This document shows positions 1-64,000 of a stretch of 64,000 nucleotides of DNA, piece after piece. The notes below the pieces were generated by a model, which saw nothing but the letters and a program-made list of their open reading frames with translations, did not search any database and was not told the origin of the DNA. Made by a program: the position numbers and the translations under genes. Source of the DNA: Bacteroidota bacterium (lineage in GTDB: Bacteria > Bacteroidota > Bacteroidia > Chitinophagales > Saprospiraceae). The first letter of the stretch is position 1. Every line of letters begins with the position of its first letter. Location: NCBI GenBank assembly GCA_030147525.1, contig JASBVF010000040.1, positions 1 to 64,000 of the forward strand. Direction: 5' to 3'.

Positions 1-1
1 A

Positions 2-1234
2 GTTCTTTTTGCAAAGGGTTTGATGCAGATGAACAAAGACTTTGCGAAGGCGAAAGTTGAGTTGGAGTGGGTCATTGCCAACGGTACGGCTCCTGACGGA
101 TCCGCTATTGGCCTGGCGCCTACTTACGGTGAAATTTTTGATACGGAAAACCGCAACGGCATCGAGTCCATCTACACGGTGCAGTACTCAGTGAACGATG
201 GATCCGGCGGCTGGAACGGCGGCTGGGGAGAAGTGTTGAACTTTCCTTACAAGGGCGGCGGATCACCCGGTGGATGCTGTGGATTTTTCCAGCCGACGCA
301 GGAATTTGTCAACTCCTTTCGGACGGAAAATGGCTTGCCGTTACTTGATAGTAGCTACAATACCAATGCTGATCGCAGGGATGACGGTGCTGTTGGCGGT
401 GGAATCTGGGCAGCCGACACAAAGTATAGCAAGAATGCGGGTGTAACTTTCTACAACCCGACAGAACCATTCAAGGATTTGGGTTATAAGTCGCTCATCG
501 ATGACAACGAAGGAAACAATCCGCTGACGAGTCCCAACGCATGGGAACTGGTTTGGACGGAAGACAACTCCCGGCCGGTTGACCCACGCCTTGACTGGAC
601 GGTAGGCAGGCGGGGGATTCCTTACCTGGATTGGGGCGTGCATACGGGACAAGACTGGATTCGTGACCAAGGTTATGCCGGTCCTTACAGTCCTAAGAAG
701 CAGGTTTACAAAAAATCCCAGGAAGGCAACCTGACGGAAGTGGGCAACTGGACTTCCGGCTGGACGGCGAACGGTTACCGTTTGATCCGCTATGCGGATG
801 TACTGCTGCTGTTGGCGGAATGCCAGATAGAGACGAACGACCTTGCAGGAGCACGTGCGAACATAAATCTGGTTCGGGCGAGGGCAGCGAATGCAGCCGG
901 ATTTGTGAAGGAGAGCGACGGCACGACGAATGCGGCGAACTACCAGATTCAGCAGTATCCTGCTTCCGGAGTTCCGTTCGACAGCCAGGCAAATGCCCGA
1001 AAAGCCTTGCAAATGGAGCGGAAGCTCGAGCTGGGGATGGAAGGTCACCGGTTTTTTGACTTGCAGCGTTGGGGTTTGGTTCAAGAAGATCTGAACCGGA
1101 TTCTTAATTATGAGAAGCCACTTCGGTCTACGCTTTATGACGCAGCTACGGGTGTGGATGCGGTAGATGCACTTTACCCTATCCCACAGGGCGAAATTGA
1201 CCTGATGGGCGGGCGCCTGGTGCAAAACAGGTGA
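2..1234 (+). CDS. SusD/RagB-family outer-membrane nutrient-binding lipoprotein, 5'-truncated by window edge
   Basis: The reading frame is open to the left edge, so the N-terminus (signal peptide, lipobox, first helices) lies outside and about 410 C-terminal residues are visible. SusD-like proteins are surface lipoproteins that bind glycans or other nutrients and cap a TonB-dependent SusC channel. Family marks are a helical YADVLLLLAE segment, the NLVRARA helix, the late block ERKLELGMEGHRFFDLQRWG, and the ending YPIP..EID...L.QN. The SusC partner would be expected just upstream, outside the window. The substrate cannot be read from the sequence. It is followed, after a probable promoter, by a large FG-GAP/ASPIC lipoprotein. 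Confidence 0.93.
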   Translation, partial: VLFAKGLMQMNKDFAKAKVELEWVIANGTAPDGSAIGLAPTYGEIFDTENRNGIESIYTVQYSVNDGSGGWNGGWGEVLNFPYKGGGSPGGCCGFFQPTQEFVNSFRTENGLPLLDSSYNTNADRRDDGAVGGGIWAADTKYSKNAGVTFYNPTEPFKDLGYKSLIDDNEGNNPLTSPNAWELVWTEDNSRPVDPRLDWTVGRRGIPYLDWGVHTGQDWIRDQGYAGPYSPKKQVYKKSQEGNLTEVGNWTSGWTANGYRLIRYADVLLLLAECQIETNDLAGARANINLVRARAANAAGFVKESDGTTNAANYQIQQYPASGVPFDSQANARKALQMERKLELGMEGHRFFDLQRWGLVQEDLNRILNYEKPLRSTLYDAATGVDAVDALYPIPQGEIDLMGGRLVQNR

Positions 1235-1243
1235 TTTGACTCA

Positions 1244-1274
1244 TTTTGCTACACGGCCGGAACTGCTACCTTTG
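1244..1274 (+). promoter_or_regulatory. Candidate Bacteroidota promoter (TTTTG - 18 bp - TACCTTTG)
   Basis: TTTTG at 1244-1248 and TACCTTTG at 1267-1274 match the -33 TTG and -7 TAnnTTTG elements with 18 bp between. The start at 1355 lies about 75 bases beyond the inferred transcription start. Caveat: ACTGC(1262-1266)...GCAGT(1276-1280) followed by CTCTTTTTT could instead be a weak terminator for the susD-like gene. The two readings overlap. Confidence 0.45.
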
Positions 1275-1354
1275 GGCAGTCTCTTTTTTATAACTTTCGG
1301 CATTCAAATGCCCCGTGACTGGACCGGGGTATTTCAAAACAAAATCAAACAGAT

Positions 1355-4300
1355 ATGACAAGAATGCTTTGCCTGCTGGCTGGATGTGTGATATTTTTTG
1401 CCTGCGGCGATCAGAAAACACGCTTCGAAAAGCTTGAAGCGTCTGCTACCGGAATTGATTTCAACAATGAAATCATTGAGAAAGATTCGTTTAACATTCT
1501 TCACAACGAATACATGTACAACGGCGGCGGCGTTGGCGTGGCTGACCTGAACAACGATGGCCTGCAGGATTTGATTTTTACCGGCAACCGGGTTTCTACC
1601 CGTATTTACCTAAACCTTGGCGGGATCAAGTTTCAGGATATCACCGGGCAGTTTGAAGGACTCACAAACAGCCAATGGCTCAGCGGTGTGGCAGTAACCG
1701 ACGTCAATGCCGATGGCCTGCCAGATCTTTATTTTACTGCTACAACCAGCAAAGACAGCCTGCAAAGAAAAAACCAGCTCTGGGTCAATCAAGGCCAGGG
1801 AGGCAACGGCCTACCTGTTTTTAAAGAAATGGCGGAGCAATACGGCATAGCTGACATGGGCTACTCTATGCATGCAGCTTTTTTTGATTATGACCTCGAT
1901 GGCGATCTGGATCTTTACATTTTAAATAATATCGTCAGCAGGGAAGTGCCTACCAATTACAGGCCCAAGCTGACAGACGGCAGCTCGATAAACAACGACC
2001 AGTTTTATAAAAACCTGGGGAACGGCCGGTTCGTGAATGTGACGAAGGAGGCGGGAATTGTGTACGAAGGTTTTGGCCTGGGCATCGCAGTGGGCGATAT
2101 CAACAAAGACGGATACCCCGATCTTTACATTTCAAACGACTACATTTCCAATGACCTGCTTTACATCAATCAGAAAGATGGGACCTTCCTGAATAAATCG
2201 CCGGAGTACCTGTCCTACCACTCCAAATTTTCCATGGGTAACGACATGGCCGATATGAACAACGACGGCCTGCTCGATATAGTCACCATGGATATGTTTC
2301 CGGAGCAGTATTTCAGAAAAAAGCAAACCATAAACGGCAACAGCTACATCATTTATAAAAATGATGAAAAATACGGCTACGAACACCAGTACGTGCGCAA
2401 CATGCTTCAGCTCCACAATGGTTTTCTGAATGGTGAAATGCTGCCCTTCAGCGAAGTGGGGCAATTGGCCGGTATTTACCAGACCGAGTGGAGTTGGTCG
2501 CCGCTGTTTGCTGATTTTGACAACGACGGCGACCGGGATTTGCTGATCACCAACGGTTTTCCAAAAGACCTGACGGATAAGGATTTCACCAACTACAAAG
2601 CCCAGATGTATGGCTACCTGGCCGGCGACGAAGGCATTTTACCCCGTATTCCGGTGGTCAAAGTCTCTAACTACGCCTTCGAAAACACGGGCGACCTCCG
2701 TTTCGTCAACCAGACCCAAAAATGGGGAATGGACTTTCCTTCGTTTTCAAACGGCGCCGCTTTCGTCGACCTGGACAACGACGGCGACCTCGATTATGTG
2801 ACCAACAACATCAACGACCCAGCTTTCGTCTTTCGGAACAATACCATCGGCACCTTGAATGAACCTGCGAATTACCTCCGCATCGCACTTGCCGGCAACA
2901 GCCCAAACACACTTGCCATTGGCGCAAAAGTGGAACTGTGGAGCGGCGGCAAACTTCAGTTTATTGAGCACTTTCCGAGCCGGGGGTATATTTCTTCGGT
3001 GGACCCGATCATTCACTTTGGTCTGGGCAGCGGTGCGGCGGTCGACTCCGTCAAAGTCATCTGGCCGCTCGGCAACAAGGTGACTTTGATGAAAAACGTG
3101 CAACCCAACCAGCTCCTCACCCTGAAAGAAGCGGACGCCTCGCCTTTCAATGGTGAAACCCGACCCGCTGCGGCAGAAGCTTTGTTTGCAAAAGCTGAAA
3201 CCCTCGACTATACGCACACGCAGGATGATTACATTGATTTCTTTCAAAACCAAAGGATCATTCAGCGCAAGTTTTCACAGATCGGGCCCTGTATGGCCAA
3301 GGGCGACCTCGACGGCGACGGGACGGAGGATCTGCTCATCGGGGGAGGACCTGACTCGCCGGTGAGTGTTTTCCTGAACAAGGATGGCAGTTTCACAAAA
3401 ACAGAACTACCGGGGCTGACGGATACCAAAAAATGCGCTCAGGCGGATCTGGTGATACTGGATTACGACGACGACGGCGACAACGACGTACTGGCCGTGG
3501 CCGGCGGTTACACTAACGAGGACGAAAACGATTACCAGCATTTTATTTATCAAAACAACAACGGCGAGTTTACCCCGATTGCCCTGCCTGTGCCGGCATT
3601 CCCTGCCGCTGTCATCCGTCCTTTCGACTTCGATCAGGATGGCGATCTTGACCTGTTCATCGGGGCGAGGGTGAAAAGAGGGAGCTTCCCGAATGCCCCC
3701 GCTTCCTGGCTGCTCATCAACGACAAAGGTTCGTTTACCTCTGCCGGGGCCATGAGTTTTGACGTTGGCATGGTGACGGATGCCGTCTGGAGCGACTTTG
3801 ACGGCGACGGTTGGGCGGATTTGCTGCTCACCCGTGAGTGGAATACGCTGGCTATTTTAAAAAACAACAAAGGCAAGGATCTGGCACTGACCAGCCCGAA
3901 AGACTTGCAGGAGAAATGGGGACTTTGGTCCTGCATCGCTGCAGGTGATTTTGACCAGGATGGAGATGAAGATTACATCGTTGGCAACCTCGGCGAAAAC
4001 CACCGCTTCACTGTGAGCGAACAGTACCCGATGAGCCTGTATGCCATCGATATTGACAAGAACGGGGCCATCGACCCCATCACTTCTGCTTTTTGGAAAG
4101 ACAAGGAAGGCGTTATGCAGGAATATCCGGTCAACTACCTCGACGAACTGGCTGCCCAGTCTCCTTTTTTCAGAAAAAAGTTCACCAGCTACACGCAGTT
4201 TAGCTTTACCACGATGGACAGCATCATCGACCGCACGGCAGTGGCGGAGGGTGAAAAACGGATCGTCAATACCACATCGAGCTACCTGCTTTGGAACGAA

Positions 4301-4645
4301 GGCGGCGGCAAGTTCAAATGGGAGCGGCTTCCTACCGTCGGGCAAACAGCTCCGGTGCGAAAGTTGATGGTACGGGATTTCAACGGTGACCAAAAGCCGG
4401 ATGTGTTGCTGGCCGGCAACGATCATTCGTTCGATGTTTCCACTGGTTTCTTCGATGCCAACCGGGGTATCATATTGTTAAACAAAGGCAATCGGGCCTT
4501 CGAGGCACTGCCACCGTCGAAGACTGGTCTTGTTTTGCGGGGACAGGTGGAAGGGTTGCAATATTTTGAAGGGAATATGCCCATGCTGGTGGTCGGAGTG
4601 AACAGGGGAAAGGTGAGCGTTTACAAGCAAAACGGTAGACGGTAG
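1355..4645 (+). CDS. Large FG-GAP/VCBS-repeat lipoprotein with ASPIC/UnbV domain
   Basis: The 1096-residue protein begins with a short hydrophobic signal holding two cysteines in lipobox-like settings (LAGC at 8-11 and FFAC at 14-17, the latter followed by GDQ), so it is probably a lipoprotein. Calcium-binding FG-GAP/VCBS loops of the form DxNxDGxxD recur at least 13 times, for example ADLNNDGLQD, FDYDLDGDLD, GDFDQDGDED, which predicts beta-propeller folds. Around residues 530-590 an ASPIC/UnbV-type segment (IGAKVELWSGG ... SVKVIWPLG) separates two groups of repeats. In Bacteroidota such proteins commonly sit beside SusC/SusD pairs and are thought to bind surface ligands; no enzymatic motif is seen. 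The exact role is unknown. Confidence 0.88.
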   Translation: MTRMLCLLAGCVIFFACGDQKTRFEKLEASATGIDFNNEIIEKDSFNILHNEYMYNGGGVGVADLNNDGLQDLIFTGNRVSTRIYLNLGGIKFQDITGQFEGLTNSQWLSGVAVTDVNADGLPDLYFTATTSKDSLQRKNQLWVNQGQGGNGLPVFKEMAEQYGIADMGYSMHAAFFDYDLDGDLDLYILNNIVSREVPTNYRPKLTDGSSINNDQFYKNLGNGRFVNVTKEAGIVYEGFGLGIAVGDINKDGYPDLYISNDYISNDLLYINQKDGTFLNKSPEYLSYHSKFSMGNDMADMNNDGLLDIVTMDMFPEQYFRKKQTINGNSYIIYKNDEKYGYEHQYVRNMLQLHNGFLNGEMLPFSEVGQLAGIYQTEWSWSPLFADFDNDGDRDLLITNGFPKDLTDKDFTNYKAQMYGYLAGDEGILPRIPVVKVSNYAFENTGDLRFVNQTQKWGMDFPSFSNGAAFVDLDNDGDLDYVTNNINDPAFVFRNNTIGTLNEPANYLRIALAGNSPNTLAIGAKVELWSGGKLQFIEHFPSRGYISSVDPIIHFGLGSGAAVDSVKVIWPLGNKVTLMKNVQPNQLLTLKEADASPFNGETRPAAAEALFAKAETLDYTHTQDDYIDFFQNQRIIQRKFSQIGPCMAKGDLDGDGTEDLLIGGGPDSPVSVFLNKDGSFTKTELPGLTDTKKCAQADLVILDYDDDGDNDVLAVAGGYTNEDENDYQHFIYQNNNGEFTPIALPVPAFPAAVIRPFDFDQDGDLDLFIGARVKRGSFPNAPASWLLINDKGSFTSAGAMSFDVGMVTDAVWSDFDGDGWADLLLTREWNTLAILKNNKGKDLALTSPKDLQEKWGLWSCIAAGDFDQDGDEDYIVGNLGENHRFTVSEQYPMSLYAIDIDKNGAIDPITSAFWKDKEGVMQEYPVNYLDELAAQSPFFRKKFTSYTQFSFTTMDSIIDRTAVAEGEKRIVNTTSSYLLWNEGGGKFKWERLPTVGQTAPVRKLMVRDFNGDQKPDVLLAGNDHSFDVSTGFFDANRGIILLNKGNRAFEALPPSKTGLVLRGQVEGLQYFEGNMPMLVVGVNRGKVSVYKQNGRR

Positions 4646-4686
4646 ACTGGCTTTTATGTTGGCCGTTTATCATAAAAATAAAATTC

Positions 4687-5541
4687 ATGAAACTCATCCG
4701 CTTTGGACATCCGGGACAGGAGCAGCCCGGCATTATCACCCCGAAAGGTAAACGCTTGGACGTCAGCGCTTTCGGCGAAAATTTTGATGAAAAATTTTTT
4801 GAAAAAAACGGCCTTGAACGCCTGTCGGAATGGCTGAAAAAAAATGCTGCCACCTGTCCGGAGGTAAGCAGTGATGTCCGGCTGGGCGCTCCGATCGGAC
4901 GGCCCTCGAAAATTATCTGCGTGGGTCTCAACTACGCCAGCCATGCTTCGGAGAGCAACATGCAGCTACCCGCAGAACCGGTGCTTTTTTTCAAATCAAC
5001 CACTGCCATCTGCGGTCCGTATGACGAGGTGATCATTCCGAAAGGTGCCACGAAACTGGATTGGGAAGTAGAGCTTGCCGTGGTCATTGGCAAAAAAGCC
5101 AGCTACGTGGACGAAGCATCGGCGATGGACTACGTAGCCGGTTATGTCGTCCACAACGATATCAGCGAACGTGAATTTCAGCTGGAGCGCAGCGGTCAAT
5201 GGGTGAAGGGCAAAAGTGCCGATACTTTCGCTCCGCTCGGGCCGTTTCTGGCGGACAAATCGGAGATTCCCGACCCGCACAACCTCGGCATCTGGCTGAA
5301 AGTGAATGGTGAAACGCTGCAAAACGGCAACACGAACGACCTGGTTTTTAAAGTGCCGGTGCTGGTCAGCTACATCAGTCAATTCATGACCTTGCTGCCG
5401 GGAGACGTCATTTCGACCGGAACGCCCTCAGGTGTAGGGCTTGGTTTTAATCCGCCCCGGTACCTGAAACCCGGCGATGTGATGGAGTTGGGAATTGACG
5501 GGCTCGGAGTATCCCGGCAGGAGGTAGTCGCTTATTCTTGA
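4687..5541 (+). CDS. Fumarylacetoacetate hydrolase (FAH) family protein
   Basis: The 284-residue cytosolic protein has the FAH core from about residue 75: the entry segment KIICVGLNYASH, acidic metal ligands in LDWEVELAVVIGK, HNDISERE, a WVKGKSADTFAPLGP segment and the late GTPSGVG loop. The WVKGKSADTF block resembles 2,4-diketo-3-deoxy-L-fuconate hydrolases and proteins annotated as ureidoglycolate lyase, so a C-C bond hydrolase acting on a diketo sugar acid is a reasonable guess, but FAH members vary widely in substrate. The N-terminal 70 residues are the usual small FAH leader domain. The ATG is the first in frame after the upstream lipoprotein, 41 bp away, so co-transcription is possible. 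Confidence 0.85.
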   Translation: MKLIRFGHPGQEQPGIITPKGKRLDVSAFGENFDEKFFEKNGLERLSEWLKKNAATCPEVSSDVRLGAPIGRPSKIICVGLNYASHASESNMQLPAEPVLFFKSTTAICGPYDEVIIPKGATKLDWEVELAVVIGKKASYVDEASAMDYVAGYVVHNDISEREFQLERSGQWVKGKSADTFAPLGPFLADKSEIPDPHNLGIWLKVNGETLQNGNTNDLVFKVPVLVSYISQFMTLLPGDVISTGTPSGVGLGFNPPRYLKPGDVMELGIDGLGVSRQEVVAYS

Positions 5542-5636
5542 GTCGGGTGGTTCGTCTGAAGTTAAATAACTGGGAAGGCACGAAAACAGGGACTTTTATG
5601 GATCCACTTTTCTTTAGTTTGCGCAAAGCGGAAAGA

Positions 5637-6686
5637 TCAGGATAAAACCACCCGCCGCCCTTCCGCCGAGCTTTTAAAAGCTGCTTCAATAATCTGTATC
5701 CCAAGCAACGATTCTTCGGGCCTGACGGCCAGGGCTTCCCCTTGCGAAATGGCACGGGCAAGATTGGTGTAAAAAGCAAGGTAATCACCGGGCAGGGTTT
5801 CAATTTTGCCCCTCGAGGTGAGGCCTCCCAGCGAAGTGTGGAGCGTGCCCCAGTATTTTTCATCATCGGCGCCCCAGCCGGGCTCGTCGGGCAGGTGGCC
5901 GGCTTTGAGCAGGTCCTCCTGCGGATCGATGCCCCATTTCAGAAACGAGCCTTCCGTGCCGTGCAGCGTGTAGCGGGGCCCGGCTTCCCGGACGAGGTAA
6001 CTGCCTTTGAGTTTGACTTTTACGTTTTCATAAAAAAGGTCGATGTCGAAATAATCTTCCACCTCGCTGTCAGTCCGCATGATGCGGATGTCGCCGTTGA
6101 CGCTGGCAGGTTTTCCAAAAAGAAAAAGCGCCTGATCGATGATGTGAGAGCCGAGATTCCGGACGATGTCGGAGCCGCCTTCTGCGGTTTCTTTCCAGGT
6201 GCCGGGTTTGATGAAATTCCGGAAACGGTCGAAGTGTCCCTCATACTCCACCAGCCGGCCCAGCAGTTGTTGCTCCACGACTTGACGAACGGTGAGGAAA
6301 TCGCCATCCCATCGCCGGTTTTGGAAAACGGTCAGCACCAGCCCCTGCTTTTGCGCCAGCGCAATCAACTCCTCTCCCTGCGCTGTTTCAGTAACAAAGG
6401 GTTTTTCCACGACAACATGCTTGCCGGCCAGCAGGGCTTTTTTGCTGTATTCAAAATGCGTCGTATCGGGTGTGTTGACGATGACGAGGCGGATGTTTTT
6501 ATCGTTTAAAATTTCATCCAAAGATCTTGTAATCACTTGTTTGTCAAACAGGACGGCGGATTCGGACTTGCTCCGCTCCCATATTTTCACCACCTCAAAA
6601 TCGGGGTGAACCTTCAGCAGCGGTCCGTGAAAGACGCTGCCCGACATTCCGTAGGAGAGGATGGCTGTTTTGATGGATGCTGGCAT
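5637..6686 (-). CDS. Gfo/Idh/MocA-family NAD(P)-dependent oxidoreductase
   Basis: The 349-residue protein has an N-terminal Rossmann fold (GMSGSVFHG dinucleotide loop near residues 13-21), the family motif EKP at 94-96 within GKHVVVEKPF, and a C-terminal alpha/beta substrate domain. Members oxidise or epimerise sugars, inositols and sugar acids in the cytoplasm. No export signal is visible. It runs convergent to the FAH gene, with a 95 bp gap, so the two are neighbours rather than one transcript. Sugar chemistry in the neighbourhood fits, but the substrate is not determinable. Upstream, CTATTTTGCC is a near-miss to the -7 box. Confidence 0.88.
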   Translation of the reverse strand: MPASIKTAILSYGMSGSVFHGPLLKVHPDFEVVKIWERSKSESAVLFDKQVITRSLDEILNDKNIRLVIVNTPDTTHFEYSKKALLAGKHVVVEKPFVTETAQGEELIALAQKQGLVLTVFQNRRWDGDFLTVRQVVEQQLLGRLVEYEGHFDRFRNFIKPGTWKETAEGGSDIVRNLGSHIIDQALFLFGKPASVNGDIRIMRTDSEVEDYFDIDLFYENVKVKLKGSYLVREAGPRYTLHGTEGSFLKWGIDPQEDLLKAGHLPDEPGWGADDEKYWGTLHTSLGGLTSRGKIETLPGDYLAFYTNLARAISQGEALAVRPEESLLGIQIIEAAFKSSAEGRRVVLS

Positions 6687-6931
6687 GTGTTTCTATTTTT
6701 TTAAAAGACAAGGATGGCAAAATAGACAAACCCTGCCTGTTTTGCGGGTATGCGTCTCGATTTTCTTTGCTTCGCAATGACAGGCCGGGCTTTTAACCTG
6801 CCGGTAATGAACGATTGAGTGAAAAATAAGCCTGGTGATTCAAGACTGTTTGCGTTCTGTCCTCTGGCAGGCTTTTTTCATGGCACTCAACCCAGTCAGA
6901 TTAGCTAATTTTACCGGTATTCAATCCCTGA

Positions 6932-6939
6932 TATTTTTG
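6932..6939 (+). promoter_or_regulatory. Candidate -7 box TATTTTTG
   Basis: TATTTTTG matches TAnnTTTG exactly. No clear TTG lies at the -33 distance, and the start codon at 6954 would leave a leader of only a few bases. The 267 bp gap 6687-6953 otherwise shows nothing I can name. Confidence 0.3.
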
Positions 6940-6953
6940 AAAAATACTCGATT

Positions 6954-9900
6954 ATGCTGCACAGGTTTTTCACGCTTTTTTTAATTCTCTTCCTCTTTTT
7001 GGCATCCTTCCAACAAGCGATCTCCCAAATCACCATCCCCATCTCCGCTCCGCTCGACGACGTGGAAGAACGGGCCGACGGCTCCATTTACACCAACTCC
7101 ACTGATCTTGAACTGATTAACGATGGCAATGATCAAACTGTCGGATTGCGATTCAACAACCTGCAAATTCCGCAAGGACTGAACATCACAGGCGCATGGC
7201 TGCAATTCACCACAGACGAGCAAACGGTCGGCGCTTGCAACCTTGAAATAAGGGCACAGGCGATCGACAACGCTCCGCCTTTTCAGGAAATTTATCAAAA
7301 CGTCAGCTCCCGGCAGCTGACCACTGCCTCGGTGAACTGGCAGCCGTCCGGCTGGAATGTGGTTGGTGAAACAGGCCCGTTGCAGCGATCTCCCAATCTC
7401 GCCGCCGTTTTGCAGGAGGTCATCGCTCGGCCCGGCTGGGCATCGGGAAACGCTGTCGTTTTCATCATCACGGGAACGGGCCGCCGGACGGCCGGCGCTT
7501 ACGAAGGAAATCCGGCATGGGCTGCAAGGCTGGTGGTTGAAATCGATTTTCCCGAACCCACGGCAGTGCTGGAAAATGTTTTGATCAACGAACTCATGCC
7601 TGCCAACGGGCTGGTCAAGGATGAATTCGGCGAAGTGGAAGATTGGGTAGAAATTTACAACGGCAGCGCCGAAATGATCAACCTCAACGGCCTCTACCTC
7701 ACCGATGATGCTTCCAACCTTAAAAAATGGAAAATCTCAGCGCCGAAGTTGATCCCTTCCGGTGGCTTCGGTCTGATCTGGCTGGATGGCGACGAGCACC
7801 AGGGCGGGCTGCATGCTCCGTTCCAACTGGACGACGAAGGCGAATTTCTGGCGCTTTCGCAGGAATTGAACGGGCAGCTGCATGTACTCGATGCCTTTGA
7901 ATTTCCGGCGACTCCGTTCAATATTTCCTACGGACGGCTGGAGGACGGGCTGGACGAATGGGTGTTTTTTGGCGAAATCAGCCCGGAAGCTTCCAACAAC
8001 GGCAAGGGCCGCTTCCTCGATTCGAAGGTAATTTTTTCAAAACCCGGCGGTTTTTACCAGGGGCCGCAGTCGCTGGAGTTGTCGGTCAGCGACCCTGGCG
8101 CCACTATTTTTTACACGCTGGATGGCTCTACCCCCAACCCGGACGATGAGGAATACACCGGGCCGGTGACTGTTTCGCAGACGGCAATTGTGCGGGCTGC
8201 CGCCTTCAAGCCGGGCTTCGCCCGCAGCCAGGTTTCAACGGAAAACTATTTTATCAGCCCAACGCCCTCCACGCTTCCGGTTGTTTGTGTGCAAACTGAG
8301 CCCGAAAACCTCTGGGACAACCAAACCGGCATCTACGTCAGCGGCACCAACGGCATTCCAGGCTACTGCAGTGATGAACCCCGAAACTGGAACCAGGACT
8401 GGGAACGCCCCGCCAACATTACTTTTTTCGAGGCCAACGGCACGAAGGGCTTCCAGGTAAATGCCGGCATCAAAATCGGGGGCGGCTGCTCAAGGGGGTA
8501 CAAAATGAAAAGCATGAATATTTACATGCGGAGCAATACCTACGGCGATGAAAGCATTGATTATCAGGTGTTTCCGGGACTCGACATCCATCAGTTCAAG
8601 CGGCTGAAGCTCCGCAACAGCGGAAATGATTTTGACCAGATGATGTTCCGGGACGGCATGAACCAGACTTTGCTTTACAACACGGTTGACCTCGACCTGA
8701 TGGCTTACCGCCCCGTCGTGGTGTACCTCAACGGTGAGTACTGGGGCGTTTACGGGCTGCGGGAACTTTACAACGAAGACTATGTGGCTTCCCATCATGG
8801 CGTTGATCCAAAAAATCTGGACATCATCACCAACCCGCAGGCCTGGGCAGAAGTGAATGAGGGCGATTTTACAGCATTTCAGACGATCAAAAATTTTATT
8901 CAAAACAACAACCTCAGCCTTCCGGGCAACTACGAATTCCTGAAGTCCCGCATGGACATGAGCCAGTACATAAATTATAACATCGCCCAGATTTACCTGG
9001 CCAACTACGACTGGCCAGCCAACAACGTCCGAGTGTGGCGGGACCGCAACGGCGGCAAGTTTCGCTGGATGCTCTACGATACCGATCTTTCGACCAATTA
9101 TGGCTCCTGGACGCCGGCCACATCGTCTTTCAACTCCATTCACCACGCTACCACCACCGGCGGTAATCCCTGGCCAAACAGCCCGGAGAGCACGCTTTTT
9201 TTAAGAAAGCTGCTGCAGAATGAAGAGTTTAAGAGTGAATTCGTCCAGCGAACGGCAACTTACCGGAAGTTGATTTTTGCTGCTCAACGGGTGCACCCGA
9301 TGGTGGACAGCCTTCGGCAAATGCTCGAACCGGAAATGCCCCGGCACATCAGTCGATGGAATGCCAACCACCCGCAATGGGGCTGGGGTGTCCCTTCGGG
9401 CGGTAATATTTCCTCCTGGAATTTTTTCGTCAACTACTACAAAACCTTTTTTGAAAACCGCAGCCAGCAGATTCTCGGTCACTATACCGCCACGCTGAGC
9501 CTGAGCGGCACTTACATGCTCTCCTTCGTTTACCCGCAAAATACCCCCGGCGACCTGTACCTGCACAGCAACGACATCAAAATTCCTTTCAACTACGCAG
9601 GTGATTATTTTAAAAATGTTCCCCTGAAAGTGACGGCTGTTGCCAAACCCGGTTACCGCTTCGTCAAGTGGCTGGAAACCGGAGAAACGAGTCCTGAAAT
9701 CGATTTTATTTCCAATCAGCACACAACGCTGACACCCATTTTTATTCCCGCCGCCCCCATCCTCACGGAAATTCACTATCAACCGGAAGAGGGCGAAGCA
9801 TACGAGTTTCTTGAGCTTTATAATGCTACCAACGAGGATCTGGCAATTGGCGGCTATTATTTTTCAAACAGTATTGAGTTTGAATTTCCTGCCGGAACGG

Positions 9901-10475
9901 TATTGCCACCCAACGAATACCTCATTGTGGCGAAAGATAAAAGCAAGTATGGGGAGCTTGGCTGTCAGGTGTTTGAATGGACTTCCGGTGAGCTGGAAGA
10001 TAGTGGAGAGCTTATTGAATTGACGGACGATCAGGGGCTTATAATTGAATCTGTAAACTATTCTGCTGCTACTCCCTGGGTCCAGGAGCCTGCCGGTGGC
10101 GGGTCTTCTCTGTCTTTGATTTCTCCATTTTTCAACAATTCAATTCCGCAAAACTGGGAAGCGTCAGTCTTCCATGGAGGCACTCCCTGCGGCGAAAAAT
10201 CACCGGTAAGCGGCAATACCGAACGGGCTTTTTTGCTTAGCCTCTACCCTAATCCGGTCCGTGAGAACCTGATTTTTGAATACTCCACGCTCACAGACGA
10301 AAGTATCGACCTGGAAGTTTTCAATACGCTGGGGCAGGCTGTTCGAAGCATTGAATTACCGCCGGCTGTGTATTTAGAAAAAACAGTCATTCCGGTCAGC
10401 GACTGGCCTGCAGGCATGTACTTTATCCGCATGAAAGGAGATAAAAAAGCAATGCTAAAATTTTTGAAAAGCTGA
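6954..10475 (+). CDS. Multidomain secreted CotH-like protein with lamin-tail domains and T9SS type A sorting signal
   Basis: The 1173-residue protein starts with a Sec signal peptide (hydrophobic residues about 5-22). Domains in order: a beta-rich module at about 25-195; a lamin-tail domain at about 205-330 (VLINELMPANG ... DWVEIYNGS); a chitobiase/hexosaminidase C-terminal-like module at about 363-432 (GATIFYTLDGSTPNPDD, TAIVRAAAFKPG); a CotH kinase-like region at about 440-830 (KIGGGCSRGYKMKSMNI, MFRDGMNQTLL, YLNGEYWGVYGLRE); a bacterial-repeat segment near 880 (AKPGYRFVKW); a second lamin-tail domain at about 933-1045; and a C-terminal T9SS type A domain from about 1091 (LYPNP ... WPAGMYFIRM). 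CotH proteins include protein kinases of spore coats. Here the protein should be exported by the type IX system encoded at 40-48 kb. Target unknown. Confidence 0.9.
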   Translation: MLHRFFTLFLILFLFLASFQQAISQITIPISAPLDDVEERADGSIYTNSTDLELINDGNDQTVGLRFNNLQIPQGLNITGAWLQFTTDEQTVGACNLEIRAQAIDNAPPFQEIYQNVSSRQLTTASVNWQPSGWNVVGETGPLQRSPNLAAVLQEVIARPGWASGNAVVFIITGTGRRTAGAYEGNPAWAARLVVEIDFPEPTAVLENVLINELMPANGLVKDEFGEVEDWVEIYNGSAEMINLNGLYLTDDASNLKKWKISAPKLIPSGGFGLIWLDGDEHQGGLHAPFQLDDEGEFLALSQELNGQLHVLDAFEFPATPFNISYGRLEDGLDEWVFFGEISPEASNNGKGRFLDSKVIFSKPGGFYQGPQSLELSVSDPGATIFYTLDGSTPNPDDEEYTGPVTVSQTAIVRAAAFKPGFARSQVSTENYFISPTPSTLPVVCVQTEPENLWDNQTGIYVSGTNGIPGYCSDEPRNWNQDWERPANITFFEANGTKGFQVNAGIKIGGGCSRGYKMKSMNIYMRSNTYGDESIDYQVFPGLDIHQFKRLKLRNSGNDFDQMMFRDGMNQTLLYNTVDLDLMAYRPVVVYLNGEYWGVYGLRELYNEDYVASHHGVDPKNLDIITNPQAWAEVNEGDFTAFQTIKNFIQNNNLSLPGNYEFLKSRMDMSQYINYNIAQIYLANYDWPANNVRVWRDRNGGKFRWMLYDTDLSTNYGSWTPATSSFNSIHHATTTGGNPWPNSPESTLFLRKLLQNEEFKSEFVQRTATYRKLIFAAQRVHPMVDSLRQMLEPEMPRHISRWNANHPQWGWGVPSGGNISSWNFFVNYYKTFFENRSQQILGHYTATLSLSGTYMLSFVYPQNTPGDLYLHSNDIKIPFNYAGDYFKNVPLKVTAVAKPGYRFVKWLETGETSPEIDFISNQHTTLTPIFIPAAPILTEIHYQPEEGEAYEFLELYNATNEDLAIGGYYFSNSIEFEFPAGTVLPPNEYLIVAKDKSKYGELGCQVFEWTSGELEDSGELIELTDDQGLIIESVNYSAATPWVQEPAGGGSSLSLISPFFNNSIPQNWEASVFHGGTPCGEKSPVSGNTERAFLLSLYPNPVRENLIFEYSTLTDESIDLEVFNTLGQAVRSIELPPAVYLEKTVIPVSDWPAGMYFIRMKGDKKAMLKFLKS

Positions 10476-10577
10476 ATGAAATTCAAATCGTTAAAAAATT
10501 CATTAAAATTCGGTATGAAATTTTATTGTATTAACTTGCGCCATCTTTTAAAAAATGTTAGAGAAATCAAAAAGTCG

Positions 10578-10598
10578 CCGAACGATATTCGGTTTTTT
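10578..10598 (+). terminator. Weak hairpin with T-run, possible terminator
   Basis: CCGAA-cgata-TTCGG followed by six T. The stem is only 5 bp. It lies between the CotH-like gene and the alpha/beta hydrolase. A second small palindrome, GTAAC-gttta-GTTAC, follows near 10617. Confidence 0.3.
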
Positions 10599-10663
10599 AA
10601 AACTCTATCCCAACTGTAACGTTTAGTTACGACCAGTAGAATAAACCTAAACTCTACTAACAA

Positions 10664-11449
10664 ATGACAGGAAGACTAAAAAAACCCTCTTTGCTGAAAG
10701 CTTTGTTTGAAACACGGGCGATCGTTGAACTGGGAGCTTATTACACGGCCTACCCTTTCCTCCGGAATGTACCGAAGGGCGACGGGCACCCCGTTCTCGT
10801 CATTCCCGGCCTGCTGGCCGGCGACGCTTCCACCAAGCCACTTCGCAAGTTTATCAACGATAAAGGCAATTACGCCTATCCATGGGAAATGGGTCGTAAC
10901 CTTGGCCAGATCGAACACCTGGAAAGGCTGGAAGACCGCATCAAATCACTAAAACTGAAACACGGCAAAAAAGTGACCCTCATCGGCTGGAGCCTCGGCG
11001 GTCTGTATTCCCGTGTTCTGGCCAACCGCAACCCGGCCGACATCCGGCAGGTGATCACGCTCGGCTCGCCGTTCATGGGTATTCATGGGGAAAGCAACGC
11101 TGACTTTGCCTACGAACTGGCCAGTGGCCAAACCAGGGGCGACGTGGCGGAAGCCGTGTCTCAACTGGTTGAAAAAACACCTCCGATGCCTTTCACCTCC
11201 GTTTACTCCAAAGGTGACGGCATCGTTTGCTGGCAGCACTGCATTGACCCAACCGACCGCTACGACGTGCAAAACATCGAAGTGATCGGCAGCCACCTGG
11301 GCCTGGGACACAATCCTTCGGTCCTCGTCGTCGTGGCCGACCGGCTGGCTCAGGAAGAAGGCTACTGGCAACCGTTCGACTTTGACCGGGGCATCAACGG
11401 GCTTGTTTTTCCGCAATTCTGGAAAGGAGCGATGGAAGTGGCAACGTAA
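10664..11449 (+). CDS. Alpha/beta hydrolase (esterase/lipase-like)
   Basis: The 261-residue cytosolic protein has an alpha/beta-hydrolase fold. The nucleophile elbow is GWSLGG with Ser110, the acid is probably Asp185 in SKGDGIVCW, and the base is a His in SHLGLGHN. An oxyanion-type segment VLVIPGLLAG lies near residue 45. No signal peptide is seen, so it acts inside the cell. It is the first gene of the lipid island, just before the acyltransferase fusion, and a role in wax ester or acylglycerol turnover (or acyl transfer) is inferred from context only. A strong terminator follows at 11488. Confidence 0.82.
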   Translation: MTGRLKKPSLLKALFETRAIVELGAYYTAYPFLRNVPKGDGHPVLVIPGLLAGDASTKPLRKFINDKGNYAYPWEMGRNLGQIEHLERLEDRIKSLKLKHGKKVTLIGWSLGGLYSRVLANRNPADIRQVITLGSPFMGIHGESNADFAYELASGQTRGDVAEAVSQLVEKTPPMPFTSVYSKGDGIVCWQHCIDPTDRYDVQNIEVIGSHLGLGHNPSVLVVVADRLAQEEGYWQPFDFDRGINGLVFPQFWKGAMEVAT

Positions 11450-11487
11450 CATTGTCTTGAGGCGGCGACGATGGACGACTTTTCATT

Positions 11488-11520
11488 AAAAGGCGACGGT
11501 ACTCGAGACCGTCGCCTTTT
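11488..11520 (+). terminator. Rho-independent terminator after alpha/beta hydrolase
   Basis: A perfect 13 bp stem, AAAAGGCGACGGT pairing with ACCGTCGCCTTTT around loop ACTCGAG, ends in a T4 run. It separates the hydrolase transcript from the acyltransferase fusion. The stem is A/T-ended on both sides, so it could also work on the other strand. Confidence 0.8.
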
Positions 11521-11603
11521 GAATTTTCAGGCAGAGACGTTTTTTTCCCAATTACTTCCTACTTTAGGCTCAAATTTCAACCAATCCACGACGCTTCCAA
11601 CGC

Positions 11604-14600
11604 ATGGAGAAACTACTCAACGATCCCAGCTTTCAGCAAAAACTGGCTACCGTAGCCGAACAGACCGGGGAAAACTTCAACAAAGTTCAGGCTGAAGCAG
11701 CTGCATACCTGAGAGAACTGTACACCGAACACAAACCCGTTGCCAACCTGCTGGCCGTCGAACTGGGCCAGTACGTCCTCTCCAGGGCTTACGAAAAAAG
11801 CATTGACGTAAACCCCGTCGAACTACGTGCCGTGGCTAAGCTGGTATACCGCCACCCCGTCGCTTTCGTCATGACGCACAAGACCTACATCGACATGTTC
11901 GTGCTCGGGCTGGTGCTCGTGCGGCACGGCCTGCCCATCCCCTACACCTTCGCCGGCATCAACATGGACTTCATCGGGCTGGGGCAACTGGGCCGGCAAA
12001 GCGGCGTTATTTTCATCCGCCGTTCCTTCCAGGACAACCCGGTTTACAAGGTCACGCTGCGGCATTTCATCGCCCACCTTGTAGACGAGCGGCGGAGTTT
12101 CATGTGGGCCATCGAAGGTACCCGCTCCCGCACCGGCAAACTCGTCTGGCCCAAAATGGGCATCCTGAAATACATCATGGAAGCCGAGGAGGACTCGCCG
12201 CAACAGGTGAAATACGTGCCTGTTTCCATCGTTTATGACCTCATCCCTGACGTGAAAGAGATGGCCCGGGAAATGCGGGGCAAGGCCAAAAAAGCCGAGA
12301 GCCTCACCTGGTTTATCGATTACATCAAAAAAATGGGGGAAAAAATGGGGCGCATCTCGCTCCGCTTCGGCGAGCCGATGGATCACCCCGGCAGCCAGGG
12401 CATGGCCAGCATTGAAGCGGAAACGGAGGGCGATTACCCCGTTTCAAAATTCGCCCTCGACCTTGTCCACCGCATCAACCGCATCACGCCGCTGACGACC
12501 ACTTCGCTCGTCACCACGGCCCTGCTGGGCAAATACGCCCTGAACAAACGGGCCATCGAAAGCGACATTTCCGACCTTATGCTTTTGGCTGAAAGCCACA
12601 AAAGCGACGTGCTCGTCGACCGGGGCAAACCCATCGGCGAGTCGGTGCAGCAATCCCTCAACCTGCTCACCCGCACCGGTCTCGTGCAACAACACGGCGA
12701 TAGCCTTAGGGCGAAGTACACCATCCGCCCGGAAGATTTCCTTGCGGTGAACTACTACGCCAACATGGCGGTGCACCATTTTTACCACCGTGCTTTCATC
12801 GAACTGACCCTGGCCCGGGTGGCCGACCTGGCGCCGAAAGACCGACTGCTGGCCTTTTGGAAAGGCATCATGCAACTGAGGGACTTGTTCAAGTTCGAGT
12901 TTTTTTATTCCGATAAAACAACCTTCGTGGACGAGATCGAGGCCGACCTGGGTCACATCGATCCCAACTGGCAGTACACCCTCACCCACCCCGACACTGA
13001 CCTGTTCGAGGTGTTGGAAAAACAAAAACTGCTCGTCTCACCCGTGGTGCTGTACACCTACATCGAGGCGTACAGCGTGGTGGCCTACGCCCTGCGAAAC
13101 TGGGACCCCTTCCACCTTTTCGATGACGAGGAATTTCTGGGCAACTGTATTTTTCTTGGCGGCGAACTTCAGTGGCAGGGACGCATCCAGCGTATCGAGT
13201 CCGTGTCCAAGCCTTTTTTGGAAAATGGTATCCGCTACGTGAAAAACCGGGGCCTTGTCCCCACCCCCGAAGACGACAAAAAAGAGGCGATCAACGAATT
13301 CATTTCCGAGCTGGAAAACATCTCGGAGAGCATCAAACTTTTACAAAAAATCACCATCGCCAAGCCTGCCGACCTGCTGCCGGAGGTGCCCTTCGAGCGG
13401 GCCGTGGTGCCGGGATCCCAAACGGACAGCATCATCCAGCCCATCATGGACGGGGAAAGCGGGCCGCACATCGGCGCATTTTTCGACCTCGACCGCACGC
13501 TCATCCGGGGTTTTTCGGCGAAAGATTTCGTCCAGACCCGCCTGCTCAGCGGCCGCATGTCGGCGCAGGAGATCGTGATGCAGTTTGCCGGCGGTTTGGT
13601 GTATGCTTTCGGCAATGCCAACTTCTCGGGCCTCGCAGCCATCGGGGCGAAGGGTGTGAAAGGCGTGGAGGAGCAGGTTTTCATCGAAGTCGGCGAGGAG
13701 GTTTATTTAAAAAGCCTGGCCAATGCCATCTACCCCGAATCAAGGGCGCTGGTTGCAGCACACCTCGCCAAAGGCCACACCGTCGCCATCGTTTCGGCAG
13801 CCACCCCCTACCAGGTGGACCCGATAGCCCGTGACCTCGACATTCCGCATGTGATGTGTACCCGGATGGAGGTTCACAAGGGTAAATTCACAGGCCGCAT
13901 CATCGAACCGGCCTGCTGGGGCGAGGGCAAGGCCTACGCTGCCCGACAACTGGCTGATAAATTCAAGCTCGACCTCTCGAAAAGTTACTTTTACACCGAC
14001 AGCGTCGAAGACCTGCCCCTGCTCGAAATCGTCGGTAATCCCCGCCCCATGAACCCGGAACCGAAGCTGTCCGCTCTTGCTTTTCAAAACGACTGGCCGG
14101 TTTTCAATTTCGAACTCGAAGGCCAACCGGGCATGACTGACATCGCCCGCACCGTTCTGGCGCTGGGCAGCCTCATCCCTGCCGCCCTTACCGGCGTACT
14201 CACCGGCACCCGCAGCATGAACTGGAACGACGGCGTCAACTCAATGATGGCCGCCGTTGGCGATTTTGTGTGCAACATGGCGGGCATCATGCTTTCGGTA
14301 AAAGGCCAGGAACACCTGTGGTCGCACCGCCCGGCGGTTTTTCTGTTCAACCACCAGAGCAGCGCCGACCTTTTCATCATGGCTAAACTGCTGCGCCGTG
14401 ACGCCCGTGGTGTGGCCAAACAGGAGCTAAAAAATATGCCCATCATCGGACAGATGATGCAGGCAGCCGGTGTCATTTTCCTCGATCGCAGCAATCGGGA
14501 AAAGGCCATCGAAGCGCTTAAACCCGCTGTGGACGCCCTTCAAAACGGCACCTCCATCATCATCGCTCCAGAAGGCACCCGCAGCTACGACTACCGGCTC

Positions 14601-14840
14601 GGCCCTTTCAAAAAAGGCGCTTTTCACATTGCCATGCAGGCCGGTGTGCCCATCGTACCCATCGTGATCGCCAATGCGCACGATGCCATGCCCCGTGGCT
14701 CGAATCTCTTCCGTCCCTCGGTAGTCGAGGTGACCGTGTTGCCACCTATTTTAACCAAAAAATGGAAAGCGGAAGATCTGGACAAACACATAGAAAAAGT
14801 GAGGAGGAAATATTTGAAAGTACTGGGGCAGGAGGAGTGA
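11604..14840 (+). CDS. Three-domain fusion: PlsB-like acyltransferase - HAD-IB phosphatase-like - PlsC-like acyltransferase
   Basis: The 1078-residue protein joins three enzymes of acylglycerol synthesis. Residues about 80-300 form a PlsB/DHAPAT-type acyltransferase: HKTYID (His92, Asp97), GVIFIRRSF, and EGTRSRTGK starting at Glu171. A helical middle part resembles the C-terminal half of PlsB. Residues about 620-830 form a HAD-IB domain with nucleophile motif DLDRT (Asp628, Asp630) and late acidic YTDSVEDLPLL. Residues about 900-1070 form a PlsC-type domain: NHQSSAD (His917, Asp922), GVIFLDR, and APEGTR (Glu990). HAD-PlsC fusions are known. Adding an N-terminal PlsB-like unit suggests one chain could take glycerol-3-phosphate to phosphatidate and, if the HAD domain is a phosphatidate phosphatase, to diacylglycerol. 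That last step is inference. GpsA and WS/DGAT genes follow. Confidence 0.9.
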   Translation: MEKLLNDPSFQQKLATVAEQTGENFNKVQAEAAAYLRELYTEHKPVANLLAVELGQYVLSRAYEKSIDVNPVELRAVAKLVYRHPVAFVMTHKTYIDMFVLGLVLVRHGLPIPYTFAGINMDFIGLGQLGRQSGVIFIRRSFQDNPVYKVTLRHFIAHLVDERRSFMWAIEGTRSRTGKLVWPKMGILKYIMEAEEDSPQQVKYVPVSIVYDLIPDVKEMAREMRGKAKKAESLTWFIDYIKKMGEKMGRISLRFGEPMDHPGSQGMASIEAETEGDYPVSKFALDLVHRINRITPLTTTSLVTTALLGKYALNKRAIESDISDLMLLAESHKSDVLVDRGKPIGESVQQSLNLLTRTGLVQQHGDSLRAKYTIRPEDFLAVNYYANMAVHHFYHRAFIELTLARVADLAPKDRLLAFWKGIMQLRDLFKFEFFYSDKTTFVDEIEADLGHIDPNWQYTLTHPDTDLFEVLEKQKLLVSPVVLYTYIEAYSVVAYALRNWDPFHLFDDEEFLGNCIFLGGELQWQGRIQRIESVSKPFLENGIRYVKNRGLVPTPEDDKKEAINEFISELENISESIKLLQKITIAKPADLLPEVPFERAVVPGSQTDSIIQPIMDGESGPHIGAFFDLDRTLIRGFSAKDFVQTRLLSGRMSAQEIVMQFAGGLVYAFGNANFSGLAAIGAKGVKGVEEQVFIEVGEEVYLKSLANAIYPESRALVAAHLAKGHTVAIVSAATPYQVDPIARDLDIPHVMCTRMEVHKGKFTGRIIEPACWGEGKAYAARQLADKFKLDLSKSYFYTDSVEDLPLLEIVGNPRPMNPEPKLSALAFQNDWPVFNFELEGQPGMTDIARTVLALGSLIPAALTGVLTGTRSMNWNDGVNSMMAAVGDFVCNMAGIMLSVKGQEHLWSHRPAVFLFNHQSSADLFIMAKLLRRDARGVAKQELKNMPIIGQMMQAAGVIFLDRSNREKAIEALKPAVDALQNGTSIIIAPEGTRSYDYRLGPFKKGAFHIAMQAGVPIVPIVIANAHDAMPRGSNLFRPSVVEVTVLPPILTKKWKAEDLDKHIEKVRRKYLKVLGQEE

Positions 14841-14842
14841 AT

Positions 14843-14941
14843 TTGTAAATTGGTGAACTGGTGAACTGGTGAACTGGTGAATTAGTGAATTGGTAAATTA
14901 GGCGTGACCCGGCCTAATTCACTAATTCACCAGTTTACAAA
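14843..14941. repeat. Low-complexity inverted repeat (GGTGAACT / GAATTGGTAAATT family)
   Basis: The left arm is a run of near-heptamer units (TGGTGAAC three times, then TTAGTGAAT, TGGTAAATTAG). The right arm is the complement, CTAATTCACTAATTCACC then GTTTACAA, around GCGTGACCCGGC. It sits between the acyltransferase fusion and gpsA, both on the plus strand. The same word family recurs at 23941 and 25359. Confidence 0.8.
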
Positions 14942-14953
14942 AAATACCTACGC

Positions 14954-15955
14954 ATGAATCTCAACATCGGCATACTCGGCGGCGGCTCCTGGGGCACTAC
15001 TTTGGGCTCGCTGATTTCCCGCAACACACCCACCAAAATCTGGGCACGCAGCTCGAAGACCGTTGAAGAAATAAACGAACAGCATAGCAACGAAAAATAC
15101 CTGCCCGGCGTCAAACTCTCCGAATCGCTGAAGGCGGTCACCTCCATCCGAAAAGCCGTAAAACGGGCCGATGTGGTCGTAATGGCAGTGCCATCGCACA
15201 GTTTTCGGCAGGTGCTGGAAGACGCTAAACCGCACATCCGCCCCTGGGTACCTATCATCAGTCTGACCAAGGGGCTGGAAGAAGGCACCCACATGCGCAT
15301 GACCCAAATCATCGAAACCGTGATGCCCGGCCACCCGGCTGGCGTACTCACCGGCCCTAACCTTGCCCGTGAAATCATGGCCGGGCAGGCGGCGGCCAGT
15401 GTTATCGCCATGGTGGATGACACCCTCGCCCAGGCGCTGCAAAAGGTTTTCCGTTCAGGCCTTTTCCGGGTGTACACCAACGACGACGTGATCGGCTGCG
15501 AGTTAGGCGGGGCACTGAAAAACGTTATCGCCATTGCTGCCGGCATGGGCGACGGTGCCGGAGCCGGCGACAATACCCGTGCTGCCCTCATCACACGGGG
15601 CCTGGCTGAACTGACCCGCCTCGGCGTGGCTATGGGCGGAAAACCTGCCACTTTCGCCGGCCTGGCCGGTATGGGCGATCTCGTGGCCACCTGCAACAGC
15701 TCGAAAAGCCGTAACTGGACCGTAGGGTATAACCTGGGAAAAGGCCGCAAAATCGAAGACATCATCGCCGAAATGTCGATGGTAGCTGAGGGTGTGAAAA
15801 CCTGCGGTGTGGTTCGGGAACTTGGTAAAAAACACGACCTGGCAATGCCGATTACCGAAGAGGTTTACAAAGTTTTACACGAAGGAAATACAGTAGGTGA
15901 CGCCTTCCGGGGACTGCTGCGGCACGAGTCGGGGTCGGAGGCGGATCCGGGGTGA
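14954..15955 (+). CDS. gpsA: Glycerol-3-phosphate dehydrogenase [NAD(P)+]
   Basis: The 333-residue enzyme reduces dihydroxyacetone phosphate to sn-glycerol-3-phosphate, the backbone for phospholipid and acylglycerol synthesis. Seen in sequence: N-terminal GILGGGSWGTTL dinucleotide loop, the SLTKGLE segment, LTGPNLAREI, the catalytic-lysine region GGALKNVIAIAAG, GDNTRAALITRGLAE, and FAGLAGMGDLVATC. Length and motif order are normal for GpsA. Its position, 113 bp after the acyltransferase fusion and facing the WS/DGAT gene, fits supply of glycerol-3-phosphate to a local lipid pathway. It could equally be the only housekeeping copy; other loci are not visible. Confidence 0.96.
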   Translation: MNLNIGILGGGSWGTTLGSLISRNTPTKIWARSSKTVEEINEQHSNEKYLPGVKLSESLKAVTSIRKAVKRADVVVMAVPSHSFRQVLEDAKPHIRPWVPIISLTKGLEEGTHMRMTQIIETVMPGHPAGVLTGPNLAREIMAGQAAASVIAMVDDTLAQALQKVFRSGLFRVYTNDDVIGCELGGALKNVIAIAAGMGDGAGAGDNTRAALITRGLAELTRLGVAMGGKPATFAGLAGMGDLVATCNSSKSRNWTVGYNLGKGRKIEDIIAEMSMVAEGVKTCGVVRELGKKHDLAMPITEEVYKVLHEGNTVGDAFRGLLRHESGSEADPG

Positions 15956-15957
15956 GA

Positions 15958-16019
15958 TTTGAAATTGGAAATTAGGAAATTTAAGGTCAACGAGAATTTC
16001 CCAATTTCCTAATTTCCCA
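15958..16019. repeat. Low-complexity inverted repeat (GGAAATTAGGAAATT family), convergent gene junction
   Basis: TTTGAAATTGGAAATTAGGAAATT faces AATTTCCCAATTTCCTAATTTCCC around a short GGTCAACGAG loop. It fills the gap between the ends of gpsA and the convergent WS/DGAT gene and may act as a two-way terminator. A single unpaired arm of the same words lies at about 52628-52660. Confidence 0.75.
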
Positions 16020-17804
16020 CTACCCTCCCATCGGCGGCACCAACGACAAAATCTTGCCCAGCTTCATCGCCTTCGACATGTCGCCGTCAATTTTCAGGCG
16101 GCCCTGGATGAAAGCGGCCTGCACATTCAGACTACCATCAGCGATGCGGATCAGGTGCTCGTCCTTGATGGTCAGGGTGATGTCGGCAGTGCCCTTGGTT
16201 CCCTTGCGAACGGCACCGGGCTGATTGGTAAAATCAAGTTTCCAGCCGGCGGCAGGCTCTTCGATGATGAACTGGTAAACGCCGCTGTTCGGGAAGATCG
16301 CCGTGGGATTTTCCTTGATGAATTTTTTGATGTGGTTAAAAAACTTGTCCGACTTGGCTTTGGCTGCTTTTTTAACAGCTTTTTTCACCTCCGCCTTTTT
16401 TTCACGATTTAAAATAGCAGCCTCCAACTCATTCGCCGACTCCCGGATGTAGCGGGAAAACTTGTCAATGTCAGGCATCGACTTCGCATCCGACGTGGGG
16501 CTGATGGTGAGCAGCCCGTTATAACTTAAAACCGTGATAATCAACCCCATACCGTCGATGATGGGCGCCATTCCCATGATCGCCAGCAGCTTGTGGCCGT
16601 TAAGGTAGAGCGGGAACTGCGGCCCCGGCACGTTCGAAATGGTCACGTTGAAAACCGGTTTGTGCAACTTTGCCAGGTTATATCGGCTGTAAAGCTGGGC
16701 GGCCTGGTTGGCAATTCCGAAGGGCACCACCTCAGCCATTTGCGCCAGCGTTTTCGCACCGATGGCGTTTTGGTAAGCCTTGCCACGCAGGGTGTTTTCG
16801 TGGATTACCTCCAGGCGCTCTATCGGATCATCGATGTTGGTTGCCAACTGCACCAGCATGTTGGAAAGCTCGTTGCTGCCGTTGCCCTTCTGCTCACCCG
16901 AGCGGGTTGAAATCGGGATCATAGCCACGAGCGGCTTCTCCGGCAGTTTTTCCTTTTCATTTAAGTATCGTCGCAAAGCGCCGGCACAAATGGCCAGCAC
17001 CACGTCGTTGAGCGTCGTGCCCATGATACTTTTCAATGCCTTCACTCTGTCGAGCGAGAGAATGGCCGTATTCCATTTGCGGCGGGCTGAAATGATGCCG
17101 TTCAGCGGTGTGGGTGGTGCTGTGAACGGGGCAGCGGGCAGGTCGGCCCATTGCACCCGGCTCAGCATGCCGGACTTGACGGTGGCGGTGACGGCCTCTG
17201 TGATTATTTTTGGCAGTTTGAACGGGCGGGTGGCAAAGCTGACCGAGCTTTTCAGCATCAAAGCCAGATCGTTGGGAAGCGGCGCCGGTTTCCAGGGACG
17301 AGGTTCGGGAATTTCCTTCACCTCGTCCGTCATGTCGAAAATCAGGCTGAGAACGCCTGCCCCCGCCATACCGTCAATCGCCACATGGTGCATTTTTGAA
17401 ATGGCAGCCACGGAGCCTTTCGGTACCTGCGGAATGGTGTCGAGCCCTTCCACGAAAGTGAAGGACCAGAGCGGCCGGTTGCGGTCGAGCGGTTCGCTGA
17501 AAATTTGCGAAGCGATGGCCCGGAGTTCCTTCCAGCCCCCCGGTTTGGGCAGGGCGATGTGACGGATGTGGAGGTTGAGGTCGAAATGCGGATCGTCCAC
17601 CCAATACGGGTAATCAATACCGAAGGGCACCATCACGAGCCGTTTGCGCAGCTTGGGAATGAGGTGCAGGCGGGAGGCAATGATTTTTTTAAACGTTTCA
17701 AACTTTAGAGAACCCTCGATGACGAGCACGCTTCCCACGTGCATGTGTTGTGTGGGCGACTCCCCGTAAAGAAAAGTTGCGTCCATCCCGGAGATGGGTT
17801 CCAT
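16020..17804 (-). CDS. Wax ester synthase/diacylglycerol acyltransferase (WS/DGAT) fused to C-terminal SCP2 domain
   Basis: WS/DGAT enzymes esterify acyl-CoA with fatty alcohols or diacylglycerol and drive storage-lipid formation. The start chosen is the ATG at 17804 (594 residues), giving the typical beginning MEPISGMDATFLYGE; a GTG 13 codons upstream is the alternative. The catalytic HHxxxDG is present as HHVAIDG (His139, His140, Asp144), and conserved PLWSFTFVEG and NVTISNVPGP blocks follow. Usual WS/DGATs end near 450-480 residues. Here a Lys/Ala-rich linker (KKAVKKAAKAK) leads to a domain at about 500-590 that reads as SCP2 sterol/lipid carrier (GTADITLTIKDE, FIQGRLKIDGDM..AMKL). The fusion suggests a built-in lipid-binding module. 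Very likely a storage-lipid enzyme; product type is not decidable. Confidence 0.92.
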   Translation of the reverse strand: MEPISGMDATFLYGESPTQHMHVGSVLVIEGSLKFETFKKIIASRLHLIPKLRKRLVMVPFGIDYPYWVDDPHFDLNLHIRHIALPKPGGWKELRAIASQIFSEPLDRNRPLWSFTFVEGLDTIPQVPKGSVAAISKMHHVAIDGMAGAGVLSLIFDMTDEVKEIPEPRPWKPAPLPNDLALMLKSSVSFATRPFKLPKIITEAVTATVKSGMLSRVQWADLPAAPFTAPPTPLNGIISARRKWNTAILSLDRVKALKSIMGTTLNDVVLAICAGALRRYLNEKEKLPEKPLVAMIPISTRSGEQKGNGSNELSNMLVQLATNIDDPIERLEVIHENTLRGKAYQNAIGAKTLAQMAEVVPFGIANQAAQLYSRYNLAKLHKPVFNVTISNVPGPQFPLYLNGHKLLAIMGMAPIIDGMGLIITVLSYNGLLTISPTSDAKSMPDIDKFSRYIRESANELEAAILNREKKAEVKKAVKKAAKAKSDKFFNHIKKFIKENPTAIFPNSGVYQFIIEEPAAGWKLDFTNQPGAVRKGTKGTADITLTIKDEHLIRIADGSLNVQAAFIQGRLKIDGDMSKAMKLGKILSLVPPMGG

Positions 17805-17865
17805 ATCGCCTTCGGTAAGTTGACCGAGTAATTTTCCTATCACAGCGTTTAGTTTTTAAATTTTG

Positions 17866-17929
17866 CCCGCAGATGTCGCAGATTTTCACAGACAAACCCT
17901 TCGATTTAAAAATCTGCGGCATCTGCGGG
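17866..17929. repeat. Inverted repeat of CCGCAGAT-TCGCAGA family in WS/DGAT leader
   Basis: Arms 17866-17886 and 17909-17929 pair over 21 bp with one mismatch (CCCGCAGATGTCGCAG versus CTGCGGCATCTGCGGG). The hairpin lies between a candidate promoter and the WS/DGAT start, so it may form in the messenger leader. A sister copy lies at 20996-21047. Confidence 0.85.
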
Positions 17930-17938
17930 AGATGACTC

Positions 17939-17973
17939 CAAAAGTAAGGTTTTTGCTAAAATATCATGAACAA
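17939..17973 (-). promoter_or_regulatory. Candidate promoter for WS/DGAT gene
   Basis: Minus-strand TACTTTTG (17939-17946) matches TAnnTTTG exactly. TTG (17971-17973) lies 24 bp upstream, a little longer than usual. The inferred transcript would begin near 17932 and carry the inverted repeat in a leader of about 130 bases. Confidence 0.4.
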
Positions 17974-18048
17974 TGAATTTGGATGTAACCGGGGTGTAAC
18001 GCTCAAGTCTTACCTTTACCTGATCTGTTCATCCACATTTCATTAAAA

Positions 18049-18582
18049 ATGGCAACCAAAAAAGACGAAACCGCTTCCTTCGTACTCCGCTTCACCCAGA
18101 AGATTTTTGAAAATGACGAAGGCGAACCCCAGGTGCAGTGGCGTGGCAACATCCGCCACGTGCAGGGCGGCGATGAAAAAAATTTCTCCGAATTCAACGA
18201 AGTCGTGCAGTTCATCCAGGGCAAATTGACTGACCTGACCATCATCGCCATGGAGGACAAAACGCCCGAAGAGCAAAAAGGCATCCTCGCCAAAAGCTTC
18301 GACCTGTGGAAACGCATGGCCCTCGCCAGCCCTAAAATGGTCATGGAAACGCTCAAAGACCCCAAGGCCGGCGTCGAACACATCCAGGAGCAGGTCACTG
18401 CTGCCGTGCAGGAGCAGGCCAGGGAGGTCGAGGAGTTGATCCAGTCCAAAATTGACCCGGACAGTTGGAAGCCAGCCACCAAAGCGGATGTAAAAAACCT
18501 CACAAAGTCGCTTGCCAATCTCACCGGCACCCTCGATGCGTTAAACAAAAAAGTGGATAAGCTTTCCAAAAAAACGAAATGA
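18049..18582 (+). CDS. Small unknown protein with amphipathic helical C-terminal half
   Basis: I do not recognise the 177-residue protein as a named family. Residues about 8-60 form a compact beta-rich stretch (SFVLRFTQKIF, VQWRGNIRHVQGG) that recalls short hypothetical proteins of the pattern W-R-G-x-I-x-H-V-Q-x-G. Residues about 85-177 are predicted long amphipathic helices rich in Lys, Glu, Ala and Gln, ending in a coiled-coil-like NLTKSLANLTGTLDALNKKVDKLSKK, much like phasins or other granule-coat proteins. No signal peptide is visible. Its TGA overlaps the ATG of the next gene (ATGA), so translation is coupled to the SARP-like regulator. A near-match to the -7 box, TACCTTTA, is at 18011. 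Confidence 0.72.
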   Translation: MATKKDETASFVLRFTQKIFENDEGEPQVQWRGNIRHVQGGDEKNFSEFNEVVQFIQGKLTDLTIIAMEDKTPEEQKGILAKSFDLWKRMALASPKMVMETLKDPKAGVEHIQEQVTAAVQEQAREVEELIQSKIDPDSWKPATKADVKNLTKSLANLTGTLDALNKKVDKLSKKTK

Positions 18583-19391
18583 GCAACGCCGCCGGTCAGA
18601 TCGCCCTCCTCGTTGAAAAAAGAGCCGCCGCAGCTGTGCAGGTGCAGACGCTGGGCCGGTTCCAGATTTGGGTGGACGGTAATAGGGTCCATGAAAAAGA
18701 ATGGGGCCGTGACAAAACCGTACAGTTGTTTCAGTTCCTCGTCACCGCCCGCCACCGACGGGGAATGCACCGTGAGCAAATTGTCGATCGCATCTGGGAA
18801 GACCTCGACGAGAAGGCGGGCGAACAGAATTTCAAAGTAGCCCTCCATGGCATCAACAAAGTGCTGGAACCCGACCGCAAAAGCCGCTCCGAGGCTCGTT
18901 TCATTGCCCGTCAGGGGCAGACCTACCAGTTGAATCTCGATGAAATGTGGATCGATGCCGACGCCATGGAAGCTTTCATAGCCCTGGGCAACCAGCTACT
19001 GTCCGACGACCCCGGCGCTGCGAAACTGGCCTATCAGGAGGCTATCACGCTGCACCACGGCATTTACCTGCCCAACCGCCTCTACGAAGACTGGTCGAGC
19101 GACGAACGGGAACGCCTGCAGGTGCTGGCCCTTGGAGCCACGATCACCCTCGGCGAACTTCGCCTCGATGAAAACCCGCTCGAAAGCGTCCGCCTCGCCC
19201 AGCAGGCCCTCCTGCTCGACCCCACCTGGGAAGACGCCTACCGACTCGAAATGCAGGCCTACCTCCGCAAATGCAACCGCCCGATGGCCATCAAATCTTA
19301 CCGTCAATGTGAAAAAATACTGGCCGAAGAATTCGGCATAGAACCCCTCCCAGAGACGAAAAAGCTGCTCAAAGAAATCCAGTCGATCTGA
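18579..19391 (+). CDS. SARP/AfsR-type regulator with winged-helix and BTAD domains
   Basis: The 270-residue protein matches the SARP layout: an OmpR-like winged helix at about 20-105 (TLGRFQIWVDG, LFQFLVTARHRRGMHREQIVDRIWED, NFKVALHGINKVLEP) followed by a bacterial transcriptional activator domain of helical TPR-like repeats at about 110-268 (LAYQEAITLHHGIYLPN, YEDWSSDERERLQ, RLEMQAYLRKCNRPMAIKSYRQCEKILAEEFGIEPLPET). Such regulators are best known from Actinobacteria and Chloroflexota and are uncommon in Bacteroidota. It has no ATPase or sensor domain. The ATGA overlap with the helical protein before it implies joint expression, and it is the only regulator-like gene in the lipid island, so local control is inferred. 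Confidence 0.85.
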   Translation: MSNAAGQIALLVEKRAAAAVQVQTLGRFQIWVDGNRVHEKEWGRDKTVQLFQFLVTARHRRGMHREQIVDRIWEDLDEKAGEQNFKVALHGINKVLEPDRKSRSEARFIARQGQTYQLNLDEMWIDADAMEAFIALGNQLLSDDPGAAKLAYQEAITLHHGIYLPNRLYEDWSSDERERLQVLALGATITLGELRLDENPLESVRLAQQALLLDPTWEDAYRLEMQAYLRKCNRPMAIKSYRQCEKILAEEFGIEPLPETKKLLKEIQSI

Positions 19392-19452
19392 CTTCCCTCT
19401 CACTTCTCTCACCCTCTCACTCCTCTGTAACTCATCTGTAACTACCCCACCT

Positions 19453-19460
19453 TATTTTTG
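19453..19460 (+). promoter_or_regulatory. Candidate -7 box TATTTTTG for phasin-like gene
   Basis: An exact TAnnTTTG match lies 36 bases before the ATG at 19496. No TTG is found at the -33 position. The preceding CTCT-rich stretch has no other signal. Confidence 0.35.
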
Positions 19461-19495
19461 CATCGTGATTTTAATTAAACAAAAAAAAGTAAGAC

Positions 19496-20206
19496 ATGGC
19501 AACCAAAAACATAAATAAGAAAAATCAAGTCTCGACAATCGATTTGCTGAAAAACAAAGCTGCTGAATTTAACAAAGTAGCCTTGAAAGCATCCAATGAA
19601 ATCGTGGATGAGACGATCGCAGCCGGTGAACAGTGGCAGAATGTTTTCGCCAAAGCCCTCAAAAAAGGCACCGTATTGTTCGCCAAACAACAAGAGCTGG
19701 CCCTCAACAGCCTCGAAGCAGTGAAGGAACAATTCGCTTACGGAAATAAGCGTACGAAGAAACTTTTCGCCCAGACCGCTCCGAAGCAAAAGGCCGCCAA
19801 CCTCGAAAAAGCGGGCAGAGACATTGACGAACTGATGGACGCAGTACTTCAGGAAGAAAAACCGGTGAAAAAAGCCGCTAAAAAAGCCCCGGCAAAAGCT
19901 GCTAAAAAACCGGCCGCCGCTCCGGCAAAAAAAGAACTCCCTTCAACAACAGCGAAACCTACTGATCTGACCGTCGTCGAAGGCATCGGCCCGAAAATTC
20001 AGGAACTGCTGAACAAGGCAGGCATCACCGATCTCGAAAAATTGGCTGAAGCAAATCCGGCAGACCTGAAAACGATCCTGACCGACGCAGGTACCCGCTA
20101 CCAGATGCACGATCCTTCCACGTGGCCGGCACAGGCAAAACTCGCCGCTGCCGGTAAAATGGAAGAACTCGCCTCCCTGAAAGAGGAACTGAAAGGCGGG
20201 AAGTAA
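19496..20206 (+). CDS. Phasin-like protein with Lys/Ala/Pro tail and helix-hairpin-helix domain
   Basis: The 236-residue protein has three parts. Residues about 12-85 are a phasin-like helical module (EIVDETIAAGEQWQNVFAKA ... KQQELALNSLEAVKEQF), a pattern shared with the C-terminal part of the next gene. Residues about 120-155 are a histone-H1-like run of Lys, Ala and Pro (KKAAKKAPAKAAKKPAAAPAK). Residues about 160-236 form a helix-hairpin-helix domain with LTVVEGIGPKIQELLNKAG and TRYQMHDPSTWPAQAKLA, as in predicted 5' nuclease-like or DNA-binding HhH proteins. Architecture parallels PhaF of Pseudomonas, a phasin with an H1-like tail that links polymer granules to the nucleoid. By analogy it may tether lipid inclusions to DNA; this is inference. 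Confidence 0.8.
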   Translation: MATKNINKKNQVSTIDLLKNKAAEFNKVALKASNEIVDETIAAGEQWQNVFAKALKKGTVLFAKQQELALNSLEAVKEQFAYGNKRTKKLFAQTAPKQKAANLEKAGRDIDELMDAVLQEEKPVKKAAKKAPAKAAKKPAAAPAKKELPSTTAKPTDLTVVEGIGPKIQELLNKAGITDLEKLAEANPADLKTILTDAGTRYQMHDPSTWPAQAKLAAAGKMEELASLKEELKGGK

Positions 20207-20216
20207 ATAATGTTTA

Positions 20217-20263
20217 ATTGTTAATGGCTAATGTTTAATTTTTTAAATACGGCCATTAACAAT
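20217..20263. repeat. Inverted repeat ATTGTTAATGGC / GCCATTAACAAT between phasin-like genes
   Basis: Perfect 12 bp arms at 20217-20228 and 20252-20263 flank a low-complexity AT loop. The right side continues in short words of the pattern AATCAAGC / AATCAAAC. It lies in the 107 bp gap between the two phasin-like genes, which have no terminator between them. Confidence 0.75.
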
Positions 20264-20313
20264 CTGACAATCAAGCAATCAAACAATTTAACAACAATCA
20301 AATCGTAAATAAA

Positions 20314-20928
20314 ATGGCAACCAAATCCGTAAAAGCAACCGAAAAAAAGACCACCCTCGATAAAAACGTTGACCGTATCCAGAAAACGGCCAAAAATGTT
20401 GAGAAAGAAGTGGTTCAAACTGCCAACGTAGTCGTTGACAACGTGAAGGCCGACAGCAAAGAATTGCAGGCCCTCGCTACCAAAACCGTGAAGGAAGCCG
20501 GTAAAAAACTGGACCTCAAAAAGAATGTTGATGTAATCCAGAAAACGGCCAAAAGCGTGAATGAACAAATTCTCAAAACCGCCGAGGACGTTGTGGAAGA
20601 CATCACCAAAACCGGCAAAGAGGCTGTTAAAAAGGCCATCGAAAATACCCGTGAAGCCATCGAGAACTTCGATGTGGACAAGCAGGTGAAAGAAGCCCGC
20701 AAAACTGCCCAGAAAGTCAACGCCGCAGCGCTTGAAACTGCCGATGAAATGGTGGACGACATATTCTCTGCCGGTGAAAAATGGCAAAAAGTGGCTGAAA
20801 AGGCCGTGAAAGGCGGTTTGCACCTCGCCGGCCGTCAGCAGGAAATCTTCTTCGATACGCTGGAAACGATGAAAGGCCAGTTTTCAAAAAGTGCCGTTCG
20901 CTTCCGGAAGATTTTCAGCAATAACTAA
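20314..20928 (+). CDS. Phasin-like helical protein with three internal repeats
   Basis: The 204-residue, Lys/Glu/Val/Ala-rich, fully helical protein lacks a signal peptide. Three related units are visible: KNVDRIQKTAKNVEKEVVQTANVVVD (from about residue 12), KNVDVIQKTAKSVNEQILKTAEDVVED (about 69) and KQVKEARKTAQKVNAAALETADEMVDD (about 123). The last runs into AGEKWQKVAEKAVKGGLHLAGRQQEIFFDTLETMKGQF, which is clearly paralogous to the N-terminal part of the preceding gene. Repeated amphipathic helices fit a surfactant-like coat on hydrophobic inclusions. Apolipoprotein-like or LEA-like stress proteins are alternatives. A strong terminator follows, which closes the unit. Confidence 0.78.
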   Translation: MATKSVKATEKKTTLDKNVDRIQKTAKNVEKEVVQTANVVVDNVKADSKELQALATKTVKEAGKKLDLKKNVDVIQKTAKSVNEQILKTAEDVVEDITKTGKEAVKKAIENTREAIENFDVDKQVKEARKTAQKVNAAALETADEMVDDIFSAGEKWQKVAEKAVKGGLHLAGRQQEIFFDTLETMKGQFSKSAVRFRKIFSNN

Positions 20929-20957
20929 AGAACACACGAGTTAAAAAGACCAAATCG

Positions 20958-20990
20958 AGCCGGGGCGGATTTTTCGCCGCCGGCTTTTTT
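20958..20990 (+). terminator. Rho-independent terminator after phasin-like gene
   Basis: AGCCGG-GGCG pairs with CGCC-GCCGGCT with a one-base bulge and is followed by TTTTTT. It separates the phasin-like unit from the ArsA-type ATPase. Confidence 0.82.
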
Positions 20991-20995
20991 ATTTT

Positions 20996-21047
20996 TCCGC
21001 AGATTTCGCAGATTTTTGGGTAAAACCTTCTGCGACAATCTGCGGGA
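20996..21047. repeat. Inverted repeat of CCGCAGAT-TCGCAGA family before ArsA-type ATPase
   Basis: CCGCAGATTTCGCAGA pairs with TCTGCGACAATCTGCGG, with one extra base in the right arm. It is the sister of the copy at 17866-17929, and like it lies directly ahead of a gene of the lipid island (ATG at 21069). Confidence 0.78.
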
Positions 21048-21068
21048 GCCCAAAGTTTAACATTCACC

Positions 21069-22226
21069 ATGCGTATCATCCTTTTTACCGGCAAAGGCGG
21101 CGTAGGCAAAACAACCATGGCCGCAGCGACAGCCGTCGAAGCCGCCCGAAAGGGGATCAAAACCCTCGTCATCTCCACCGACCCGGCGCACAGCCTCTCC
21201 GATGCAATGGACATCAGCCTGAGCCCCGAACCCGTACAAATCCAGCCCAACCTCTACGCCCAGGAATTCGACGTGTACTATTCCATGGAAAAATACTGGA
21301 ACAACATGCGTAACCTGATGCAGACTATCTTCCGGTGGAGGGGTGTGGGTAACGTGGTGGCAGAGGAGCTTTCCGTCCTGCCCGGCATGGAAGAGGCCTC
21401 GGCATTTCTTTGGCTGGAAAAATATTACCGGGAGGGCGACTACGAGTTGATCGTCATCGACAGTGCGCCGACGGGCGAAACGCTGACCCTGCTCTCCCTG
21501 CCCCAGGTCGCCAAATCCTGGATGACCAAGGCTTTTTCACGAAAGAACCTCGCCGTACGCACGGTCACCAAGGGCGTGCAGGTGTTCACCGGCGTCCCTC
21601 TGGACAAGGGACTGGAGGAACTGGAAGAACTGTTCGACAAGCTCGAAAAAATCCAGCAGGTATTTCTCGACCCGAAAGTCTGCTCCATCCGCATCGTGAC
21701 CAACCCGGAGCGCATGGTAGTCAAAGAAGCCAAGCGTGCCTACACTTACCTGCAACTTTACGGTTACAACGTGGATGCCGTCATCATCAACCGCATTTTA
21801 CCGAAAGAAGAAGTGGGGCGTGTTTTTAAAAACTACATCGAATCACAGGCCGGATACATCCGTGAAATCGAGGAGAGCTTCGACCCCATTCCCGTGTTGA
21901 AGGTGGAGCACCAGGGACGGGAGGTTTTCGGCATCGAACTTTTGAAAAACATCGCCCGCTCGCTGTACGCCGGGAAAGAACCCGCTAAAATCCTGCACCT
22001 CGACAAGCCCTTCGAGCTGATCGAGAATAAGGAGGGCTATTTTTTCAAAACCCGCCTGCCCTTTGTCAAAGAGGAGGAAATCGAGCTGAAAAAATTCGGC
22101 GACGAGCTGGTCATCGACCTCGGCAACCGCCGCCGTTCTATCATTTTACCACGTTTCGCCAGTTTTTTGAAACTGAAAGAGTACAGGTTTCAGGCGCCGT
22201 GGTTGCTGGTTTCGCTGGTGAAATGA
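21069..22226 (+). CDS. ArsA/Get3-family ATPase with C-terminal HSP20-like domain
   Basis: The 385-residue protein begins with the deviant Walker A of the MinD/ArsA/Get3 class (FTGKGGVGKTT, residues about 5-15). Switch and A-loop segments follow: STDPAHSLSDAMD near 37 and VIDSAPTGETL near 137. Only one ATPase domain is present, so like Get3 it should work as a dimer. The last 75 residues (KTRLPFVKEEEIELKKFGDELVIDLGNRRRSI) resemble the alpha-crystallin/HSP20-like domain attached to some bacterial ArsA proteins. No arsenic-resistance genes are nearby, so arsenite efflux is unlikely. Its place next to hydrophobic coat proteins suggests a targeting or chaperone role. It ends 5 bp from the convergent GMC gene. 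Confidence 0.88.
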   Translation: MRIILFTGKGGVGKTTMAAATAVEAARKGIKTLVISTDPAHSLSDAMDISLSPEPVQIQPNLYAQEFDVYYSMEKYWNNMRNLMQTIFRWRGVGNVVAEELSVLPGMEEASAFLWLEKYYREGDYELIVIDSAPTGETLTLLSLPQVAKSWMTKAFSRKNLAVRTVTKGVQVFTGVPLDKGLEELEELFDKLEKIQQVFLDPKVCSIRIVTNPERMVVKEAKRAYTYLQLYGYNVDAVIINRILPKEEVGRVFKNYIESQAGYIREIEESFDPIPVLKVEHQGREVFGIELLKNIARSLYAGKEPAKILHLDKPFELIENKEGYFFKTRLPFVKEEEIELKKFGDELVIDLGNRRRSIILPRFASFLKLKEYRFQAPWLLVSLVK

Positions 22227-22231
22227 CCTGA

Positions 22232-23929
22232 TTACCCTTCCCGTTTCAATTCTTCCACTGCATGATTCGCCGCCCGTGCCGTCAGCGCCATGAAGGTCAG
22301 CGACGGATTTTGGGTCGAAAACGAGGTCATGCATGCCCCGTCAGTGACGTACACGTTGGGGCAGGCGTGGAGCTGGTTCCATTCGTTGAGCAGCGAAGTC
22401 TTCGGGTCACGGCCCATGCGCACACCGCCCATTTCGTGGATGTCCAAACCCGGCGCCTGCTTCGTGTCATGAGTTTGGATGTCAGTGAAACCGGCCTTTT
22501 TGTACATGTCGGTGAACTGCTCGAAGAAGTCCTGGATCATTTTTTCATCGTTGTTATCGTGCTCGACGCTGATACGCAGTTGCGGGATGCCCCAGGCGTC
22601 TTTCAATTGCTCATCGAGCGCCACGAAGCCGGACTCCTTCGGAATGGTTTCACCCATCATATGCGAAGAAACATTCCAGGGGCCGTAGTCCTTCGAGCCG
22701 AGCAGGTTGCCGGTCAGTTCCTGACCGAAGCCCTGGCGATTGACGCTGAGGTTTCGACCTGAATAAAATCCGGCGGCATAGCCCCGTAGGAAGTCGGTTT
22801 CCTGCCGGTACACATTGCGGAAGCGGGGAATGTAAGCGCTGGTAGGCCGTCCACCCACCGTTTTGAATTCCTGGTGACCCTCGTGCCGTGCCCAGATTTT
22901 ACCCCGGTAAATGTGGAAGCCGACGTATTTGCCCAGCAGTCCGTTGTCATTGCCGAGACCGTTGGGGAAGCGATCGGACTTGGAGTTGAGCAGCACGAGG
23001 TTCGTGTTCAGTGTTGCAGCGTTTACGAAGATGATTTTGGCAAAATACTCAGTCGTCTCTTTCGTCTCTGCGTTAATGACCCGAACGCCCGTGGCCCGGT
23101 TTTCTTTTTCATCAAAAATGATGGAATGCACTACGGAATGCGGTTGCAGCGTGAGGTTACCGGTGCGCTGCGCCCAGGGAATGACCGTGGAGTTGGCGTT
23201 GAAATACCCACCGAACGGGCAGCCCCGCTGGCAGATGTTGCGGCCCTGGCAGAGCACCCTGCCCTGCTGTTTGAAAATCTCCCGCTCTTCGGTGATATGG
23301 GCACAGCGACTGTAGATCACATGACGGTCCTTGTAATGTTTTTTCACTTCATCCCTGAAATGCTGCTCCACGCAGGTCATGTCGAAGGGTTTCAGGAAAT
23401 CGCCGTCGGGCAACATGTCCAGCCCATCTTTATTACCGGAGACGCCGATAAACTGCTCAACCCGGGTGTACCATTTTTCCAGATCCTTGTAGCGGATGGG
23501 CCAGTCCACGGCGAAGCCGTCCCGGGCCGGGCCTTCGAAGTCGAAGTCGCTCCAGCGTTGCACCTGCCGTGCCCACATGATCGACTTGCCGCCCACCTGG
23601 TAGCCCCGTATCCAGTCAAAGGGCTTGTCCTGCACGTAGGGGTGTTCGGTGTCTTTCACAAAAAAATGCATGGCATCCTCCCGAAAGGCGTAGCATCGGC
23701 TGATGACCGGATTTTCCTTTTCCACCTCGTAGGGGATGCGTCCCCGGTGCTTGAATTCCCAGGGCTGCATGGCGGTGGTGGGATAATCGGCGATGTGTTC
23801 CACGTTGCGGCCCCGTTCGAGCATGAGGGTTTTGAGGCCTGCTTCGCAAAGTTCTTTGGCAGCCCAGCCGCCGGTCATACCGCCCCCGATGATGATGGCG
23901 TCGAAATGATGATCTGTGTTATTTGGCAT
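22232..23929 (-). CDS. GMC-family FAD-dependent oxidoreductase (glucoside-3-dehydrogenase-like catalytic subunit)
   Basis: The 565-residue flavoprotein has an N-terminal FAD Rossmann motif (IIIGGGMTGGWAAKELCEAG), an early glutamate contact in LMLERG, the segment GYQVGGKSIMWARQVQRWS, a cysteine-rich stretch CQGRNICQRGCPFGG, and the C-terminal active site with His in HEMGGVRMG and Asn in STQNPSLT. This matches GMC dehydrogenases that pair with a small gluconate-2-dehydrogenase-subunit-3 protein, such as glucoside 3-dehydrogenases. It lacks its own signal peptide, so co-export with the neighbouring small subunit is plausible. Last gene of a five-gene minus-strand run that includes GH9 and DUF1080 genes. 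The electron acceptor is unknown; no cytochrome subunit is adjacent. Confidence 0.87.
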   Translation of the reverse strand: MPNNTDHHFDAIIIGGGMTGGWAAKELCEAGLKTLMLERGRNVEHIADYPTTAMQPWEFKHRGRIPYEVEKENPVISRCYAFREDAMHFFVKDTEHPYVQDKPFDWIRGYQVGGKSIMWARQVQRWSDFDFEGPARDGFAVDWPIRYKDLEKWYTRVEQFIGVSGNKDGLDMLPDGDFLKPFDMTCVEQHFRDEVKKHYKDRHVIYSRCAHITEEREIFKQQGRVLCQGRNICQRGCPFGGYFNANSTVIPWAQRTGNLTLQPHSVVHSIIFDEKENRATGVRVINAETKETTEYFAKIIFVNAATLNTNLVLLNSKSDRFPNGLGNDNGLLGKYVGFHIYRGKIWARHEGHQEFKTVGGRPTSAYIPRFRNVYRQETDFLRGYAAGFYSGRNLSVNRQGFGQELTGNLLGSKDYGPWNVSSHMMGETIPKESGFVALDEQLKDAWGIPQLRISVEHDNNDEKMIQDFFEQFTDMYKKAGFTDIQTHDTKQAPGLDIHEMGGVRMGRDPKTSLLNEWNQLHACPNVYVTDGACMTSFSTQNPSLTFMALTARAANHAVEELKREG

Positions 23930-23940
23930 TTTTTGATTGA

Positions 23941-24030
23941 TAAATTAGTGAATTGGTGGATTAGTGAATTGGTAAATTGGGAGCGACGCAGCAGCTTGCT
24001 CAACCCAATTTACTAATTCACCAATTCACC
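23941..24030. repeat. Low-complexity inverted repeat (AATTAGTGAATTGGT family)
   Basis: AAATTAGTGAATTGGTGG and TTAGTGAATTGGTAAATTGGG (23942-23981) face CCCAATTTACTAATTCACCAATTCACC (24004-24030). It separates the GMC gene from its small-subunit gene although both are transcribed in the same direction. Same word family as 14843 and 25359. Confidence 0.82.
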
Positions 24031-24033
24031 GTT

Positions 24034-24549
24034 TTACAAAGAAGCACACCCCTCAAACCGTCCCGGCACAAACTCCCACTGCATCACATTTTTCAGAAAA
24101 AACTCCGAGGAGGTGAAATGCTCGATGGTCATCCCACGGGTCGTTTCGAAGAAAAACTTCAACGGCTCGGACAGCCCCTCCGCAGCGGAGAGGTAGGTAA
24201 AAACTTCCGTTTGCTTCTCAGCACCGATTGAGCCGAAATCACTCCCGAATTTTTCCTTGATAAACGTCTGAAACTCCGTCAGGCCGGTCATGTATTTTTG
24301 AATGTCCTCCGGCGAGCGGCAGTCGTTGAAGACGGTGAGCACGAAATCGGTGGTCGTTTCCGGGGTCGTTACGCCGGACTCGCCACGGGGCAACAGCGCT
24401 TCGGTGAATTGGTCGATCAAGGCCCGCTGCTTCCGGTCGAGCGGGATGTTTTCATAAACGGGTCCCCTGTCCTCCGGTTGGCAGCCTGGCAAAATGGCCG
24501 CTGCCGAGGTAATGATGACGAGGTTTTTGATGGCTTGACGTCGTTTCAT
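24034..24549 (-). CDS. Gluconate 2-dehydrogenase subunit 3-like lipoprotein (small subunit of GMC dehydrogenase)
   Basis: The 171-residue protein begins MKRRQAIKNLVIITSAAAILPGC, a twin-arginine-like start followed by lipobox LPGC with Cys23 as the lipidation site. The rest matches the helical subunit-3 family (RALIDQFTEALLPRGESGV, EKFGSDFGSIGAEKQTEVF, FFFETTRGMTIEHFTSSEFFLKN). Such subunits escort a signal-less GMC catalytic subunit out of the cytoplasm in a folded state and anchor it. The GMC gene lies directly downstream across an inverted repeat, which supports a heterodimer. The RRQAIK motif is a weak fit to the Tat consensus, so Tat export is likely but not certain. Confidence 0.86.
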   Translation of the reverse strand: MKRRQAIKNLVIITSAAAILPGCQPEDRGPVYENIPLDRKQRALIDQFTEALLPRGESGVTTPETTTDFVLTVFNDCRSPEDIQKYMTGLTEFQTFIKEKFGSDFGSIGAEKQTEVFTYLSAAEGLSEPLKFFFETTRGMTIEHFTSSEFFLKNVMQWEFVPGRFEGCASL

Positions 24550-24559
24550 TTTTCTCTTT

Positions 24560-25342
24560 TTAAAAGTTTGTGTCTGCGTTTTTCAAATCCAGCTTTTTGA
24601 TCCAGACGTTGCGGTACAGCACATCGTGGCCTTCCGATTGCAGTTTCAACCCGCCGGGCGTGTCGGTGATGCCCTTGCCACCGTCGTTGCCACCATCCAG
24701 ACCGGAATTCGGGCCGCCCCAAACCTGCATGATCGGCTGGTTTTTATGGATTTTTTTACCGTTGAAATAGACCGTCACCCGTGGCTGCTCGATGAGCTTT
24801 CCATCTTTGAAACGAGCTGCCCGGAACGTGATGTCGTAGGCATTCCATTTCCCGGTGCCGTTGTAAGCGCTGTACGGGGCGGCATGTTCGTTGATGATGG
24901 CCGCCATCCCGTGCGTGGTGGAGTCGCCGTCAAGCACCTGAATTTCGTAGCGGTTCTGGAGATAGACGCCGCTGTTGCCGGCAGGCTCAGCCACGAGGAA
25001 TTCGACGTGCGCCCGGAAGTCCCGGAATTTTTCCTTTGTCACCAGGTCGGCGCTGCCGTAGAGGCCCTTGGCGGCGTTCGGGTCGGGGTCTTTGCTGCTG
25101 ACCACGGTTCCCTTGCCGTGCGGATCGGGCACGATGGGCCATTTTACGGGCAGTTTGGCGGAGAGGCGGGGGCCGTCCCAATACGTCCAGTTTTCATGGA
25201 GCATTTTGGCGGTGCCGTCGAGGTAAACTTTGGCGCCTTTGACGGGCTTGGCCCCTACACCGATGTGGGATTGGGCGTCGAGTTTCACCAACATTCCCAA
25301 GGAAAAAAGGAAGGTCAGGAGGAGGGTGGCGGGTTGCTTCAT
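24560..25342 (-). CDS. Secreted DUF1080 (3-keto-disaccharide hydrolase family) protein
   Basis: The 260-residue protein has a Sec signal peptide (residues 1-23, ending KLDAQ). The body is a concanavalin-like beta-jelly roll with DUF1080 marks: FRAHVEFLVAEPAGNSGVYLQNRYEIQVLD in the middle, YNGTGKWNAYDITFRAARF, VTVYFNGKKI, and PGGLKLQSEGHDVLYRNVWIK at the end. This Pfam family is now named for 3-keto-disaccharide hydrolases, which cleave glucosides after C3 oxidation. The gene lies 10 bp before the small subunit of the GMC dehydrogenase, so oxidation and cleavage steps appear genetically linked. Activity of this particular member is inferred. Confidence 0.87.
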   Translation of the reverse strand: MKQPATLLLTFLFSLGMLVKLDAQSHIGVGAKPVKGAKVYLDGTAKMLHENWTYWDGPRLSAKLPVKWPIVPDPHGKGTVVSSKDPDPNAAKGLYGSADLVTKEKFRDFRAHVEFLVAEPAGNSGVYLQNRYEIQVLDGDSTTHGMAAIINEHAAPYSAYNGTGKWNAYDITFRAARFKDGKLIEQPRVTVYFNGKKIHKNQPIMQVWGGPNSGLDGGNDGGKGITDTPGGLKLQSEGHDVLYRNVWIKKLDLKNADTNF

Positions 25343-25358
25343 TTTTAGCTAATTTAAC

Positions 25359-25425
25359 ATGTAAATTGGTGAATCAGGCAGGGGGCTATCCCAATTTACT
25401 AATTCACCAATTCACTAATTTACCA
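25359..25425. repeat. Low-complexity inverted repeat (AATTGGTGAAT family)
   Basis: TGTAAATTGGTGAAT on the left faces AATTTACTAATTCACCAATTCACTAATTTACC on the right. It lies between the propeller gene and the DUF1080 gene. Confidence 0.75.
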
Positions 25426-25427
25426 AA

Positions 25428-26912
25428 TCAATTCGAATTACTCACAAACGCAATCTTCTTCCCATCCGGCGACCAACTCGGCGTGTTGATCGTGCCCTGA
25501 CCGCCGTAGAGGTAGGCAATCACCCTCGGCTTGCCGCCGTCAGCGGGCATCATGCGCAGGTAAACGTGTTTGTAAAACGGGTGGTCGCCCGCTGCCACCT
25601 CCGGCAGGTACGACAGGAACACGATCCATTTTCCGTCGGGTGAAATGTGAGGGAACCAGTTTTGCAGTTTGTCATTGGTCAATTGCTCCGGGTAGCTGCC
25701 GTCGGGGCGCATGCGCCAAAGCTCCATCGAGCCGGTGCGCACGGAGTTGAAATAAATCCACTTACCGTCGGGGCTGTACTCCGAGCCGTCGTCGAGGCCG
25801 GGCGAACTGGTCAGCCGGATCTCTTCGCCGCCATCCGACGGGATTTTGTAAATATCGTAATCGCCGTGGCGCTGGGCCGTGTAAGTCAGCCACTTGCCAT
25901 CGGGCGACCAGCCGTGCAGGTAGCTGGGACCGGTGGCAGTGATGCGCTTCGGCTTGCCGCCCGTCAGCGGTACGGTGTACACCAGCGATCCGTATTCCTC
26001 CTCGCCGCTCGAACTGCTCAGACCGAGCATTTTACCGTCGAAAGAAATCACGTGGTCGTTGTTGTTTTCTTTCACAAAATCCGTGTTCAGCACGACCGGT
26101 TTTTTGCTGGCAAAATCGAGTTGGTAGATCAGTCCCTCGCTGTTGTAGATCAGGCCGGAGTCATCGGGCAGCCAGTTCGGTGCTTGCAGGGAATTCGGAG
26201 CCGTGAAAACCACCTCCCGCCGGCCGCTCACCACGTCCATCAGTTCGATGTGGCTGCCGAGGTAATCCTGGTACGGCGTGTAACCTTCTTTCGGTGGAAT
26301 GACGATTCGCACGTTGTCGAACTCCGCTTTTTCCACCGCACCGGCGCTGTGGGAGCAGACGAACAGCCCCGCCAGCATCTCCGCCGGGAATTCGAAATCG
26401 GGCACTTCCACCGTCCAGAATTCATCGCCAAAGCGGGCCACCGACAGGAAAAAACTTCTGCCCCGCCGCTCCAACTGAATCACGTCCGGCATTTTCACCG
26501 GCGATTTGACCTCCTCCACGTTGCCGCCGGCCCGCCTGCGGAACTGGACCGCCGCCAGCCCGTCGCCGTGGACGGCAGCCGCTACCATAGCAGCGCTGGT
26601 ATCAGTACCGGTTCGCACCATCCAGCCGAATTTGCGGTGCGCATCGACACCCTGGCCGAGCAGTCTGCCCCGGCATTGCAGGATGAAATCGCCGCTCAGT
26701 TGTTTATAGGCAAAATGAAATTCGTCTTTGGTAAACCAGATGTTCGCCCCGGCACCGGAGAGGACGTAGGTCTGCGAAGCAGCGTCGTAGCTCGTGCCGC
26801 CTTTCTGGCGAACAGGGCCGACGTCGGTTGTTTTTTCAAAAATACCCAATGGATTTTGGGCAAACGGTGTAAGTGCCATGAGCAGTGAGATGAGGGTGAA
26901 GAGTTTTTTCAT
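25428..26912 (-). CDS. Secreted protein with concanavalin-like N-terminal half and TolB/PD40-type beta-propeller
   Basis: The start is taken at 26912, giving MKKLFTLISLLMALTPFAQ as signal peptide (494 residues); a start nine codons upstream is possible. Residues about 20-205 resemble DUF1349/concanavalin-like domains (SGDFILQCRGRLLGQGVDAH, RKFGWMVRTGTD, AEFDNVRI). From about 215 a propeller is formed by PD40 repeats with SPDG cores: HGWSPDGKWLTYT, SEYSPDGKWIYFNS, PHISPDGKWIVFLS, PSWSPDGKKIAFVS. The role may be binding of saccharides or surface docking. It lies between GH9 and DUF1080 genes in the same orientation. Confidence 0.83.
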   Translation of the reverse strand: MKKLFTLISLLMALTPFAQNPLGIFEKTTDVGPVRQKGGTSYDAASQTYVLSGAGANIWFTKDEFHFAYKQLSGDFILQCRGRLLGQGVDAHRKFGWMVRTGTDTSAAMVAAAVHGDGLAAVQFRRRAGGNVEEVKSPVKMPDVIQLERRGRSFFLSVARFGDEFWTVEVPDFEFPAEMLAGLFVCSHSAGAVEKAEFDNVRIVIPPKEGYTPYQDYLGSHIELMDVVSGRREVVFTAPNSLQAPNWLPDDSGLIYNSEGLIYQLDFASKKPVVLNTDFVKENNNDHVISFDGKMLGLSSSSGEEEYGSLVYTVPLTGGKPKRITATGPSYLHGWSPDGKWLTYTAQRHGDYDIYKIPSDGGEEIRLTSSPGLDDGSEYSPDGKWIYFNSVRTGSMELWRMRPDGSYPEQLTNDKLQNWFPHISPDGKWIVFLSYLPEVAAGDHPFYKHVYLRMMPADGGKPRVIAYLYGGQGTINTPSWSPDGKKIAFVSNSN

Positions 26913-26935
26913 GATTGCTGTTTTAGCCTTCAATT

Positions 26936-26984
26936 CCACGAATTTCTACGAGTTTAATTCGTATAAAATCAGCGGAATTCGTGG
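26936..26984. repeat. Inverted repeat CCACGAATT / AATTCGTGG with nested hairpin
   Basis: Outer arms 26936-26944 and 26976-26984 pair perfectly over 9 bp. Inside, TACGA-gtttaat-TCGTA forms a second stem. It fills the gap between the GH9 gene and the propeller gene and is another word family of the same general design. Confidence 0.72.
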
Positions 26985-26990
26985 CAATAT

Positions 26991-28754
26991 TTAAGGCTCG
27001 CTTTTCAAAATATCCACCGCAAACGCCAAATACACCAGCGGCGCATTCCAGTTGATCGCAATCTCGTTCGAGGCGTAGGAGCAGACGTCATCGGTGTAGC
27101 TTTCATCCGGGATTTTACTTGGATAAGTTTCGCACTTATCCTGTTGCCCGGGGTTCGGGCCGCCGGCGAGCAGGCCGGGCACAGGATCCTCCACGCCGTC
27201 GGCCTCGGAGGGGCGGTGGTGAATGTGCCTGGGCGTTTTATCGCCGTAACCGGTGACGAAAGAGTAGCCCGTGGCATTGCGACCAAGCAGGTAGTCGAGG
27301 TTGTCGAGGGCGTAGTTGAGATACACCTGGTCGTTGGTCAGGCGGTAGGCGTAGATCAGGTTGATGCCCTGGTTAGCACAGACGGCAGTGCTGCCCCAGA
27401 CGTAGTTTTCCACGTTATTCTCCATCGGGGCGAGGTAGGCCTGGCCCTCCGTTTTATAAACCAACCCCTTCGCAAAAGCGATGTACATGCCTTTCAGGTA
27501 ACGCATGGGCGTTGCAGCCACGGGGGTGAGATGCTGCTCGTGGCGCAGCAGCGTGAGGTAGCCCATCGTGCGCACGTCGCCCCAATTCTGCACCGTCAGG
27601 CCCTCGGAGGGAAACAGATCCACGGCCTGGAAGTACTCGTCCTCGCCGGTGGTCACGTACAGTTCCATCGCCGCCCAGATGAATTCGTCGGTCACGTCAT
27701 TGTCGCCGTAGGCCCCGGTTTCGATTTTCGGTTCGAATTGTTCGTTCATTTTTCCCTGGTCGTACATCGTGGCAGGGTTCGCCCGTGCCCATTGCCAGGC
27801 GCTTTTCGAGGCTTTTAAAAACTTGTCTGCAAGCCCCGGGAATTCCAGCTCGAAGCCCCGGAACACCCTCGCCGCCTGTGCCATCACCGCTGCAAAATCG
27901 AGGGTGGCGGCGGTGCTTTTCTGCACGACGTAGCGCTGTGCTTTGGCGTCTTCCGGTTTCACAAAACCCTCGAATTTGGCGGTGGTGCATTTGTGGTAAA
28001 CGCCGCCGTCGCCCGGGTCTTGCATCGTCAACATCCAGCGGAGGTTCCACAGCGCTTCGTCGAGCAGGTCGGGCACGCCGTTGCCGTTTTCGGGGATGTT
28101 GGTTTCCAGTTTTTTAAAATAAGCGGGAAAATCCTCGTACAGCGCCAGCAGGGTACCCACCGTGATGCCGGAGTTGACGACGTACTTGTTGTAATCCCCC
28201 GCATCGTACCAGCCGCCGGGCGATTCGATCACTGTGTTTTTCGGCCTTGCGCCCGTGGCGGCGGAGGCGTGGACGAACACATTTTTGTCGGGATGGCTGA
28301 ACGGGCGGTGCCACTTCCCGGCGTACCGTTCCGGCAGATCGGTGGACATGCGCTGGTGGTAAAATCCCTTCAGCGCCGCCACAGCCAGGTCGTGATGCAC
28401 ATTGGGTTTGATCTCAAACGGCCAGGAGTGGCCCAGCGAAGGCACCCACACGACCCAGGTTCCCGGCTTTTTAAATTTTGAAAAATCGGCGATCGTGGTC
28501 GTCTTGCCGGAAATCGAGGAGACCTGCTGCCCGCCGAGCATACCGGTGAATTCTTTCTTTTTCAGGTCGGGCGTTGCGATGAAAAACTCGCCTTTCACCT
28601 CGGCGGCGACGATGGCGATTTTCGGCCCGTCCGGGTAGAAGCCAAGCTGATTGAGGCGGATGGTTTCGGTGAAATTTTGGGCGGTGACCGCCTGAAAAAA
28701 AAGGAAATGGAGAAAGAGAAAAGGTAAGACTTGCTTTAAAACTCCGGGTTTCAT
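26991..28754 (-). CDS. Glycoside hydrolase family 9 (endoglucanase/cellulase-type)
   Basis: The 587-residue enzyme begins with a Sec signal peptide (about residues 1-25, ending AVTAQ). An Ig-like CelD-N type domain (about 30-115, IRLNQLGFYPDGPKIAIV) precedes the (alpha/alpha)6 barrel. Catalytic marks are present: the Asp pair in GGWYDAGDYNKYVVNS, the HHR motif in HIHHRPSEADG followed by PVPGLLAGGPN, and the acid Glu in ASNEIAINWNAPLVYLA near the C-terminus. Family members hydrolyse beta-1,4-glucans or cello-oligosaccharides outside the cytoplasm by inversion. No T9SS sorting domain is seen, so it is periplasmic or exported another way. First gene of the GH9-propeller-DUF1080-GMC run. Confidence 0.94.
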   Translation of the reverse strand: MKPGVLKQVLPFLFLHFLFFQAVTAQNFTETIRLNQLGFYPDGPKIAIVAAEVKGEFFIATPDLKKKEFTGMLGGQQVSSISGKTTTIADFSKFKKPGTWVVWVPSLGHSWPFEIKPNVHHDLAVAALKGFYHQRMSTDLPERYAGKWHRPFSHPDKNVFVHASAATGARPKNTVIESPGGWYDAGDYNKYVVNSGITVGTLLALYEDFPAYFKKLETNIPENGNGVPDLLDEALWNLRWMLTMQDPGDGGVYHKCTTAKFEGFVKPEDAKAQRYVVQKSTAATLDFAAVMAQAARVFRGFELEFPGLADKFLKASKSAWQWARANPATMYDQGKMNEQFEPKIETGAYGDNDVTDEFIWAAMELYVTTGEDEYFQAVDLFPSEGLTVQNWGDVRTMGYLTLLRHEQHLTPVAATPMRYLKGMYIAFAKGLVYKTEGQAYLAPMENNVENYVWGSTAVCANQGINLIYAYRLTNDQVYLNYALDNLDYLLGRNATGYSFVTGYGDKTPRHIHHRPSEADGVEDPVPGLLAGGPNPGQQDKCETYPSKIPDESYTDDVCSYASNEIAINWNAPLVYLAFAVDILKSEP

Positions 28755-28813
28755 TTTGAAGATTTTTGACTGCTTTTAGCAATATCGAAAAAAGCCTGCA
28801 AATTGGCGTCCGC

Positions 28814-28821
28814 CAAAGCTA
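28814..28821 (-). promoter_or_regulatory. Candidate -7 box TAGCTTTG for the GH9 operon
   Basis: Exact TAnnTTTG on the minus strand, about 60 bases before the GH9 start codon. No TTG is found at the expected -33 distance. Confidence 0.35.
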
Positions 28822-28920
28822 CCCGCCTCGGGCGTGAATTTTTATTTTTTTGAGCCTAATTTTTACAACGACAACCAATTCCTCTTTTTTAATCAAAATT
28901 AGAGGTATAAAACTGTGAGA

Positions 28921-29121
28921 TCACTCATAACCCCAGCAAAAAAACACCTTGTCGCAACAGCTGGATTTACCCTGAAATGAAGGTGAGACTTTGCCTCCTA
29001 ATTTATTTGCAGCGGCAGTTGAAATCCAGTTAGGCAGGACAATACCCCCGCAATCTTTGTTAAGAGAGGGGGTAATAAGGCCATTAGGCCCAGGATTTTT
29101 CAGTAAAATCAAATTTTCCAC
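28921..29121 (-). CDS. Small cysteine-containing open frame, doubtful
   Basis: A 66-residue frame from a GTG (or 68 residues from a TTG) in the GH9-atpD gap. It has no ATG, no clear ribosome site and no family I know. It is rich in Gly, Asn, Pro and Ser, with four Cys (one in NKDCGGIV, three in SSCCDKVFFCWG close to the end). A chance open frame is the leading alternative; a small secreted or modified peptide is possible. Confidence 0.2.
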   Translation of the reverse strand: MENLILLKNPGPNGLITPSLNKDCGGIVLPNWISTAAANKLGGKVSPSFQGKSSCCDKVFFCWGYE

Positions 29122-29129
29122 GTTCAAGG

Positions 29130-29159
29130 TTGGTAAACAACCCCAAACGTGTATCTTTG
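29130..29159 (+). promoter_or_regulatory. Promoter of atpDC (TTG - 19 bp - TATCTTTG)
   Basis: TTG at 29130-29132 and TATCTTTG at 29152-29159 match both Bacteroidota promoter elements with 19 bp spacing. The start codon is at 29234, which leaves a leader of about 70 bases. Confidence 0.65.
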
Positions 29160-29209
29160 CGCCGATTTTCGGAGGGGGGTAGCCCTTTTACCGGAAATTT
29201 CTCACCTGA

Positions 29210-30744
<1,535 letters not shown>

Positions 30745-30745
<1 letters not shown>

Positions 30746-30822
30746 TGATGATCGATGAGTGATGAACGATGAATTGTCTTTCAGGCATACATTGTTCATC
30801 ATTCATCATTGATCATTCATCA
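30745..30822. repeat. Low-complexity inverted repeat (GATGAATGATGAAC family) between atpD and atpC
   Basis: ATGATGATCGATGAGTGATGAACGATGAATTGT faces TTGTTCATCATTCATCATTGATCATTCATCAT around CTTTCAGGCATACA. The same words recur before porV at 46777. It may modulate the ratio of beta to epsilon subunits. Confidence 0.82.
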
Positions 30823-30832
30823 TACAGATAAG

Positions 30833-31138
30833 ATGAATATTTCTATTCTAACTCCCGACAAAGAAGTTTTTCAGGGCTCAATCATTTCGGTGAAAGTACC
30901 CGGGACGATGGGTGAATTTCAGATTTTGAAAAACCACGCCCCTATCGTTTCTTCACTTGAAAAAGGCACCGTCACGTTAATGACCAGCGGAGGTCCTTAC
31001 AAGTTTTACGAAGAAGAAAGCGGTACGATCAAGGAGGGTTCTGATGCCGGAAAAATAATTCAGTTCAGCATTGGCGGCGGGTTCGTCGAGGTGCTTAACA
31101 ATGAAGTTTCACTGCTCGTGAGGGGAGTGAAGGAGTAA
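30833..31138 (+). CDS. atpC: F0F1 ATP synthase subunit epsilon, short form
   Basis: The 101-residue protein from the ATG at 30833 (MNISILTPDKEVFQG) holds the N-terminal beta-sandwich of epsilon (VPGTMGEFQILKNHAPIVSSL, FSIGGGFVEVLNNEVSLLV) and stops there. The C-terminal two-helix domain, which in other bacteria can inhibit ATP hydrolysis, is missing. Short epsilon subunits are usual in this phylum. It couples F1 to the c-ring and lies downstream of atpD. Confidence 0.95.
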   Translation: MNISILTPDKEVFQGSIISVKVPGTMGEFQILKNHAPIVSSLEKGTVTLMTSGGPYKFYEEESGTIKEGSDAGKIIQFSIGGGFVEVLNNEVSLLVRGVKE

Positions 31139-31170
31139 AGATTTATATCCTTTTTATTTCGCTGTTGTTT

Positions 31171-31205
31171 AAGGGAGGAGTTGACAAAACTTCTCCCTTT
31201 TTCTT
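31171..31205 (+). terminator. Rho-independent terminator after atpC
   Basis: AAGGGAGGAGTT pairs with AACTTCTCCCTT (one mismatch) around GACAA and is followed by TTTTTC. It lies between convergent atpC and the DUF1232 gene. Confidence 0.8.
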
Positions 31206-31224
31206 TATCCTTTTTGGAAAGGAA

Positions 31225-31611
31225 TCAAAGTTGCTTGTCGATTTCTGCCAGTTCGTGCACGTCAAATTCTCCAAACCAGTTTTTAAGCTTTTTTCTTGCT
31301 TTAATTCGCACATCATCGTTGATGTAGCAGGCGATGGTGACGAGCCCGAAGCTCAGTACGCCGAGGTCGTCCGTGTAGCCGATGATGGGAGTCAGGTCGG
31401 GAATGGCATCAATCGGAGCAATGAAGTAGCCCAGCACGCCAAGTATGATATTTTTCGCCCAGGCCGGTGTTTCTTTTCTGGTAAATGAGTAAAACAGAAG
31501 CAGGGCGCTGTACACCGTTTTGAGGCCGGCATCCCGGAAATAAGACTGAATTTTTTTCAGAAACCGGTTTTCAGAAAATTGCCGGGCGTATTTTTTAAAA
31601 GGATTTTCCAT
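31225..31611 (-). CDS. YkvA/DUF1232-family small membrane protein
   Basis: The 128-residue protein carries the DUF1232 core: two hydrophobic stretches with the signature GYFIAPIDAIPDLTPIIGYTDDLGV (shown here as AP-x-D-x-IPD-x-TP and DDLGV). The flanks are basic and amphipathic. The family is widespread and its role is not settled. It starts 24 bp after the end of the preceding two-TM protein gene on the same strand, so the two are probably one transcript. Confidence 0.88.
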   Translation of the reverse strand: MENPFKKYARQFSENRFLKKIQSYFRDAGLKTVYSALLLFYSFTRKETPAWAKNIILGVLGYFIAPIDAIPDLTPIIGYTDDLGVLSFGLVTIACYINDDVRIKARKKLKNWFGEFDVHELAEIDKQL

Positions 31612-31635
31612 CTCTTTGAATCAGGGTTTTTAGAA

Positions 31636-31977
31636 TCAATTTTCCATTTTTTTTAACAACTCCTCGTACACGCTTACCCGCTTCCGGTTCAACCCAAACG
31701 AGCCTGTTGTAAAAATGGTATAAATAAAATAGACTGCTCCAATAACAAAAATGGCAATGGTAAGGTTGCTGTAGCCCGTTTTGAAAAGTAAAATGCCGTA
31801 GAGAATCACCCAAATCGGACCGATCCAAAGGTCTCTTTTCATGAGTTTTCGGCAACGGGCGACGTTCTCTTGCAGCCATTCCGTCGTGATTTCCTGTTCA
31901 CGCAGTACGATTTTGTCCTTCGATGGCAATGGTTGAATGATTTGTTCGAATTCGCTTTGCTGTATTTTTTTTGACAT
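31636..31977 (-). CDS. Hypothetical small membrane protein, two TM segments
   Basis: The 113-residue protein has a charged N-terminal half (about residues 1-48, with ITTEWLQENVARCRKLMKRDLW), two transmembrane helices (about 50-68 and 71-90) with a very short turn, and a basic tail SFGLNRKRVSVYEELLKKMEN. I do not recognise a named family. Translation probably begins at the ATG at 31977. It is likely co-transcribed with the DUF1232 gene. Confidence 0.65.
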   Translation of the reverse strand: MSKKIQQSEFEQIIQPLPSKDKIVLREQEITTEWLQENVARCRKLMKRDLWIGPIWVILYGILLFKTGYSNLTIAIFVIGAVYFIYTIFTTGSFGLNRKRVSVYEELLKKMEN

Positions 31978-32165
31978 TTTCTGCTTGGTGTCAGCTGAGT
32001 GGTGAAAGATAAATTCTGCCGTGCCAGCATACTGCTGGCTAATGATGCAAGCTGGCGTTGAGCTGGATAATTTTACCAGGTGAGGGCATGACTACATCAT
32101 TTTTTGCTCTTCCCATGGCGGGAAAAAGCGAGGGATGAAAGTACGATAAATTGATAAAATTTCTA

Positions 32166-33395
32166 TCAGGCAGGAACGGTCAGTGCTTCCTTGGCAACTT
32201 TCATAGGAATGCCGGTGCATTTTTTCTCCATGTAAGTCATCATGCGCTCCAAAAGCTGGCGGGTTGATTCGTCAAGTACTTCGACCTCTTTTTTGAAAAC
32301 TTCGTTGAGGGCCCGCTCTTTCACGGCCGTTACCTCTCCGGGAATTCTGTGCAACGCACGTTCGATGCGGCGGTTACGGGCAGTGGTTTCGAATTCTTCC
32401 AAGTGGGTTTCAAGTAACTCAATGGCGACGGTCACTTCCTGTTCACGGAAAGAAAGGTTGACCTGAGCCAAAGCCCGAAGGCCTTCCACTTCGATAAAAT
32501 GAACATCAAAATCCTGTACAACTTCTTTGCAAACGTTGTTGGGAACAGAAAGGTCAATTACTACTTTGCGGCTGGTTTCGCCGGCTAAAAGGCTGGAGTA
32601 CAGCTTTTTATCGACAACTGCCTGCGTGGCGCCCGTGCAGGCGATGAGGCAATCAAAACCTTGTTGGTAGCTTTCAAGTTCGCTGAATTTATAGGCGCTT
32701 CCCCCCGTCATGCGAGCCAGCTGCTCCGCTTTTTCGAATGTACGATTGAAAACAGAAACATTGGTGAAGCCGTATTTTGCTAAAAACTTGGAGACCAGCA
32801 TGTTGGTCTGGCCTGCTCCGATCATCAGGATGCGGGCGTTTTTGGGAAGTTTGGTTTTCAACAATTCTTTCACGGCGAGTGAGACGACAGAAACTGACTT
32901 TTCGCCGAGGCGGGTCTGGGCATATACTTCCTTCGCAGCTACCACAGCGGCCTGCATGATGATTCGAATGTTGTCGCCGGTCAGGTTCCAGTTGAGGCAG
33001 CGGTCGTAGGCTTCACGAAGCTGTCGCAGGATTTCACGCTCCCCAACGACAAGGCTGTCGATGGATGCCGTTACTTTAAATAAGTGATCAACTGCGGCTT
33101 TGCCTTCGTAAGTGACCACATGCTTTTCGATAAAATCAGCTGAAAGTTGAGGATTGACTGCCTGAAAAAATTGCTGGATAAAATCGGGAGATAATGATTT
33201 TTCTCTGTTGAACAGGAACATCACCCGGTTACAGGTAGCGAGGTACAGCATTTCATCCACGCCAAAATCGCTCTTGAGTTCTTCAAGTCTGGACCGAAGA
33301 GCTGCTTCATTTTCATGGGCAATAATAAACTTGCCGATGGACTGAAGCGGCGTCTGGCGATGCGTTATTGTGAGGATTTTATAGCTGTCCAACAT
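32166..33395 (-). CDS. hemA: Glutamyl-tRNA reductase
   Basis: This is the first enzyme of the C5 route to 5-aminolevulinate and heme; it reduces glutamyl-tRNA with NADPH. Starting at the ATG at 33395 (MLDSYKILTITHRQTPL) gives 409 residues, which fits the family; the open frame runs 20 codons further upstream. Seen: catalytic Cys in YLATCNRVMFLF near residue 50, VVGEREILRQLREAY, the NADPH-binding loop MIGAGQTNMLVSKFLAKYG, VFNRTFEKAEQLA, and IDLSVPNNV. The C-terminal helical dimerisation domain is present. Confidence 0.96.
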   Translation of the reverse strand: MLDSYKILTITHRQTPLQSIGKFIIAHENEAALRSRLEELKSDFGVDEMLYLATCNRVMFLFNREKSLSPDFIQQFFQAVNPQLSADFIEKHVVTYEGKAAVDHLFKVTASIDSLVVGEREILRQLREAYDRCLNWNLTGDNIRIIMQAAVVAAKEVYAQTRLGEKSVSVVSLAVKELLKTKLPKNARILMIGAGQTNMLVSKFLAKYGFTNVSVFNRTFEKAEQLARMTGGSAYKFSELESYQQGFDCLIACTGATQAVVDKKLYSSLLAGETSRKVVIDLSVPNNVCKEVVQDFDVHFIEVEGLRALAQVNLSFREQEVTVAIELLETHLEEFETTARNRRIERALHRIPGEVTAVKERALNEVFKKEVEVLDESTRQLLERMMTYMEKKCTGIPMKVAKEALTVPA

Positions 33396-33452
33396 ATTCG
33401 ATTTATGAAAGCAAGTAAAATTGAAGGGTTTCCCCCTATTAAAATACTCCTG

Positions 33453-33460
33453 CAAAAATA
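33453..33460 (-). promoter_or_regulatory. hemA: Candidate -7 box TATTTTTG for hemA
   Basis: Exact TAnnTTTG on the minus strand 58 bases ahead of the hemA start. No TTG at the -33 distance. This supports the shorter start at 33395, because the longer frame would begin at the box itself. Confidence 0.35.
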
Positions 33461-33612
33461 GCTGTCAGCCTTTTGCGCTTTGTCATGAGACTGTAACATG
33501 AGAGTGATTATTGTCAACAGTTTGTCATGGGGAAAGTCACCGAAAAAAAAGTGAATTTGACATGACCTCTCAACATTCGTTTTTCGAATTGTTTTTGCTA
33601 AGACTCTGATTC

Positions 33613-34299
33613 TCAGTAGTCTTTTTCCAACTCAACACCACTTAGCCTTCCTTTCGTCCGAAACACAAAACCGGCCAGTAAACCGAAAGCAAAACCACCG
33701 ATATGTGCCCACCATGCCACTCCTCCTCCGGTTGTTTCGATATCCATTTGCTGGGTTAGCCACGACATTCCGCTTGTCCACTGTTGCCAGATCCAGATGC
33801 CGAGAAAAAGCCAAGCCGACACCCGAAAAGGAAAAATCAGAAACAGCAACTTCACCCGTGACACCGGGAACATGACGAGGTAAGCTCCCATGACTGCAGA
33901 AATCGCTCCACTTGCCCCAACCATCGGGATGGAGCTGTTCCAGTTGAACCAAATGTGCCCCACCGCTGCAACCAGTCCGCCCAGGATATAAAACAACAGA
34001 AAGCGAAAATTACCGATAGTCGCTTCAATATTGTCAGCAAAAACCCAAAGAAAAAGCATATTCCCGATGAGATGCATCCAGTCACCATGCAGAAACATAC
34101 TGGTAATCAGGGTGAAAAGATCTTGTCCGGAAGTAATTTCAGCAGGAATTGAGCCAAAGTGGTTGACAAAGGAGGCTTGCTGGGCGTCCGGCATTTGGCT
34201 TTGGAAAATGAAAAGAATGACATTCAGTACAATAAAGCTATAACTGAAAATAGGACGGTAGCCTCCTTTTACCTGGTCATCTCCAATCGGAAAAATCAT
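33613..34299 (-). CDS. Rhomboid-family intramembrane serine protease
   Basis: The 228-residue polytopic protein has six or so membrane helices. Rhomboid marks are HGDWMHLIGNMLFLWVF (HxxxN of helix 2), the catalytic Ser in GASGAISAVMG on helix 4, and the catalytic His in WWAHIGGFAFGLLAG on helix 6. Such enzymes cut transmembrane segments of other proteins in the inner membrane. Substrates are unknown. A small membrane-protein gene lies 68 bp upstream on the same strand. Confidence 0.94.
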   Translation of the reverse strand: MIFPIGDDQVKGGYRPIFSYSFIVLNVILFIFQSQMPDAQQASFVNHFGSIPAEITSGQDLFTLITSMFLHGDWMHLIGNMLFLWVFADNIEATIGNFRFLLFYILGGLVAAVGHIWFNWNSSIPMVGASGAISAVMGAYLVMFPVSRVKLLFLIFPFRVSAWLFLGIWIWQQWTSGMSWLTQQMDIETTGGGVAWWAHIGGFAFGLLAGFVFRTKGRLSGVELEKDY

Positions 34300-34367
34300 C
34301 GTGAATATGTTTTGATTTAGATGCGACCAGGGATGCAGATATGTCCTTTCAGGTCACAACGCACATT

Positions 34368-34724
34368 TTACAAATCCCAGAAAGAGCGGGGGCGGTTGTA
34401 AACTTTTATAGTGTCGGAGATGGTTTGCACAAAATACCAGACTACAACGCCGGCCACAGGAAGATATGCCAGACCACCGACCAGATGGATCCAAACCGGC
34501 AGGCTTACGGCAAGAACAATGGCGGTTTTCAAATAATTCAACCGCTTAATGTGCTGATAAACATGGAGCAGGTGAAATGCGCTGGCCAGTTGCCAAAGCC
34601 CAAGCACGATGAGCATGGCATTCGTCCACGCCTGTCCGGACGCAAAAAATGCAAGTAGCAAAATGGCGAAGATGAGGATAGCCTGTCCGAGCAGGTCTAT
34701 TTTCATTCTGAATTTAGAAATCAT
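34368..34724 (-). CDS. Hypothetical integral membrane protein, about four TM segments
   Basis: The 118-residue hydrophobic protein shows transmembrane stretches at about 10-30, 35-55, 64-82 and 84-102, a central HLLHVYQHIKRLNYLK loop and a polar tail YNRPRSFWDL. No family is recognised. It lies upstream of the rhomboid gene in the same orientation and may share its transcript. Confidence 0.65.
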   Translation of the reverse strand: MISKFRMKIDLLGQAILIFAILLLAFFASGQAWTNAMLIVLGLWQLASAFHLLHVYQHIKRLNYLKTAIVLAVSLPVWIHLVGGLAYLPVAGVVVWYFVQTISDTIKVYNRPRSFWDL

Positions 34725-34743
34725 GGTTGTTCAACGAGCGGCT

Positions 34744-34751
34744 TATCTTTG
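34744..34751 (+). promoter_or_regulatory. Candidate -7 box TATCTTTG for nitroreductase/pabB
   Basis: Exact TAnnTTTG 105 bases before the preferred nitroreductase start. The nearest upstream TTG (34727-34729) is 14 bp away, shorter than usual. Confidence 0.4.
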
Positions 34752-34855
34752 CCGCACTTTAATTTACCGTTGATGGTTTGTTGGTGAAAAACTTTATGGA
34801 TTTGGTAAAACAACTGTCAACGGGAAAAGGTCAAATATTTATCAAAGTTAACACA

Positions 34856-35437
34856 ATGTCTATTACACCAGAACAGGCAACGGAACTCATTCGCAAAAGA
34901 AGGGCAATTTTTCCCAAAACCTACAACAGCAAACCGATCGAAAGAAACGTCATTGAAGAGGTTCTGGAAAATGCCAATTGGGCGCCGACACATCGCCTCA
35001 CCGAGCCCTGGCGTTTCAAGGTGCTCGTAGGTGCCGCCCTGGAAAGGTTTGGCGATTACCTGGGCGCTTACTACAAAACCAACACGCCGGAAGCGACTTT
35101 TTCTGAGGTAAAATTCAAAAAAATGCAGGAGAATCCACGAATGTCGGCCTGCGCAATTGCGATCTGTATGCAACGTGATCCACAAGAGCGGGTGCCTGAA
35201 TGGGAGGAGGTAGCAGCTGTAGCCTGTGCGGTGGAAAATATGTGGCTCACCTGCACTGCCCATGGAATCGGGTGTTACTGGAGTACGCCCGAAGCGGCGC
35301 TGAATGCAAATGAATTTTTGGGCTTAAAAGAAGGCGAACGCTGCCTGGGAGTTTTCTACATGGGGTACCATGATTTGGAGGGTTTGCAGGGTAAACGCTC
35401 GCCCGTTGAGGAGAAAACTGAATGGATTCTTGAATAA
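34856..35437 (+). CDS. Nitroreductase-family flavoprotein
   Basis: The preferred ATG at 34856 gives 193 residues beginning MSITPEQATELIRKRRAIFP, the usual family start; in-frame starts up to 26 codons upstream exist but read as leader. FMN-binding marks are the R-R-A-I-F-P segment, NWAPTHRLTEPWRF near residue 44, and GIGCYWSTPEAA near 137 with the late LGVFYMGYHD. Family members reduce nitro compounds, quinones or other electron acceptors with NAD(P)H in the cytoplasm; the physiological substrate is not clear. The end overlaps the likely pabB start by 8 bases. Confidence 0.9.
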   Translation: MSITPEQATELIRKRRAIFPKTYNSKPIERNVIEEVLENANWAPTHRLTEPWRFKVLVGAALERFGDYLGAYYKTNTPEATFSEVKFKKMQENPRMSACAIAICMQRDPQERVPEWEEVAAVACAVENMWLTCTAHGIGCYWSTPEAALNANEFLGLKEGERCLGVFYMGYHDLEGLQGKRSPVEEKTEWILE

Positions 35438-36749
35438 AATAATAACGCAATTGACCCGCTCCAGCGAGACATTTCATTTAGGCTCCGTCAGCGAATTTAA
35501 ACAGCGGGCTTTTGAATGGGCGAAAGTTTTCAGGGTAGCCTGCTACTTTGATCACAACCGGTACCAGGGTTACACCGGCAATGATTTTGAGTGCCTGATA
35601 GCCGTCGGCACGGAGTCAGAGCTTTTGCTGAAGGAGGAGCACGGGGCTTTTGATGCGCTGAAGGCGTATTTTGATGAAAAACAGGACTGGCTCTTCGGCT
35701 TCCTGTCATACGACCTGAAAAATGACGTCGAGCAACTGAGCTCTTCTAACTTCGATGGAATCGGTTTTCCGTCTCTGCATTTTTTTCAGCCGCAAATCGT
35801 ACTGGAAATTCATGCTGAAAAAGTTGTAATCCACAGCCTTGCCGGCAATCCGGCCGATGTGTTCGAGTCTATCAGACAAGTTTCAGTTGTCGGACCTGGC
35901 CGGCTGAATTTAAGTTCGCTCACACTTCAGTCCCGTATTTCCCGGGAGGATTATCTCAGTACGGTCGAAACCATTCGCCAACACATACTTCGGGGTGATA
36001 TTTATGAAATGAATTTTTGCCAGGAGTTTTTTATTGAAAACTGTCAGCTCGACGCCCCGGCTGTTTTCCGACGGCTGAACGATGTTGCCAAAGCGCCGTT
36101 CTCTGCATTTTATAAACTGCATGACCGCTACCTGCTTTGCGCCAGTCCGGAGCGTTTTTTAAAAAAAACCGGTAATAAGCTCATTTCCCAACCCATCAAA
36201 GGCACCATTCGCCGTGGTGTCAACTCCCAAGAGGACAAAATGCTCGCTGAAAAATTATACAACAGCCCAAAGGACCGTTCGGAAAATGTGATGATCGTTG
36301 ATCTCGTGCGCAACGACCTGGCTCGCTCCTGCCGGGCAGGAACGGTGGAGGTTGAAGAAATTTTTGGCGTCTATCGCTTTGAGCAAGTCATGCAATTGAT
36401 CTCGACAGTGACGGGGCAACTGGAAGAGGGAGTTCATTTCATAGATGCCATCCGAAAAGCATTCCCGATGGGCTCCATGACCGGAGCGCCTAAAGTTCGA
36501 AGCATGCAGCTAATTGAAGAGTTGGAACAAACCCGGCGGGGGCTGTATTCCGGTGCAGTGGGCTATTTGACGCCGCAAGGTGATTTTGATTTTAATGTAG
36601 TAATCAGAAGTATGATCTACAATGAGGCAAGCCGGTACCTCTCCTTTCAGGTGGGCGGAGCTATTGTTTTCGACTCTGTACCCGAAGATGAATATGAGGA
36701 GTGTTTGCTGAAGGCGAAGGGAGTTTTCACGGTGTTGAAGGAAGCGTAA
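35430..36749 (+). CDS. pabB: Aminodeoxychorismate synthase component I (PabB/TrpE family)
   Basis: The enzyme aminates chorismate in p-aminobenzoate (folate) synthesis. No in-frame ATG occurs near the conserved start. I choose the TTG at 35430 (439 residues), which overlaps the nitroreductase stop; the ATG at 35370 adds 20 residues read out of frame through the conserved nitroreductase end. Chorismate-binding motifs are strong: SRISREDYLSTVETIRQHIL, GDIYEMNFCQEF, LCASPERFL, QPIKGTIRRG, ENVMIVDLVRNDL, and FPMGSMTGAPKVRSM. The PIKGT motif and the lone component-I form fit PabB better than TrpE. No glutaminase subunit gene is next to it. Confidence 0.9.
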   Translation: MNKIITQLTRSSETFHLGSVSEFKQRAFEWAKVFRVACYFDHNRYQGYTGNDFECLIAVGTESELLLKEEHGAFDALKAYFDEKQDWLFGFLSYDLKNDVEQLSSSNFDGIGFPSLHFFQPQIVLEIHAEKVVIHSLAGNPADVFESIRQVSVVGPGRLNLSSLTLQSRISREDYLSTVETIRQHILRGDIYEMNFCQEFFIENCQLDAPAVFRRLNDVAKAPFSAFYKLHDRYLLCASPERFLKKTGNKLISQPIKGTIRRGVNSQEDKMLAEKLYNSPKDRSENVMIVDLVRNDLARSCRAGTVEVEEIFGVYRFEQVMQLISTVTGQLEEGVHFIDAIRKAFPMGSMTGAPKVRSMQLIEELEQTRRGLYSGAVGYLTPQGDFDFNVVIRSMIYNEASRYLSFQVGGAIVFDSVPEDEYEECLLKAKGVFTVLKEA

Positions 36750-37071
36750 TCAGATTATTTTTATTAAAAAAATACTAATTCAATTATTTCTTAATTTTTG
36801 GCAAGGTAATTGGAAATTGTATTTCAGAGTTAGTTAATGCAGAAGGTCAGGTTTTCAGCAATGAATTTTTTATACCTGATTCAGCATTGTTTAATCCGTT
36901 ATTATACGACACACGTTTATCCCATGCAACATTATTCAGTAGTAAAAACCTCTCAGGCAGGTACTGTCTGTAGCGAGAGGGTTGCAGGGGATTTTCTTCC
37001 CACAGAGTAGTCTTTCCCACGCAGCCTTCCCGATATTATTTAATCATCCATCTCAAAAACGGTTTTAGGCT
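36750..37071. other. Gene-free 322 bp stretch with a stem-loop, possible structured RNA
   Basis: No open frame of note. A two-part hairpin spans 36947-36983: AACCTCTC with GAGAGGGTT as outer arms and AGGCAG with CTGTCT as inner arms. A pyrimidine-rich segment with three CTTCCC/TTTCCC words follows (36990-37035). It may be the leader of the 37-codon frame at 37072, a small RNA, or simply spacer. Confidence 0.35.
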
Positions 37072-37185
37072 ATGTTAATACTACAATTTGCTCTCGGCGC
37101 ATTTCTCCTTGGAGGAGGCATTATTACCCTGACCAATTGGGTCGCAGAAAAATTTGAAAAAAATACTTACCGCAGCGGACAGTAG
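37072..37185 (+). CDS. Possible 37-residue single-pass membrane peptide
   Basis: ATG to TAG gives a peptide with one clear transmembrane helix (LQFALGAFLLGGGIITL) and a charged tail (NWVAEKFEKNTYRSGQ). The glycine-rich helix, positive tail and long upstream leader look like a real small membrane protein, but the length alone does not prove coding. No family recognised. Confidence 0.4.
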   Translation: MLILQFALGAFLLGGGIITLTNWVAEKFEKNTYRSGQ

Positions 37186-37265
37186 TCAGCGGGCAGTAGG
37201 CAGTTTGATAGTTCATTTTTTCTCCCCCCATGGTACTTGATGCTGCCTACTCTCCGTTGTCACTG
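37179..37265. repeat. Imperfect inverted repeat (GCGGGCAGTAGGCAG family)
   Basis: ACAGTAGTCAGCGGGCAGTAGGCAG faces CTGCCTACTCTCCGTTGTCACTGT. Pairing is good over about 24 bp with a few mismatches. It lies between the small frame at 37072 and the end of the M20 gene. Confidence 0.65.
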
Positions 37266-37388
37266 TTTTCAATCCTTGCAAAGGCTTGTTTTCAGTGAGA
37301 AGTGTTTTGCGAAAAAAAGAAAAACACAGCTCTAAATGATTGAAAATCAGCCTGTAAGATTGCTGATCTGTTCTCAAATTCGACTGTT

Positions 37389-38585
37389 TTAAGTATAGGT
37401 TTCCAGTTCTTTCACTGCCAGCCAACTCATCAATCCCATTCCTGTAACTAAACTGTTTTCGTCCACATCGAAGGTGTCTGTGTGGATAGGAGAGGTAATA
37501 CCTTTAGCCGGGTTTCCGGTGCCCAGGCGATAAAAACAGGCTGGCATTTTTTGAGAATACCAGGCGAAGTCCTCCGCAGTCATGCGCATCGGAAGATCGA
37601 TGACGTTTTCTTCGCTGAGGTACTCAGAAGCATGACTCCGGGCACGCAGCGTCAGAGGTTCGTCGTTTTTCAGAAAAGGATAGCCTTTCACGATGTTGAA
37701 ATCGCAGGAACCACCCATGCCTTCGGCCAGGTTTTCGGCCATTTTCTTCATGAGGCGATGTGCTTCGGTACGCCACTCTTCGTTCATCGTTCGGAAGGTT
37801 CCCTCCAGCTTAATTTCACCAGGGATAATATTGGTGGCTCCGCCTGTTGAGTTTATTTTCCCAAATGTTAAAACTGAAGGAATGAGCGGGTTTGCATTGC
37901 GGCTGACGATTTGCTGCAATGCGACGACAATGTGGGAAGCGATGAGCACGGTATCAATGCAGTCGTGTGGCATGGCACCATGTCCGCCTTTGCCTTTTAC
38001 CGTAACATAAATTTCATCGGCACTGGCCATGAACATGCCAGGCCGGAAGCCAACCTTCCCTGCTTCAAGAGCCGGAAGGACATGTTGGCCTAAAATTGCC
38101 TCAGGTGCGGGTTTTTCCAGTACGCCTTCCTCGATCAAAATAGAGGCGCCGCCAGGCAGCTTTTCTTCTGCCGGCTGGAAAATGAGTTTAATCGTTCCTT
38201 CGAACTCTTCTTTGATTGTATTTAAAATTTTAGCGGCGCCAAGCAATGAAGAGGTGTGGACATCATGCCCGCAAGCGTGCATAATTCCTTGGTTTTTAGA
38301 TTTGTATGTTACATCATTGGCTTCAAGGATTGGCAGGGCGTCGATATCAGCTCGCAGGGCAATGACTTTTTTTTCAGGATTTTTTCCTTTGATTAAACCT
38401 ACCACTCCGTTTTCGCCCCAACCATGCTCATGAGGGATGCCAAACTCACCGAGTTTACGGGCAATAAATTTTCCGGTTTCCACTTCCTGAAACGACAGCT
38501 CGGGATGGCTGTGCAGGTGCCGCCTGATTTCAATTATTTCAGGATGGAGCTTTTCGGCGAGATGTTTAATTTTTTCCTTGAGCAT
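37389..38585 (-). CDS. M20D-family amidohydrolase / N-acyl-amino-acid deacylase
   Basis: The 398-residue cytosolic metallopeptidase has the dinuclear metal and catalytic motifs of M20D: RRHLHSHPELSFQE, ALRADIDALPI, MHACGHDVHTSS with Cys and His ligands, IFQPAEEK with the catalytic Glu, and KGKGGHGAMPHDCID. The central dimerisation domain is present. Family members deacylate N-acyl amino acids, IAA conjugates, hippurate or N-acetyl-diaminopimelate. It starts 5 bp after the murF stop and so is probably translated from the same message. Confidence 0.92.
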   Translation of the reverse strand: MLKEKIKHLAEKLHPEIIEIRRHLHSHPELSFQEVETGKFIARKLGEFGIPHEHGWGENGVVGLIKGKNPEKKVIALRADIDALPILEANDVTYKSKNQGIMHACGHDVHTSSLLGAAKILNTIKEEFEGTIKLIFQPAEEKLPGGASILIEEGVLEKPAPEAILGQHVLPALEAGKVGFRPGMFMASADEIYVTVKGKGGHGAMPHDCIDTVLIASHIVVALQQIVSRNANPLIPSVLTFGKINSTGGATNIIPGEIKLEGTFRTMNEEWRTEAHRLMKKMAENLAEGMGGSCDFNIVKGYPFLKNDEPLTLRARSHASEYLSEENVIDLPMRMTAEDFAWYSQKMPACFYRLGTGNPAKGITSPIHTDTFDVDENSLVTGMGLMSWLAVKELETYT

Positions 38586-38590
38586 TGCAG

Positions 38591-39913
38591 TTAGTTTTCC
38601 AGTATTTTTTCCAGGCCGATGCTGCGGGAGCCTTTGATCAGAAAGTGAACGTCCGAAAAATTTTGTTGCTTAAACCATGCACGCAGATCCGCCGTATTTT
38701 CAAAAAACAAAGCATCGGTTTCTTCCGCTGCCTGCCTGAATTCCTTACCTACCAAAATCAGTTGCTCTAATCCGCAGGAAAGCGCCAGGGTTGCAATTTC
38801 CAGATGCTCATGTTTGCTATACTCTCCCAGCTCCAGCATGGCGCCAAGTATGGCTATTTTTCGCCCTGCTTTCATTTTGCCGAAGGCAAGCAGCGCATTT
38901 TTCATACTTGTAGGGTTGGCATTGTAGGCATCGAGAATAAAAGTATTCGACCCGGCAGTGACCAACTGAGAGCGGTTGTTCGACGGCACGTAACTTTCAA
39001 TGGTCGCTTTGATTTTGGCAGCCGGAACTTTAAAATATTTCCCGGCGACAATGGCCGTCATGATGTTGTTGAAATTGTACTGCCCAATCAGGTTGCTTGC
39101 AGCTTTCACCAGCTCTCCTTTTTCCGTTAAAAACGCTACTTCGAGGAAGGGTTCTTCAGCGACGAGCTTTACTTCAAAAGGCGTATTTGCCATGCTGGGG
39201 CTGTCGCTTTGGTGGTAAAATAGTTTCAACTTATTGCCCTGGGCTAATTCCGAGAGGTGAGGCTCGTCCATATTGATGAAAACCATTCCACCACGTTCAG
39301 CCAAAAACCGGTAAAGTTCGGATTTCGTTTTTTTAACTCCTTCAAACCCTCCGAAGCCTTCAAGGTGAGCCTTTCCGACGTTCGTAATCAGGCCGTGCGT
39401 AGGTTCGGCAATGTGGCAAAGAAAGTCGATCTCCCCCGGATGATTAGCACCCATTTCGATGATGGCGACTTCGGTTTTTTCCGGCATAGCCAGCAAAGTA
39501 AGCGGCACGCCAATATGATTATTCAGGTTTCCTTTGGTGAAATGAGCCGGGTAATGGCTCGCTAATACGTTGCTGACCAGTTCCTTGGTTGTGGTTTTGC
39601 CATTGCTGCCGGTAATGGCGATCACCGGAATATTAAACTGGCGCCGGTGGTGTCTGGCTAGATCCTGAAGCGTGGTCAGGACATCATCGACAAGGAGCAG
39701 CCGGTCATCTGTTTTAAAATCACTTTCGTCAATGACTGCATAAGCTGCCCCGGCTTTCAATGCTTGTTCAGCGAATTCATTCCCATTAAATTTTTCGCCT
39801 TTCAGCGCAAAAAACAGGCTGCCTTGTTCGACTTTCCGGCTATCAGTGATGATTTTGGGATGGCGTTTGAAGATCTCATAAAGCGCCTCAATGGATGTTG
39901 TTTGGAATGACAC
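38591..39913 (-). CDS. murF: UDP-N-acetylmuramoyl-tripeptide--D-alanyl-D-alanine ligase
   Basis: MurF adds D-Ala-D-Ala to the muropeptide precursor in the cytoplasm. The start is taken as the GTG at 39913 (440 residues) because the open frame upstream runs back through the gldJ terminator hairpin. Seen: ITDSRKVEQGSLFFALKG, P-loop ITGSNGKTTTKEL, KGNLNNHIGVPLTLL, EMGANHPGEI, TNVGKAHLEGF, and LDAYNANPTSMKNAL. It follows gldJ, a gene order I recall from gliding Flavobacteriia, and precedes the M20D gene by 5 bp. Confidence 0.94.
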   Translation of the reverse strand: MSFQTTSIEALYEIFKRHPKIITDSRKVEQGSLFFALKGEKFNGNEFAEQALKAGAAYAVIDESDFKTDDRLLLVDDVLTTLQDLARHHRRQFNIPVIAITGSNGKTTTKELVSNVLASHYPAHFTKGNLNNHIGVPLTLLAMPEKTEVAIIEMGANHPGEIDFLCHIAEPTHGLITNVGKAHLEGFGGFEGVKKTKSELYRFLAERGGMVFINMDEPHLSELAQGNKLKLFYHQSDSPSMANTPFEVKLVAEEPFLEVAFLTEKGELVKAASNLIGQYNFNNIMTAIVAGKYFKVPAAKIKATIESYVPSNNRSQLVTAGSNTFILDAYNANPTSMKNALLAFGKMKAGRKIAILGAMLELGEYSKHEHLEIATLALSCGLEQLILVGKEFRQAAEETDALFFENTADLRAWFKQQNFSDVHFLIKGSRSIGLEKILEN

Positions 39914-39953
39914 TGTGTAAATTTGTTTATTGAAAACGAGGCCACAATAATAA

Positions 39954-39993
39954 GAAAGTCCCCGCATCCGATACATTCGGAGCGGGGACTTTC
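39954..39993 (-). terminator. Rho-independent terminator after gldJ
   Basis: A perfect 12 bp stem (GAAAGTCCCCGC pairing with GCGGGGACTTTC, 39954-39965 and 39982-39993) with an inner TCCG/CGGA extension. On the minus strand it is followed by TTATTATTG. It ends 27 bp after the gldJ stop and separates it from murF. Confidence 0.82.
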
Positions 39994-40020
39994 GCTTTAG
40001 CGTTATGCTGCTAAATCAAT

Positions 40021-41526
40021 TTATTTGTAGCGTCTCTTTACTTTGCCTTGCTTTGATTTGAAAGTCAAACCACCGGCATCTTCGTTTCCGGTTGGGCCAC
40101 CTGTGCGAGTCATCGCACAACGGAAGCCGAGGTCACGATAAGATTTATCTTCGTCACGGAAGCGGCGTGCGCCTGGCGAGAGCCAGAAGGCACGATCCTG
40201 CCAGCTGCCACCCTTGATAACACGGGCTTTGTCGCTGATGAGGGTGTGAGTTCCGTAATCGTAAAAAGCTTCTGATTGTTTGTCGCCGTCGAGGAAGTTG
40301 TAAGGCTGACCTACTTTGTAGTTTTCACGTGTAGCAACTTCATCGTCCTCAACATAACGGTAGCGGAGGCGGCCAAGGCTGTCTTTTTCAACTGGCTTGC
40401 CATCTTCGTCAAGTACTTTTGAACGGAATTTGTTACCACGGAAGGAGTTCAGGTCCTGCTGCTCAACATCTTCGATAGTAAGGCTGGTGAGTGGGCGGTA
40501 GAGATCCATCGTCCATTCGTTAACGTTACCGGCCATATTGTAAAGGCCAAAATCATTAGGCATATAGGTGCGAACGGGAGCCGTGATATGTGCACGGTCG
40601 TTCAACTTTCCAGCCATACCCATGTAATCACCTGCGCCACGTTTGAAGTTTGCAAGGATTTCCCCCTGGTACTTGTTGCGCTTCTGGTAGCGGACAGTGC
40701 TTCCGTTCCATGGATAGATCCGGCGGTCGGAAATACGCTCATCTTTTTCAGAAACAAGATTGCCAACCAGGCCTACCGCTGCGTATTCCCACTCAGCTTC
40801 TGTCGGGAGGCGGTAAGAAGGAAGCATGATGCCATCCTCAAAACGAACCGGACGCTCGCCATCAGTACGGACATCTTTCAGGTTTTTACGAACATCACCC
40901 TGATATTGGCCTGCGAGATATGCCTCGGTGTTGAAGTTGTCTTCATCTTTCTGTTCGGAGTTCGGGTTGAGAATGCCTTTTTCGATCAGGATCATTTCAT
41001 TCACCCGGTCAGTACGCCATTGAGCGTAATCGTTGGCTTGAAGCCAGCTTACACCAACCACTGGATAGTTATCGTAAGATGGGTGGCGGAAATAAGTTTC
41101 CACGAATGGCTCGTTGAAAGCCAGCTCTTCACGCCATACAAGTGTGTCAGGAAGTGCATTGAGATAAACCTCAGGGTATGATTCACCAAATACCCGCTGC
41201 AACCAATACAGGTATTCGCGGTAGTCGATATTGGAAACTTCCGTTTCATCCATGTAGAAGGAAGAAACAGTAACCCGGCGTGGAATGGCGTTCCAGTCGT
41301 AGGTTACATCCTGGTCCGTAACTCCCATCGTAAAAGTACCACCTTCGATGAGTACGAGGTTCGGGCCGGTTGCCTGTCCTTCGTAATCGAGTTTTTCAAA
41401 ACCACCCCACTTGGCATCATTATATTGCCAGCCAGTTGTGGCAGAACGCTCCTTTTTGCCGCAGGAGCTGAGCGCCAAGGCAGCGAGGAAGAAAATAGAA
41501 CTGAACTTCAACAGATTTTTCATCAC
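40021..41526 (-). CDS. gldJ: Gliding motility / T9SS lipoprotein GldJ (SUMF1-like fold)
   Basis: The 501-residue protein has a lipoprotein signal with lipobox LSSC (Cys22). The body is an FGE/SUMF1-like fold. Characteristic GldJ segments are TGWQYNDAKWGGFE just after the lipid anchor, LIEGGTFTMGVTDQD, YDWNAIPRRVTVSSFYMDETEV, NIDYREYLYWL, DNYPVVGVSWLQANDYAQWR, YRLPTEAEWEYAA, and NVNEWTMDLYRP near the end. GldJ is an outer-membrane lipoprotein needed for gliding and for stability of type IX secretion components in Flavobacterium. Location beside porP/sprF, porU and porV supports the call over the paralogue GldK/PorK. Confidence 0.9.
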   Translation of the reverse strand: MMKNLLKFSSIFFLAALALSSCGKKERSATTGWQYNDAKWGGFEKLDYEGQATGPNLVLIEGGTFTMGVTDQDVTYDWNAIPRRVTVSSFYMDETEVSNIDYREYLYWLQRVFGESYPEVYLNALPDTLVWREELAFNEPFVETYFRHPSYDNYPVVGVSWLQANDYAQWRTDRVNEMILIEKGILNPNSEQKDEDNFNTEAYLAGQYQGDVRKNLKDVRTDGERPVRFEDGIMLPSYRLPTEAEWEYAAVGLVGNLVSEKDERISDRRIYPWNGSTVRYQKRNKYQGEILANFKRGAGDYMGMAGKLNDRAHITAPVRTYMPNDFGLYNMAGNVNEWTMDLYRPLTSLTIEDVEQQDLNSFRGNKFRSKVLDEDGKPVEKDSLGRLRYRYVEDDEVATRENYKVGQPYNFLDGDKQSEAFYDYGTHTLISDKARVIKGGSWQDRAFWLSPGARRFRDEDKSYRDLGFRCAMTRTGGPTGNEDAGGLTFKSKQGKVKRRYK

Positions 41527-41562
41527 TTTTTTTATGAATTTTTACTTTTAAAAAAAGACGTG

Positions 41563-41591
41563 CAAAGATAGAAAAGTACTGAGCAAATCAA
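41563..41591 (-). promoter_or_regulatory. gldJ: Promoter of gldJ (TTG - 18 bp - TATCTTTG)
   Basis: On the minus strand TTG (41589-41591) and TATCTTTG (41563-41570) are spaced by 18 bp, a full match to the Bacteroidota consensus. The gldJ start is 37 bases downstream, so gldJ need not depend on the gene upstream. Confidence 0.6.
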
Positions 41592-41636
41592 TGGTTGACT
41601 CCATGTTTTAACAGACTTTCATTCTAAAGCGCAAGG

Positions 41637-42674
41637 TTAGCGGAAAATTTTGAAACAGTCATTATAGCGCTCCGCAAAACGTTTACGCCTTACATTCTCA
41701 CTATTATCAAGATTCAGGACCAGCGAAATTTCGTGAGAACCTCCCGATGGCGACAACCCTGAAACGGTATAATCGTAACTGTATCCTATTTTGAAAACGT
41801 CGTATTGGAACCCTACCAGTGCAATTACTGCGTCGGGATTGCCAAAAGCGTGCCTGTACCATCCGCCCGCAAAAACTAAACCTAAACTGTAGTAGGCTCC
41901 CAGGTTGAGTTGCCCCTGGTCACCTTGTTTTAAAAAAAGGATATTCGGCGAAATAAACGATGCCGGTTGGCGCTTATTGCCTTCTTTAACAATAAACTGT
42001 GCGCCGCCGTGTAAAGATACCCTCAATGGCAATCCGTCTGTCAACCCAGTATTCGTATTGCTCAAAAAACCTTCATCGGGTGTGGTGAGGTGCTGCAGGG
42101 ACAGGCCGCCGTAAAACTGACTGCCGTACGCAAGTAATCCGGTGCCGACATCGAAAATAGTTTTATTTAATGCATCAGGCCGTATTTCATTCGTTGGGTT
42201 GGGGTTGCCGATGGGGTCAACGGAGCCGGTAATGGGGTCTAACTGGTCAAGAAAAATAAGTTTGTCCCAATCCACATTGGTCTGGCGGAAGCCTGCATTG
42301 ACGCCCAGTTTTATGTGAAAATCATCGCTGACATCGATTCGATAGGCATACGAGGCTGAAAAGTCAGTCGTTTTAAGTAAACCGCCACCTGCGTTGTCTG
42401 ATAAAACCAGGATGCCGAAACCACTGTTTAGTGCCGGAATAAACTGTTCGTAGGATGCGGCGTAAGTGGAATAGGCTGTGTTTCCGTTGTCAGTTACGGT
42501 TGGCCACTCGTTTCGATAGCTTGCCGAAATCCTGGGCGCATAGCTTGTGCCGGCAAAGGCTGGGCTCAATACCAGCGGTGTGGAATAAAACTGGCTGAAC
42601 ATCGGATCCTGCGCATGAAGGGCAGTCGATCCAAGCACAATAATGACTATTAAGCGTAGAATTTGTCTTTTCAT
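41637..42674 (-). CDS. PorP/SprF-family type IX secretion membrane protein
   Basis: Starting at 42674 (MKRQILRLIVIIVLGSTALHAQ) gives a Sec signal peptide and 345 residues; a start eight codons upstream is less likely. The mature protein begins DPMFSQFYSTPLVLSPAFAGT and continues as an outer-membrane beta-barrel with PASFISPNILFLKQGD, YSLGLVFAGGWYRHA and a final FKIGYSYDYTVSGLSP...GSHEISL strand, all typical of PorP/SprF. Members act as outer-membrane partners of secreted adhesins or of the T9SS machinery. It is divergent from porU and upstream of gldJ. Confidence 0.9.
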   Translation of the reverse strand: MKRQILRLIVIIVLGSTALHAQDPMFSQFYSTPLVLSPAFAGTSYAPRISASYRNEWPTVTDNGNTAYSTYAASYEQFIPALNSGFGILVLSDNAGGGLLKTTDFSASYAYRIDVSDDFHIKLGVNAGFRQTNVDWDKLIFLDQLDPITGSVDPIGNPNPTNEIRPDALNKTIFDVGTGLLAYGSQFYGGLSLQHLTTPDEGFLSNTNTGLTDGLPLRVSLHGGAQFIVKEGNKRQPASFISPNILFLKQGDQGQLNLGAYYSLGLVFAGGWYRHAFGNPDAVIALVGFQYDVFKIGYSYDYTVSGLSPSGGSHEISLVLNLDNSENVRRKRFAERYNDCFKIFR

Positions 42675-42687
42675 TGACCTTGTGTAA

Positions 42688-42720
42688 TTGGTTTTCAATA
42701 GGACAAATAAAGTAAGTTTG
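42688..42720 (+). promoter_or_regulatory. porU: Candidate promoter for porU (TTG - 22 bp - TAAGTTTG)
   Basis: TTG at 42688-42690 and TAAGTTTG at 42713-42720, 22 bp apart. It lies about 190 bases before the porU ATG and overlaps the upstream edge of the divergent porP/sprF gene, so a long leader would result. Confidence 0.4.
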
Positions 42721-42912
42721 CAAAACTTCGAAATGCCGGAAGGTAAAATTGCAGAATTGCTACACAGTTCGCACAGTCAATCTCTTCAATTGTCGGCTTT
42801 CGACAATAAACCTGTTAAAAAACGGGAAAACAACATAGAGGTAGTCCTCTAACGTTTGGGTAGCAACCAAAATTATTGTAACCCAATGTTTTCAAAAACA
42901 ATAGCGCAAGAT

Positions 42913-45900
42913 ATGAAGAAATCAGGGACATTCGTTTTAGCTCTCTTCACATTCACGTTTGCTTTCGCCAATCCACCTTCCATTATTAAAAGAACGCTGA
43001 ATTGGCAGGAAGAAACAATGGTTTACCCCTACGAGGGTAGTGACCCTGTTTTTATGATGCGTTTTGACGAGGCCACTTACCGGGAGCAAGCACCCACGCT
43101 ACCGCTTTTTTCTGAAAGGTTCCGGCTGGATAGTTATGGTGAACTGAGCGCCACTTTCTCGAATATGGTTTTCGAATCTTTTTCCAAAACACCTTCCGAA
43201 GATGACGCTGCTATACCTTACGACATTCAGGTGGTGACTGATATCGACAAAGACAGGCTCGATCATTTTGGCAGGATCACCTTTTTACCCATCCGGAAAG
43301 TGGGCGAGGGACAGTACGAGCGGCTGGTCTCGTTTGAGATGCGCCTGACTTTTGTGCCCCGGACGGAGCCGGGCAAACCCAGAGGTGGAAATACTTACAC
43401 TTCAGCTTTGAATGATGGAGATATCTACAAAATTGCCGTGAGTGAGGCCGGCGTTTACAAACTGGATTTTAATTTTTTAAAAAACCAACTTGGCATTCCG
43501 GTTGAAAGTATCGACCCCCGCACCATTAAAATATATGGTAATGGCGGCGGCGTACTGCCTGAGCTTGCAGGTGCGCCCCGGCAGGATGATCTGGCGGAAA
43601 ATGCCATTGAGGTAGTGGGCGAGAGTGACGGCAGGTTTGACAGCGGGGACTACATTCTTTTCTACGGGCAGGGTGCAAATGCCTGGGAATACAACGAGGC
43701 CAACCAGGCTTTTAGCTTTCCCAGAAACTTTTACGACAATAAAAATTACTATTTCATCAAAATTAGCCCTGGCAACGGTTTACGCATCCAAAACCAGGCT
43801 TCTGCCCCCGGTGGTAATTACACCGTTACAACGTTCAGCGATTTTATACGCTACGAGAGAGACATTTTCAACCTCATGCACGACTGGGCTTACGGGCAGG
43901 GCTCGGGCAGGCAGTTTTTTGGTGATTATTTTAAAGTAAAAGTCAGTGAGGATTTCAGCAACGAATTCAAAGTGCCGAACCTCGTTCCATCTGAACCTGT
44001 CAAAATCTCAGCTGCTTTTGCCGCAAGGATTAATAGCGGCAGTACTGCCAGGTTTTCCATTACGGCCAATGGCACCAAGTTTACCAGCGGTACTTTTTCG
44101 ACGACCAAGGGTGGTAGTACGGACACATTCGCTCACATGCAGTTCGTTGATGGCGAGTTTGTCCCTAACAGTACCTCCCTCGCTGTTTCGCTTGAATTCA
44201 ACAAGCCTTCCGGTATTTTTAATGAAGGCTGGCTCGACTACATCGAGCTGAATATGCGGCGGCAATTGCTCATGGAGGGTAGTCAGATGATCTTCAGGGA
44301 CACCCGCTCGCTGGGCTTTCCTGTGAGTACGTTCAGGTTGGGCAAGGCAAATGCTGGCACCATCGTTTGGGATGTTACCGATCCGCTAGCACCGCAGCGG
44401 CAGGAGGGTTCACTCAACGGAACTGAATTTGTGTTCGGTGCTGCGACTGGAGGTGAACTGAAAGAATTTATTGCTTTTGATCAAAATAGCGGGTTTCTCT
44501 CAGCTGAGGCGAAAGGTAAAATTGAAAACCAAAATTACCATGGAATCGCTGACGTGGACATGGTTATTATTTACCACAAAGATTTTCAAAGTGAAGCCGA
44601 GCGGTTGGCCAGTCACCGCCGGAGTTTTAGCAATCTCACAGTTGAGTTGGTGGATATTGAAAAACTTTACAACGAGTTCTCGTCGGGCAGGAAAGATGCC
44701 TCCGCCATTCGGGACTTTGCGAAGATGGTTTTCGACCGTAGCCCGCAACGTTTCAAATCACTGCTTCTTTTTGGTGACGGATCCTTCGATCCTCGGAATG
44801 TTTACGGTTTGGGCGGTGATTTTATCCCCGTTTACGAAACCATCAATTCACTCAGTCCAATTTACGCTTTTCCTTCGGATGATTACTTTGCCTTGCTCAG
44901 CGACAACGAAGGCGCTGACATCAATACCGGCTCGCTCGATATCGGTGTTGGCAGGTTTCCGGTAAAAGACCTGGACGAAGCGAGGGGTGTTGTTGACAAA
45001 GTAATACATTATGATGTGAATCCGGGCAGCCTGCGTGACTGGCGGAACCGGGTCGTCTTTGTTGGGGATGACGAAGATGGCAACCTCCATACCGGAGATG
45101 CAGATAAAATTGCTGTAAAAATCGGTGGAAAAAACCCTAATCTTAATGTTGACAAAATATACCTCGATGCTTTTCCCCAGATTTCCACCTCTGGGGGTAC
45201 CCGTGCACCTCTTGCCACGGATGCGATCAACAAAAATATGTTCAAAGGCGTACTGGCAATGGTGTACCTCGGCCACGGAGGTACGAAGGGCTGGGCACAG
45301 GAGCGGGTACTCAAAATTGAAGATATTCAGAGCTGGAAAAATTTGGATCAAATGCCCATCATCATCACCGCTACCTGCTCATTTTCCGGCTACGACAATC
45401 CGGCTTTCACCACAGCCGGCGAACTTTCATTTTTAAACCGGCAGGGCGGCGCCATTGCACTTTACACAACGGTAAGGCCCGTGTTTGCAAGTGCCAATAA
45501 AATTTTGACAGAGGCAGCAGTGGACACGCTTTTTTATAAAATTGATCATGAAAAACCCACGTTGGGTGAGGTGCTCCGTTTGAGTAAGAATAAAACAGGC
45601 AGTGCCTCCAATTCCCGGAAATTTACACTGCTTGGCGATCCGGGTCAAAAACTGGCATTGCCGAACTTCAATGTCATCACTTCAAAAATTAACGATCAGG
45701 AAGTCTCGGCTGGTATCACCGATACCTTGAGGGCATTGCAAAAAGTGACTATCGAGGGTGAAGTGCAAGATGATTTCGGGAACTTACTAACCGATTTCAA
45801 CGGCATTGTTTACCCGACGATCTATGACAAGGTGGTGAAATACCGCACCCTGGCACAAGACGCCAACAGCCCTCCATTTGATTTTGATTTGCAGAAAAAT

Positions 45901-46779
45901 ATCATCTTCAAAGGGCGGGCAAGCGTAACCGGTGGTAAGTTTAAATTCACCTTCGTCATTCCAAAAGACATCAATTACAATTTCGGCGAATGTAAAATCA
46001 GCTATTACGCTGCTGATGAAACCCGGCTGGAAGACGCTGCCGGTAATTTTCAGGACATCATCGTGGGAGGTACCGACCCGAATGCATTGGCCGACGACCG
46101 TGGCCCGCAGGTGGAAGTTTTTATGAATAATGAAAGTTTTGTGTTTGGCGGAATTACCAGTCCGGATCCGGTACTGCTGGTAAAACTGGAGGACGACAAC
46201 GGCATCAACGTCGTCGGGAACAGCATCGGACACGACTTGGCAGGTATTTTGGATAAAAACTCTCAGAATACCTATATTCTGAATGATTTTTACGAAGCAG
46301 CGATGGATGATCATACCCGGGGCGAGGTGCGATACCCGCTCAACAGCCTCCAGGAAGGTCGTCATGAAATCAGGGTCACGGCCTGGGATATAGCGAACAA
46401 CCCGGCCGAAGGTTTTACCGAGTTCGTCGTGGTGACTTCAGAGGAAGTTGCCCTGAAACATGTGCTGAATTATCCGAATCCATTCACAACTTCCACGTGC
46501 TTTATGTTTGAACACAATCAGTCGGGCATCGAGTTGGATGTAATGGTGCAGATCTACACAGTTTCAGGTCGTTTGATAAAAACTTTGGAGGAGAGAATAA
46601 TTTCTACGGGCTATCGTTTAGGAAACGGCGATTGCATTCAGTGGAATGGCAGGGACGACTACGGCGACCCGCTCGCCAAAGGGGTTTACCTCTACAAAGT
46701 AAAAGTCAGAAGTGCTAACACCGGCGATACGTTACTCGAAGGTGAAAGCGAGTTTGAAAAATTGGTGATCCTGAAGTGA
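42913..46779 (+). CDS. porU: Type IX secretion system sortase PorU (C25 gingipain-like peptidase)
   Basis: The ATG at 42913 gives MKKSGTFVLALFTFTFAFANP, a Sec signal peptide, and 1288 residues. PorU cleaves the C-terminal signal of T9SS cargo at the cell surface and attaches A-LPS. The C25 caspase-like domain is in the middle: VYLGHGGTKGW with catalytic His788 and IIITATCSFSGYDNP with catalytic Cys822. Flanking segments RVVFVGDDEDGN and DIGVGRFPVKD match the family. The end (NYPNPFTTSTCFMFEHNQSG ... DYGDPLAKGVYLYKVKV) is a CTD-like beta domain. The next gene is porV, its shuttle partner, in the conserved order. Confidence 0.95.
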   Translation: MKKSGTFVLALFTFTFAFANPPSIIKRTLNWQEETMVYPYEGSDPVFMMRFDEATYREQAPTLPLFSERFRLDSYGELSATFSNMVFESFSKTPSEDDAAIPYDIQVVTDIDKDRLDHFGRITFLPIRKVGEGQYERLVSFEMRLTFVPRTEPGKPRGGNTYTSALNDGDIYKIAVSEAGVYKLDFNFLKNQLGIPVESIDPRTIKIYGNGGGVLPELAGAPRQDDLAENAIEVVGESDGRFDSGDYILFYGQGANAWEYNEANQAFSFPRNFYDNKNYYFIKISPGNGLRIQNQASAPGGNYTVTTFSDFIRYERDIFNLMHDWAYGQGSGRQFFGDYFKVKVSEDFSNEFKVPNLVPSEPVKISAAFAARINSGSTARFSITANGTKFTSGTFSTTKGGSTDTFAHMQFVDGEFVPNSTSLAVSLEFNKPSGIFNEGWLDYIELNMRRQLLMEGSQMIFRDTRSLGFPVSTFRLGKANAGTIVWDVTDPLAPQRQEGSLNGTEFVFGAATGGELKEFIAFDQNSGFLSAEAKGKIENQNYHGIADVDMVIIYHKDFQSEAERLASHRRSFSNLTVELVDIEKLYNEFSSGRKDASAIRDFAKMVFDRSPQRFKSLLLFGDGSFDPRNVYGLGGDFIPVYETINSLSPIYAFPSDDYFALLSDNEGADINTGSLDIGVGRFPVKDLDEARGVVDKVIHYDVNPGSLRDWRNRVVFVGDDEDGNLHTGDADKIAVKIGGKNPNLNVDKIYLDAFPQISTSGGTRAPLATDAINKNMFKGVLAMVYLGHGGTKGWAQERVLKIEDIQSWKNLDQMPIIITATCSFSGYDNPAFTTAGELSFLNRQGGAIALYTTVRPVFASANKILTEAAVDTLFYKIDHEKPTLGEVLRLSKNKTGSASNSRKFTLLGDPGQKLALPNFNVITSKINDQEVSAGITDTLRALQKVTIEGEVQDDFGNLLTDFNGIVYPTIYDKVVKYRTLAQDANSPPFDFDLQKNIIFKGRASVTGGKFKFTFVIPKDINYNFGECKISYYAADETRLEDAAGNFQDIIVGGTDPNALADDRGPQVEVFMNNESFVFGGITSPDPVLLVKLEDDNGINVVGNSIGHDLAGILDKNSQNTYILNDFYEAAMDDHTRGEVRYPLNSLQEGRHEIRVTAWDIANNPAEGFTEFVVVTSEEVALKHVLNYPNPFTTSTCFMFEHNQSGIELDVMVQIYTVSGRLIKTLEERIISTGYRLGNGDCIQWNGRDDYGDPLAKGVYLYKVKVRSANTGDTLLEGESEFEKLVILK

Positions 46780-46856
46780 TGAATGTTGAACGATGAATGA
46801 TGAATTTGCGAGTAGCTGAATCCATTCATCATTCATCGTTTATCATTCATCATTAC
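46777..46856. repeat. Low-complexity inverted repeat (GATGAATGATGAA family) between porU and porV
   Basis: GTGATGAATGTTGAACGATGAATGATGAATTT faces ATTCATCATTCATCGTTTATCATTCATCATTAC. It begins at the porU stop and ends just before the porV -7 box. Same words as the copy between atpD and atpC. Confidence 0.82.
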
Positions 46857-46862
46857 CTTGCC

Positions 46863-46870
46863 TATATTTG
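46863..46870 (+). promoter_or_regulatory. porV: Candidate -7 box TATATTTG for porV
   Basis: Exact TAnnTTTG 31 bases before the chosen porV start and directly after the inverted repeat. No TTG at the right distance. It supports the ATG at 46902 over starts further upstream. Confidence 0.4.
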
Positions 46871-46901
46871 CAAACATTTTTATAAAATTCGAAAACATCT
46901 C

Positions 46902-48134
46902 ATGAAAGGTTTACTCTTAAAATCCTTTTCGCTTGCTCTCGCAGCAGCGTTTTTTTGTCAGGGCGAAATTAATGCCCAGTCGCAATGCTTCGAACAAAAC
47001 GGAAAGTGGACAAGTCTGTCTGGCGGAGATTGTATCAACACAATTCTGACGGCAGTACCTTTTCTCCGGATTGTTGCTGATGCCCGCTCCGGCGCCATGG
47101 GCGATGTCGGAATCGGAATTTCTCCTGATGCCAATGCCATGCATTTCAACCAATCGAAACTGGTACTGGCCGACCAACCGCTGGGTGTTTCAGCTACCTA
47201 TACTCCCTGGCTTCGTTCGCTGGGACTCAACGATGTTTATCTCGCCTACCTGACGGGCTACTACAAACTTGACGACCTGCAGGCAGTGGGGGTCGGTTTG
47301 CGCTATTTTTCATTGGGTGATATCAATTTTACTGATGAAAACGGTAACCCAACAGGAGTTGGCCGGCCCAACGAGTTTGAGGCAACTGTTGCCTATTCTC
47401 GTAAACTAACTGAAAAATTCTCTGCAGCGGTCGGCGCCAAGTTCATTTACTCAAACCTTGCAGCAGGGCAACAAGTTGATGGTCAAATTATTGAAGCAGG
47501 TGCAGCCGGCGGTGCCGATATTTCTTTCACCTATCAAACGGATATTGAGGCCAATGGCCGCAAGAGTAACCTCATGATTGGTGCAGCCGTCACTAACATT
47601 GGGTCAAAAATTACTTATACACAAGCTGCTAACCAGCAGAGAGATTTCCTCCCAACTAACCTTGGTATTGGTGCGGGATGGACATTCAATCTGGATGACT
47701 ACAATAGCCTGACCATTGCTGCTGACTTAAACAAACTGCTCGTCCCGACCCGGTGCCTGGGTGATGACGAAGAGTGCGATACTGACGGCAATGGCGTACC
47801 CGACTGGAGAGAAGCCTCGCCTATCGCAGGTATATTCAGGTCTTTCAGCGATGCGCCGAATGGCCTGGAGGAAGAGTTGAAAGAAATTATGTACTCCGTA
47901 GGTCTTGAATATTGGTATGACAAGCAGTTTGCCGTGCGTTGCGGTTATTTCACTGAAAGCCGCAGCAAGGGCGACCGCCACTTTTTCACGGTGGGCCTTG
48001 GTTTGAAATACAATATTTTCGGTCTGAACTTCTCCTATCTCGTACCGACGACGAATCAACGCAACCCACTCGACAATACCCTGCGCTTCTCGCTGTTGTT
48101 TGATTTCGGCGCTTTCGACGGGGCAAATCAATAG
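46902..48134 (+). CDS. porV: Type IX secretion system outer-membrane protein PorV (LptO)
   Basis: The ATG at 46902 gives a signal peptide (MKGLLLKSFSLALAAAFFCQG) and 410 residues. The FadL-like 14-strand barrel carries the PorV marks: INTILTAVPFLRIVADARSGAMGDVGIGISPDANA near the start (read here in parts: AVPFLRI, DARSGAMGD), YTPWLRSLGLNDVYLAYL, VGVGLRYFSLGDI, and VGLEYWYDKQFAVRCGYF with a closing GLGLKYNIFGLNFSYLVP. PorV carries cargo from the Sov translocon to PorU. Downstream is a perfect palindromic terminator. Confidence 0.95.
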   Translation: MKGLLLKSFSLALAAAFFCQGEINAQSQCFEQNGKWTSLSGGDCINTILTAVPFLRIVADARSGAMGDVGIGISPDANAMHFNQSKLVLADQPLGVSATYTPWLRSLGLNDVYLAYLTGYYKLDDLQAVGVGLRYFSLGDINFTDENGNPTGVGRPNEFEATVAYSRKLTEKFSAAVGAKFIYSNLAAGQQVDGQIIEAGAAGGADISFTYQTDIEANGRKSNLMIGAAVTNIGSKITYTQAANQQRDFLPTNLGIGAGWTFNLDDYNSLTIAADLNKLLVPTRCLGDDEECDTDGNGVPDWREASPIAGIFRSFSDAPNGLEEELKEIMYSVGLEYWYDKQFAVRCGYFTESRSKGDRHFFTVGLGLKYNIFGLNFSYLVPTTNQRNPLDNTLRFSLLFDFGAFDGANQ

Positions 48135-48145
48135 GCGATACTAAT

Positions 48146-48203
48146 ACGACACAACAAAAAAGGGCTTTTCCTCATGAGGAAAAGCCCTTTTTTGTTGTGT
48201 CGT
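48146..48203. terminator. 58 bp perfect palindrome, two-way terminator
   Basis: Both 29-base halves are exact reverse complements with no loop bases: ACGACACAACAAAAAAGGGC...TTTTCCTCA and its complement. Each strand ends its GC stem with a T6 run (AAAGCCCTTTTTT). It lies between convergent porV and the RHH gene and should end both transcripts. Confidence 0.92.
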
Positions 48204-48210
48204 AAATTGA

Positions 48211-48747
48211 TTATTCTTTTTCGTCCAATCCTTTTTGCGACTCGTACCTTTTGATATACTCTGCCACAATTTCACCCAAAATATCTTTCAGGTAGGCTTT
48301 TTCGATCCGGGCGATTTTTTTCAACTTGCTCAGCTTCGTTTTGTCGAAAGTGACTGTCAGGCGTTTGGTGCCGGTTGTTTTGTCTTCTTCGACACTACCC
48401 CTTTCGACCGTTCGCCTGATGAGCATATCGAGGCCGCCCATGGGCCGCCGCCGGTGCGTTTGCTGATGAAAAACCTGAGCCTTTGAACCGCTGCCTGCAC
48501 TTCCGGAGCTTGTTTCCTTGCTCTGCATTTGCTCATCAAATGTTTCCTGCATGGCTTCTTCGAGCAGGGAGTCCAGATCGGTGGTAAAGTTTTTTCTGGA
48601 AGAAGACCTCCTCGAGCCAGAACGCCCCTTGTCCTGCTCCTCAGCAGCAACAGCTCCTTCAAGGAACGCTGTTCCCTCTCCACTTTCCTTGTTGTGGTCG
48701 GTGGTGAAAAGACTTTCGAGTCCGTCTGTGAATTTCTTCTTGCTCAA
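48211..48747 (-). CDS. Ribbon-helix-helix partition-like protein, partner of ParA
   Basis: The 178-residue protein has a long polar, Ser/Gly/Arg-rich N-terminal half and a C-terminal ribbon-helix-helix domain at about residues 125-170 (KRLTVTFDKTKLSKLKKIARIEKAYLKDILGEIV in parts: KRLTVTFDKTKL, AYLKDILGEIVAEYI). Three short motifs with a G/D-L-x-x-L core recur: KKKFTDGLESLFTT at the start, RKNFTTDLDSLLEE near 51 and MGGLDMLIRRT near 103. They resemble the GRGLDALL stretch at the N-terminus of ParB proteins. It lies 68 bp after parA on the same strand, so it probably serves as the DNA-binding partner in segregation. No ParB nuclease-like domain is present. Confidence 0.8.
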   Translation of the reverse strand: MSKKKFTDGLESLFTTDHNKESGEGTAFLEGAVAAEEQDKGRSGSRRSSSRKNFTTDLDSLLEEAMQETFDEQMQSKETSSGSAGSGSKAQVFHQQTHRRRPMGGLDMLIRRTVERGSVEEDKTTGTKRLTVTFDKTKLSKLKKIARIEKAYLKDILGEIVAEYIKRYESQKGLDEKE

Positions 48748-48815
48748 AATGAAATCTGTTAAAATGAGAGACCGGAGGGTTTCGAATCGGTGAAACTACG
48801 GCCGGCCTGAACTTG

Positions 48816-49574
48816 CTAAACTGTAACTTCTACCCTTGAGAGAATTTCTTTGCAAAGATTCATGTAATCTTCGGCGCCGATACTGCTTTTGTTGTAGCTG
48901 AAAATATCCATTCGCTGGGAAGGAGCTTCCGCCAGGGAAACGTTGTCCCGAATGAGCGTTTCAAAAACTTTTTCGCCAAAATATTTTCTGATCGTTTCAA
49001 CTACATCCCGGTTCAGGATTTTACGGCTGTCGTACATGGTTGCAACGACCCCGCCAATTTCAAGTTTTTTATTGAGGCGGAATTTTACTTTGTCAATTAC
49101 CTGCTTGATCTTGGCCAAACCCTGAAGCGCAAGAAACTGCGTCTGAAGCGGAATATAAACATAATCGCTGGCTGCCAGTGCGTTCAGTGTGAGCAAACCA
49201 AGCGAAGGAGGGCAGTCGATGATGATGAAATCGTATTCTTCTTTCACCGGCTCACACAACTCACGAAGGATGTACTCTCGTCCGGCCTCGTTGATCAGCT
49301 CCATTTCAGCCCCTGAAAGGTCGAGCGTGGACATGATGACGTCCATTCCTTCCCTGACTGTGTAGGGCTCCAGTTCTGCCTCGCCTCTGAGCGCTTCGTA
49401 GATCGTGTTGGGTTGCCGTGGAATGCCCAATGACAGGCTTAAGTTAGCTTGTGGATCGAGGTCGATGAGCATCACTTTTTTGCCAAGCTCCACCAGTCCT
49501 GCTCCGATATTGATAGCACTCGTGGTCTTTCCGACCCCTCCTTTGTGATTTAGCAGCGAGATAATCTTTCCCAT
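48816..49574 (-). CDS. parA: ParA/Soj-family partition ATPase
   Basis: The 252-residue ATPase has the deviant Walker A KGGVGKTT (residues 11-18) with the signature lysine, switch segment DLDPQANLSLSLG, Walker B DFIIIDCPPSLGLLTLNAL, and C-terminal TMYDSRKILNRDVVETI. It lacks an N-terminal HTH, as in Soj-type chromosomal ParA. ParA dimers bind DNA and form the gradient that moves partition complexes or other cargo. The downstream gene encodes an RHH protein rather than a classical ParB. Confidence 0.95.
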   Translation of the reverse strand: MGKIISLLNHKGGVGKTTSAINIGAGLVELGKKVMLIDLDPQANLSLSLGIPRQPNTIYEALRGEAELEPYTVREGMDVIMSTLDLSGAEMELINEAGREYILRELCEPVKEEYDFIIIDCPPSLGLLTLNALAASDYVYIPLQTQFLALQGLAKIKQVIDKVKFRLNKKLEIGGVVATMYDSRKILNRDVVETIRKYFGEKVFETLIRDNVSLAEAPSQRMDIFSYNKSSIGAEDYMNLCKEILSRVEVTV

Positions 49575-49613
49575 ATTGCTCGTTTACCTATGTTTTTCTT
49601 GTCAAGTTTTAGC

Positions 49614-49808
49614 TTACAGTGTCAGGCAAAAATAGGCAATATTATCGGTGTTACGAATTTGAATTTTCAACACACCGGATGCCTTCGTATCTGTGTGTAG
49701 CCTGGCGGGCTCGTCTTTAGGCTTGTTTTTGCATTGTTTGAATTTTGGGTCAGCCTCCTGAATCTCCAAAAACCGTGCGTTTTGAACTCCTTCGTGGGTT
49801 CTTTTCAT
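49614..49808 (-). CDS. Possible small hypothetical protein after the FMO-like gene
   Basis: ATG at 49808, 8 bp beyond the stop of the FMO-like gene, gives 64 residues that are polar and basic in the middle (DPKFKQCKNKPKDEPARLH) and end NIAYFCLTL. The final codons overlap a -7 box for parA. No family recognised, and it may be spacer. Confidence 0.25.
   Translation of the reverse strand: MKRTHEGVQNARFLEIQEADPKFKQCKNKPKDEPARLHTDTKASGVLKIQIRNTDNIAYFCLTL
49627..49634 (-). promoter_or_regulatory. parA: Candidate -7 box TATTTTTG for parA
   Basis: Exact TAnnTTTG on the minus strand, about 52 bases ahead of the parA start. No TTG at the -33 position. Confidence 0.35.
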
Positions 49809-49816
49809 AAAAATTT

Positions 49817-51130
49817 TTAGACGGCAACCGGCTCGTCTGTCCACGCAGGTGCATTGGCAGGGATGTGTTTTTTCACCTTGTTGAAATACGGATGATAGTG
49901 AACTTCGATGGCATGGCGTTTGGCTTTTAAAAATTCACGGGCAATCTCACGTGTTTCCTGTTCGGCAAGGATTTTCAGGTTGTCGGGCCTCTTTGCACGG
50001 CCCGCAATGAGGTTGGCCACGTATTTCGACTGGATATCTGACAGCGGCCAGATACAGCCCTGCGGCTGGGTCAGGCCGATGAAAAAAAGTGACGGATGTT
50101 CCGGGTGAAGCATGCGGAGGTAGAGCGTTATTCGGTCGGCATCCTCCCAGTCGAGAAAGCTTTTTTCAAAAAATGGAAACTTGATTTTGTAGCCTGTGGC
50201 AGCCACGATCACATCAAATTCTTCCCGTTTACCATCCTTAAATTCGACCATCTTACCCTCAATATTGCTGATGCCACGCCGGGGATGCACATCGCCGTGC
50301 CTGATTTTGTAGAGCAGCTCGGAGTTCATCGTTGGATGCGAGCTTGTCACGGGAAAGTCCGGTTCCGGCAGGCCATAGCTGCGGTAGCTGCCAATCTGGA
50401 TGCGAAGCGAAAGCTTAAGCAGTTTTTCCCGTAAAAATTTTGGCACAAACATCATGGTGGCGTTGAAAGTATCCGCTGGTTTTCCCATAAAAAATTTGGG
50501 AACGATGTATTGCGGACTCCGAAGGCTGATGGCCGTAAACTGAGCGACCCGACTGATTTCCACGGCGCAGTCGCAGCCGGAATTGCCTGCTCCGAGCACC
50601 AGTACTCGTTGGCCTTCGAAGGGCCGGTTAGTTTTGTAGGAATGGGAGTGGAGGTACTCGCCGGTGAAGTTTCCCGGCAGGTCCGGATGCCGGGGTACAG
50701 CGTGATGGCCGTTTGCAACCAGCAGAAAATCAAAGACTTGCATCTCGCCGCCGCTCAGCGTTATCCGCCATTTTTCGCCATCGGTTTTTTCGGCTTTTAC
50801 AACGGAGGTATTGAAGCGGATGTATTTTTCAACACCAAAATGTTGGGCGTACGCCTGAAAATAGGCCAGCACCTGCCGGTGCGAAGGGTAGTCGGGGTAC
50901 TCCTCCGGCATGGGAAAGTCGAGGTATTCCGACATTTTTTTTGAGCTGATGATGTGCGTGGTTTCACAAACGCTGGAGTGGGATTCGCCGGCGGTGAAGA
51001 TCCAGTTGCCCCCAACCTGGTCATTTTTTTCAAAACAGGTGACGTTGGTGACGCCAGCCTGAATGAGGTTTTTTACAGCCGTGATGCCGGAGCAGCCAGC
51101 CCCGATTACGCAAACTCGTGGGTTTTTCAT
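49817..51130 (-). CDS. Flavin-containing monooxygenase (FMO)-like protein
   Basis: The 437-residue flavoprotein has an FAD-binding GAGCSGITAVKNL near residue 9, the ECxxxxGGNW-type segment FEKNDQVGGNWIF, the FMO fingerprint FxGxxxHxxxY as FTGEYLHSHSY, and an NADPH-binding GAGNSGCDCAVEI. The late ATGYKIKFPF motif closes the FAD domain. The Tyr at the end of the fingerprint fits N/S-oxidising FMOs rather than Baeyer-Villiger enzymes, which have WP. Class B FMOs oxidise soft nucleophiles such as amines and sulfides. The substrate is unknown and no pathway is nearby. Confidence 0.9.
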   Translation of the reverse strand: MKNPRVCVIGAGCSGITAVKNLIQAGVTNVTCFEKNDQVGGNWIFTAGESHSSVCETTHIISSKKMSEYLDFPMPEEYPDYPSHRQVLAYFQAYAQHFGVEKYIRFNTSVVKAEKTDGEKWRITLSGGEMQVFDFLLVANGHHAVPRHPDLPGNFTGEYLHSHSYKTNRPFEGQRVLVLGAGNSGCDCAVEISRVAQFTAISLRSPQYIVPKFFMGKPADTFNATMMFVPKFLREKLLKLSLRIQIGSYRSYGLPEPDFPVTSSHPTMNSELLYKIRHGDVHPRRGISNIEGKMVEFKDGKREEFDVIVAATGYKIKFPFFEKSFLDWEDADRITLYLRMLHPEHPSLFFIGLTQPQGCIWPLSDIQSKYVANLIAGRAKRPDNLKILAEQETREIAREFLKAKRHAIEVHYHPYFNKVKKHIPANAPAWTDEPVAV

Positions 51131-51329
51131 GATAAAAATTTAACGCCGGTAAAATAGGTATGTCAGGTGATTCTTCATGAAGGATACGGATAAAATTACA
51201 GCGAAGACTAATTTATCAAACCTGCAACCAATCCGCCTTCTGTTGGTTTTAACATGCAATGTTTTATCCAAAATCACCTGAATTCAGCAACTTTGCAACA
51301 TTTCAAAATCAAAAACCACAAATAGCAAC

Positions 51330-51860
51330 ATGATGATTTCAAAAAAAATGGAAGAGGCACTCAACCAACAGATTGCCTTCGAAGGATATGCTTCGTTTCT
51401 CTACCTCTCAATGGCTACCTGGTGTGACCACAAAGGTTTACAGGGATGCGCCAAGTTTCTCCAGCGTCAGTCGGAAGAGGAGCGCATGCACATGATGAAA
51501 ATTTTCGAATACCTGAGCGATGTGGATGGCTTCGCCAAAACGCCGGGTATCAGTGAGCCGCCTCATGAATTCAAAACGGTTCAGGAGGTTTTTCAATCCG
51601 TTTACGAACATGAAAAAAAGGTTACGCAGAGTATCAACAAACTGGTAGCCCTGGCCAACAAGGAAGATGACTATGCCACACAGACCTTCCTGCAGTGGTA
51701 CGTCAACGAACAGCGGGAGGAGGAAGCGCAAATGCGTACGGTGCTTGATCGTATCACGCTCATCGGCGATGGCCCTCAAAGTCTGTACTTTATCGACAAG
51801 GAAATGGAAGCGCTCAACAAGGCAGCTGAAGCGGCGGAAAGTGCAGGCGAAGAGGCCTGA
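51330..51860 (+). CDS. Ferritin (non-heme, FtnA-like)
   Basis: The 176-residue four-helix protein matches bacterial ferritin: LNQQIAFEGYASFLYLSMATWCD (helix A with Glu and Tyr), SEEERMHMMKIFEYLSDVDG (helix B with the Glu-x-x-His ferroxidase pair), HEKKVTQSINKLVALA (helix C) and WYVNEQREEEAQMRTVLDRI (helix D). It stores iron as a 24-mer in the cytoplasm. The tail is Ala/Glu-rich. CAACTTTG 35 bases upstream is a one-off match to the -7 box. A hypothetical gene follows 61 bp later. Confidence 0.95.
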   Translation: MMISKKMEEALNQQIAFEGYASFLYLSMATWCDHKGLQGCAKFLQRQSEEERMHMMKIFEYLSDVDGFAKTPGISEPPHEFKTVQEVFQSVYEHEKKVTQSINKLVALANKEDDYATQTFLQWYVNEQREEEAQMRTVLDRITLIGDGPQSLYFIDKEMEALNKAAEAAESAGEEA

Positions 51861-51921
51861 TCCATATAGCTGATTGCGGCCGAGCCATCCTGGCCGCCGC
51901 AATCAGCATCAATTTTTTACC

Positions 51922-52527
51922 ATGAAAGATATCTGGGATTACCTGAAAGGACTTTTTCAAAAAGCAGAGGAAAGCTCGCCTTCCAACCCCTACCTCCATG
52001 AAGTGATCAACCGTACGGAGGAGGAGAAGTCTGCGTATAAAATTTGGAAAGGCTCGCTTTCTCAACGGCGGATGATGGACTGGCTGAACGATCAGTACGC
52101 CATCTGGCAGGCGCTCCCGGACGACATCGACCCGGCGATTGATTTTTTGAATACGCCCTCTTCCAAGGGTTTCGTGATTCATTTATCCAAAAAAGAATAC
52201 CCACGGGAAGACGCCATCCATCTTTTCGACTACTTCAAGGAGCAGGTGCTGGCGCTAAACTACAAACCCCAACTCTCCGACACCCGAACCTGGTCGCAGA
52301 AATCATGGGTGGAGACGGTGGAGCGGCACTACCTCAAACCCCGCCAGAACTGGGCCGGTGAAAAAAAAATTAACCAGCGTTTTGGAAACGTAACTATTGA
52401 ACTGACCTTCCGGAATGACCTCCCGCACCACCTGAAATTCCGGGCAACCAGTTACTCCGATCACCTCTACGCCGAGGCGGAAGAGTTCAAAGAATTGATG
52501 CAGGCAGTGCTGGTAAGCACAGTTTGA
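51922..52527 (+). CDS. Hypothetical protein, conserved-looking, unknown function
   Basis: The 201-residue soluble protein starts at the ATG at 51922 (MKDIWDYLKGLFQKAEESS). The N-terminal half is helical and charged, followed by an alpha/beta region (KGFVIHLSKKEYPREDAIHLFDYFKEQVLALNY) and a last part INQRFGNVTIELTFRNDLPHHLKFRATSYSDHLYA with alternating strands. No signal peptide, membrane segment or catalytic motif is seen. It may be co-transcribed with ferritin. I do not recognise the family. Confidence 0.7.
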   Translation: MKDIWDYLKGLFQKAEESSPSNPYLHEVINRTEEEKSAYKIWKGSLSQRRMMDWLNDQYAIWQALPDDIDPAIDFLNTPSSKGFVIHLSKKEYPREDAIHLFDYFKEQVLALNYKPQLSDTRTWSQKSWVETVERHYLKPRQNWAGEKKINQRFGNVTIELTFRNDLPHHLKFRATSYSDHLYAEAEEFKELMQAVLVSTV

Positions 52528-52559
52528 TTTATTCCCGCCGCAATCGTTTTCTATCTTTG
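52524..52559 (+). promoter_or_regulatory. lgt: Candidate promoter for lgt (TTG - 25 bp - TATCTTTG)
   Basis: TATCTTTG (52552-52559) is an exact -7 box. TTG (52524-52526) is 25 bp upstream, somewhat long. The lgt start is at 52662. The leader carries one arm of the GGAAATT word family (52628-52660). Confidence 0.4.
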
Positions 52560-52661
52560 CCTTTCTATTTGAGAAAATACAGGATTGGACACTTGCATTC
52601 ATCCCTTTCGACACGATTGGCGGCGTTTTCAAATTCCAATTTTCCAATTTCCTAATTTCCA

Positions 52662-53807
52662 ATGTATCCAGATCTTTCCTATCTCCTCCATGACCTGTTC
52701 GGAACTCAACCGGATAACTGGACTTCCATTTTCAAAACTTTCGGGATGATGCTTGTCATTTCCATCCTGGCTGCAGCGTGGTTTTTTTATCTCGAACTGA
52801 AACGCAAGGCTGATGAGGGAGTTTTTCAGCCAACGAAAGTCAGGGTGACCATCGGGCAGCCTGCCACGACTTGGGAGTTGATCTCCAACGGTCTTTTCGG
52901 GTTTGTCATCGGGTTTAAAATTTTATACATCGTCCAGCACTTCGACGAGTTTCAGCAGGATGCAGCAAGCGTGCTGCTTTCAGGAAAAGGCAACTGGCTG
53001 GCAGGTATCGTACTGGCAGCTGTCTTTGCCGGTCTGCGCTGGTGGGAAAAGAAAAAACAGGCGCTGCCAAAGCCAAAAGAGCAGACCGTAGCAGTGTACC
53101 CGCACGACCGGATTGGTGACCTGACAATGGTCGCTGCCATCACGGGCATCATTGGTGCTAAAATTTTTGCCATCCTTGAGGAGCCTTCCGGCTTCATGGA
53201 TGACCCGATCGGTACATTTTTTTCCGGTAGCGGGCTGGCTATTTACGGGGGTCTGATTTGCGGCTACCTGGGCGTGCTTTGGTATTTGAAAAAACACAAC
53301 ATCCCCTTCTGGCCAACGGCGGATGCCGTGGCTCCGGCGCTCATCATCTCCTACGGTATTGGCCGCATCGGGTGCCAGCTGGCAGGCGACGGCGATTGGG
53401 GTATCGTGGCTGCGCCACAACCGGAATGGTGGTTTTTGCCCGACTGGATTTGGGCTTATGACTATCCAATGAACGTCAACCGGGAAGGCATTCCGATCGA
53501 AGGATGCGAGTTTATTTACTGCAACCGCCTTGCTGAGCCTGTCTACCCGACGCCTTTTTATGAAACAATTGCTTCCTTCCTCATTGGCGGTTTCCTTTGG
53601 GCCATCCGCAAGCGGTTGACCATACCGGGTATGCTTTTCTTCATCTACCTGGCGCTCAATGGCGTCGAGCGGTTTTTCATTGAAAAAATCAGGGTGAATG
53701 TGAAATATGAGTGGATGCCATTTCAGCCGACGCAGGCGGAAATCATTGCGCTTTTGTTGTTTTTGATTGGCATCGGAGGCATCATCTGGCTGAGGCGAAA
53801 AAAGTAA
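52662..53807 (+). CDS. lgt: Prolipoprotein diacylglyceryl transferase
   Basis: Lgt moves diacylglycerol from phosphatidylglycerol to the lipobox cysteine of prolipoproteins in the inner membrane. The 381-residue polytopic protein carries the signature ISYGIGRIGCQLAGDGDWG, where the canonical GRxGNFxN becomes GRIGCQLAGDGDWG, a form seen in Bacteroidota. Other marks are GLAIYGGLICGYLGVL (H/Y-GG loop), YPTPFYETIASFLIGG and the FLALNG-like YLALNGVERFFIEKIRVN. An extra N-terminal soluble/TM part makes it longer than the usual 270-300 residues. Many lipoproteins in this window depend on it. Confidence 0.95.
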   Translation: MYPDLSYLLHDLFGTQPDNWTSIFKTFGMMLVISILAAAWFFYLELKRKADEGVFQPTKVRVTIGQPATTWELISNGLFGFVIGFKILYIVQHFDEFQQDAASVLLSGKGNWLAGIVLAAVFAGLRWWEKKKQALPKPKEQTVAVYPHDRIGDLTMVAAITGIIGAKIFAILEEPSGFMDDPIGTFFSGSGLAIYGGLICGYLGVLWYLKKHNIPFWPTADAVAPALIISYGIGRIGCQLAGDGDWGIVAAPQPEWWFLPDWIWAYDYPMNVNREGIPIEGCEFIYCNRLAEPVYPTPFYETIASFLIGGFLWAIRKRLTIPGMLFFIYLALNGVERFFIEKIRVNVKYEWMPFQPTQAEIIALLLFLIGIGGIIWLRRKK

Positions 53808-53830
53808 CCCGGCCACTTTCTGGGCCGGGT
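53807..53830 (+). terminator. Hairpin after lgt
   Basis: ACCCGGCC pairs with GGCCGGGT around CACTTTCT, starting in the stop codon. The T-run is missing, so it is a weak terminator candidate. A second hairpin GGAGGG/CCCTCC lies at 53880-53905. Confidence 0.5.
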
Positions 53831-54116
53831 CGGTAGAAATGTAGATTGTTTACGATGGTTGCTGTCGGATGAAAAAAGAGGAGGGAGAAAAGCAGGGAGC
53901 CCTCCCCCGTCCTTCCAAATCTTTTATCCGTTTTGGTTAAAACAACGGGTATGCCAGTTGTGCAAATCGTTGATTTTTAGAAAATTATGAAAATTGACAC
54001 CTTGCGGCTGTGTGCAATGTCGGACGAAAAGCGTTCGGAAGTGAACACCTGATTGCCGGGCCGACCGCCAGGTTTTTTAACCCTGTTCTCAAATTTTTAA
54101 CTTGCAGCAAAAAAGT
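53831..54116. other. Intergenic region with two small hairpins
   Basis: GGAGGG...CCCTCC (53880-53905) and CCGTTTT-GGTT-AAAACaACGG (near 53930) are visible. TTAACTTGC just before the next start resembles a -7 box with one T missing, as also found before the gene at 10664. No gene is seen. Confidence 0.4.
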
Positions 54117-55361
54117 ATGAGCTTTCGGGTACTGACTCTCCTTCTCGTTCTAACCGGCACTTCCTCACTCATGGCACAAAAAAATCTGCTCAAAAAACTA
54201 CTGCACCGCAACGCAGGGCAATTCGAAGCTGTGCTTCAGCTGCCGGACCAATACGATGTGCAGATCGTGTACACGCAGGTTGACCGGGATGAAAACAACT
54301 TCCCCCACTTCACCACCCACACCTACCAGTTGGATGAAAAAAAATATTACTACCCTGCCAGCACGGTGAAAATGCCGGTTGCATTTCTGGCTTTGGAAAA
54401 AATTAACCAGCTGAAAATCATGGGGCTGGATAAAAACTCAACCCTGAAAACCGGAGCTGGAAGCCCTCCCCAAACTTCCGCTGAAACGGATCCGACTGCC
54501 GCTTCCGGCCTGCCTTCGGTTGCTCACTACATCAAAAAAATTTTCCTGGTGAGCGACAACGATGCGAATAACCGGCTTTATGAATTGCTAGGGCAAGCAC
54601 AACTCAATGAGGCACTTTGGTCAAAGGGTTTTGAAAATGTGAAAATCGTTCACCGCCTTGGCATTGGCGGCTTCGATGAAGAAGCGAACCGTCACACCAA
54701 TCCCGTCAGTTTTTTTGAGGGTGAAAAAATGCTGTATCATCAGGGCGAAGTTTATAGCTACGCAGACCGGGATTTTCAGCTGAACGAAACGCTGAGGGGC
54801 AAAGGCTACTACGCTGACGGCCGGCTGGTGAACGAGCCTTTCGATTTTTCGAAAAAAAATTACATCTCGCTGAAAACGCAACTTGATATCCTGAAGACCG
54901 TCATTTTTCCGGAGACAACCCCCGCCCGGCAACGCTTTGACCTGACGGAAGATGATTACCGCTTCCTCTACCGGGTGATGTCGGAACTGCCCCGGGAAAG
55001 CCGGTTTCCGAAGTACGACCACGAACCGGACCACTACGTGAAATTTTTTATGTTTGGCGACAACAGGGAAGACGAAAAAATGCCGGCCAGCGTTCGTATT
55101 TTCAACAAAGTCGGTTGGGCTTACGGCTTCCTGACAGATGTGGCTTATGTGGTGGATTTTGAGGCGGGCGTGGAGTTTCTTCTTGCTGCCACCATCCATG
55201 TGAACGAAGATGGAATTTTTAACGACGACAACTACGAATACGAAACGGTGGGATTGCCCTTTCTGGCGAACCTCGGCAAGGTGGTTTACGATTATGAAAA
55301 AAAGCGAAAACGAAAATACAAGCCGGACTTGAGCAAGTTTAAAATTGAAAATTACGATTAG
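54117..55361 (+). CDS. Secreted serine hydrolase of the class A beta-lactamase-like superfamily
   Basis: The ATG at 54117 gives a signal peptide (MSFRVLTLLLVLTGTSSLMA) and 414 residues. The active-site set of penicillin-recognising enzymes is visible: SxxK as STVK in YYPASTVKMPVAFLALEKI (about residue 85), SDN in FLVSDNDANNRLYE, and a third motif position KVG in FNKVGWAYGF, where lactamases have KTG. A loop with a clear Glu166 equivalent is not seen. It is therefore a serine acyl-enzyme hydrolase of unclear substrate, possibly acting on peptidoglycan peptides. It lies 6 bp before dacB, so the two should be co-transcribed. Confidence 0.82.
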   Translation: MSFRVLTLLLVLTGTSSLMAQKNLLKKLLHRNAGQFEAVLQLPDQYDVQIVYTQVDRDENNFPHFTTHTYQLDEKKYYYPASTVKMPVAFLALEKINQLKIMGLDKNSTLKTGAGSPPQTSAETDPTAASGLPSVAHYIKKIFLVSDNDANNRLYELLGQAQLNEALWSKGFENVKIVHRLGIGGFDEEANRHTNPVSFFEGEKMLYHQGEVYSYADRDFQLNETLRGKGYYADGRLVNEPFDFSKKNYISLKTQLDILKTVIFPETTPARQRFDLTEDDYRFLYRVMSELPRESRFPKYDHEPDHYVKFFMFGDNREDEKMPASVRIFNKVGWAYGFLTDVAYVVDFEAGVEFLLAATIHVNEDGIFNDDNYEYETVGLPFLANLGKVVYDYEKKRKRKYKPDLSKFKIENYD

Positions 55362-55367
55362 AAAAAC

Positions 55368-56723
55368 ATGAAATACCTGACGCTAACTGTTCTGATTTTA
55401 GCATTGCTGGTGCCCGAAAGCGCTTTTTCACAGAGACAAAAAAGAAAAAAGGCCAGGGCAGAGGAGAAGTCAACGGAAAGACGGCTTGACCTGAAACTCG
55501 AGGCATCGCCTGTTTTTAGTAAAAGTTTCACCGGCTTTGCCCTCTACGATCCCGGAAAAGGCGAAATGCTTTATGAGTACAACTCGGATAAATATTTTAC
55601 GCCGGCCTCCAACACAAAAATTCTGACCCTGTACACCAGCCTGCGAATGCTGAGCGATTCAATTCCAGCGCTCCAGTATCAAAAACAGGGTGATTTGCTG
55701 ATTTTTTGGGGGACGGGTGACCCGTCTTTTCTCAATCCTCACTTGGAACAAAACTCGCAGGTGTTCAATTTTTTGAAAAACAGCAAGGAGCAACTGCTGT
55801 TTTGCCCAGCCAATTTCAAGGATCAGCGCTATGGCTCCGGCTGGATGTGGGGCGATTTTCCGTATTCCTATCAGGCTGAAAAATCGCCATTCCCGGTTTA
55901 CAGCAATGTCGCCCACTTCCGTCAGGCGGAGCCGGGTTCGGCTATCGAGGTTCGGCCCAAGTTTTTAAAAAACCTGTTGCGCTACGATTCAACCCTGCAA
56001 GTGGAAGATTACATTGGGCGAGAGGAGTTTGACAACCGGTTCACCGTCAACACCATAGCGCCGAGAGGCAGGGACGTTGAGTGGCATGTGCCTTTCCGTT
56101 ATTCTCCCTCTTTTCTTGCTGAAATGCTGACGGATACGCTGGGGCGGCCCGTTCACGTGCTCGATGCGAAGATGATACCTCCGCCGAATGCCAACATGCT
56201 TTACAGTTTGCGGTCTGACAGTCTCTACCTGTTGATGATGCAGGAGAGCGATAATTTCATCGCCGAGCAATTGCTCCTGCTGTGCTCCTGGCAAAGAACC
56301 GGCCTGCTGAATACCGAAAAAGTCATTGATTTTTCGAAGGAAAACTTTCTTGACGACCTGCCCGATGAGCCGAAATGGGTGGATGGTTCCGGACTTTCGA
56401 GGTACAACTTATTCACGCCCCGGTCTCTGGTGATGGTGTTGGATAAAATACAGCGCACGGTGTCCCGGCAGCGGCTGCTGAATATTTTCCCGGCGGGTGG
56501 CGTTTCCGGCACGATTAAAACCAACTATCGCAACGGGGGCACACCGTATGTTTTTGCAAAAACCGGTACGCTTCGCAATAACCACTGTCTGAGCGGTTAC
56601 CTCATTACGAAAAAGGGTAAGTTCCTGATCTTCAGTTTCATGCACAATAATTTCACGATCAGTACCTCAGCGATCAAAAGAGAAATGGAGCAGGTGTTAC
56701 GGCAGATTTATGAAACGATGTAA
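55368..56723 (+). CDS. dacB: D-alanyl-D-alanine carboxypeptidase/endopeptidase (PBP4, peptidase S13)
   Basis: The 451-residue periplasmic enzyme has a Sec signal peptide ending FSQ and a basic post-signal patch (RQKRKKARAEEK). Catalytic motifs of S13 are complete: SxxK as SNTK in YFTPASNTKILTLYTSLRML, SxN as SDN in MMQESDNFIAEQLLL, and KTG in FAKTGTLRNNHCLSGYL. Supporting segments are GTGDPSFLNPHL and YRNGGTPY. It trims or cleaves peptide cross-links in peptidoglycan. It immediately follows the other serine hydrolase. Confidence 0.93.
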   Translation: MKYLTLTVLILALLVPESAFSQRQKRKKARAEEKSTERRLDLKLEASPVFSKSFTGFALYDPGKGEMLYEYNSDKYFTPASNTKILTLYTSLRMLSDSIPALQYQKQGDLLIFWGTGDPSFLNPHLEQNSQVFNFLKNSKEQLLFCPANFKDQRYGSGWMWGDFPYSYQAEKSPFPVYSNVAHFRQAEPGSAIEVRPKFLKNLLRYDSTLQVEDYIGREEFDNRFTVNTIAPRGRDVEWHVPFRYSPSFLAEMLTDTLGRPVHVLDAKMIPPPNANMLYSLRSDSLYLLMMQESDNFIAEQLLLLCSWQRTGLLNTEKVIDFSKENFLDDLPDEPKWVDGSGLSRYNLFTPRSLVMVLDKIQRTVSRQRLLNIFPAGGVSGTIKTNYRNGGTPYVFAKTGTLRNNHCLSGYLITKKGKFLIFSFMHNNFTISTSAIKREMEQVLRQIYETM

Positions 56724-56733
56724 AGCAGCGGGT

Positions 56734-56741
56734 TATCTTTG
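56734..56741 (+). promoter_or_regulatory. Candidate -7 box TATCTTTG very close to a start codon
   Basis: Exact TAnnTTTG, with the next ATG only 9 bases after it. If active, transcription would begin at or next to the ATG, giving a leaderless message. No TTG at -33, so a chance match is possible. Confidence 0.3.
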
Positions 56742-56749
56742 TTCTCAAC

Positions 56750-57574
56750 ATGGATTTTTTCAACGGTACCCTCACGACCCTTTCCTTCCTGGTTCTTTCG
56801 GCAACCATCCTGCTGAATGGCGTGGCCGCTGCCGTTTTTGTTTTTCGAAAAAATGAGAACAAGCGGGCGGACTTTTATTTCGCAGGCTTTCTGCTTGCTT
56901 TTGCTTTCACTTCGCTGCACCACGTGCTGATATTGAAGGGAGTTTACCAGGCTCGCCCCGAGCTGCTTTTTTTGCCGGTGTATTTCACGCTATCGTTTGG
57001 CATGCTGCTTTTTTATTCGGTAAAACTCCGGCTCTTCCCGGCCTACCGTTTTGTGGGTTCGGATGCCAAGCATTTTTTCCTGCCGGTGGGCCAGTTGCTT
57101 TATTTTTTAGGAATTTTTCTGCTGACAAGTGTGGCGTATCGTGAAAAGTTCGGGCGGGAGTTCGGCTCGCCTTTCTACGGCGGGCTGGAGATGGCGCTGT
57201 ACATTGCCACTTTTTACGCTTACCAGTTTGGTGCCTACCGGTACATTCATTTTAAAATTTCGGCGCTTCGCAAAAAGCAGGAAGGCGGCCAGGCGATGTT
57301 CGAGGCACTTGTGCTGCGGCGTATGCTGCGGGTGATGTTGATTTTATTTTGGATCAACAGCGCTTACATCGTGGCGGACTTTGTGCTGTCTAAATTGCTG
57401 CTGCTGAACATGCACAACTTCAGGGGCTTTACCCGGTTCGGAGAGCTTTCGTTTGCGGCTATGGCGGGTTGGGCAGGCCTCTCGGGCATTCAGTTATTGC
57501 AAAAACCACCCTACCTGAACCTTTCTACTCTGGCTTTTAACTGGGTAAAAAAAGTAGCCGCAAACCGGAAGTGA
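56750..57574 (+). CDS. Polytopic membrane protein resembling the sensor part of membrane-bound AraC regulators
   Basis: The 274-residue protein has about seven hydrophobic helices (first at about residues 8-34) with a basic KISALRKKQEGG loop. The arrangement is like the N-terminal 7TM part of Bacteroidota AraC-type regulators, but no helix-turn-helix region follows: it ends NLSTLAFNWVKKVAANRK. So it is either a free-standing sensor-like domain or an unrelated membrane protein. It starts 26 bp after dacB and ends 36 bp from the convergent PurF-like gene. Confidence 0.68.
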   Translation: MDFFNGTLTTLSFLVLSATILLNGVAAAVFVFRKNENKRADFYFAGFLLAFAFTSLHHVLILKGVYQARPELLFLPVYFTLSFGMLLFYSVKLRLFPAYRFVGSDAKHFFLPVGQLLYFLGIFLLTSVAYREKFGREFGSPFYGGLEMALYIATFYAYQFGAYRYIHFKISALRKKQEGGQAMFEALVLRRMLRVMLILFWINSAYIVADFVLSKLLLLNMHNFRGFTRFGELSFAAMAGWAGLSGIQLLQKPPYLNLSTLAFNWVKKVAANRK

Positions 57575-57609
57575 AAAAGCGGAGCCCTGAATTCAGGCCC
57601 CGTTGGTTG

Positions 57610-59502
57610 TCAGTAAGCCCTTTCATCTTTGTTTTCCATAAAATTCATGAAAGCCCGGTTCACGACTTTGTTGCCGCCGGGCGTGGGGTAGTTTCCTGAA
57701 AAATACCAGTCACCGAGATGGCCGGGGCAGGCGTTGTGAAGCCCTTCGAGTGATTGGTAGATGACTTCGATCTTTGGTTTTAACCCTTTCGGTGTAACGA
57801 TCTGGGCGATTTTAGCTGAGATCTGCTCCGGAGTGAAATGGTCGTAGAGCGATTTTACCTCGTTTTTAATTTGCTCTTTCGGCAATTCAAGCTGTGCCTT
57901 GCAGCGTTCGTAGGCTTCGTTCAGCAGGGAGGATTTGTTGTTTTCCTTGAGCAATTCCACCAAAGCCCGGAAGGCCACGAAATCTTTCATCTTCGACATA
58001 TCGATGCCGTAGCAGTCAGGATAGCGGATTTGCGGAGCGCTGGAAACAATGATGATTTTCTTGGGCCGCAGGCGTGCTGCAATTCGGATGATGCTGTTCT
58101 TCAAAGTTGTTCCCCGCACGATGCTATCGTCGAGCAATACCAGCGAATCGACTTCATTTTTGACAATTCCGTAGGTTACGTCGTAGCCGTGGGTGACCAT
58201 TTCACCCCTTGAGCTATCGTCGGCGATGAAGGTGCGGAGCTTAGCGTCTTTGTGGACGAGTTTTTCAACCCGGGGTGTGAGCGCAAGGATTTTTGCAATT
58301 TCCCGGGAGTCGGGGTTGGGGCCGAGTTTTTTGATTTTTTCGAGCTTGGATTCGTTCAGGCTTTTTTCAATGCCTTTGATCAAACCGAAAAATGCGCTTT
58401 CAGCCGTATTTGGAACAAAAGAAAATACGGTGTTTTCAATGTCGTGATCCACTGCCTTCAGTACGGAGTCGGTGAGTTGTTCGCCAAGGAGTTTGCGTTC
58501 GGTATAAATATCCCGGTCGTTGCCCCTTGAAAAATAGATACGTTCGAAGGAGCAGGATTTTTTTTCACCTTGCTCGGTAAATGGCACTTCGCTGACTGTC
58601 CCGTTCCTTTTCACAACGAGCGCATGTCCGGGCTTGATTTCCTGGACCCTGGACACGTGAACGTCAAAAGCTGTCTGAATGGGCGGGCGCTCGGAACTGA
58701 CGACGACGACTTCCTCGTCTTGGTAGTAAAATGCCGGCCGGATGCCGTTGGGGTCCCGCATGACAAAAGCATCGCCATGGCCGATCATGCCTGCCATAGC
58801 ATAGCCGCCATCGAATTTTTTTGCAGCTCGTTTCAGCAACCGCTGAATGTCGAGGTTGTCAAAAATCAGGTCATTGATTTCGAGGTTGGTGTAGCCGTCT
58901 GGTTTATACCAGGTGTAGAGTCGTTGCACTTCATCGTCGAGGAAGTGACCTATTTTTTCAAGCACGGTGACCGTGTCCGTCTGCTCCATGGGATACTGCC
59001 CATACCCGACGAGTTCGTCGAAGAGTTCATCTACGTTGGTCAGGTTAAAATTACCTGCGACGACCAGCGTGCGGTGAATCCAGTTGCTTTTGCGGATGAA
59101 CGGGTGGACGTTTTTAACGCTGTTGGCGCCGTGGGTGCCATAACGCAGGTGGCCGAGCATGAGTTCGCCGGCGAAGGCGACATTTTCTTTGAGCCAGGCT
59201 GCGTCTTTGAGCTGGTTTTTTGAAAGTCCGTTGAAATTATCGTAAACCTGACCGAAGATGGACTGGATAGAGTTGGAGCCGCTGTTGCGTTTGCGATGAA
59301 TGATTTTTGTGCCGGGCCGGCTGTTCAGTTTAACGGTGGCAATACCGGCTCCGTCCTGCCCGCGGTTCCGCTGTTTCTCCATGAGCAGGTGAAGTTTGTT
59401 GACCCCGTAGAGGACCGTGCCGTATTTTTCAAGATAATAATCCAGTGGTTTGAGCAGGCGGATGAGTGCGATGCCACACTCGTGTTTGATAAAGTCACTC
59501 AT
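57610..59502 (-). CDS. purF: Long-form amidophosphoribosyltransferase (PurF-like)
   Basis: The 630-residue enzyme has an N-terminal glutamine amidotransferase class II domain whose nucleophile Cys9 follows a short propeptide ending HE (MSDFIKHE-CGIA). Seen: RNRGQDGAGIATV, GHLRYGTHGANSVKNVHPF, FDGGYAMAGMIGHGDAFVMRDPNGIRPAFY (parts) and the PRPP-binding loop VLLDDSIVRGTT. Usual PurF has about 470-510 residues; here extra segments lie before the PRPP loop and in a long C-terminal part (GLHNACPGHLGDWYFSGNYPTPGG). It transfers amide nitrogen to PRPP in purine synthesis. A second, standard PurF elsewhere in the genome cannot be excluded. Confidence 0.9.
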   Translation of the reverse strand: MSDFIKHECGIALIRLLKPLDYYLEKYGTVLYGVNKLHLLMEKQRNRGQDGAGIATVKLNSRPGTKIIHRKRNSGSNSIQSIFGQVYDNFNGLSKNQLKDAAWLKENVAFAGELMLGHLRYGTHGANSVKNVHPFIRKSNWIHRTLVVAGNFNLTNVDELFDELVGYGQYPMEQTDTVTVLEKIGHFLDDEVQRLYTWYKPDGYTNLEINDLIFDNLDIQRLLKRAAKKFDGGYAMAGMIGHGDAFVMRDPNGIRPAFYYQDEEVVVVSSERPPIQTAFDVHVSRVQEIKPGHALVVKRNGTVSEVPFTEQGEKKSCSFERIYFSRGNDRDIYTERKLLGEQLTDSVLKAVDHDIENTVFSFVPNTAESAFFGLIKGIEKSLNESKLEKIKKLGPNPDSREIAKILALTPRVEKLVHKDAKLRTFIADDSSRGEMVTHGYDVTYGIVKNEVDSLVLLDDSIVRGTTLKNSIIRIAARLRPKKIIIVSSAPQIRYPDCYGIDMSKMKDFVAFRALVELLKENNKSSLLNEAYERCKAQLELPKEQIKNEVKSLYDHFTPEQISAKIAQIVTPKGLKPKIEVIYQSLEGLHNACPGHLGDWYFSGNYPTPGGNKVVNRAFMNFMENKDERAY

Positions 59503-59621
59503 TGATTATTGGCGAATGAATTGCCCGTAGAAAGTGTTTAAAAGTTTACAATTTTGGGCTTGCCCATAAAAGTGAAACGATTTAAACCTTTTAAAATCAT
59601 TTAATTCTGATTAAGAAGGCG

Positions 59622-59629
59622 CAAAGGTA
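59622..59629 (-). promoter_or_regulatory. purF: Candidate -7 box TACCTTTG for the PurF-like gene
   Basis: Exact TAnnTTTG on the minus strand, about 120 bases before the start codon. No TTG at the -33 distance. It is back to back with a plus-strand -7 box at 59693. Confidence 0.4.
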
Positions 59630-59692
59630 AAGCGAAAAAAAGAAACGCTTGCGTCTGATGGAGTCTATGTTTTCGCAAGTATTTGAATGTGC

Positions 59693-59700
59693 TACCTTTG
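59693..59700 (+). promoter_or_regulatory. Candidate -7 box TACCTTTG
   Basis: Exact TAnnTTTG about 58 bases before the ATG at 59759. A TTTTCG stands where the -33 TTG would be. Confidence 0.4.
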
Positions 59701-59758
59701 TTTTGCGGAAATAACCCGTCATTGCGTGAATAGTTCGAAAAAAAAAATTTCAACTCAC

Positions 59759-60112
59759 ATGAATAAAACACCACAGTTCAAAGCACTTGAAAAAGAACTG
59801 TCAGCTTACAGGGAAATCATTGGTAAAGCAGCTGAAGTAATTTCGGATCAGGACGTCTCAGCGTTCCCAATTTTCGTGATTCATAAAAATTTGGTGGATA
59901 TTGGCATAAATATCGTTGATAAGGAAGTGACCCGGGGTAAGTGGTCCGTCAACGCATCGACGCTTGAGGAGTTTGTTACCAAACAAATCATCCTGCCCGA
60001 AAAGGTTGAAGACTTCAAATTGCTTTACAAAAGTCATGACGGGGAGTTGTGTTTGTTTGTTTTAAGCGATCTGGGGGCCAACTTTATTTTTATTCCAAGG
60101 GAACCTGTTTAA
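59759..60112 (+). CDS. Hypothetical small soluble protein
   Basis: The ATG at 59759 gives 117 residues (MNKTPQFKALEKELSAYREI). A helical first third is followed by strands and helices (FPIFVIHKNLVDIGINIVD, WSVNASTLEEFVTKQII) and a hydrophobic last strand LSDLGANFIFIPREPV. No signal peptide or catalytic motif is visible, and I do not recognise the family. Upstream codons in frame include the promoter box and are unlikely to be translated. Confidence 0.7.
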   Translation: MNKTPQFKALEKELSAYREIIGKAAEVISDQDVSAFPIFVIHKNLVDIGINIVDKEVTRGKWSVNASTLEEFVTKQIILPEKVEDFKLLYKSHDGELCLFVLSDLGANFIFIPREPV

Positions 60113-60256
60113 TACCCATTCACGCCATTTCAACATTGAAAATTCCTGATGCGGGAATTTCAATCATTTTCCTCCGGCCCCCCCACACTATTTGCCCGAA
60201 AGAGTAAGCTATTTTTGGTTTGGTTTTTTCTTTGTGAAATCCAGCACCGTTCGGAC

Positions 60257-60296
60257 GGGGTATCTTTTTTTAAAGAAATAATTCATGAAATACCCC
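60257..60296. other. Stem-loop GGGGTAT / ATACCCC ahead of the hybrid kinase
   Basis: Outer arms at 60257-60263 and 60290-60296 with a nested CTTTTTTTAAAG. It lies in the 273 bp gap before the hybrid kinase. Purpose unknown; a terminator for the small gene at 59759 is possible. Confidence 0.3.
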
Positions 60297-60385
60297 CCTT
60301 GCCTGCTGAACAGACAAATTAAAACCTGCCGGTCAATGCTTATGGTAAAATCTAAATACCCTTATCACAGCGACACATATTGGAC

Positions 60386-62683
60386 ATGACGACTTCAGCA
60401 ATATTAGTTTCGACAAATAAAGTTCTGCTAATCGAGGACAACCCGGGCGACGCCAGGCTGGTAGAGATTTTTTTAGCAGAGTCTGACTTGCAGAATTGCG
60501 AAGTTATAAATAAGGTAACCTTGCAGGATGGGCTGGAGGTATTGAGAGCGGGAGAGGAGTTTGCAGCTATTTTGCTTGACCTGACACTTCCTGATAGCCG
60601 GGGGATTGAAACCCTGGAAAAACTGGCGGCTCAATTTCCACAAAACAATATTATCGTTCTCACCGGCCTTGCCGACAAGGAGCTGGGCTTAAAGGCTGTG
60701 AAAGCAGGTGCGCAGGATTTTCTGATCAAAGGTGCATTTGACTCTGATCTTTTGGCCAAATCGCTTCGCTACTCCATCGAGCGGAACAAGGTGCTGAAAA
60801 GGCTGGAAGAAACGCAGCGAATCGCCAACATCGGAAACTGGGAGTACACGCCTTCCACCGGTGTGTTCAATGCATCAGCTGAGGTGTACAGAATTTTTGG
60901 CTGTCCGGTGCAGAAGCAACCGCCACATTGGGATACGTTGCGGGACAGTCCGCTCTATGCACTCAACGAGGTGCATGATGAGGCGGCGATTGCAGGGGAT
61001 TTTAAAAAAGACCTGAAAATTCAGCAGCACGGCGGGCAATATCGCTATGTTTTTATCCAATGTATCACCCACCAGGGAGAAGATGAAATGCCTGTTTTTC
61101 AAGGGATTATTCAGGATGTGACAGAAAGAAAGCAGGCAGAGCAGGAGATGATTAAAAGCCGGGAGCGTTACCAGGAAATTTTCACCCAGTCGAAGGATGC
61201 GTTGTTTATCTGCACACTCGACGGAAAGTTTATTGATTTTAATCAGGCCACAACAGAGCTGTTCGGTTACAGCCAGGAAGAGCTTTTGCAGCTATCCGAT
61301 GCGCACCAGTTATACTATCCTGCTGAGCGGAAGAATGAATTTTTGCTAAAGCTAAAAAATCAAAAATCGATAAAGGACTACGAAATCAGTGTTGCTCACA
61401 AAAAAGGAGAGGTTCGGGAGTGTTTGATCACGGCGAATATCATCGTCACGGATGATCTCGTGGGCTACAACTGTCTTCTCAGAGATGTAACCGAGCAAAG
61501 GCAGGCGGAGAAACTTCGCAAGGCAAGGGACCTGGCCCGGCAGAGTGCAAAAATGAAGGAGCAGTTTGTCGCCAGTATCAGTCATGAGATGCGAACGCCA
61601 ATGAATGCCATTTTCGGCATGAGTAATATTTTGCTGCAAATGGACCTGGAAGAGGAGCAGCGCAACCTGGTGGACTCCATTAAAAGTTCTTCTGAAATTC
61701 TGCTGGGGGTCGTCAACGACATCCTCGAAATCAGCGCCATTCAAAATGGTAAAATTGTTTTTGAAAACCAGCCCTTCGACCTGCACGAATTACTGAACAA
61801 CCTGATCAATGTCATGCAATACAAGGCACAGGAGAAGGACCTTTACCTCGAGATTATTATGGATCCGGATGTGCCCCGAATCATCAGCGGGGATAAACTC
61901 CGGCTCAATCAGGTGCTCTACAACCTCGTCGGCAATGCTATCAAATTTACTGACGAAGGCTACGTCAAGTTGTACATAAAAAAGCTGCATGATATTATTG
62001 ACAGCGTTCAGTTGAAATTCATAGTAGAAGATACGGGGATCGGCATTCAGGAAGATAAAATAGATGCCGTTTTTGAAACCTTCACCAGGATTCAACAAAA
62101 GGACAGGGTGTTTGAAGGTACGGGCCTGGGGCTTTCCATTTGCAAGAATCTTGTGGAGTTGCAGGGCGGAAAAATTGGTGCATCGAGCGTGGCGGGGAAG
62201 GGGTCTTCGTTTTTCTTTGACCTCATTTTTGAAACAGCCAAAAAGTTGAAAGAGGTTACGGTGAACAATAATGAATACGTTGAGCCAATTCCTGCCGATG
62301 CATCTTTCAGGCTTCTTTTAGTCGAAGATCACAAAATGAATCAATTGGTAGCCAGGAAAACGTTGGAACGAAATTGGAGGAATTTACACCTGACCATTGC
62401 CGAAAATGGAAAAATTGCCATAGAAATACTTCAGAAACAGGATTTTGATCTCGTTTTGATGGATATCCAAATGCCAGTGATGGATGGTTATGAGGCTACC
62501 CATTACATCCGGGAGAATTTCCCTCCGGAAAAGTCAAATATTCCTATTTTAGCTATGACGGCCCATGCGCATATTTCAAAAGATGAAAAATTCAGGGAAT
62601 ATGGTATGGACGATTTTGTGCTGAAACCATTTGAGCCGGAAGATTTATTTCACAAAATTGCTAAATACATTAAGCGCAGTTAA
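60386..62683 (+). CDS. Hybrid sensor histidine kinase: REC-PAS-PAS-HisKA-HATPase-REC
   Basis: The ATG at 60386 (two codons after a TTG) gives 765 residues with no membrane segment, so it is cytosolic. Domains: receiver at about 12-130 (LLIEDNPGDARL, phospho-Asp65 in ILLDLTLPD); PAS at about 140-250 and 262-380 (FIQCITHQGEDE, ALFICTLDGKFIDFNQATTELFGYS in parts); HisKA with His400 in ISHEMRTPMNA; HATPase with LYNLVGNAIKFTDEG, VEDTGIGI and GTGLGLSICKNL; and a second receiver at about 640-760 (LLVEDHKMNQL, phospho-Asp693 in VLMDIQMPVMDGYEA). A His-Asp relay to the next gene, an Hpt protein, is likely. The input signal is unknown. Confidence 0.95.
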   Translation: MTTSAILVSTNKVLLIEDNPGDARLVEIFLAESDLQNCEVINKVTLQDGLEVLRAGEEFAAILLDLTLPDSRGIETLEKLAAQFPQNNIIVLTGLADKELGLKAVKAGAQDFLIKGAFDSDLLAKSLRYSIERNKVLKRLEETQRIANIGNWEYTPSTGVFNASAEVYRIFGCPVQKQPPHWDTLRDSPLYALNEVHDEAAIAGDFKKDLKIQQHGGQYRYVFIQCITHQGEDEMPVFQGIIQDVTERKQAEQEMIKSRERYQEIFTQSKDALFICTLDGKFIDFNQATTELFGYSQEELLQLSDAHQLYYPAERKNEFLLKLKNQKSIKDYEISVAHKKGEVRECLITANIIVTDDLVGYNCLLRDVTEQRQAEKLRKARDLARQSAKMKEQFVASISHEMRTPMNAIFGMSNILLQMDLEEEQRNLVDSIKSSSEILLGVVNDILEISAIQNGKIVFENQPFDLHELLNNLINVMQYKAQEKDLYLEIIMDPDVPRIISGDKLRLNQVLYNLVGNAIKFTDEGYVKLYIKKLHDIIDSVQLKFIVEDTGIGIQEDKIDAVFETFTRIQQKDRVFEGTGLGLSICKNLVELQGGKIGASSVAGKGSSFFFDLIFETAKKLKEVTVNNNEYVEPIPADASFRLLLVEDHKMNQLVARKTLERNWRNLHLTIAENGKIAIEILQKQDFDLVLMDIQMPVMDGYEATHYIRENFPPEKSNIPILAMTAHAHISKDEKFREYGMDDFVLKPFEPEDLFHKIAKYIKRS

Positions 62684-62689
62684 AAATCT

Positions 62690-63040
62690 ATGAGAATCGT
62701 AACCACTTACACAAATCTTGAATACCTCCGGCTGATGGCCGACGGGGATGAGGAAATGATCCAAACCATGCTGGGTATGTTGCTGGAGGAGTTACCGGAG
62801 GAATTCGGAAAAATCAAGACAACTTTTCAGGAAAAAGACTGGGAAGAGCTCAAAAAAGTCAGCCATAAAATGAAATCTACCCTTGCATTTGTCGGCAATG
62901 AAGAGCTGACAGCAGCCAATAAAGAAATAGAACGTATTTTAAAAGAGGAGTCTGATTTTGCGCCAATTGAAGATTTGATCAAAAATATGGATAGCGTCAT
63001 GCCGCTCGTCATACAGGAGATCAATGAAATTTTAAGTTGA
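62690..63040 (+). CDS. Hpt-domain phosphotransfer protein
   Basis: The 116-residue all-helical protein carries the histidine phosphotransfer motif SHKMKSTLAFVG with His59. It starts 6 bp after the hybrid kinase stop, so it is in the same operon and should carry phosphate from the kinase's C-terminal receiver to another receiver. No output regulator with a DNA-binding domain is encoded nearby. Confidence 0.92.
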   Translation: MRIVTTYTNLEYLRLMADGDEEMIQTMLGMLLEELPEEFGKIKTTFQEKDWEELKKVSHKMKSTLAFVGNEELTAANKEIERILKEESDFAPIEDLIKNMDSVMPLVIQEINEILS

Positions 63041-63141
63041 AAAAACTTGTATTTTCCGGTTGTCGAGGCCTTTCTTCCAAAGAATTGACCACAAAATCAA
63101 AAAAAATCAAATCGGAACTTTTTAAAAAATCAAAATCGTTA

Positions 63142-63149
63142 TACCTTTG
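63142..63149 (+). promoter_or_regulatory. Candidate -7 box TACCTTTG for tRNA-Gln
   Basis: Exact TAnnTTTG, 30 bases before the first tRNA base, which is a natural spacing for a tRNA transcript. An ACTTTT stretch stands at the -33 position. Confidence 0.5.
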
Positions 63150-63179
63150 CGTCGCTTTTGAAGAAAGCATAAATTGGAA

Positions 63180-63250
63180 TGGCTCATGGTGTAACGGTAG
63201 CACTACAGATTTTGGTTCTGTCTGTTAAGGTTCGAATCCTTATGAGCCAA
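63180..63250 (+). tRNA. tRNA-Gln (anticodon UUG)
   Basis: Acceptor arms TGGCTCA (63180-63186) and TGAGCCA (63243-63249) pair fully. The anticodon stem ACAGA/TCTGT encloses the loop TTTTGGT with anticodon TTG. The T arm has GGTTCGAATCC. Discriminator base is A at 63250 and CCA is not encoded (ACAA follows). A terminator lies 6 bases beyond. Confidence 0.97.
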
Positions 63251-63256
63251 CAAAAC

Positions 63257-63296
63257 AAAAGCCTCCTCAGAAATTTTTCTGAAGAGGCTTTTTTAT
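63257..63296 (+). terminator. Rho-independent terminator after tRNA-Gln
   Basis: AAGCCTCCTCAGAAA pairs with TTCTGAAGAGGCTT with one mismatch, followed by TTTTTT. It lies between tRNA-Gln and the convergent acyl-CoA ligase gene and may serve both. Confidence 0.85.
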
Positions 63297-63317
63297 TTGC
63301 TGTAAAATTCAAAATTT

Positions 63318-64000
63318 TCACGCTTGCTCATCCCGTAGCTTTCTTCGTAAAATCTTGCCCACATTCGTTTTGGGCAGCTCCGTACGAAATTCAACAGCTT
63401 TAGGGATTTTATAGCCGGTCAGGCTTTGTCTGCAATGCTCAATCACTTCTTTTTCAGTCAGCGAATTTTCCTTTTTTACTACGAAAAGTTTTACCACCTC
63501 ACCTGACTTCTCGTCAGGAATACCAATGGCTGCACATTCCAGCACCTTCGGGTGGGTAGCGACAACATCTTCAATTTCGTTCGGGTACACATTGAACCCG
63601 GAAACAAGAATCATATCTTTTTTGCGGTCAACGATCTGGAAGTAGCCGTCTTCCTGCATCAATCCGATGTCGCCGGTGCAAAGCCAACCATCTTTGATAG
63701 TTTGAGCAGTAGCTTCAGGGCGGTTGTAGTATCCTTTCATCACCTGAGGGCCTTTGATTTGAATTTCACCGATTTCACCCTGCGGTACCGGAACTCCTTC
63801 TTCATTTACAATCCGCATTTCGGTGGAAGGCACAGGCATACCGATGGAGCCAAGCTTACCGGAGCCGTCGAGTGGATTCACGCTGGCTACTGGTGAAGAC
63901 TCTGTCATTCCAAAGCCTTCAACGAGTGGTTTGCCGGTAACTTTTTGCCATTTTTCGGCAACTGCTTTTTGCACGGCCATGCCGCCGCCGAGAGCAAATT
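63318..64000 (-). CDS. Long-chain acyl-CoA ligase (AMP-binding, FadD-like), truncated at window edge
   Basis: Only the C-terminal 227 or so residues are visible; the frame stays open to base 64000 ([15 protein letters not shown]). ANL-family marks are [16 protein letters not shown] (adenine-binding motif), [25 protein letters not shown] (parts), [22 protein letters not shown] and the catalytic lysine region [17 protein letters not shown]. The [10 protein letters not shown] hinge and LxxxGxILRRxLR ending fit FadD-type enzymes that activate fatty acids with CoA for degradation or lipid synthesis. It could feed acyl-CoA to the storage-lipid enzymes at 10-18 kb, though it is far from them. Confidence 0.93.

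Follow-up and report, generated by a model that had tools for sequence, protein, structure and literature searches.

Does the gene block at positions 10664 to 22226 of a 64,000-nucleotide stretch of Saprospiraceae DNA (the window, which lies on contig 17 of a 7.08-Mb genome) constitute a dedicated system for making and storing neutral lipids? Saprospiraceae are abundant in wastewater plants, where discussions of storage concern glycogen, PHA, and polyphosphate (PMC9304909). The original prediction was that the genes of the block form a single storage-lipid pathway, complete with inclusion coats. We find that the locus is a real, conserved, and patchily distributed unit in Saprospiraceae, and we consider it likely, judging from its gene content and conservation, that it serves as a dedicated cassette for the storage of neutral lipid, most probably triacylglycerol. 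Below, we set out the enzymatic steps and their product, the binding of droplets, the tethering to DNA, and the regulation that we infer, each with the evidence that bears on it.

Gene content and co-occurrence of the locus

The open reading frames of the block were all confirmed at the coordinates predicted for them, and the gene set and motifs were borne out by Pfam and NCBIfam matches and by intact signature motifs. Among the ten neighboring genes examined, the outermost, beyond the block, encodes a GMC oxidoreductase. The block itself includes genes for an alpha/beta hydrolase (abH), a fusion of acyltransferase and phosphatase domains, GpsA, a WS/DGAT, a BTAD-type regulator, three proteins referred to here as p1, p2, and p3, and an ArsA/Get3-type ATPase.

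Using the fusion gene as a query, we retrieved 45 loci in named genomes, mostly Saprospiraceae MAGs; gene content was counted in 22 of them, those that extend 9 kb or more beyond the 3' end of the fusion. These loci contain WS/DGAT in 17 cases, abH in 15, p2/p3 in 14, BTAD and p1 in 13 each, GpsA in 2, and ArsA in none, with WS/DGAT, abH, p2/p3, BTAD, and p1 found together in 12; at one of the 13 p1 loci, p1 is upstream of the fusion and there is no WS/DGAT. The commonest gene order is p1-BTAD-p2-p3-abH-WS/DGAT on one strand, with the fusion (accompanied or not by GpsA) located tail to tail with it. The window shows a rearranged version, with abH ahead of the fusion and p1-BTAD-p2-p3 running divergently from WS/DGAT.

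Conserved co-occurrence, a test set beforehand, was assessed in every case over the same 248 genomes of the order, 36 of which encode WS/DGAT; the 45 loci overlap with this set and are therefore not independent of it. By Fisher tests, which ignore relatedness, the association with WS/DGAT is strong for p1 (all 14 of the genomes that encode it; P = 1.4e-13), for clear matches to the p2/p3 core (15 of 15; P = 1.4e-14), and for strong matches to abH (25 of 26; P = 1.1e-24). Each of the 15 p2/p3 genomes has two clear copies, the best scoring at least 79 bits and the weaker at least 47 bits. A p2/p3 match in genome G245 that passes an E value of 0.001 was set aside as a chance hit (21.8 bits, internal stop); with it counted in, WS/DGAT is present in 15 of 16 genomes. 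For abH, 69 of the 248 genomes match at an E value of 0.001, and only the 26 above 90 bits were counted, a line drawn after seeing the gap between 92.6 and 35.5 bits. The single abH exception, G076, has the fusion and no match to WS/DGAT. Of 56 genomes examined for the fusion, 19 have it at full length, and 18 of these 19 encode WS/DGAT. As expected from the prediction, p1, p2/p3, abH, and the fusion track WS/DGAT and usually lie beside it.

The markers also vary together within genera of this family. Among the listed genomes, three genera are mixed, and other mixed ones may exist: in g1, the genome of the window (G000) has WS/DGAT, p1, p2/p3, strong abH, and the full fusion, and three others (G190, G214, and G222) have none at full strength; in g6 and g18, one genome (G244 and G206, respectively) has all five markers, and another (G086 and G242) has none at full strength. 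In g82, a genus of another family, the markers are split: G110 (82% complete) encodes WS/DGAT together with a partial abH but not the full fusion, and G076 (93% complete) encodes abH and the fusion but not WS/DGAT.

Physical linkage or hitchhiking alone does not explain this pattern, given that no WS/DGAT was found near p1 in the stretches examined of five p1 genomes (G001, G041, G155, G158, and G206). Six of the 14 genomes with p1 have the two genes on different contigs; in the sixth of these, G244, a p2/p3-type gene is located at the end of both contigs, which may reflect a contig break.

The claim that all genes of the block belong to one storage pathway is thus supported in part, by the co-occurrence of the unit conserved with WS/DGAT, which does not extend to the ArsA/Get3-type ATPase (positions 21069 to 22226, plus strand), absent from all 22 loci. 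This protein, which has an HSP20-like tail, scores 258 bits against TIGR00345 (cutoff, 135). At an E value of 1e-30, ArsA is found in 13 of the 248 genomes, 7 of which have WS/DGAT (Fisher P = 0.0007). It adjoins the p2/p3 pair in the window and at loci L161 and L179, which represent the three genomes of this family that have ArsA, and at the latter two it is also next to a copy of abH. ArsA is an optional addition and not a core part of the cassette.

Coat-like proteins and the p1-BTAD pair

The genes for p2 (19496 to 20206) and p3 (20314 to 20928), both on the plus strand, encode putative droplet coat proteins that share an amphipathic helical core, which in p2 is followed by a Lys/Ala-rich linker and an HhH/DUF4332 domain at the protein end, a putative DNA tether. 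In the common core, hydrophobicity has a period of 98.8 degrees per residue, and none of 2,000 shuffles equaled its helical-band strength. This periodicity fits an amphipathic surface helix, and it fits a coiled coil too; the helical parts are modeled with low confidence. Upstream of the core, p3 has two weaker repeats, and it has no C-terminal tail. Most p3-type proteins are 88 to 100 amino acids long, with the window protein and a few relatives being longer owing to extra N-terminal sequence. The p2-type proteins have a longer C-terminal part, which is mostly Lys/Arg- and Ala-rich, carries an HhH motif, or both.

We suggest that p2 and p3 may represent a new family of helical proteins and candidate coats of fat droplets. 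The oil would gather in droplets coated by p3 and p2 as paralogous amphipathic helical proteins, and these droplets would perhaps be tied to the nucleoid through the basic tail of p2, its HhH domain, or both. The tail of p2 in the window has the HhH motif and two matches to a loose PAKKA-like pattern and is weakly basic (17% Lys plus Arg versus 15% Asp plus Glu, with 19% Ala), and the tail of the p2 protein in G179 has a net acidic charge, so that DNA tethering by these two proteins is conjectural. Some strains may manage without the coat, as five genomes that are 82 to 96% complete (G065, G085, G092, G110, and G116) encode the long form of WS/DGAT described below and neither p2/p3 nor p1. One more genome, G122 (75% complete), has p2/p3 without p1.

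The 177-residue p1 (18049 to 18582, plus strand) belongs to a new family, with no consistent Pfam match and no family over the cutoff. Its model consists of an N-terminal beta-beta-beta-alpha domain (pLDDT of about 81 to 86), followed by lower-confidence helices, including amphipathic ones, and a helical tail; a fold search with p1 against the PDB returned no match at an E value of 0.001. The stop codon of p1 overlaps the start of the gene for the BTAD/SARP-type regulator (18579 to 19391, plus strand) by four bases (ATGA), and BTAD adjoins p1 at each of the loci examined in which p1 was annotated. The p1-BTAD pair would regulate the gene set, perhaps through droplet sensing, in a manner resembling MLDSR with MLDS.

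Another reading of these genes, to which we assign a small but real chance, is that p1, p2, and p3 act in the nucleoid or cytoskeleton rather than as droplet coats and are part of the operon for reasons of regulation. Such a role would suit the Lys/Ala-rich tails or HhH domains of the p2 relatives and the low confidence of the modeled cores; however, it sits poorly with the co-occurrence with WS/DGAT even where p1 does not adjoin it, with the amphipathic character of the cores, and with the pairing of a tailed and a short paralogue, as in PhaF/PhaI. We prefer p2 and p3 as candidate droplet coats.

Enzymes and the likely product

The WS/DGAT of the proposed cassette (16020 to 17843, minus strand) scores, along the whole enzyme, well over the curated cutoffs of TIGR02946 (446 versus 310 bits), PF03007 (202 versus 23.6 bits), and PF06974 (104.5 versus 20.7 bits). 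Its best sequence matches among solved structures are 7nxg (O-acyltransferase WSD) and 6chj (diacylglycerol O-acyltransferase). Translation probably starts at ATG 17804 rather than at GTG 17843, because the alignment to residue 1 of 6chj begins at residue 14. The HHVAIDG sequence at residue 152 conforms to HHxxxDG, which we take to be the active-site motif and which is found in 51 of the 52 WS/DGAT sequences of at least 440 amino acids, the window protein included. The protein also has a C-terminal SCP2 lipid-carrier domain, overlooked in the original prediction.

WS/DGATs with an open frame of at least 593 amino acids were counted as the long form, a proxy for SCP2, which is Pfam confirmed in the window protein only. 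The long form is encoded in 20 of the 36 WS/DGAT genomes, and the full-length fusion is present in 18 of these 20, in none of the other 16, and in one (G076) of 20 further genomes; G110 and G122 are the long-form genomes that lack it. Among the same 20 genomes, p2/p3 is found in 15 and p1 in 14. In a midpoint-rooted tree of 53 WS/DGATs, the long-form enzymes fall with five shorter relatives into a single, fully supported group, set apart from the other Bacteroidota enzymes by very long branches. Family f12 entries are nested among those of family f1, a pattern suggestive of loss or lateral movement. Any WS/DGAT at all was detected in 21 of the 395 genomes of a phylum-wide sample, this genome included.

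The fusion (11604 to 14840, plus strand; 1,078 amino acids) combines GPAT_C, HAD-IB, and AGPAT-type acyltransferase domains, with PF19277 over its cutoff, the HAD domain scoring 159.6 bits against TIGR01490 (cutoff, 98.3), and the acyltransferase domain scoring 141.2 bits against TIGR00530 (cutoff, 102.95). It contains two HX4D acyltransferase motifs, at residues 92 and 916, and the HAD motif FDLDRT at residue 627. HX4D, DxDxT, and HX4D, presumably the catalytic motifs of GPAT, HAD-IB, and AGPAT, respectively, are found in 38, 37, and 38 of the 38 fusions of at least 1,000 amino acids (window included).

GpsA (14954 to 15955, plus strand; NF009098, 506 bits versus a cutoff of 436), an optional part of the locus, is the second copy in this genome. 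Two gpsA genes were found in all six genomes whose locus carries gpsA, and a single one was found in three genomes whose locus lacks it and in three same-genus genomes without the locus. Since, in these 12 genomes, the second gpsA is seen only alongside a locus copy, the locus gpsA looks dedicated. The hydrolase abH (10664 to 11449, plus strand) is a putative lipase/esterase or thioesterase, in which Ser110 (within GWSLGG), Asp185, and His211, which we assume to form the catalytic triad, do not vary across the 20 sequences aligned.

Together, these enzymes would provide a route to storage fat. GpsA, where its extra copy is present, would supply glycerol-3-phosphate; the fusion would acylate it twice to phosphatidate, and its HAD domain would remove the phosphate to yield diacylglycerol. 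WS/DGAT would then add the third acyl chain, with the SCP2 domain handling or delivering lipid, and the hydrolase would trim or mobilize the product. It is the neighboring GPAT, phosphatase, and AGPAT, together with the extra GpsA, all pointing to diacylglycerol, that make triacylglycerol the likeliest product. To call the block self-contained, as was done initially, is too strong, as no source of acyl-CoA was seen within it.

Several bacterial WS/DGATs are bifunctional (PMC10351704), and the locus could instead make wax esters from a fatty alcohol and acyl-CoA, with the glycerolipid enzymes serving phospholipid synthesis. We regard this as improbable, given the adjoining enzymes that point to diacylglycerol and the absence of a fatty acyl-CoA reductase among the ten genes examined. 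A genome-wide search for such a reductase with PF07993 was not discriminating, as the control had a match in every one of the 14 genomes.

WS/DGATs have a loose alcohol specificity, and the SCP2 domain of the window protein matches sterol/fatty-acid carriers, both of which leave some room for esterification of a sterol, hopanoid, isoprenoid, or secondary metabolite, in which case the product would be a lipid of the membrane or surface and not a store. With a complete Kennedy-type pathway alongside, as well as coat-like proteins, however, this seems quite unlikely, and triacylglycerol storage is the reading carried forward here.

Comparison with known storage systems

The original prediction described two proteins of the block as phasin-like. 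The term is based on their apparent helical shape; no Pfam phasin family matched p2 or p3 over the cutoff, so that it denotes an analogy of shape and not family membership. The closest approaches are sub-threshold: p3 matches Phasin_2 with an E value of 0.005 (17.4 bits versus the Pfam gathering score of 24.9), p2 matches PhaH with an E value of 1.6e-5 yet reaches just 25 bits of the required 250, and one of the 21 core members scanned matches PhaP_Bmeg (E value, 0.0025), with no phasin family in the rest. These faint similarities are what could be said for p2/p3 as genuine PHA phasins that are next to WS/DGAT incidentally. This is very unlikely: PhaC_N has no match in this genome, which argues against a PHA coat, and the 14 of the 248 genomes where it was detected (12 over the cutoff) include none with p2/p3 and none with WS/DGAT, the latter not significant alone (P = 0.23). 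As a point against fat storage, glycogen or PHA has been seen by Raman in five other Saprospiraceae genera (PMC9304909), in passages that do not deal with storage fat.

As a candidate droplet coat, the p3/p2 pair resembles PhaF/PhaI of Pseudomonas, in which one operon encodes a short coat protein, amphipathic in character, together with a longer paralogue whose C-terminal tail is of the AAKP type and positively charged (PMC5658603). Unlike PhaF/PhaI, p2/p3 show no family-level sequence match and no accompanying PHA synthase, their partner being WS/DGAT; moreover, some p2 proteins have an HhH domain, and not all p2 tails are basic. In the MLDS/MLDSR system of Rhodococcus jostii, a droplet protein with a DNA-binding PAKKA tail and a regulator are encoded by slightly overlapping genes in one operon (PMC5504291), whereas the overlapping pair here is p1-BTAD, the regulator is of the SARP/BTAD type, and the coat core matches no known family. 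A bolder proposal, which we offer tentatively and would not favor in full, is that some Bacteroidota carry a laterally moving fat-droplet cassette with two coats of a new family, one of which anchors droplets to the chromosome, plus a p1-BTAD switch that senses droplets; the arrangement known from PhaF/PhaI and MLDS/MLDSR would then have been invented independently a third time. The coat-like and p1 families, with no Pfam match over the cutoff, are attractive bench targets for studies of droplet building, division, and sensing in bacteria.

The view that a locus of this sort was not known in Bacteroidota needs to be narrowed. WS/DGAT-SCP2 genes beside acyltransferase/hydrolase genes in Bacteroidota are already in print (Galvan et al. 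2023; PMC10351704): the parts of that report considered here describe Bacteroidota WS/DGATs of about 613 amino acids, with an AGPAT/hydrolase gene nearby, as in the window, and with SCP2 detected in 2 of 4 sequences. They also describe a HAD-AGPAT partner with a possible role in making diacylglycerol and, in Gammaproteobacteria, an alpha/beta hydrolase beside WS/DGAT. Genes for coat-like proteins, BTAD, p1, or a paired hydrolase are not named in section 25 of the same paper; the strings "saprospir" and "btad" are absent from its main text. No report of the coat-like, p1, and BTAD genes was found in open-licence papers, supplements aside; to this extent, the claim of novelty stands. The original interpretation largely holds; the enzymatic half of the cassette is of a known kind, and new protein families take the places of known coats. 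A marker set of the fusion, WS/DGAT-SCP2, p1, and p2/p3 could be used to sort genomes into likely fat-storers and others.

The same enzyme modules also lie close together on a Mycobacterium paragordonae plasmid, in the order WS/DGAT, alpha/beta hydrolase, HAD-AGPAT, and GPAT. There, two adjacent genes replace the single fusion, covering 97% of it at 34% identity; the WS/DGAT, at 471 amino acids, is too short to include an SCP2 tail; the hydrolase has no clear family relationship with abH; and the abH, p1, p2/p3, and BTAD profiles have no match at that locus. In strain RHA1, atf9 is located downstream of a GPAT gene (PMC2667194).

Relationships of the cassette and its parts

In the tree of 53 WS/DGAT acyltransferases (midpoint root), the enzymes of family f12 are nested at several places within those of family f1, which suggests that the cassette may have moved between these families. 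At two loci, L161 (G210:C109) and L179 (G238:C66), the pair of amphipathic helical proteins p2 and p3, the ArsA/Get3-type ATPase, and a copy of the alpha/beta hydrolase abH form a second cluster, separate from WS/DGAT. The window, with WS/DGAT at 16020-17843 on the reverse strand, p2/p3 at 19496-20206 and 20314-20928, ArsA at 21069-22226, and abH at 10664-11449, seems to have both clusters joined.

The GPAT-HAD-AGPAT fusion (11604-14840 in the window) is also found, at 57-61% identity, in two records titled Anaerolineales/Anaerolineae, accompanied by GpsA in one (L045) and by WS/DGAT in the other (L070). These instances may reflect misbinning or else inter-phylum transfer.

A second WS/DGAT type and PHA synthase

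Other parts of the phylum have a strongly divergent WS/DGAT type that is usually shorter, at L026-L030 and at the phylum loci L122-L144. Genomes of the order with this type show neither a strong abH match nor the complete fusion nor p2/p3. Among the 248 sampled genomes of the order, 14 encode PhaC and 36 encode WS/DGAT, and none encodes both, a mutual absence that alone is not significant (p 0.23).

Flanking genes

Upstream of the block lies a gene for a large, secreted-looking protein of 1173 aa (6954-10475), which may be of the CotH/lamin-tail kind and end in a sorting domain. Beyond the other end, at 22232-25342, is a GMC oxidoreductase, one of five GMC matches in the source genome at an E value of 1e-50; more genes follow it on the same strand.
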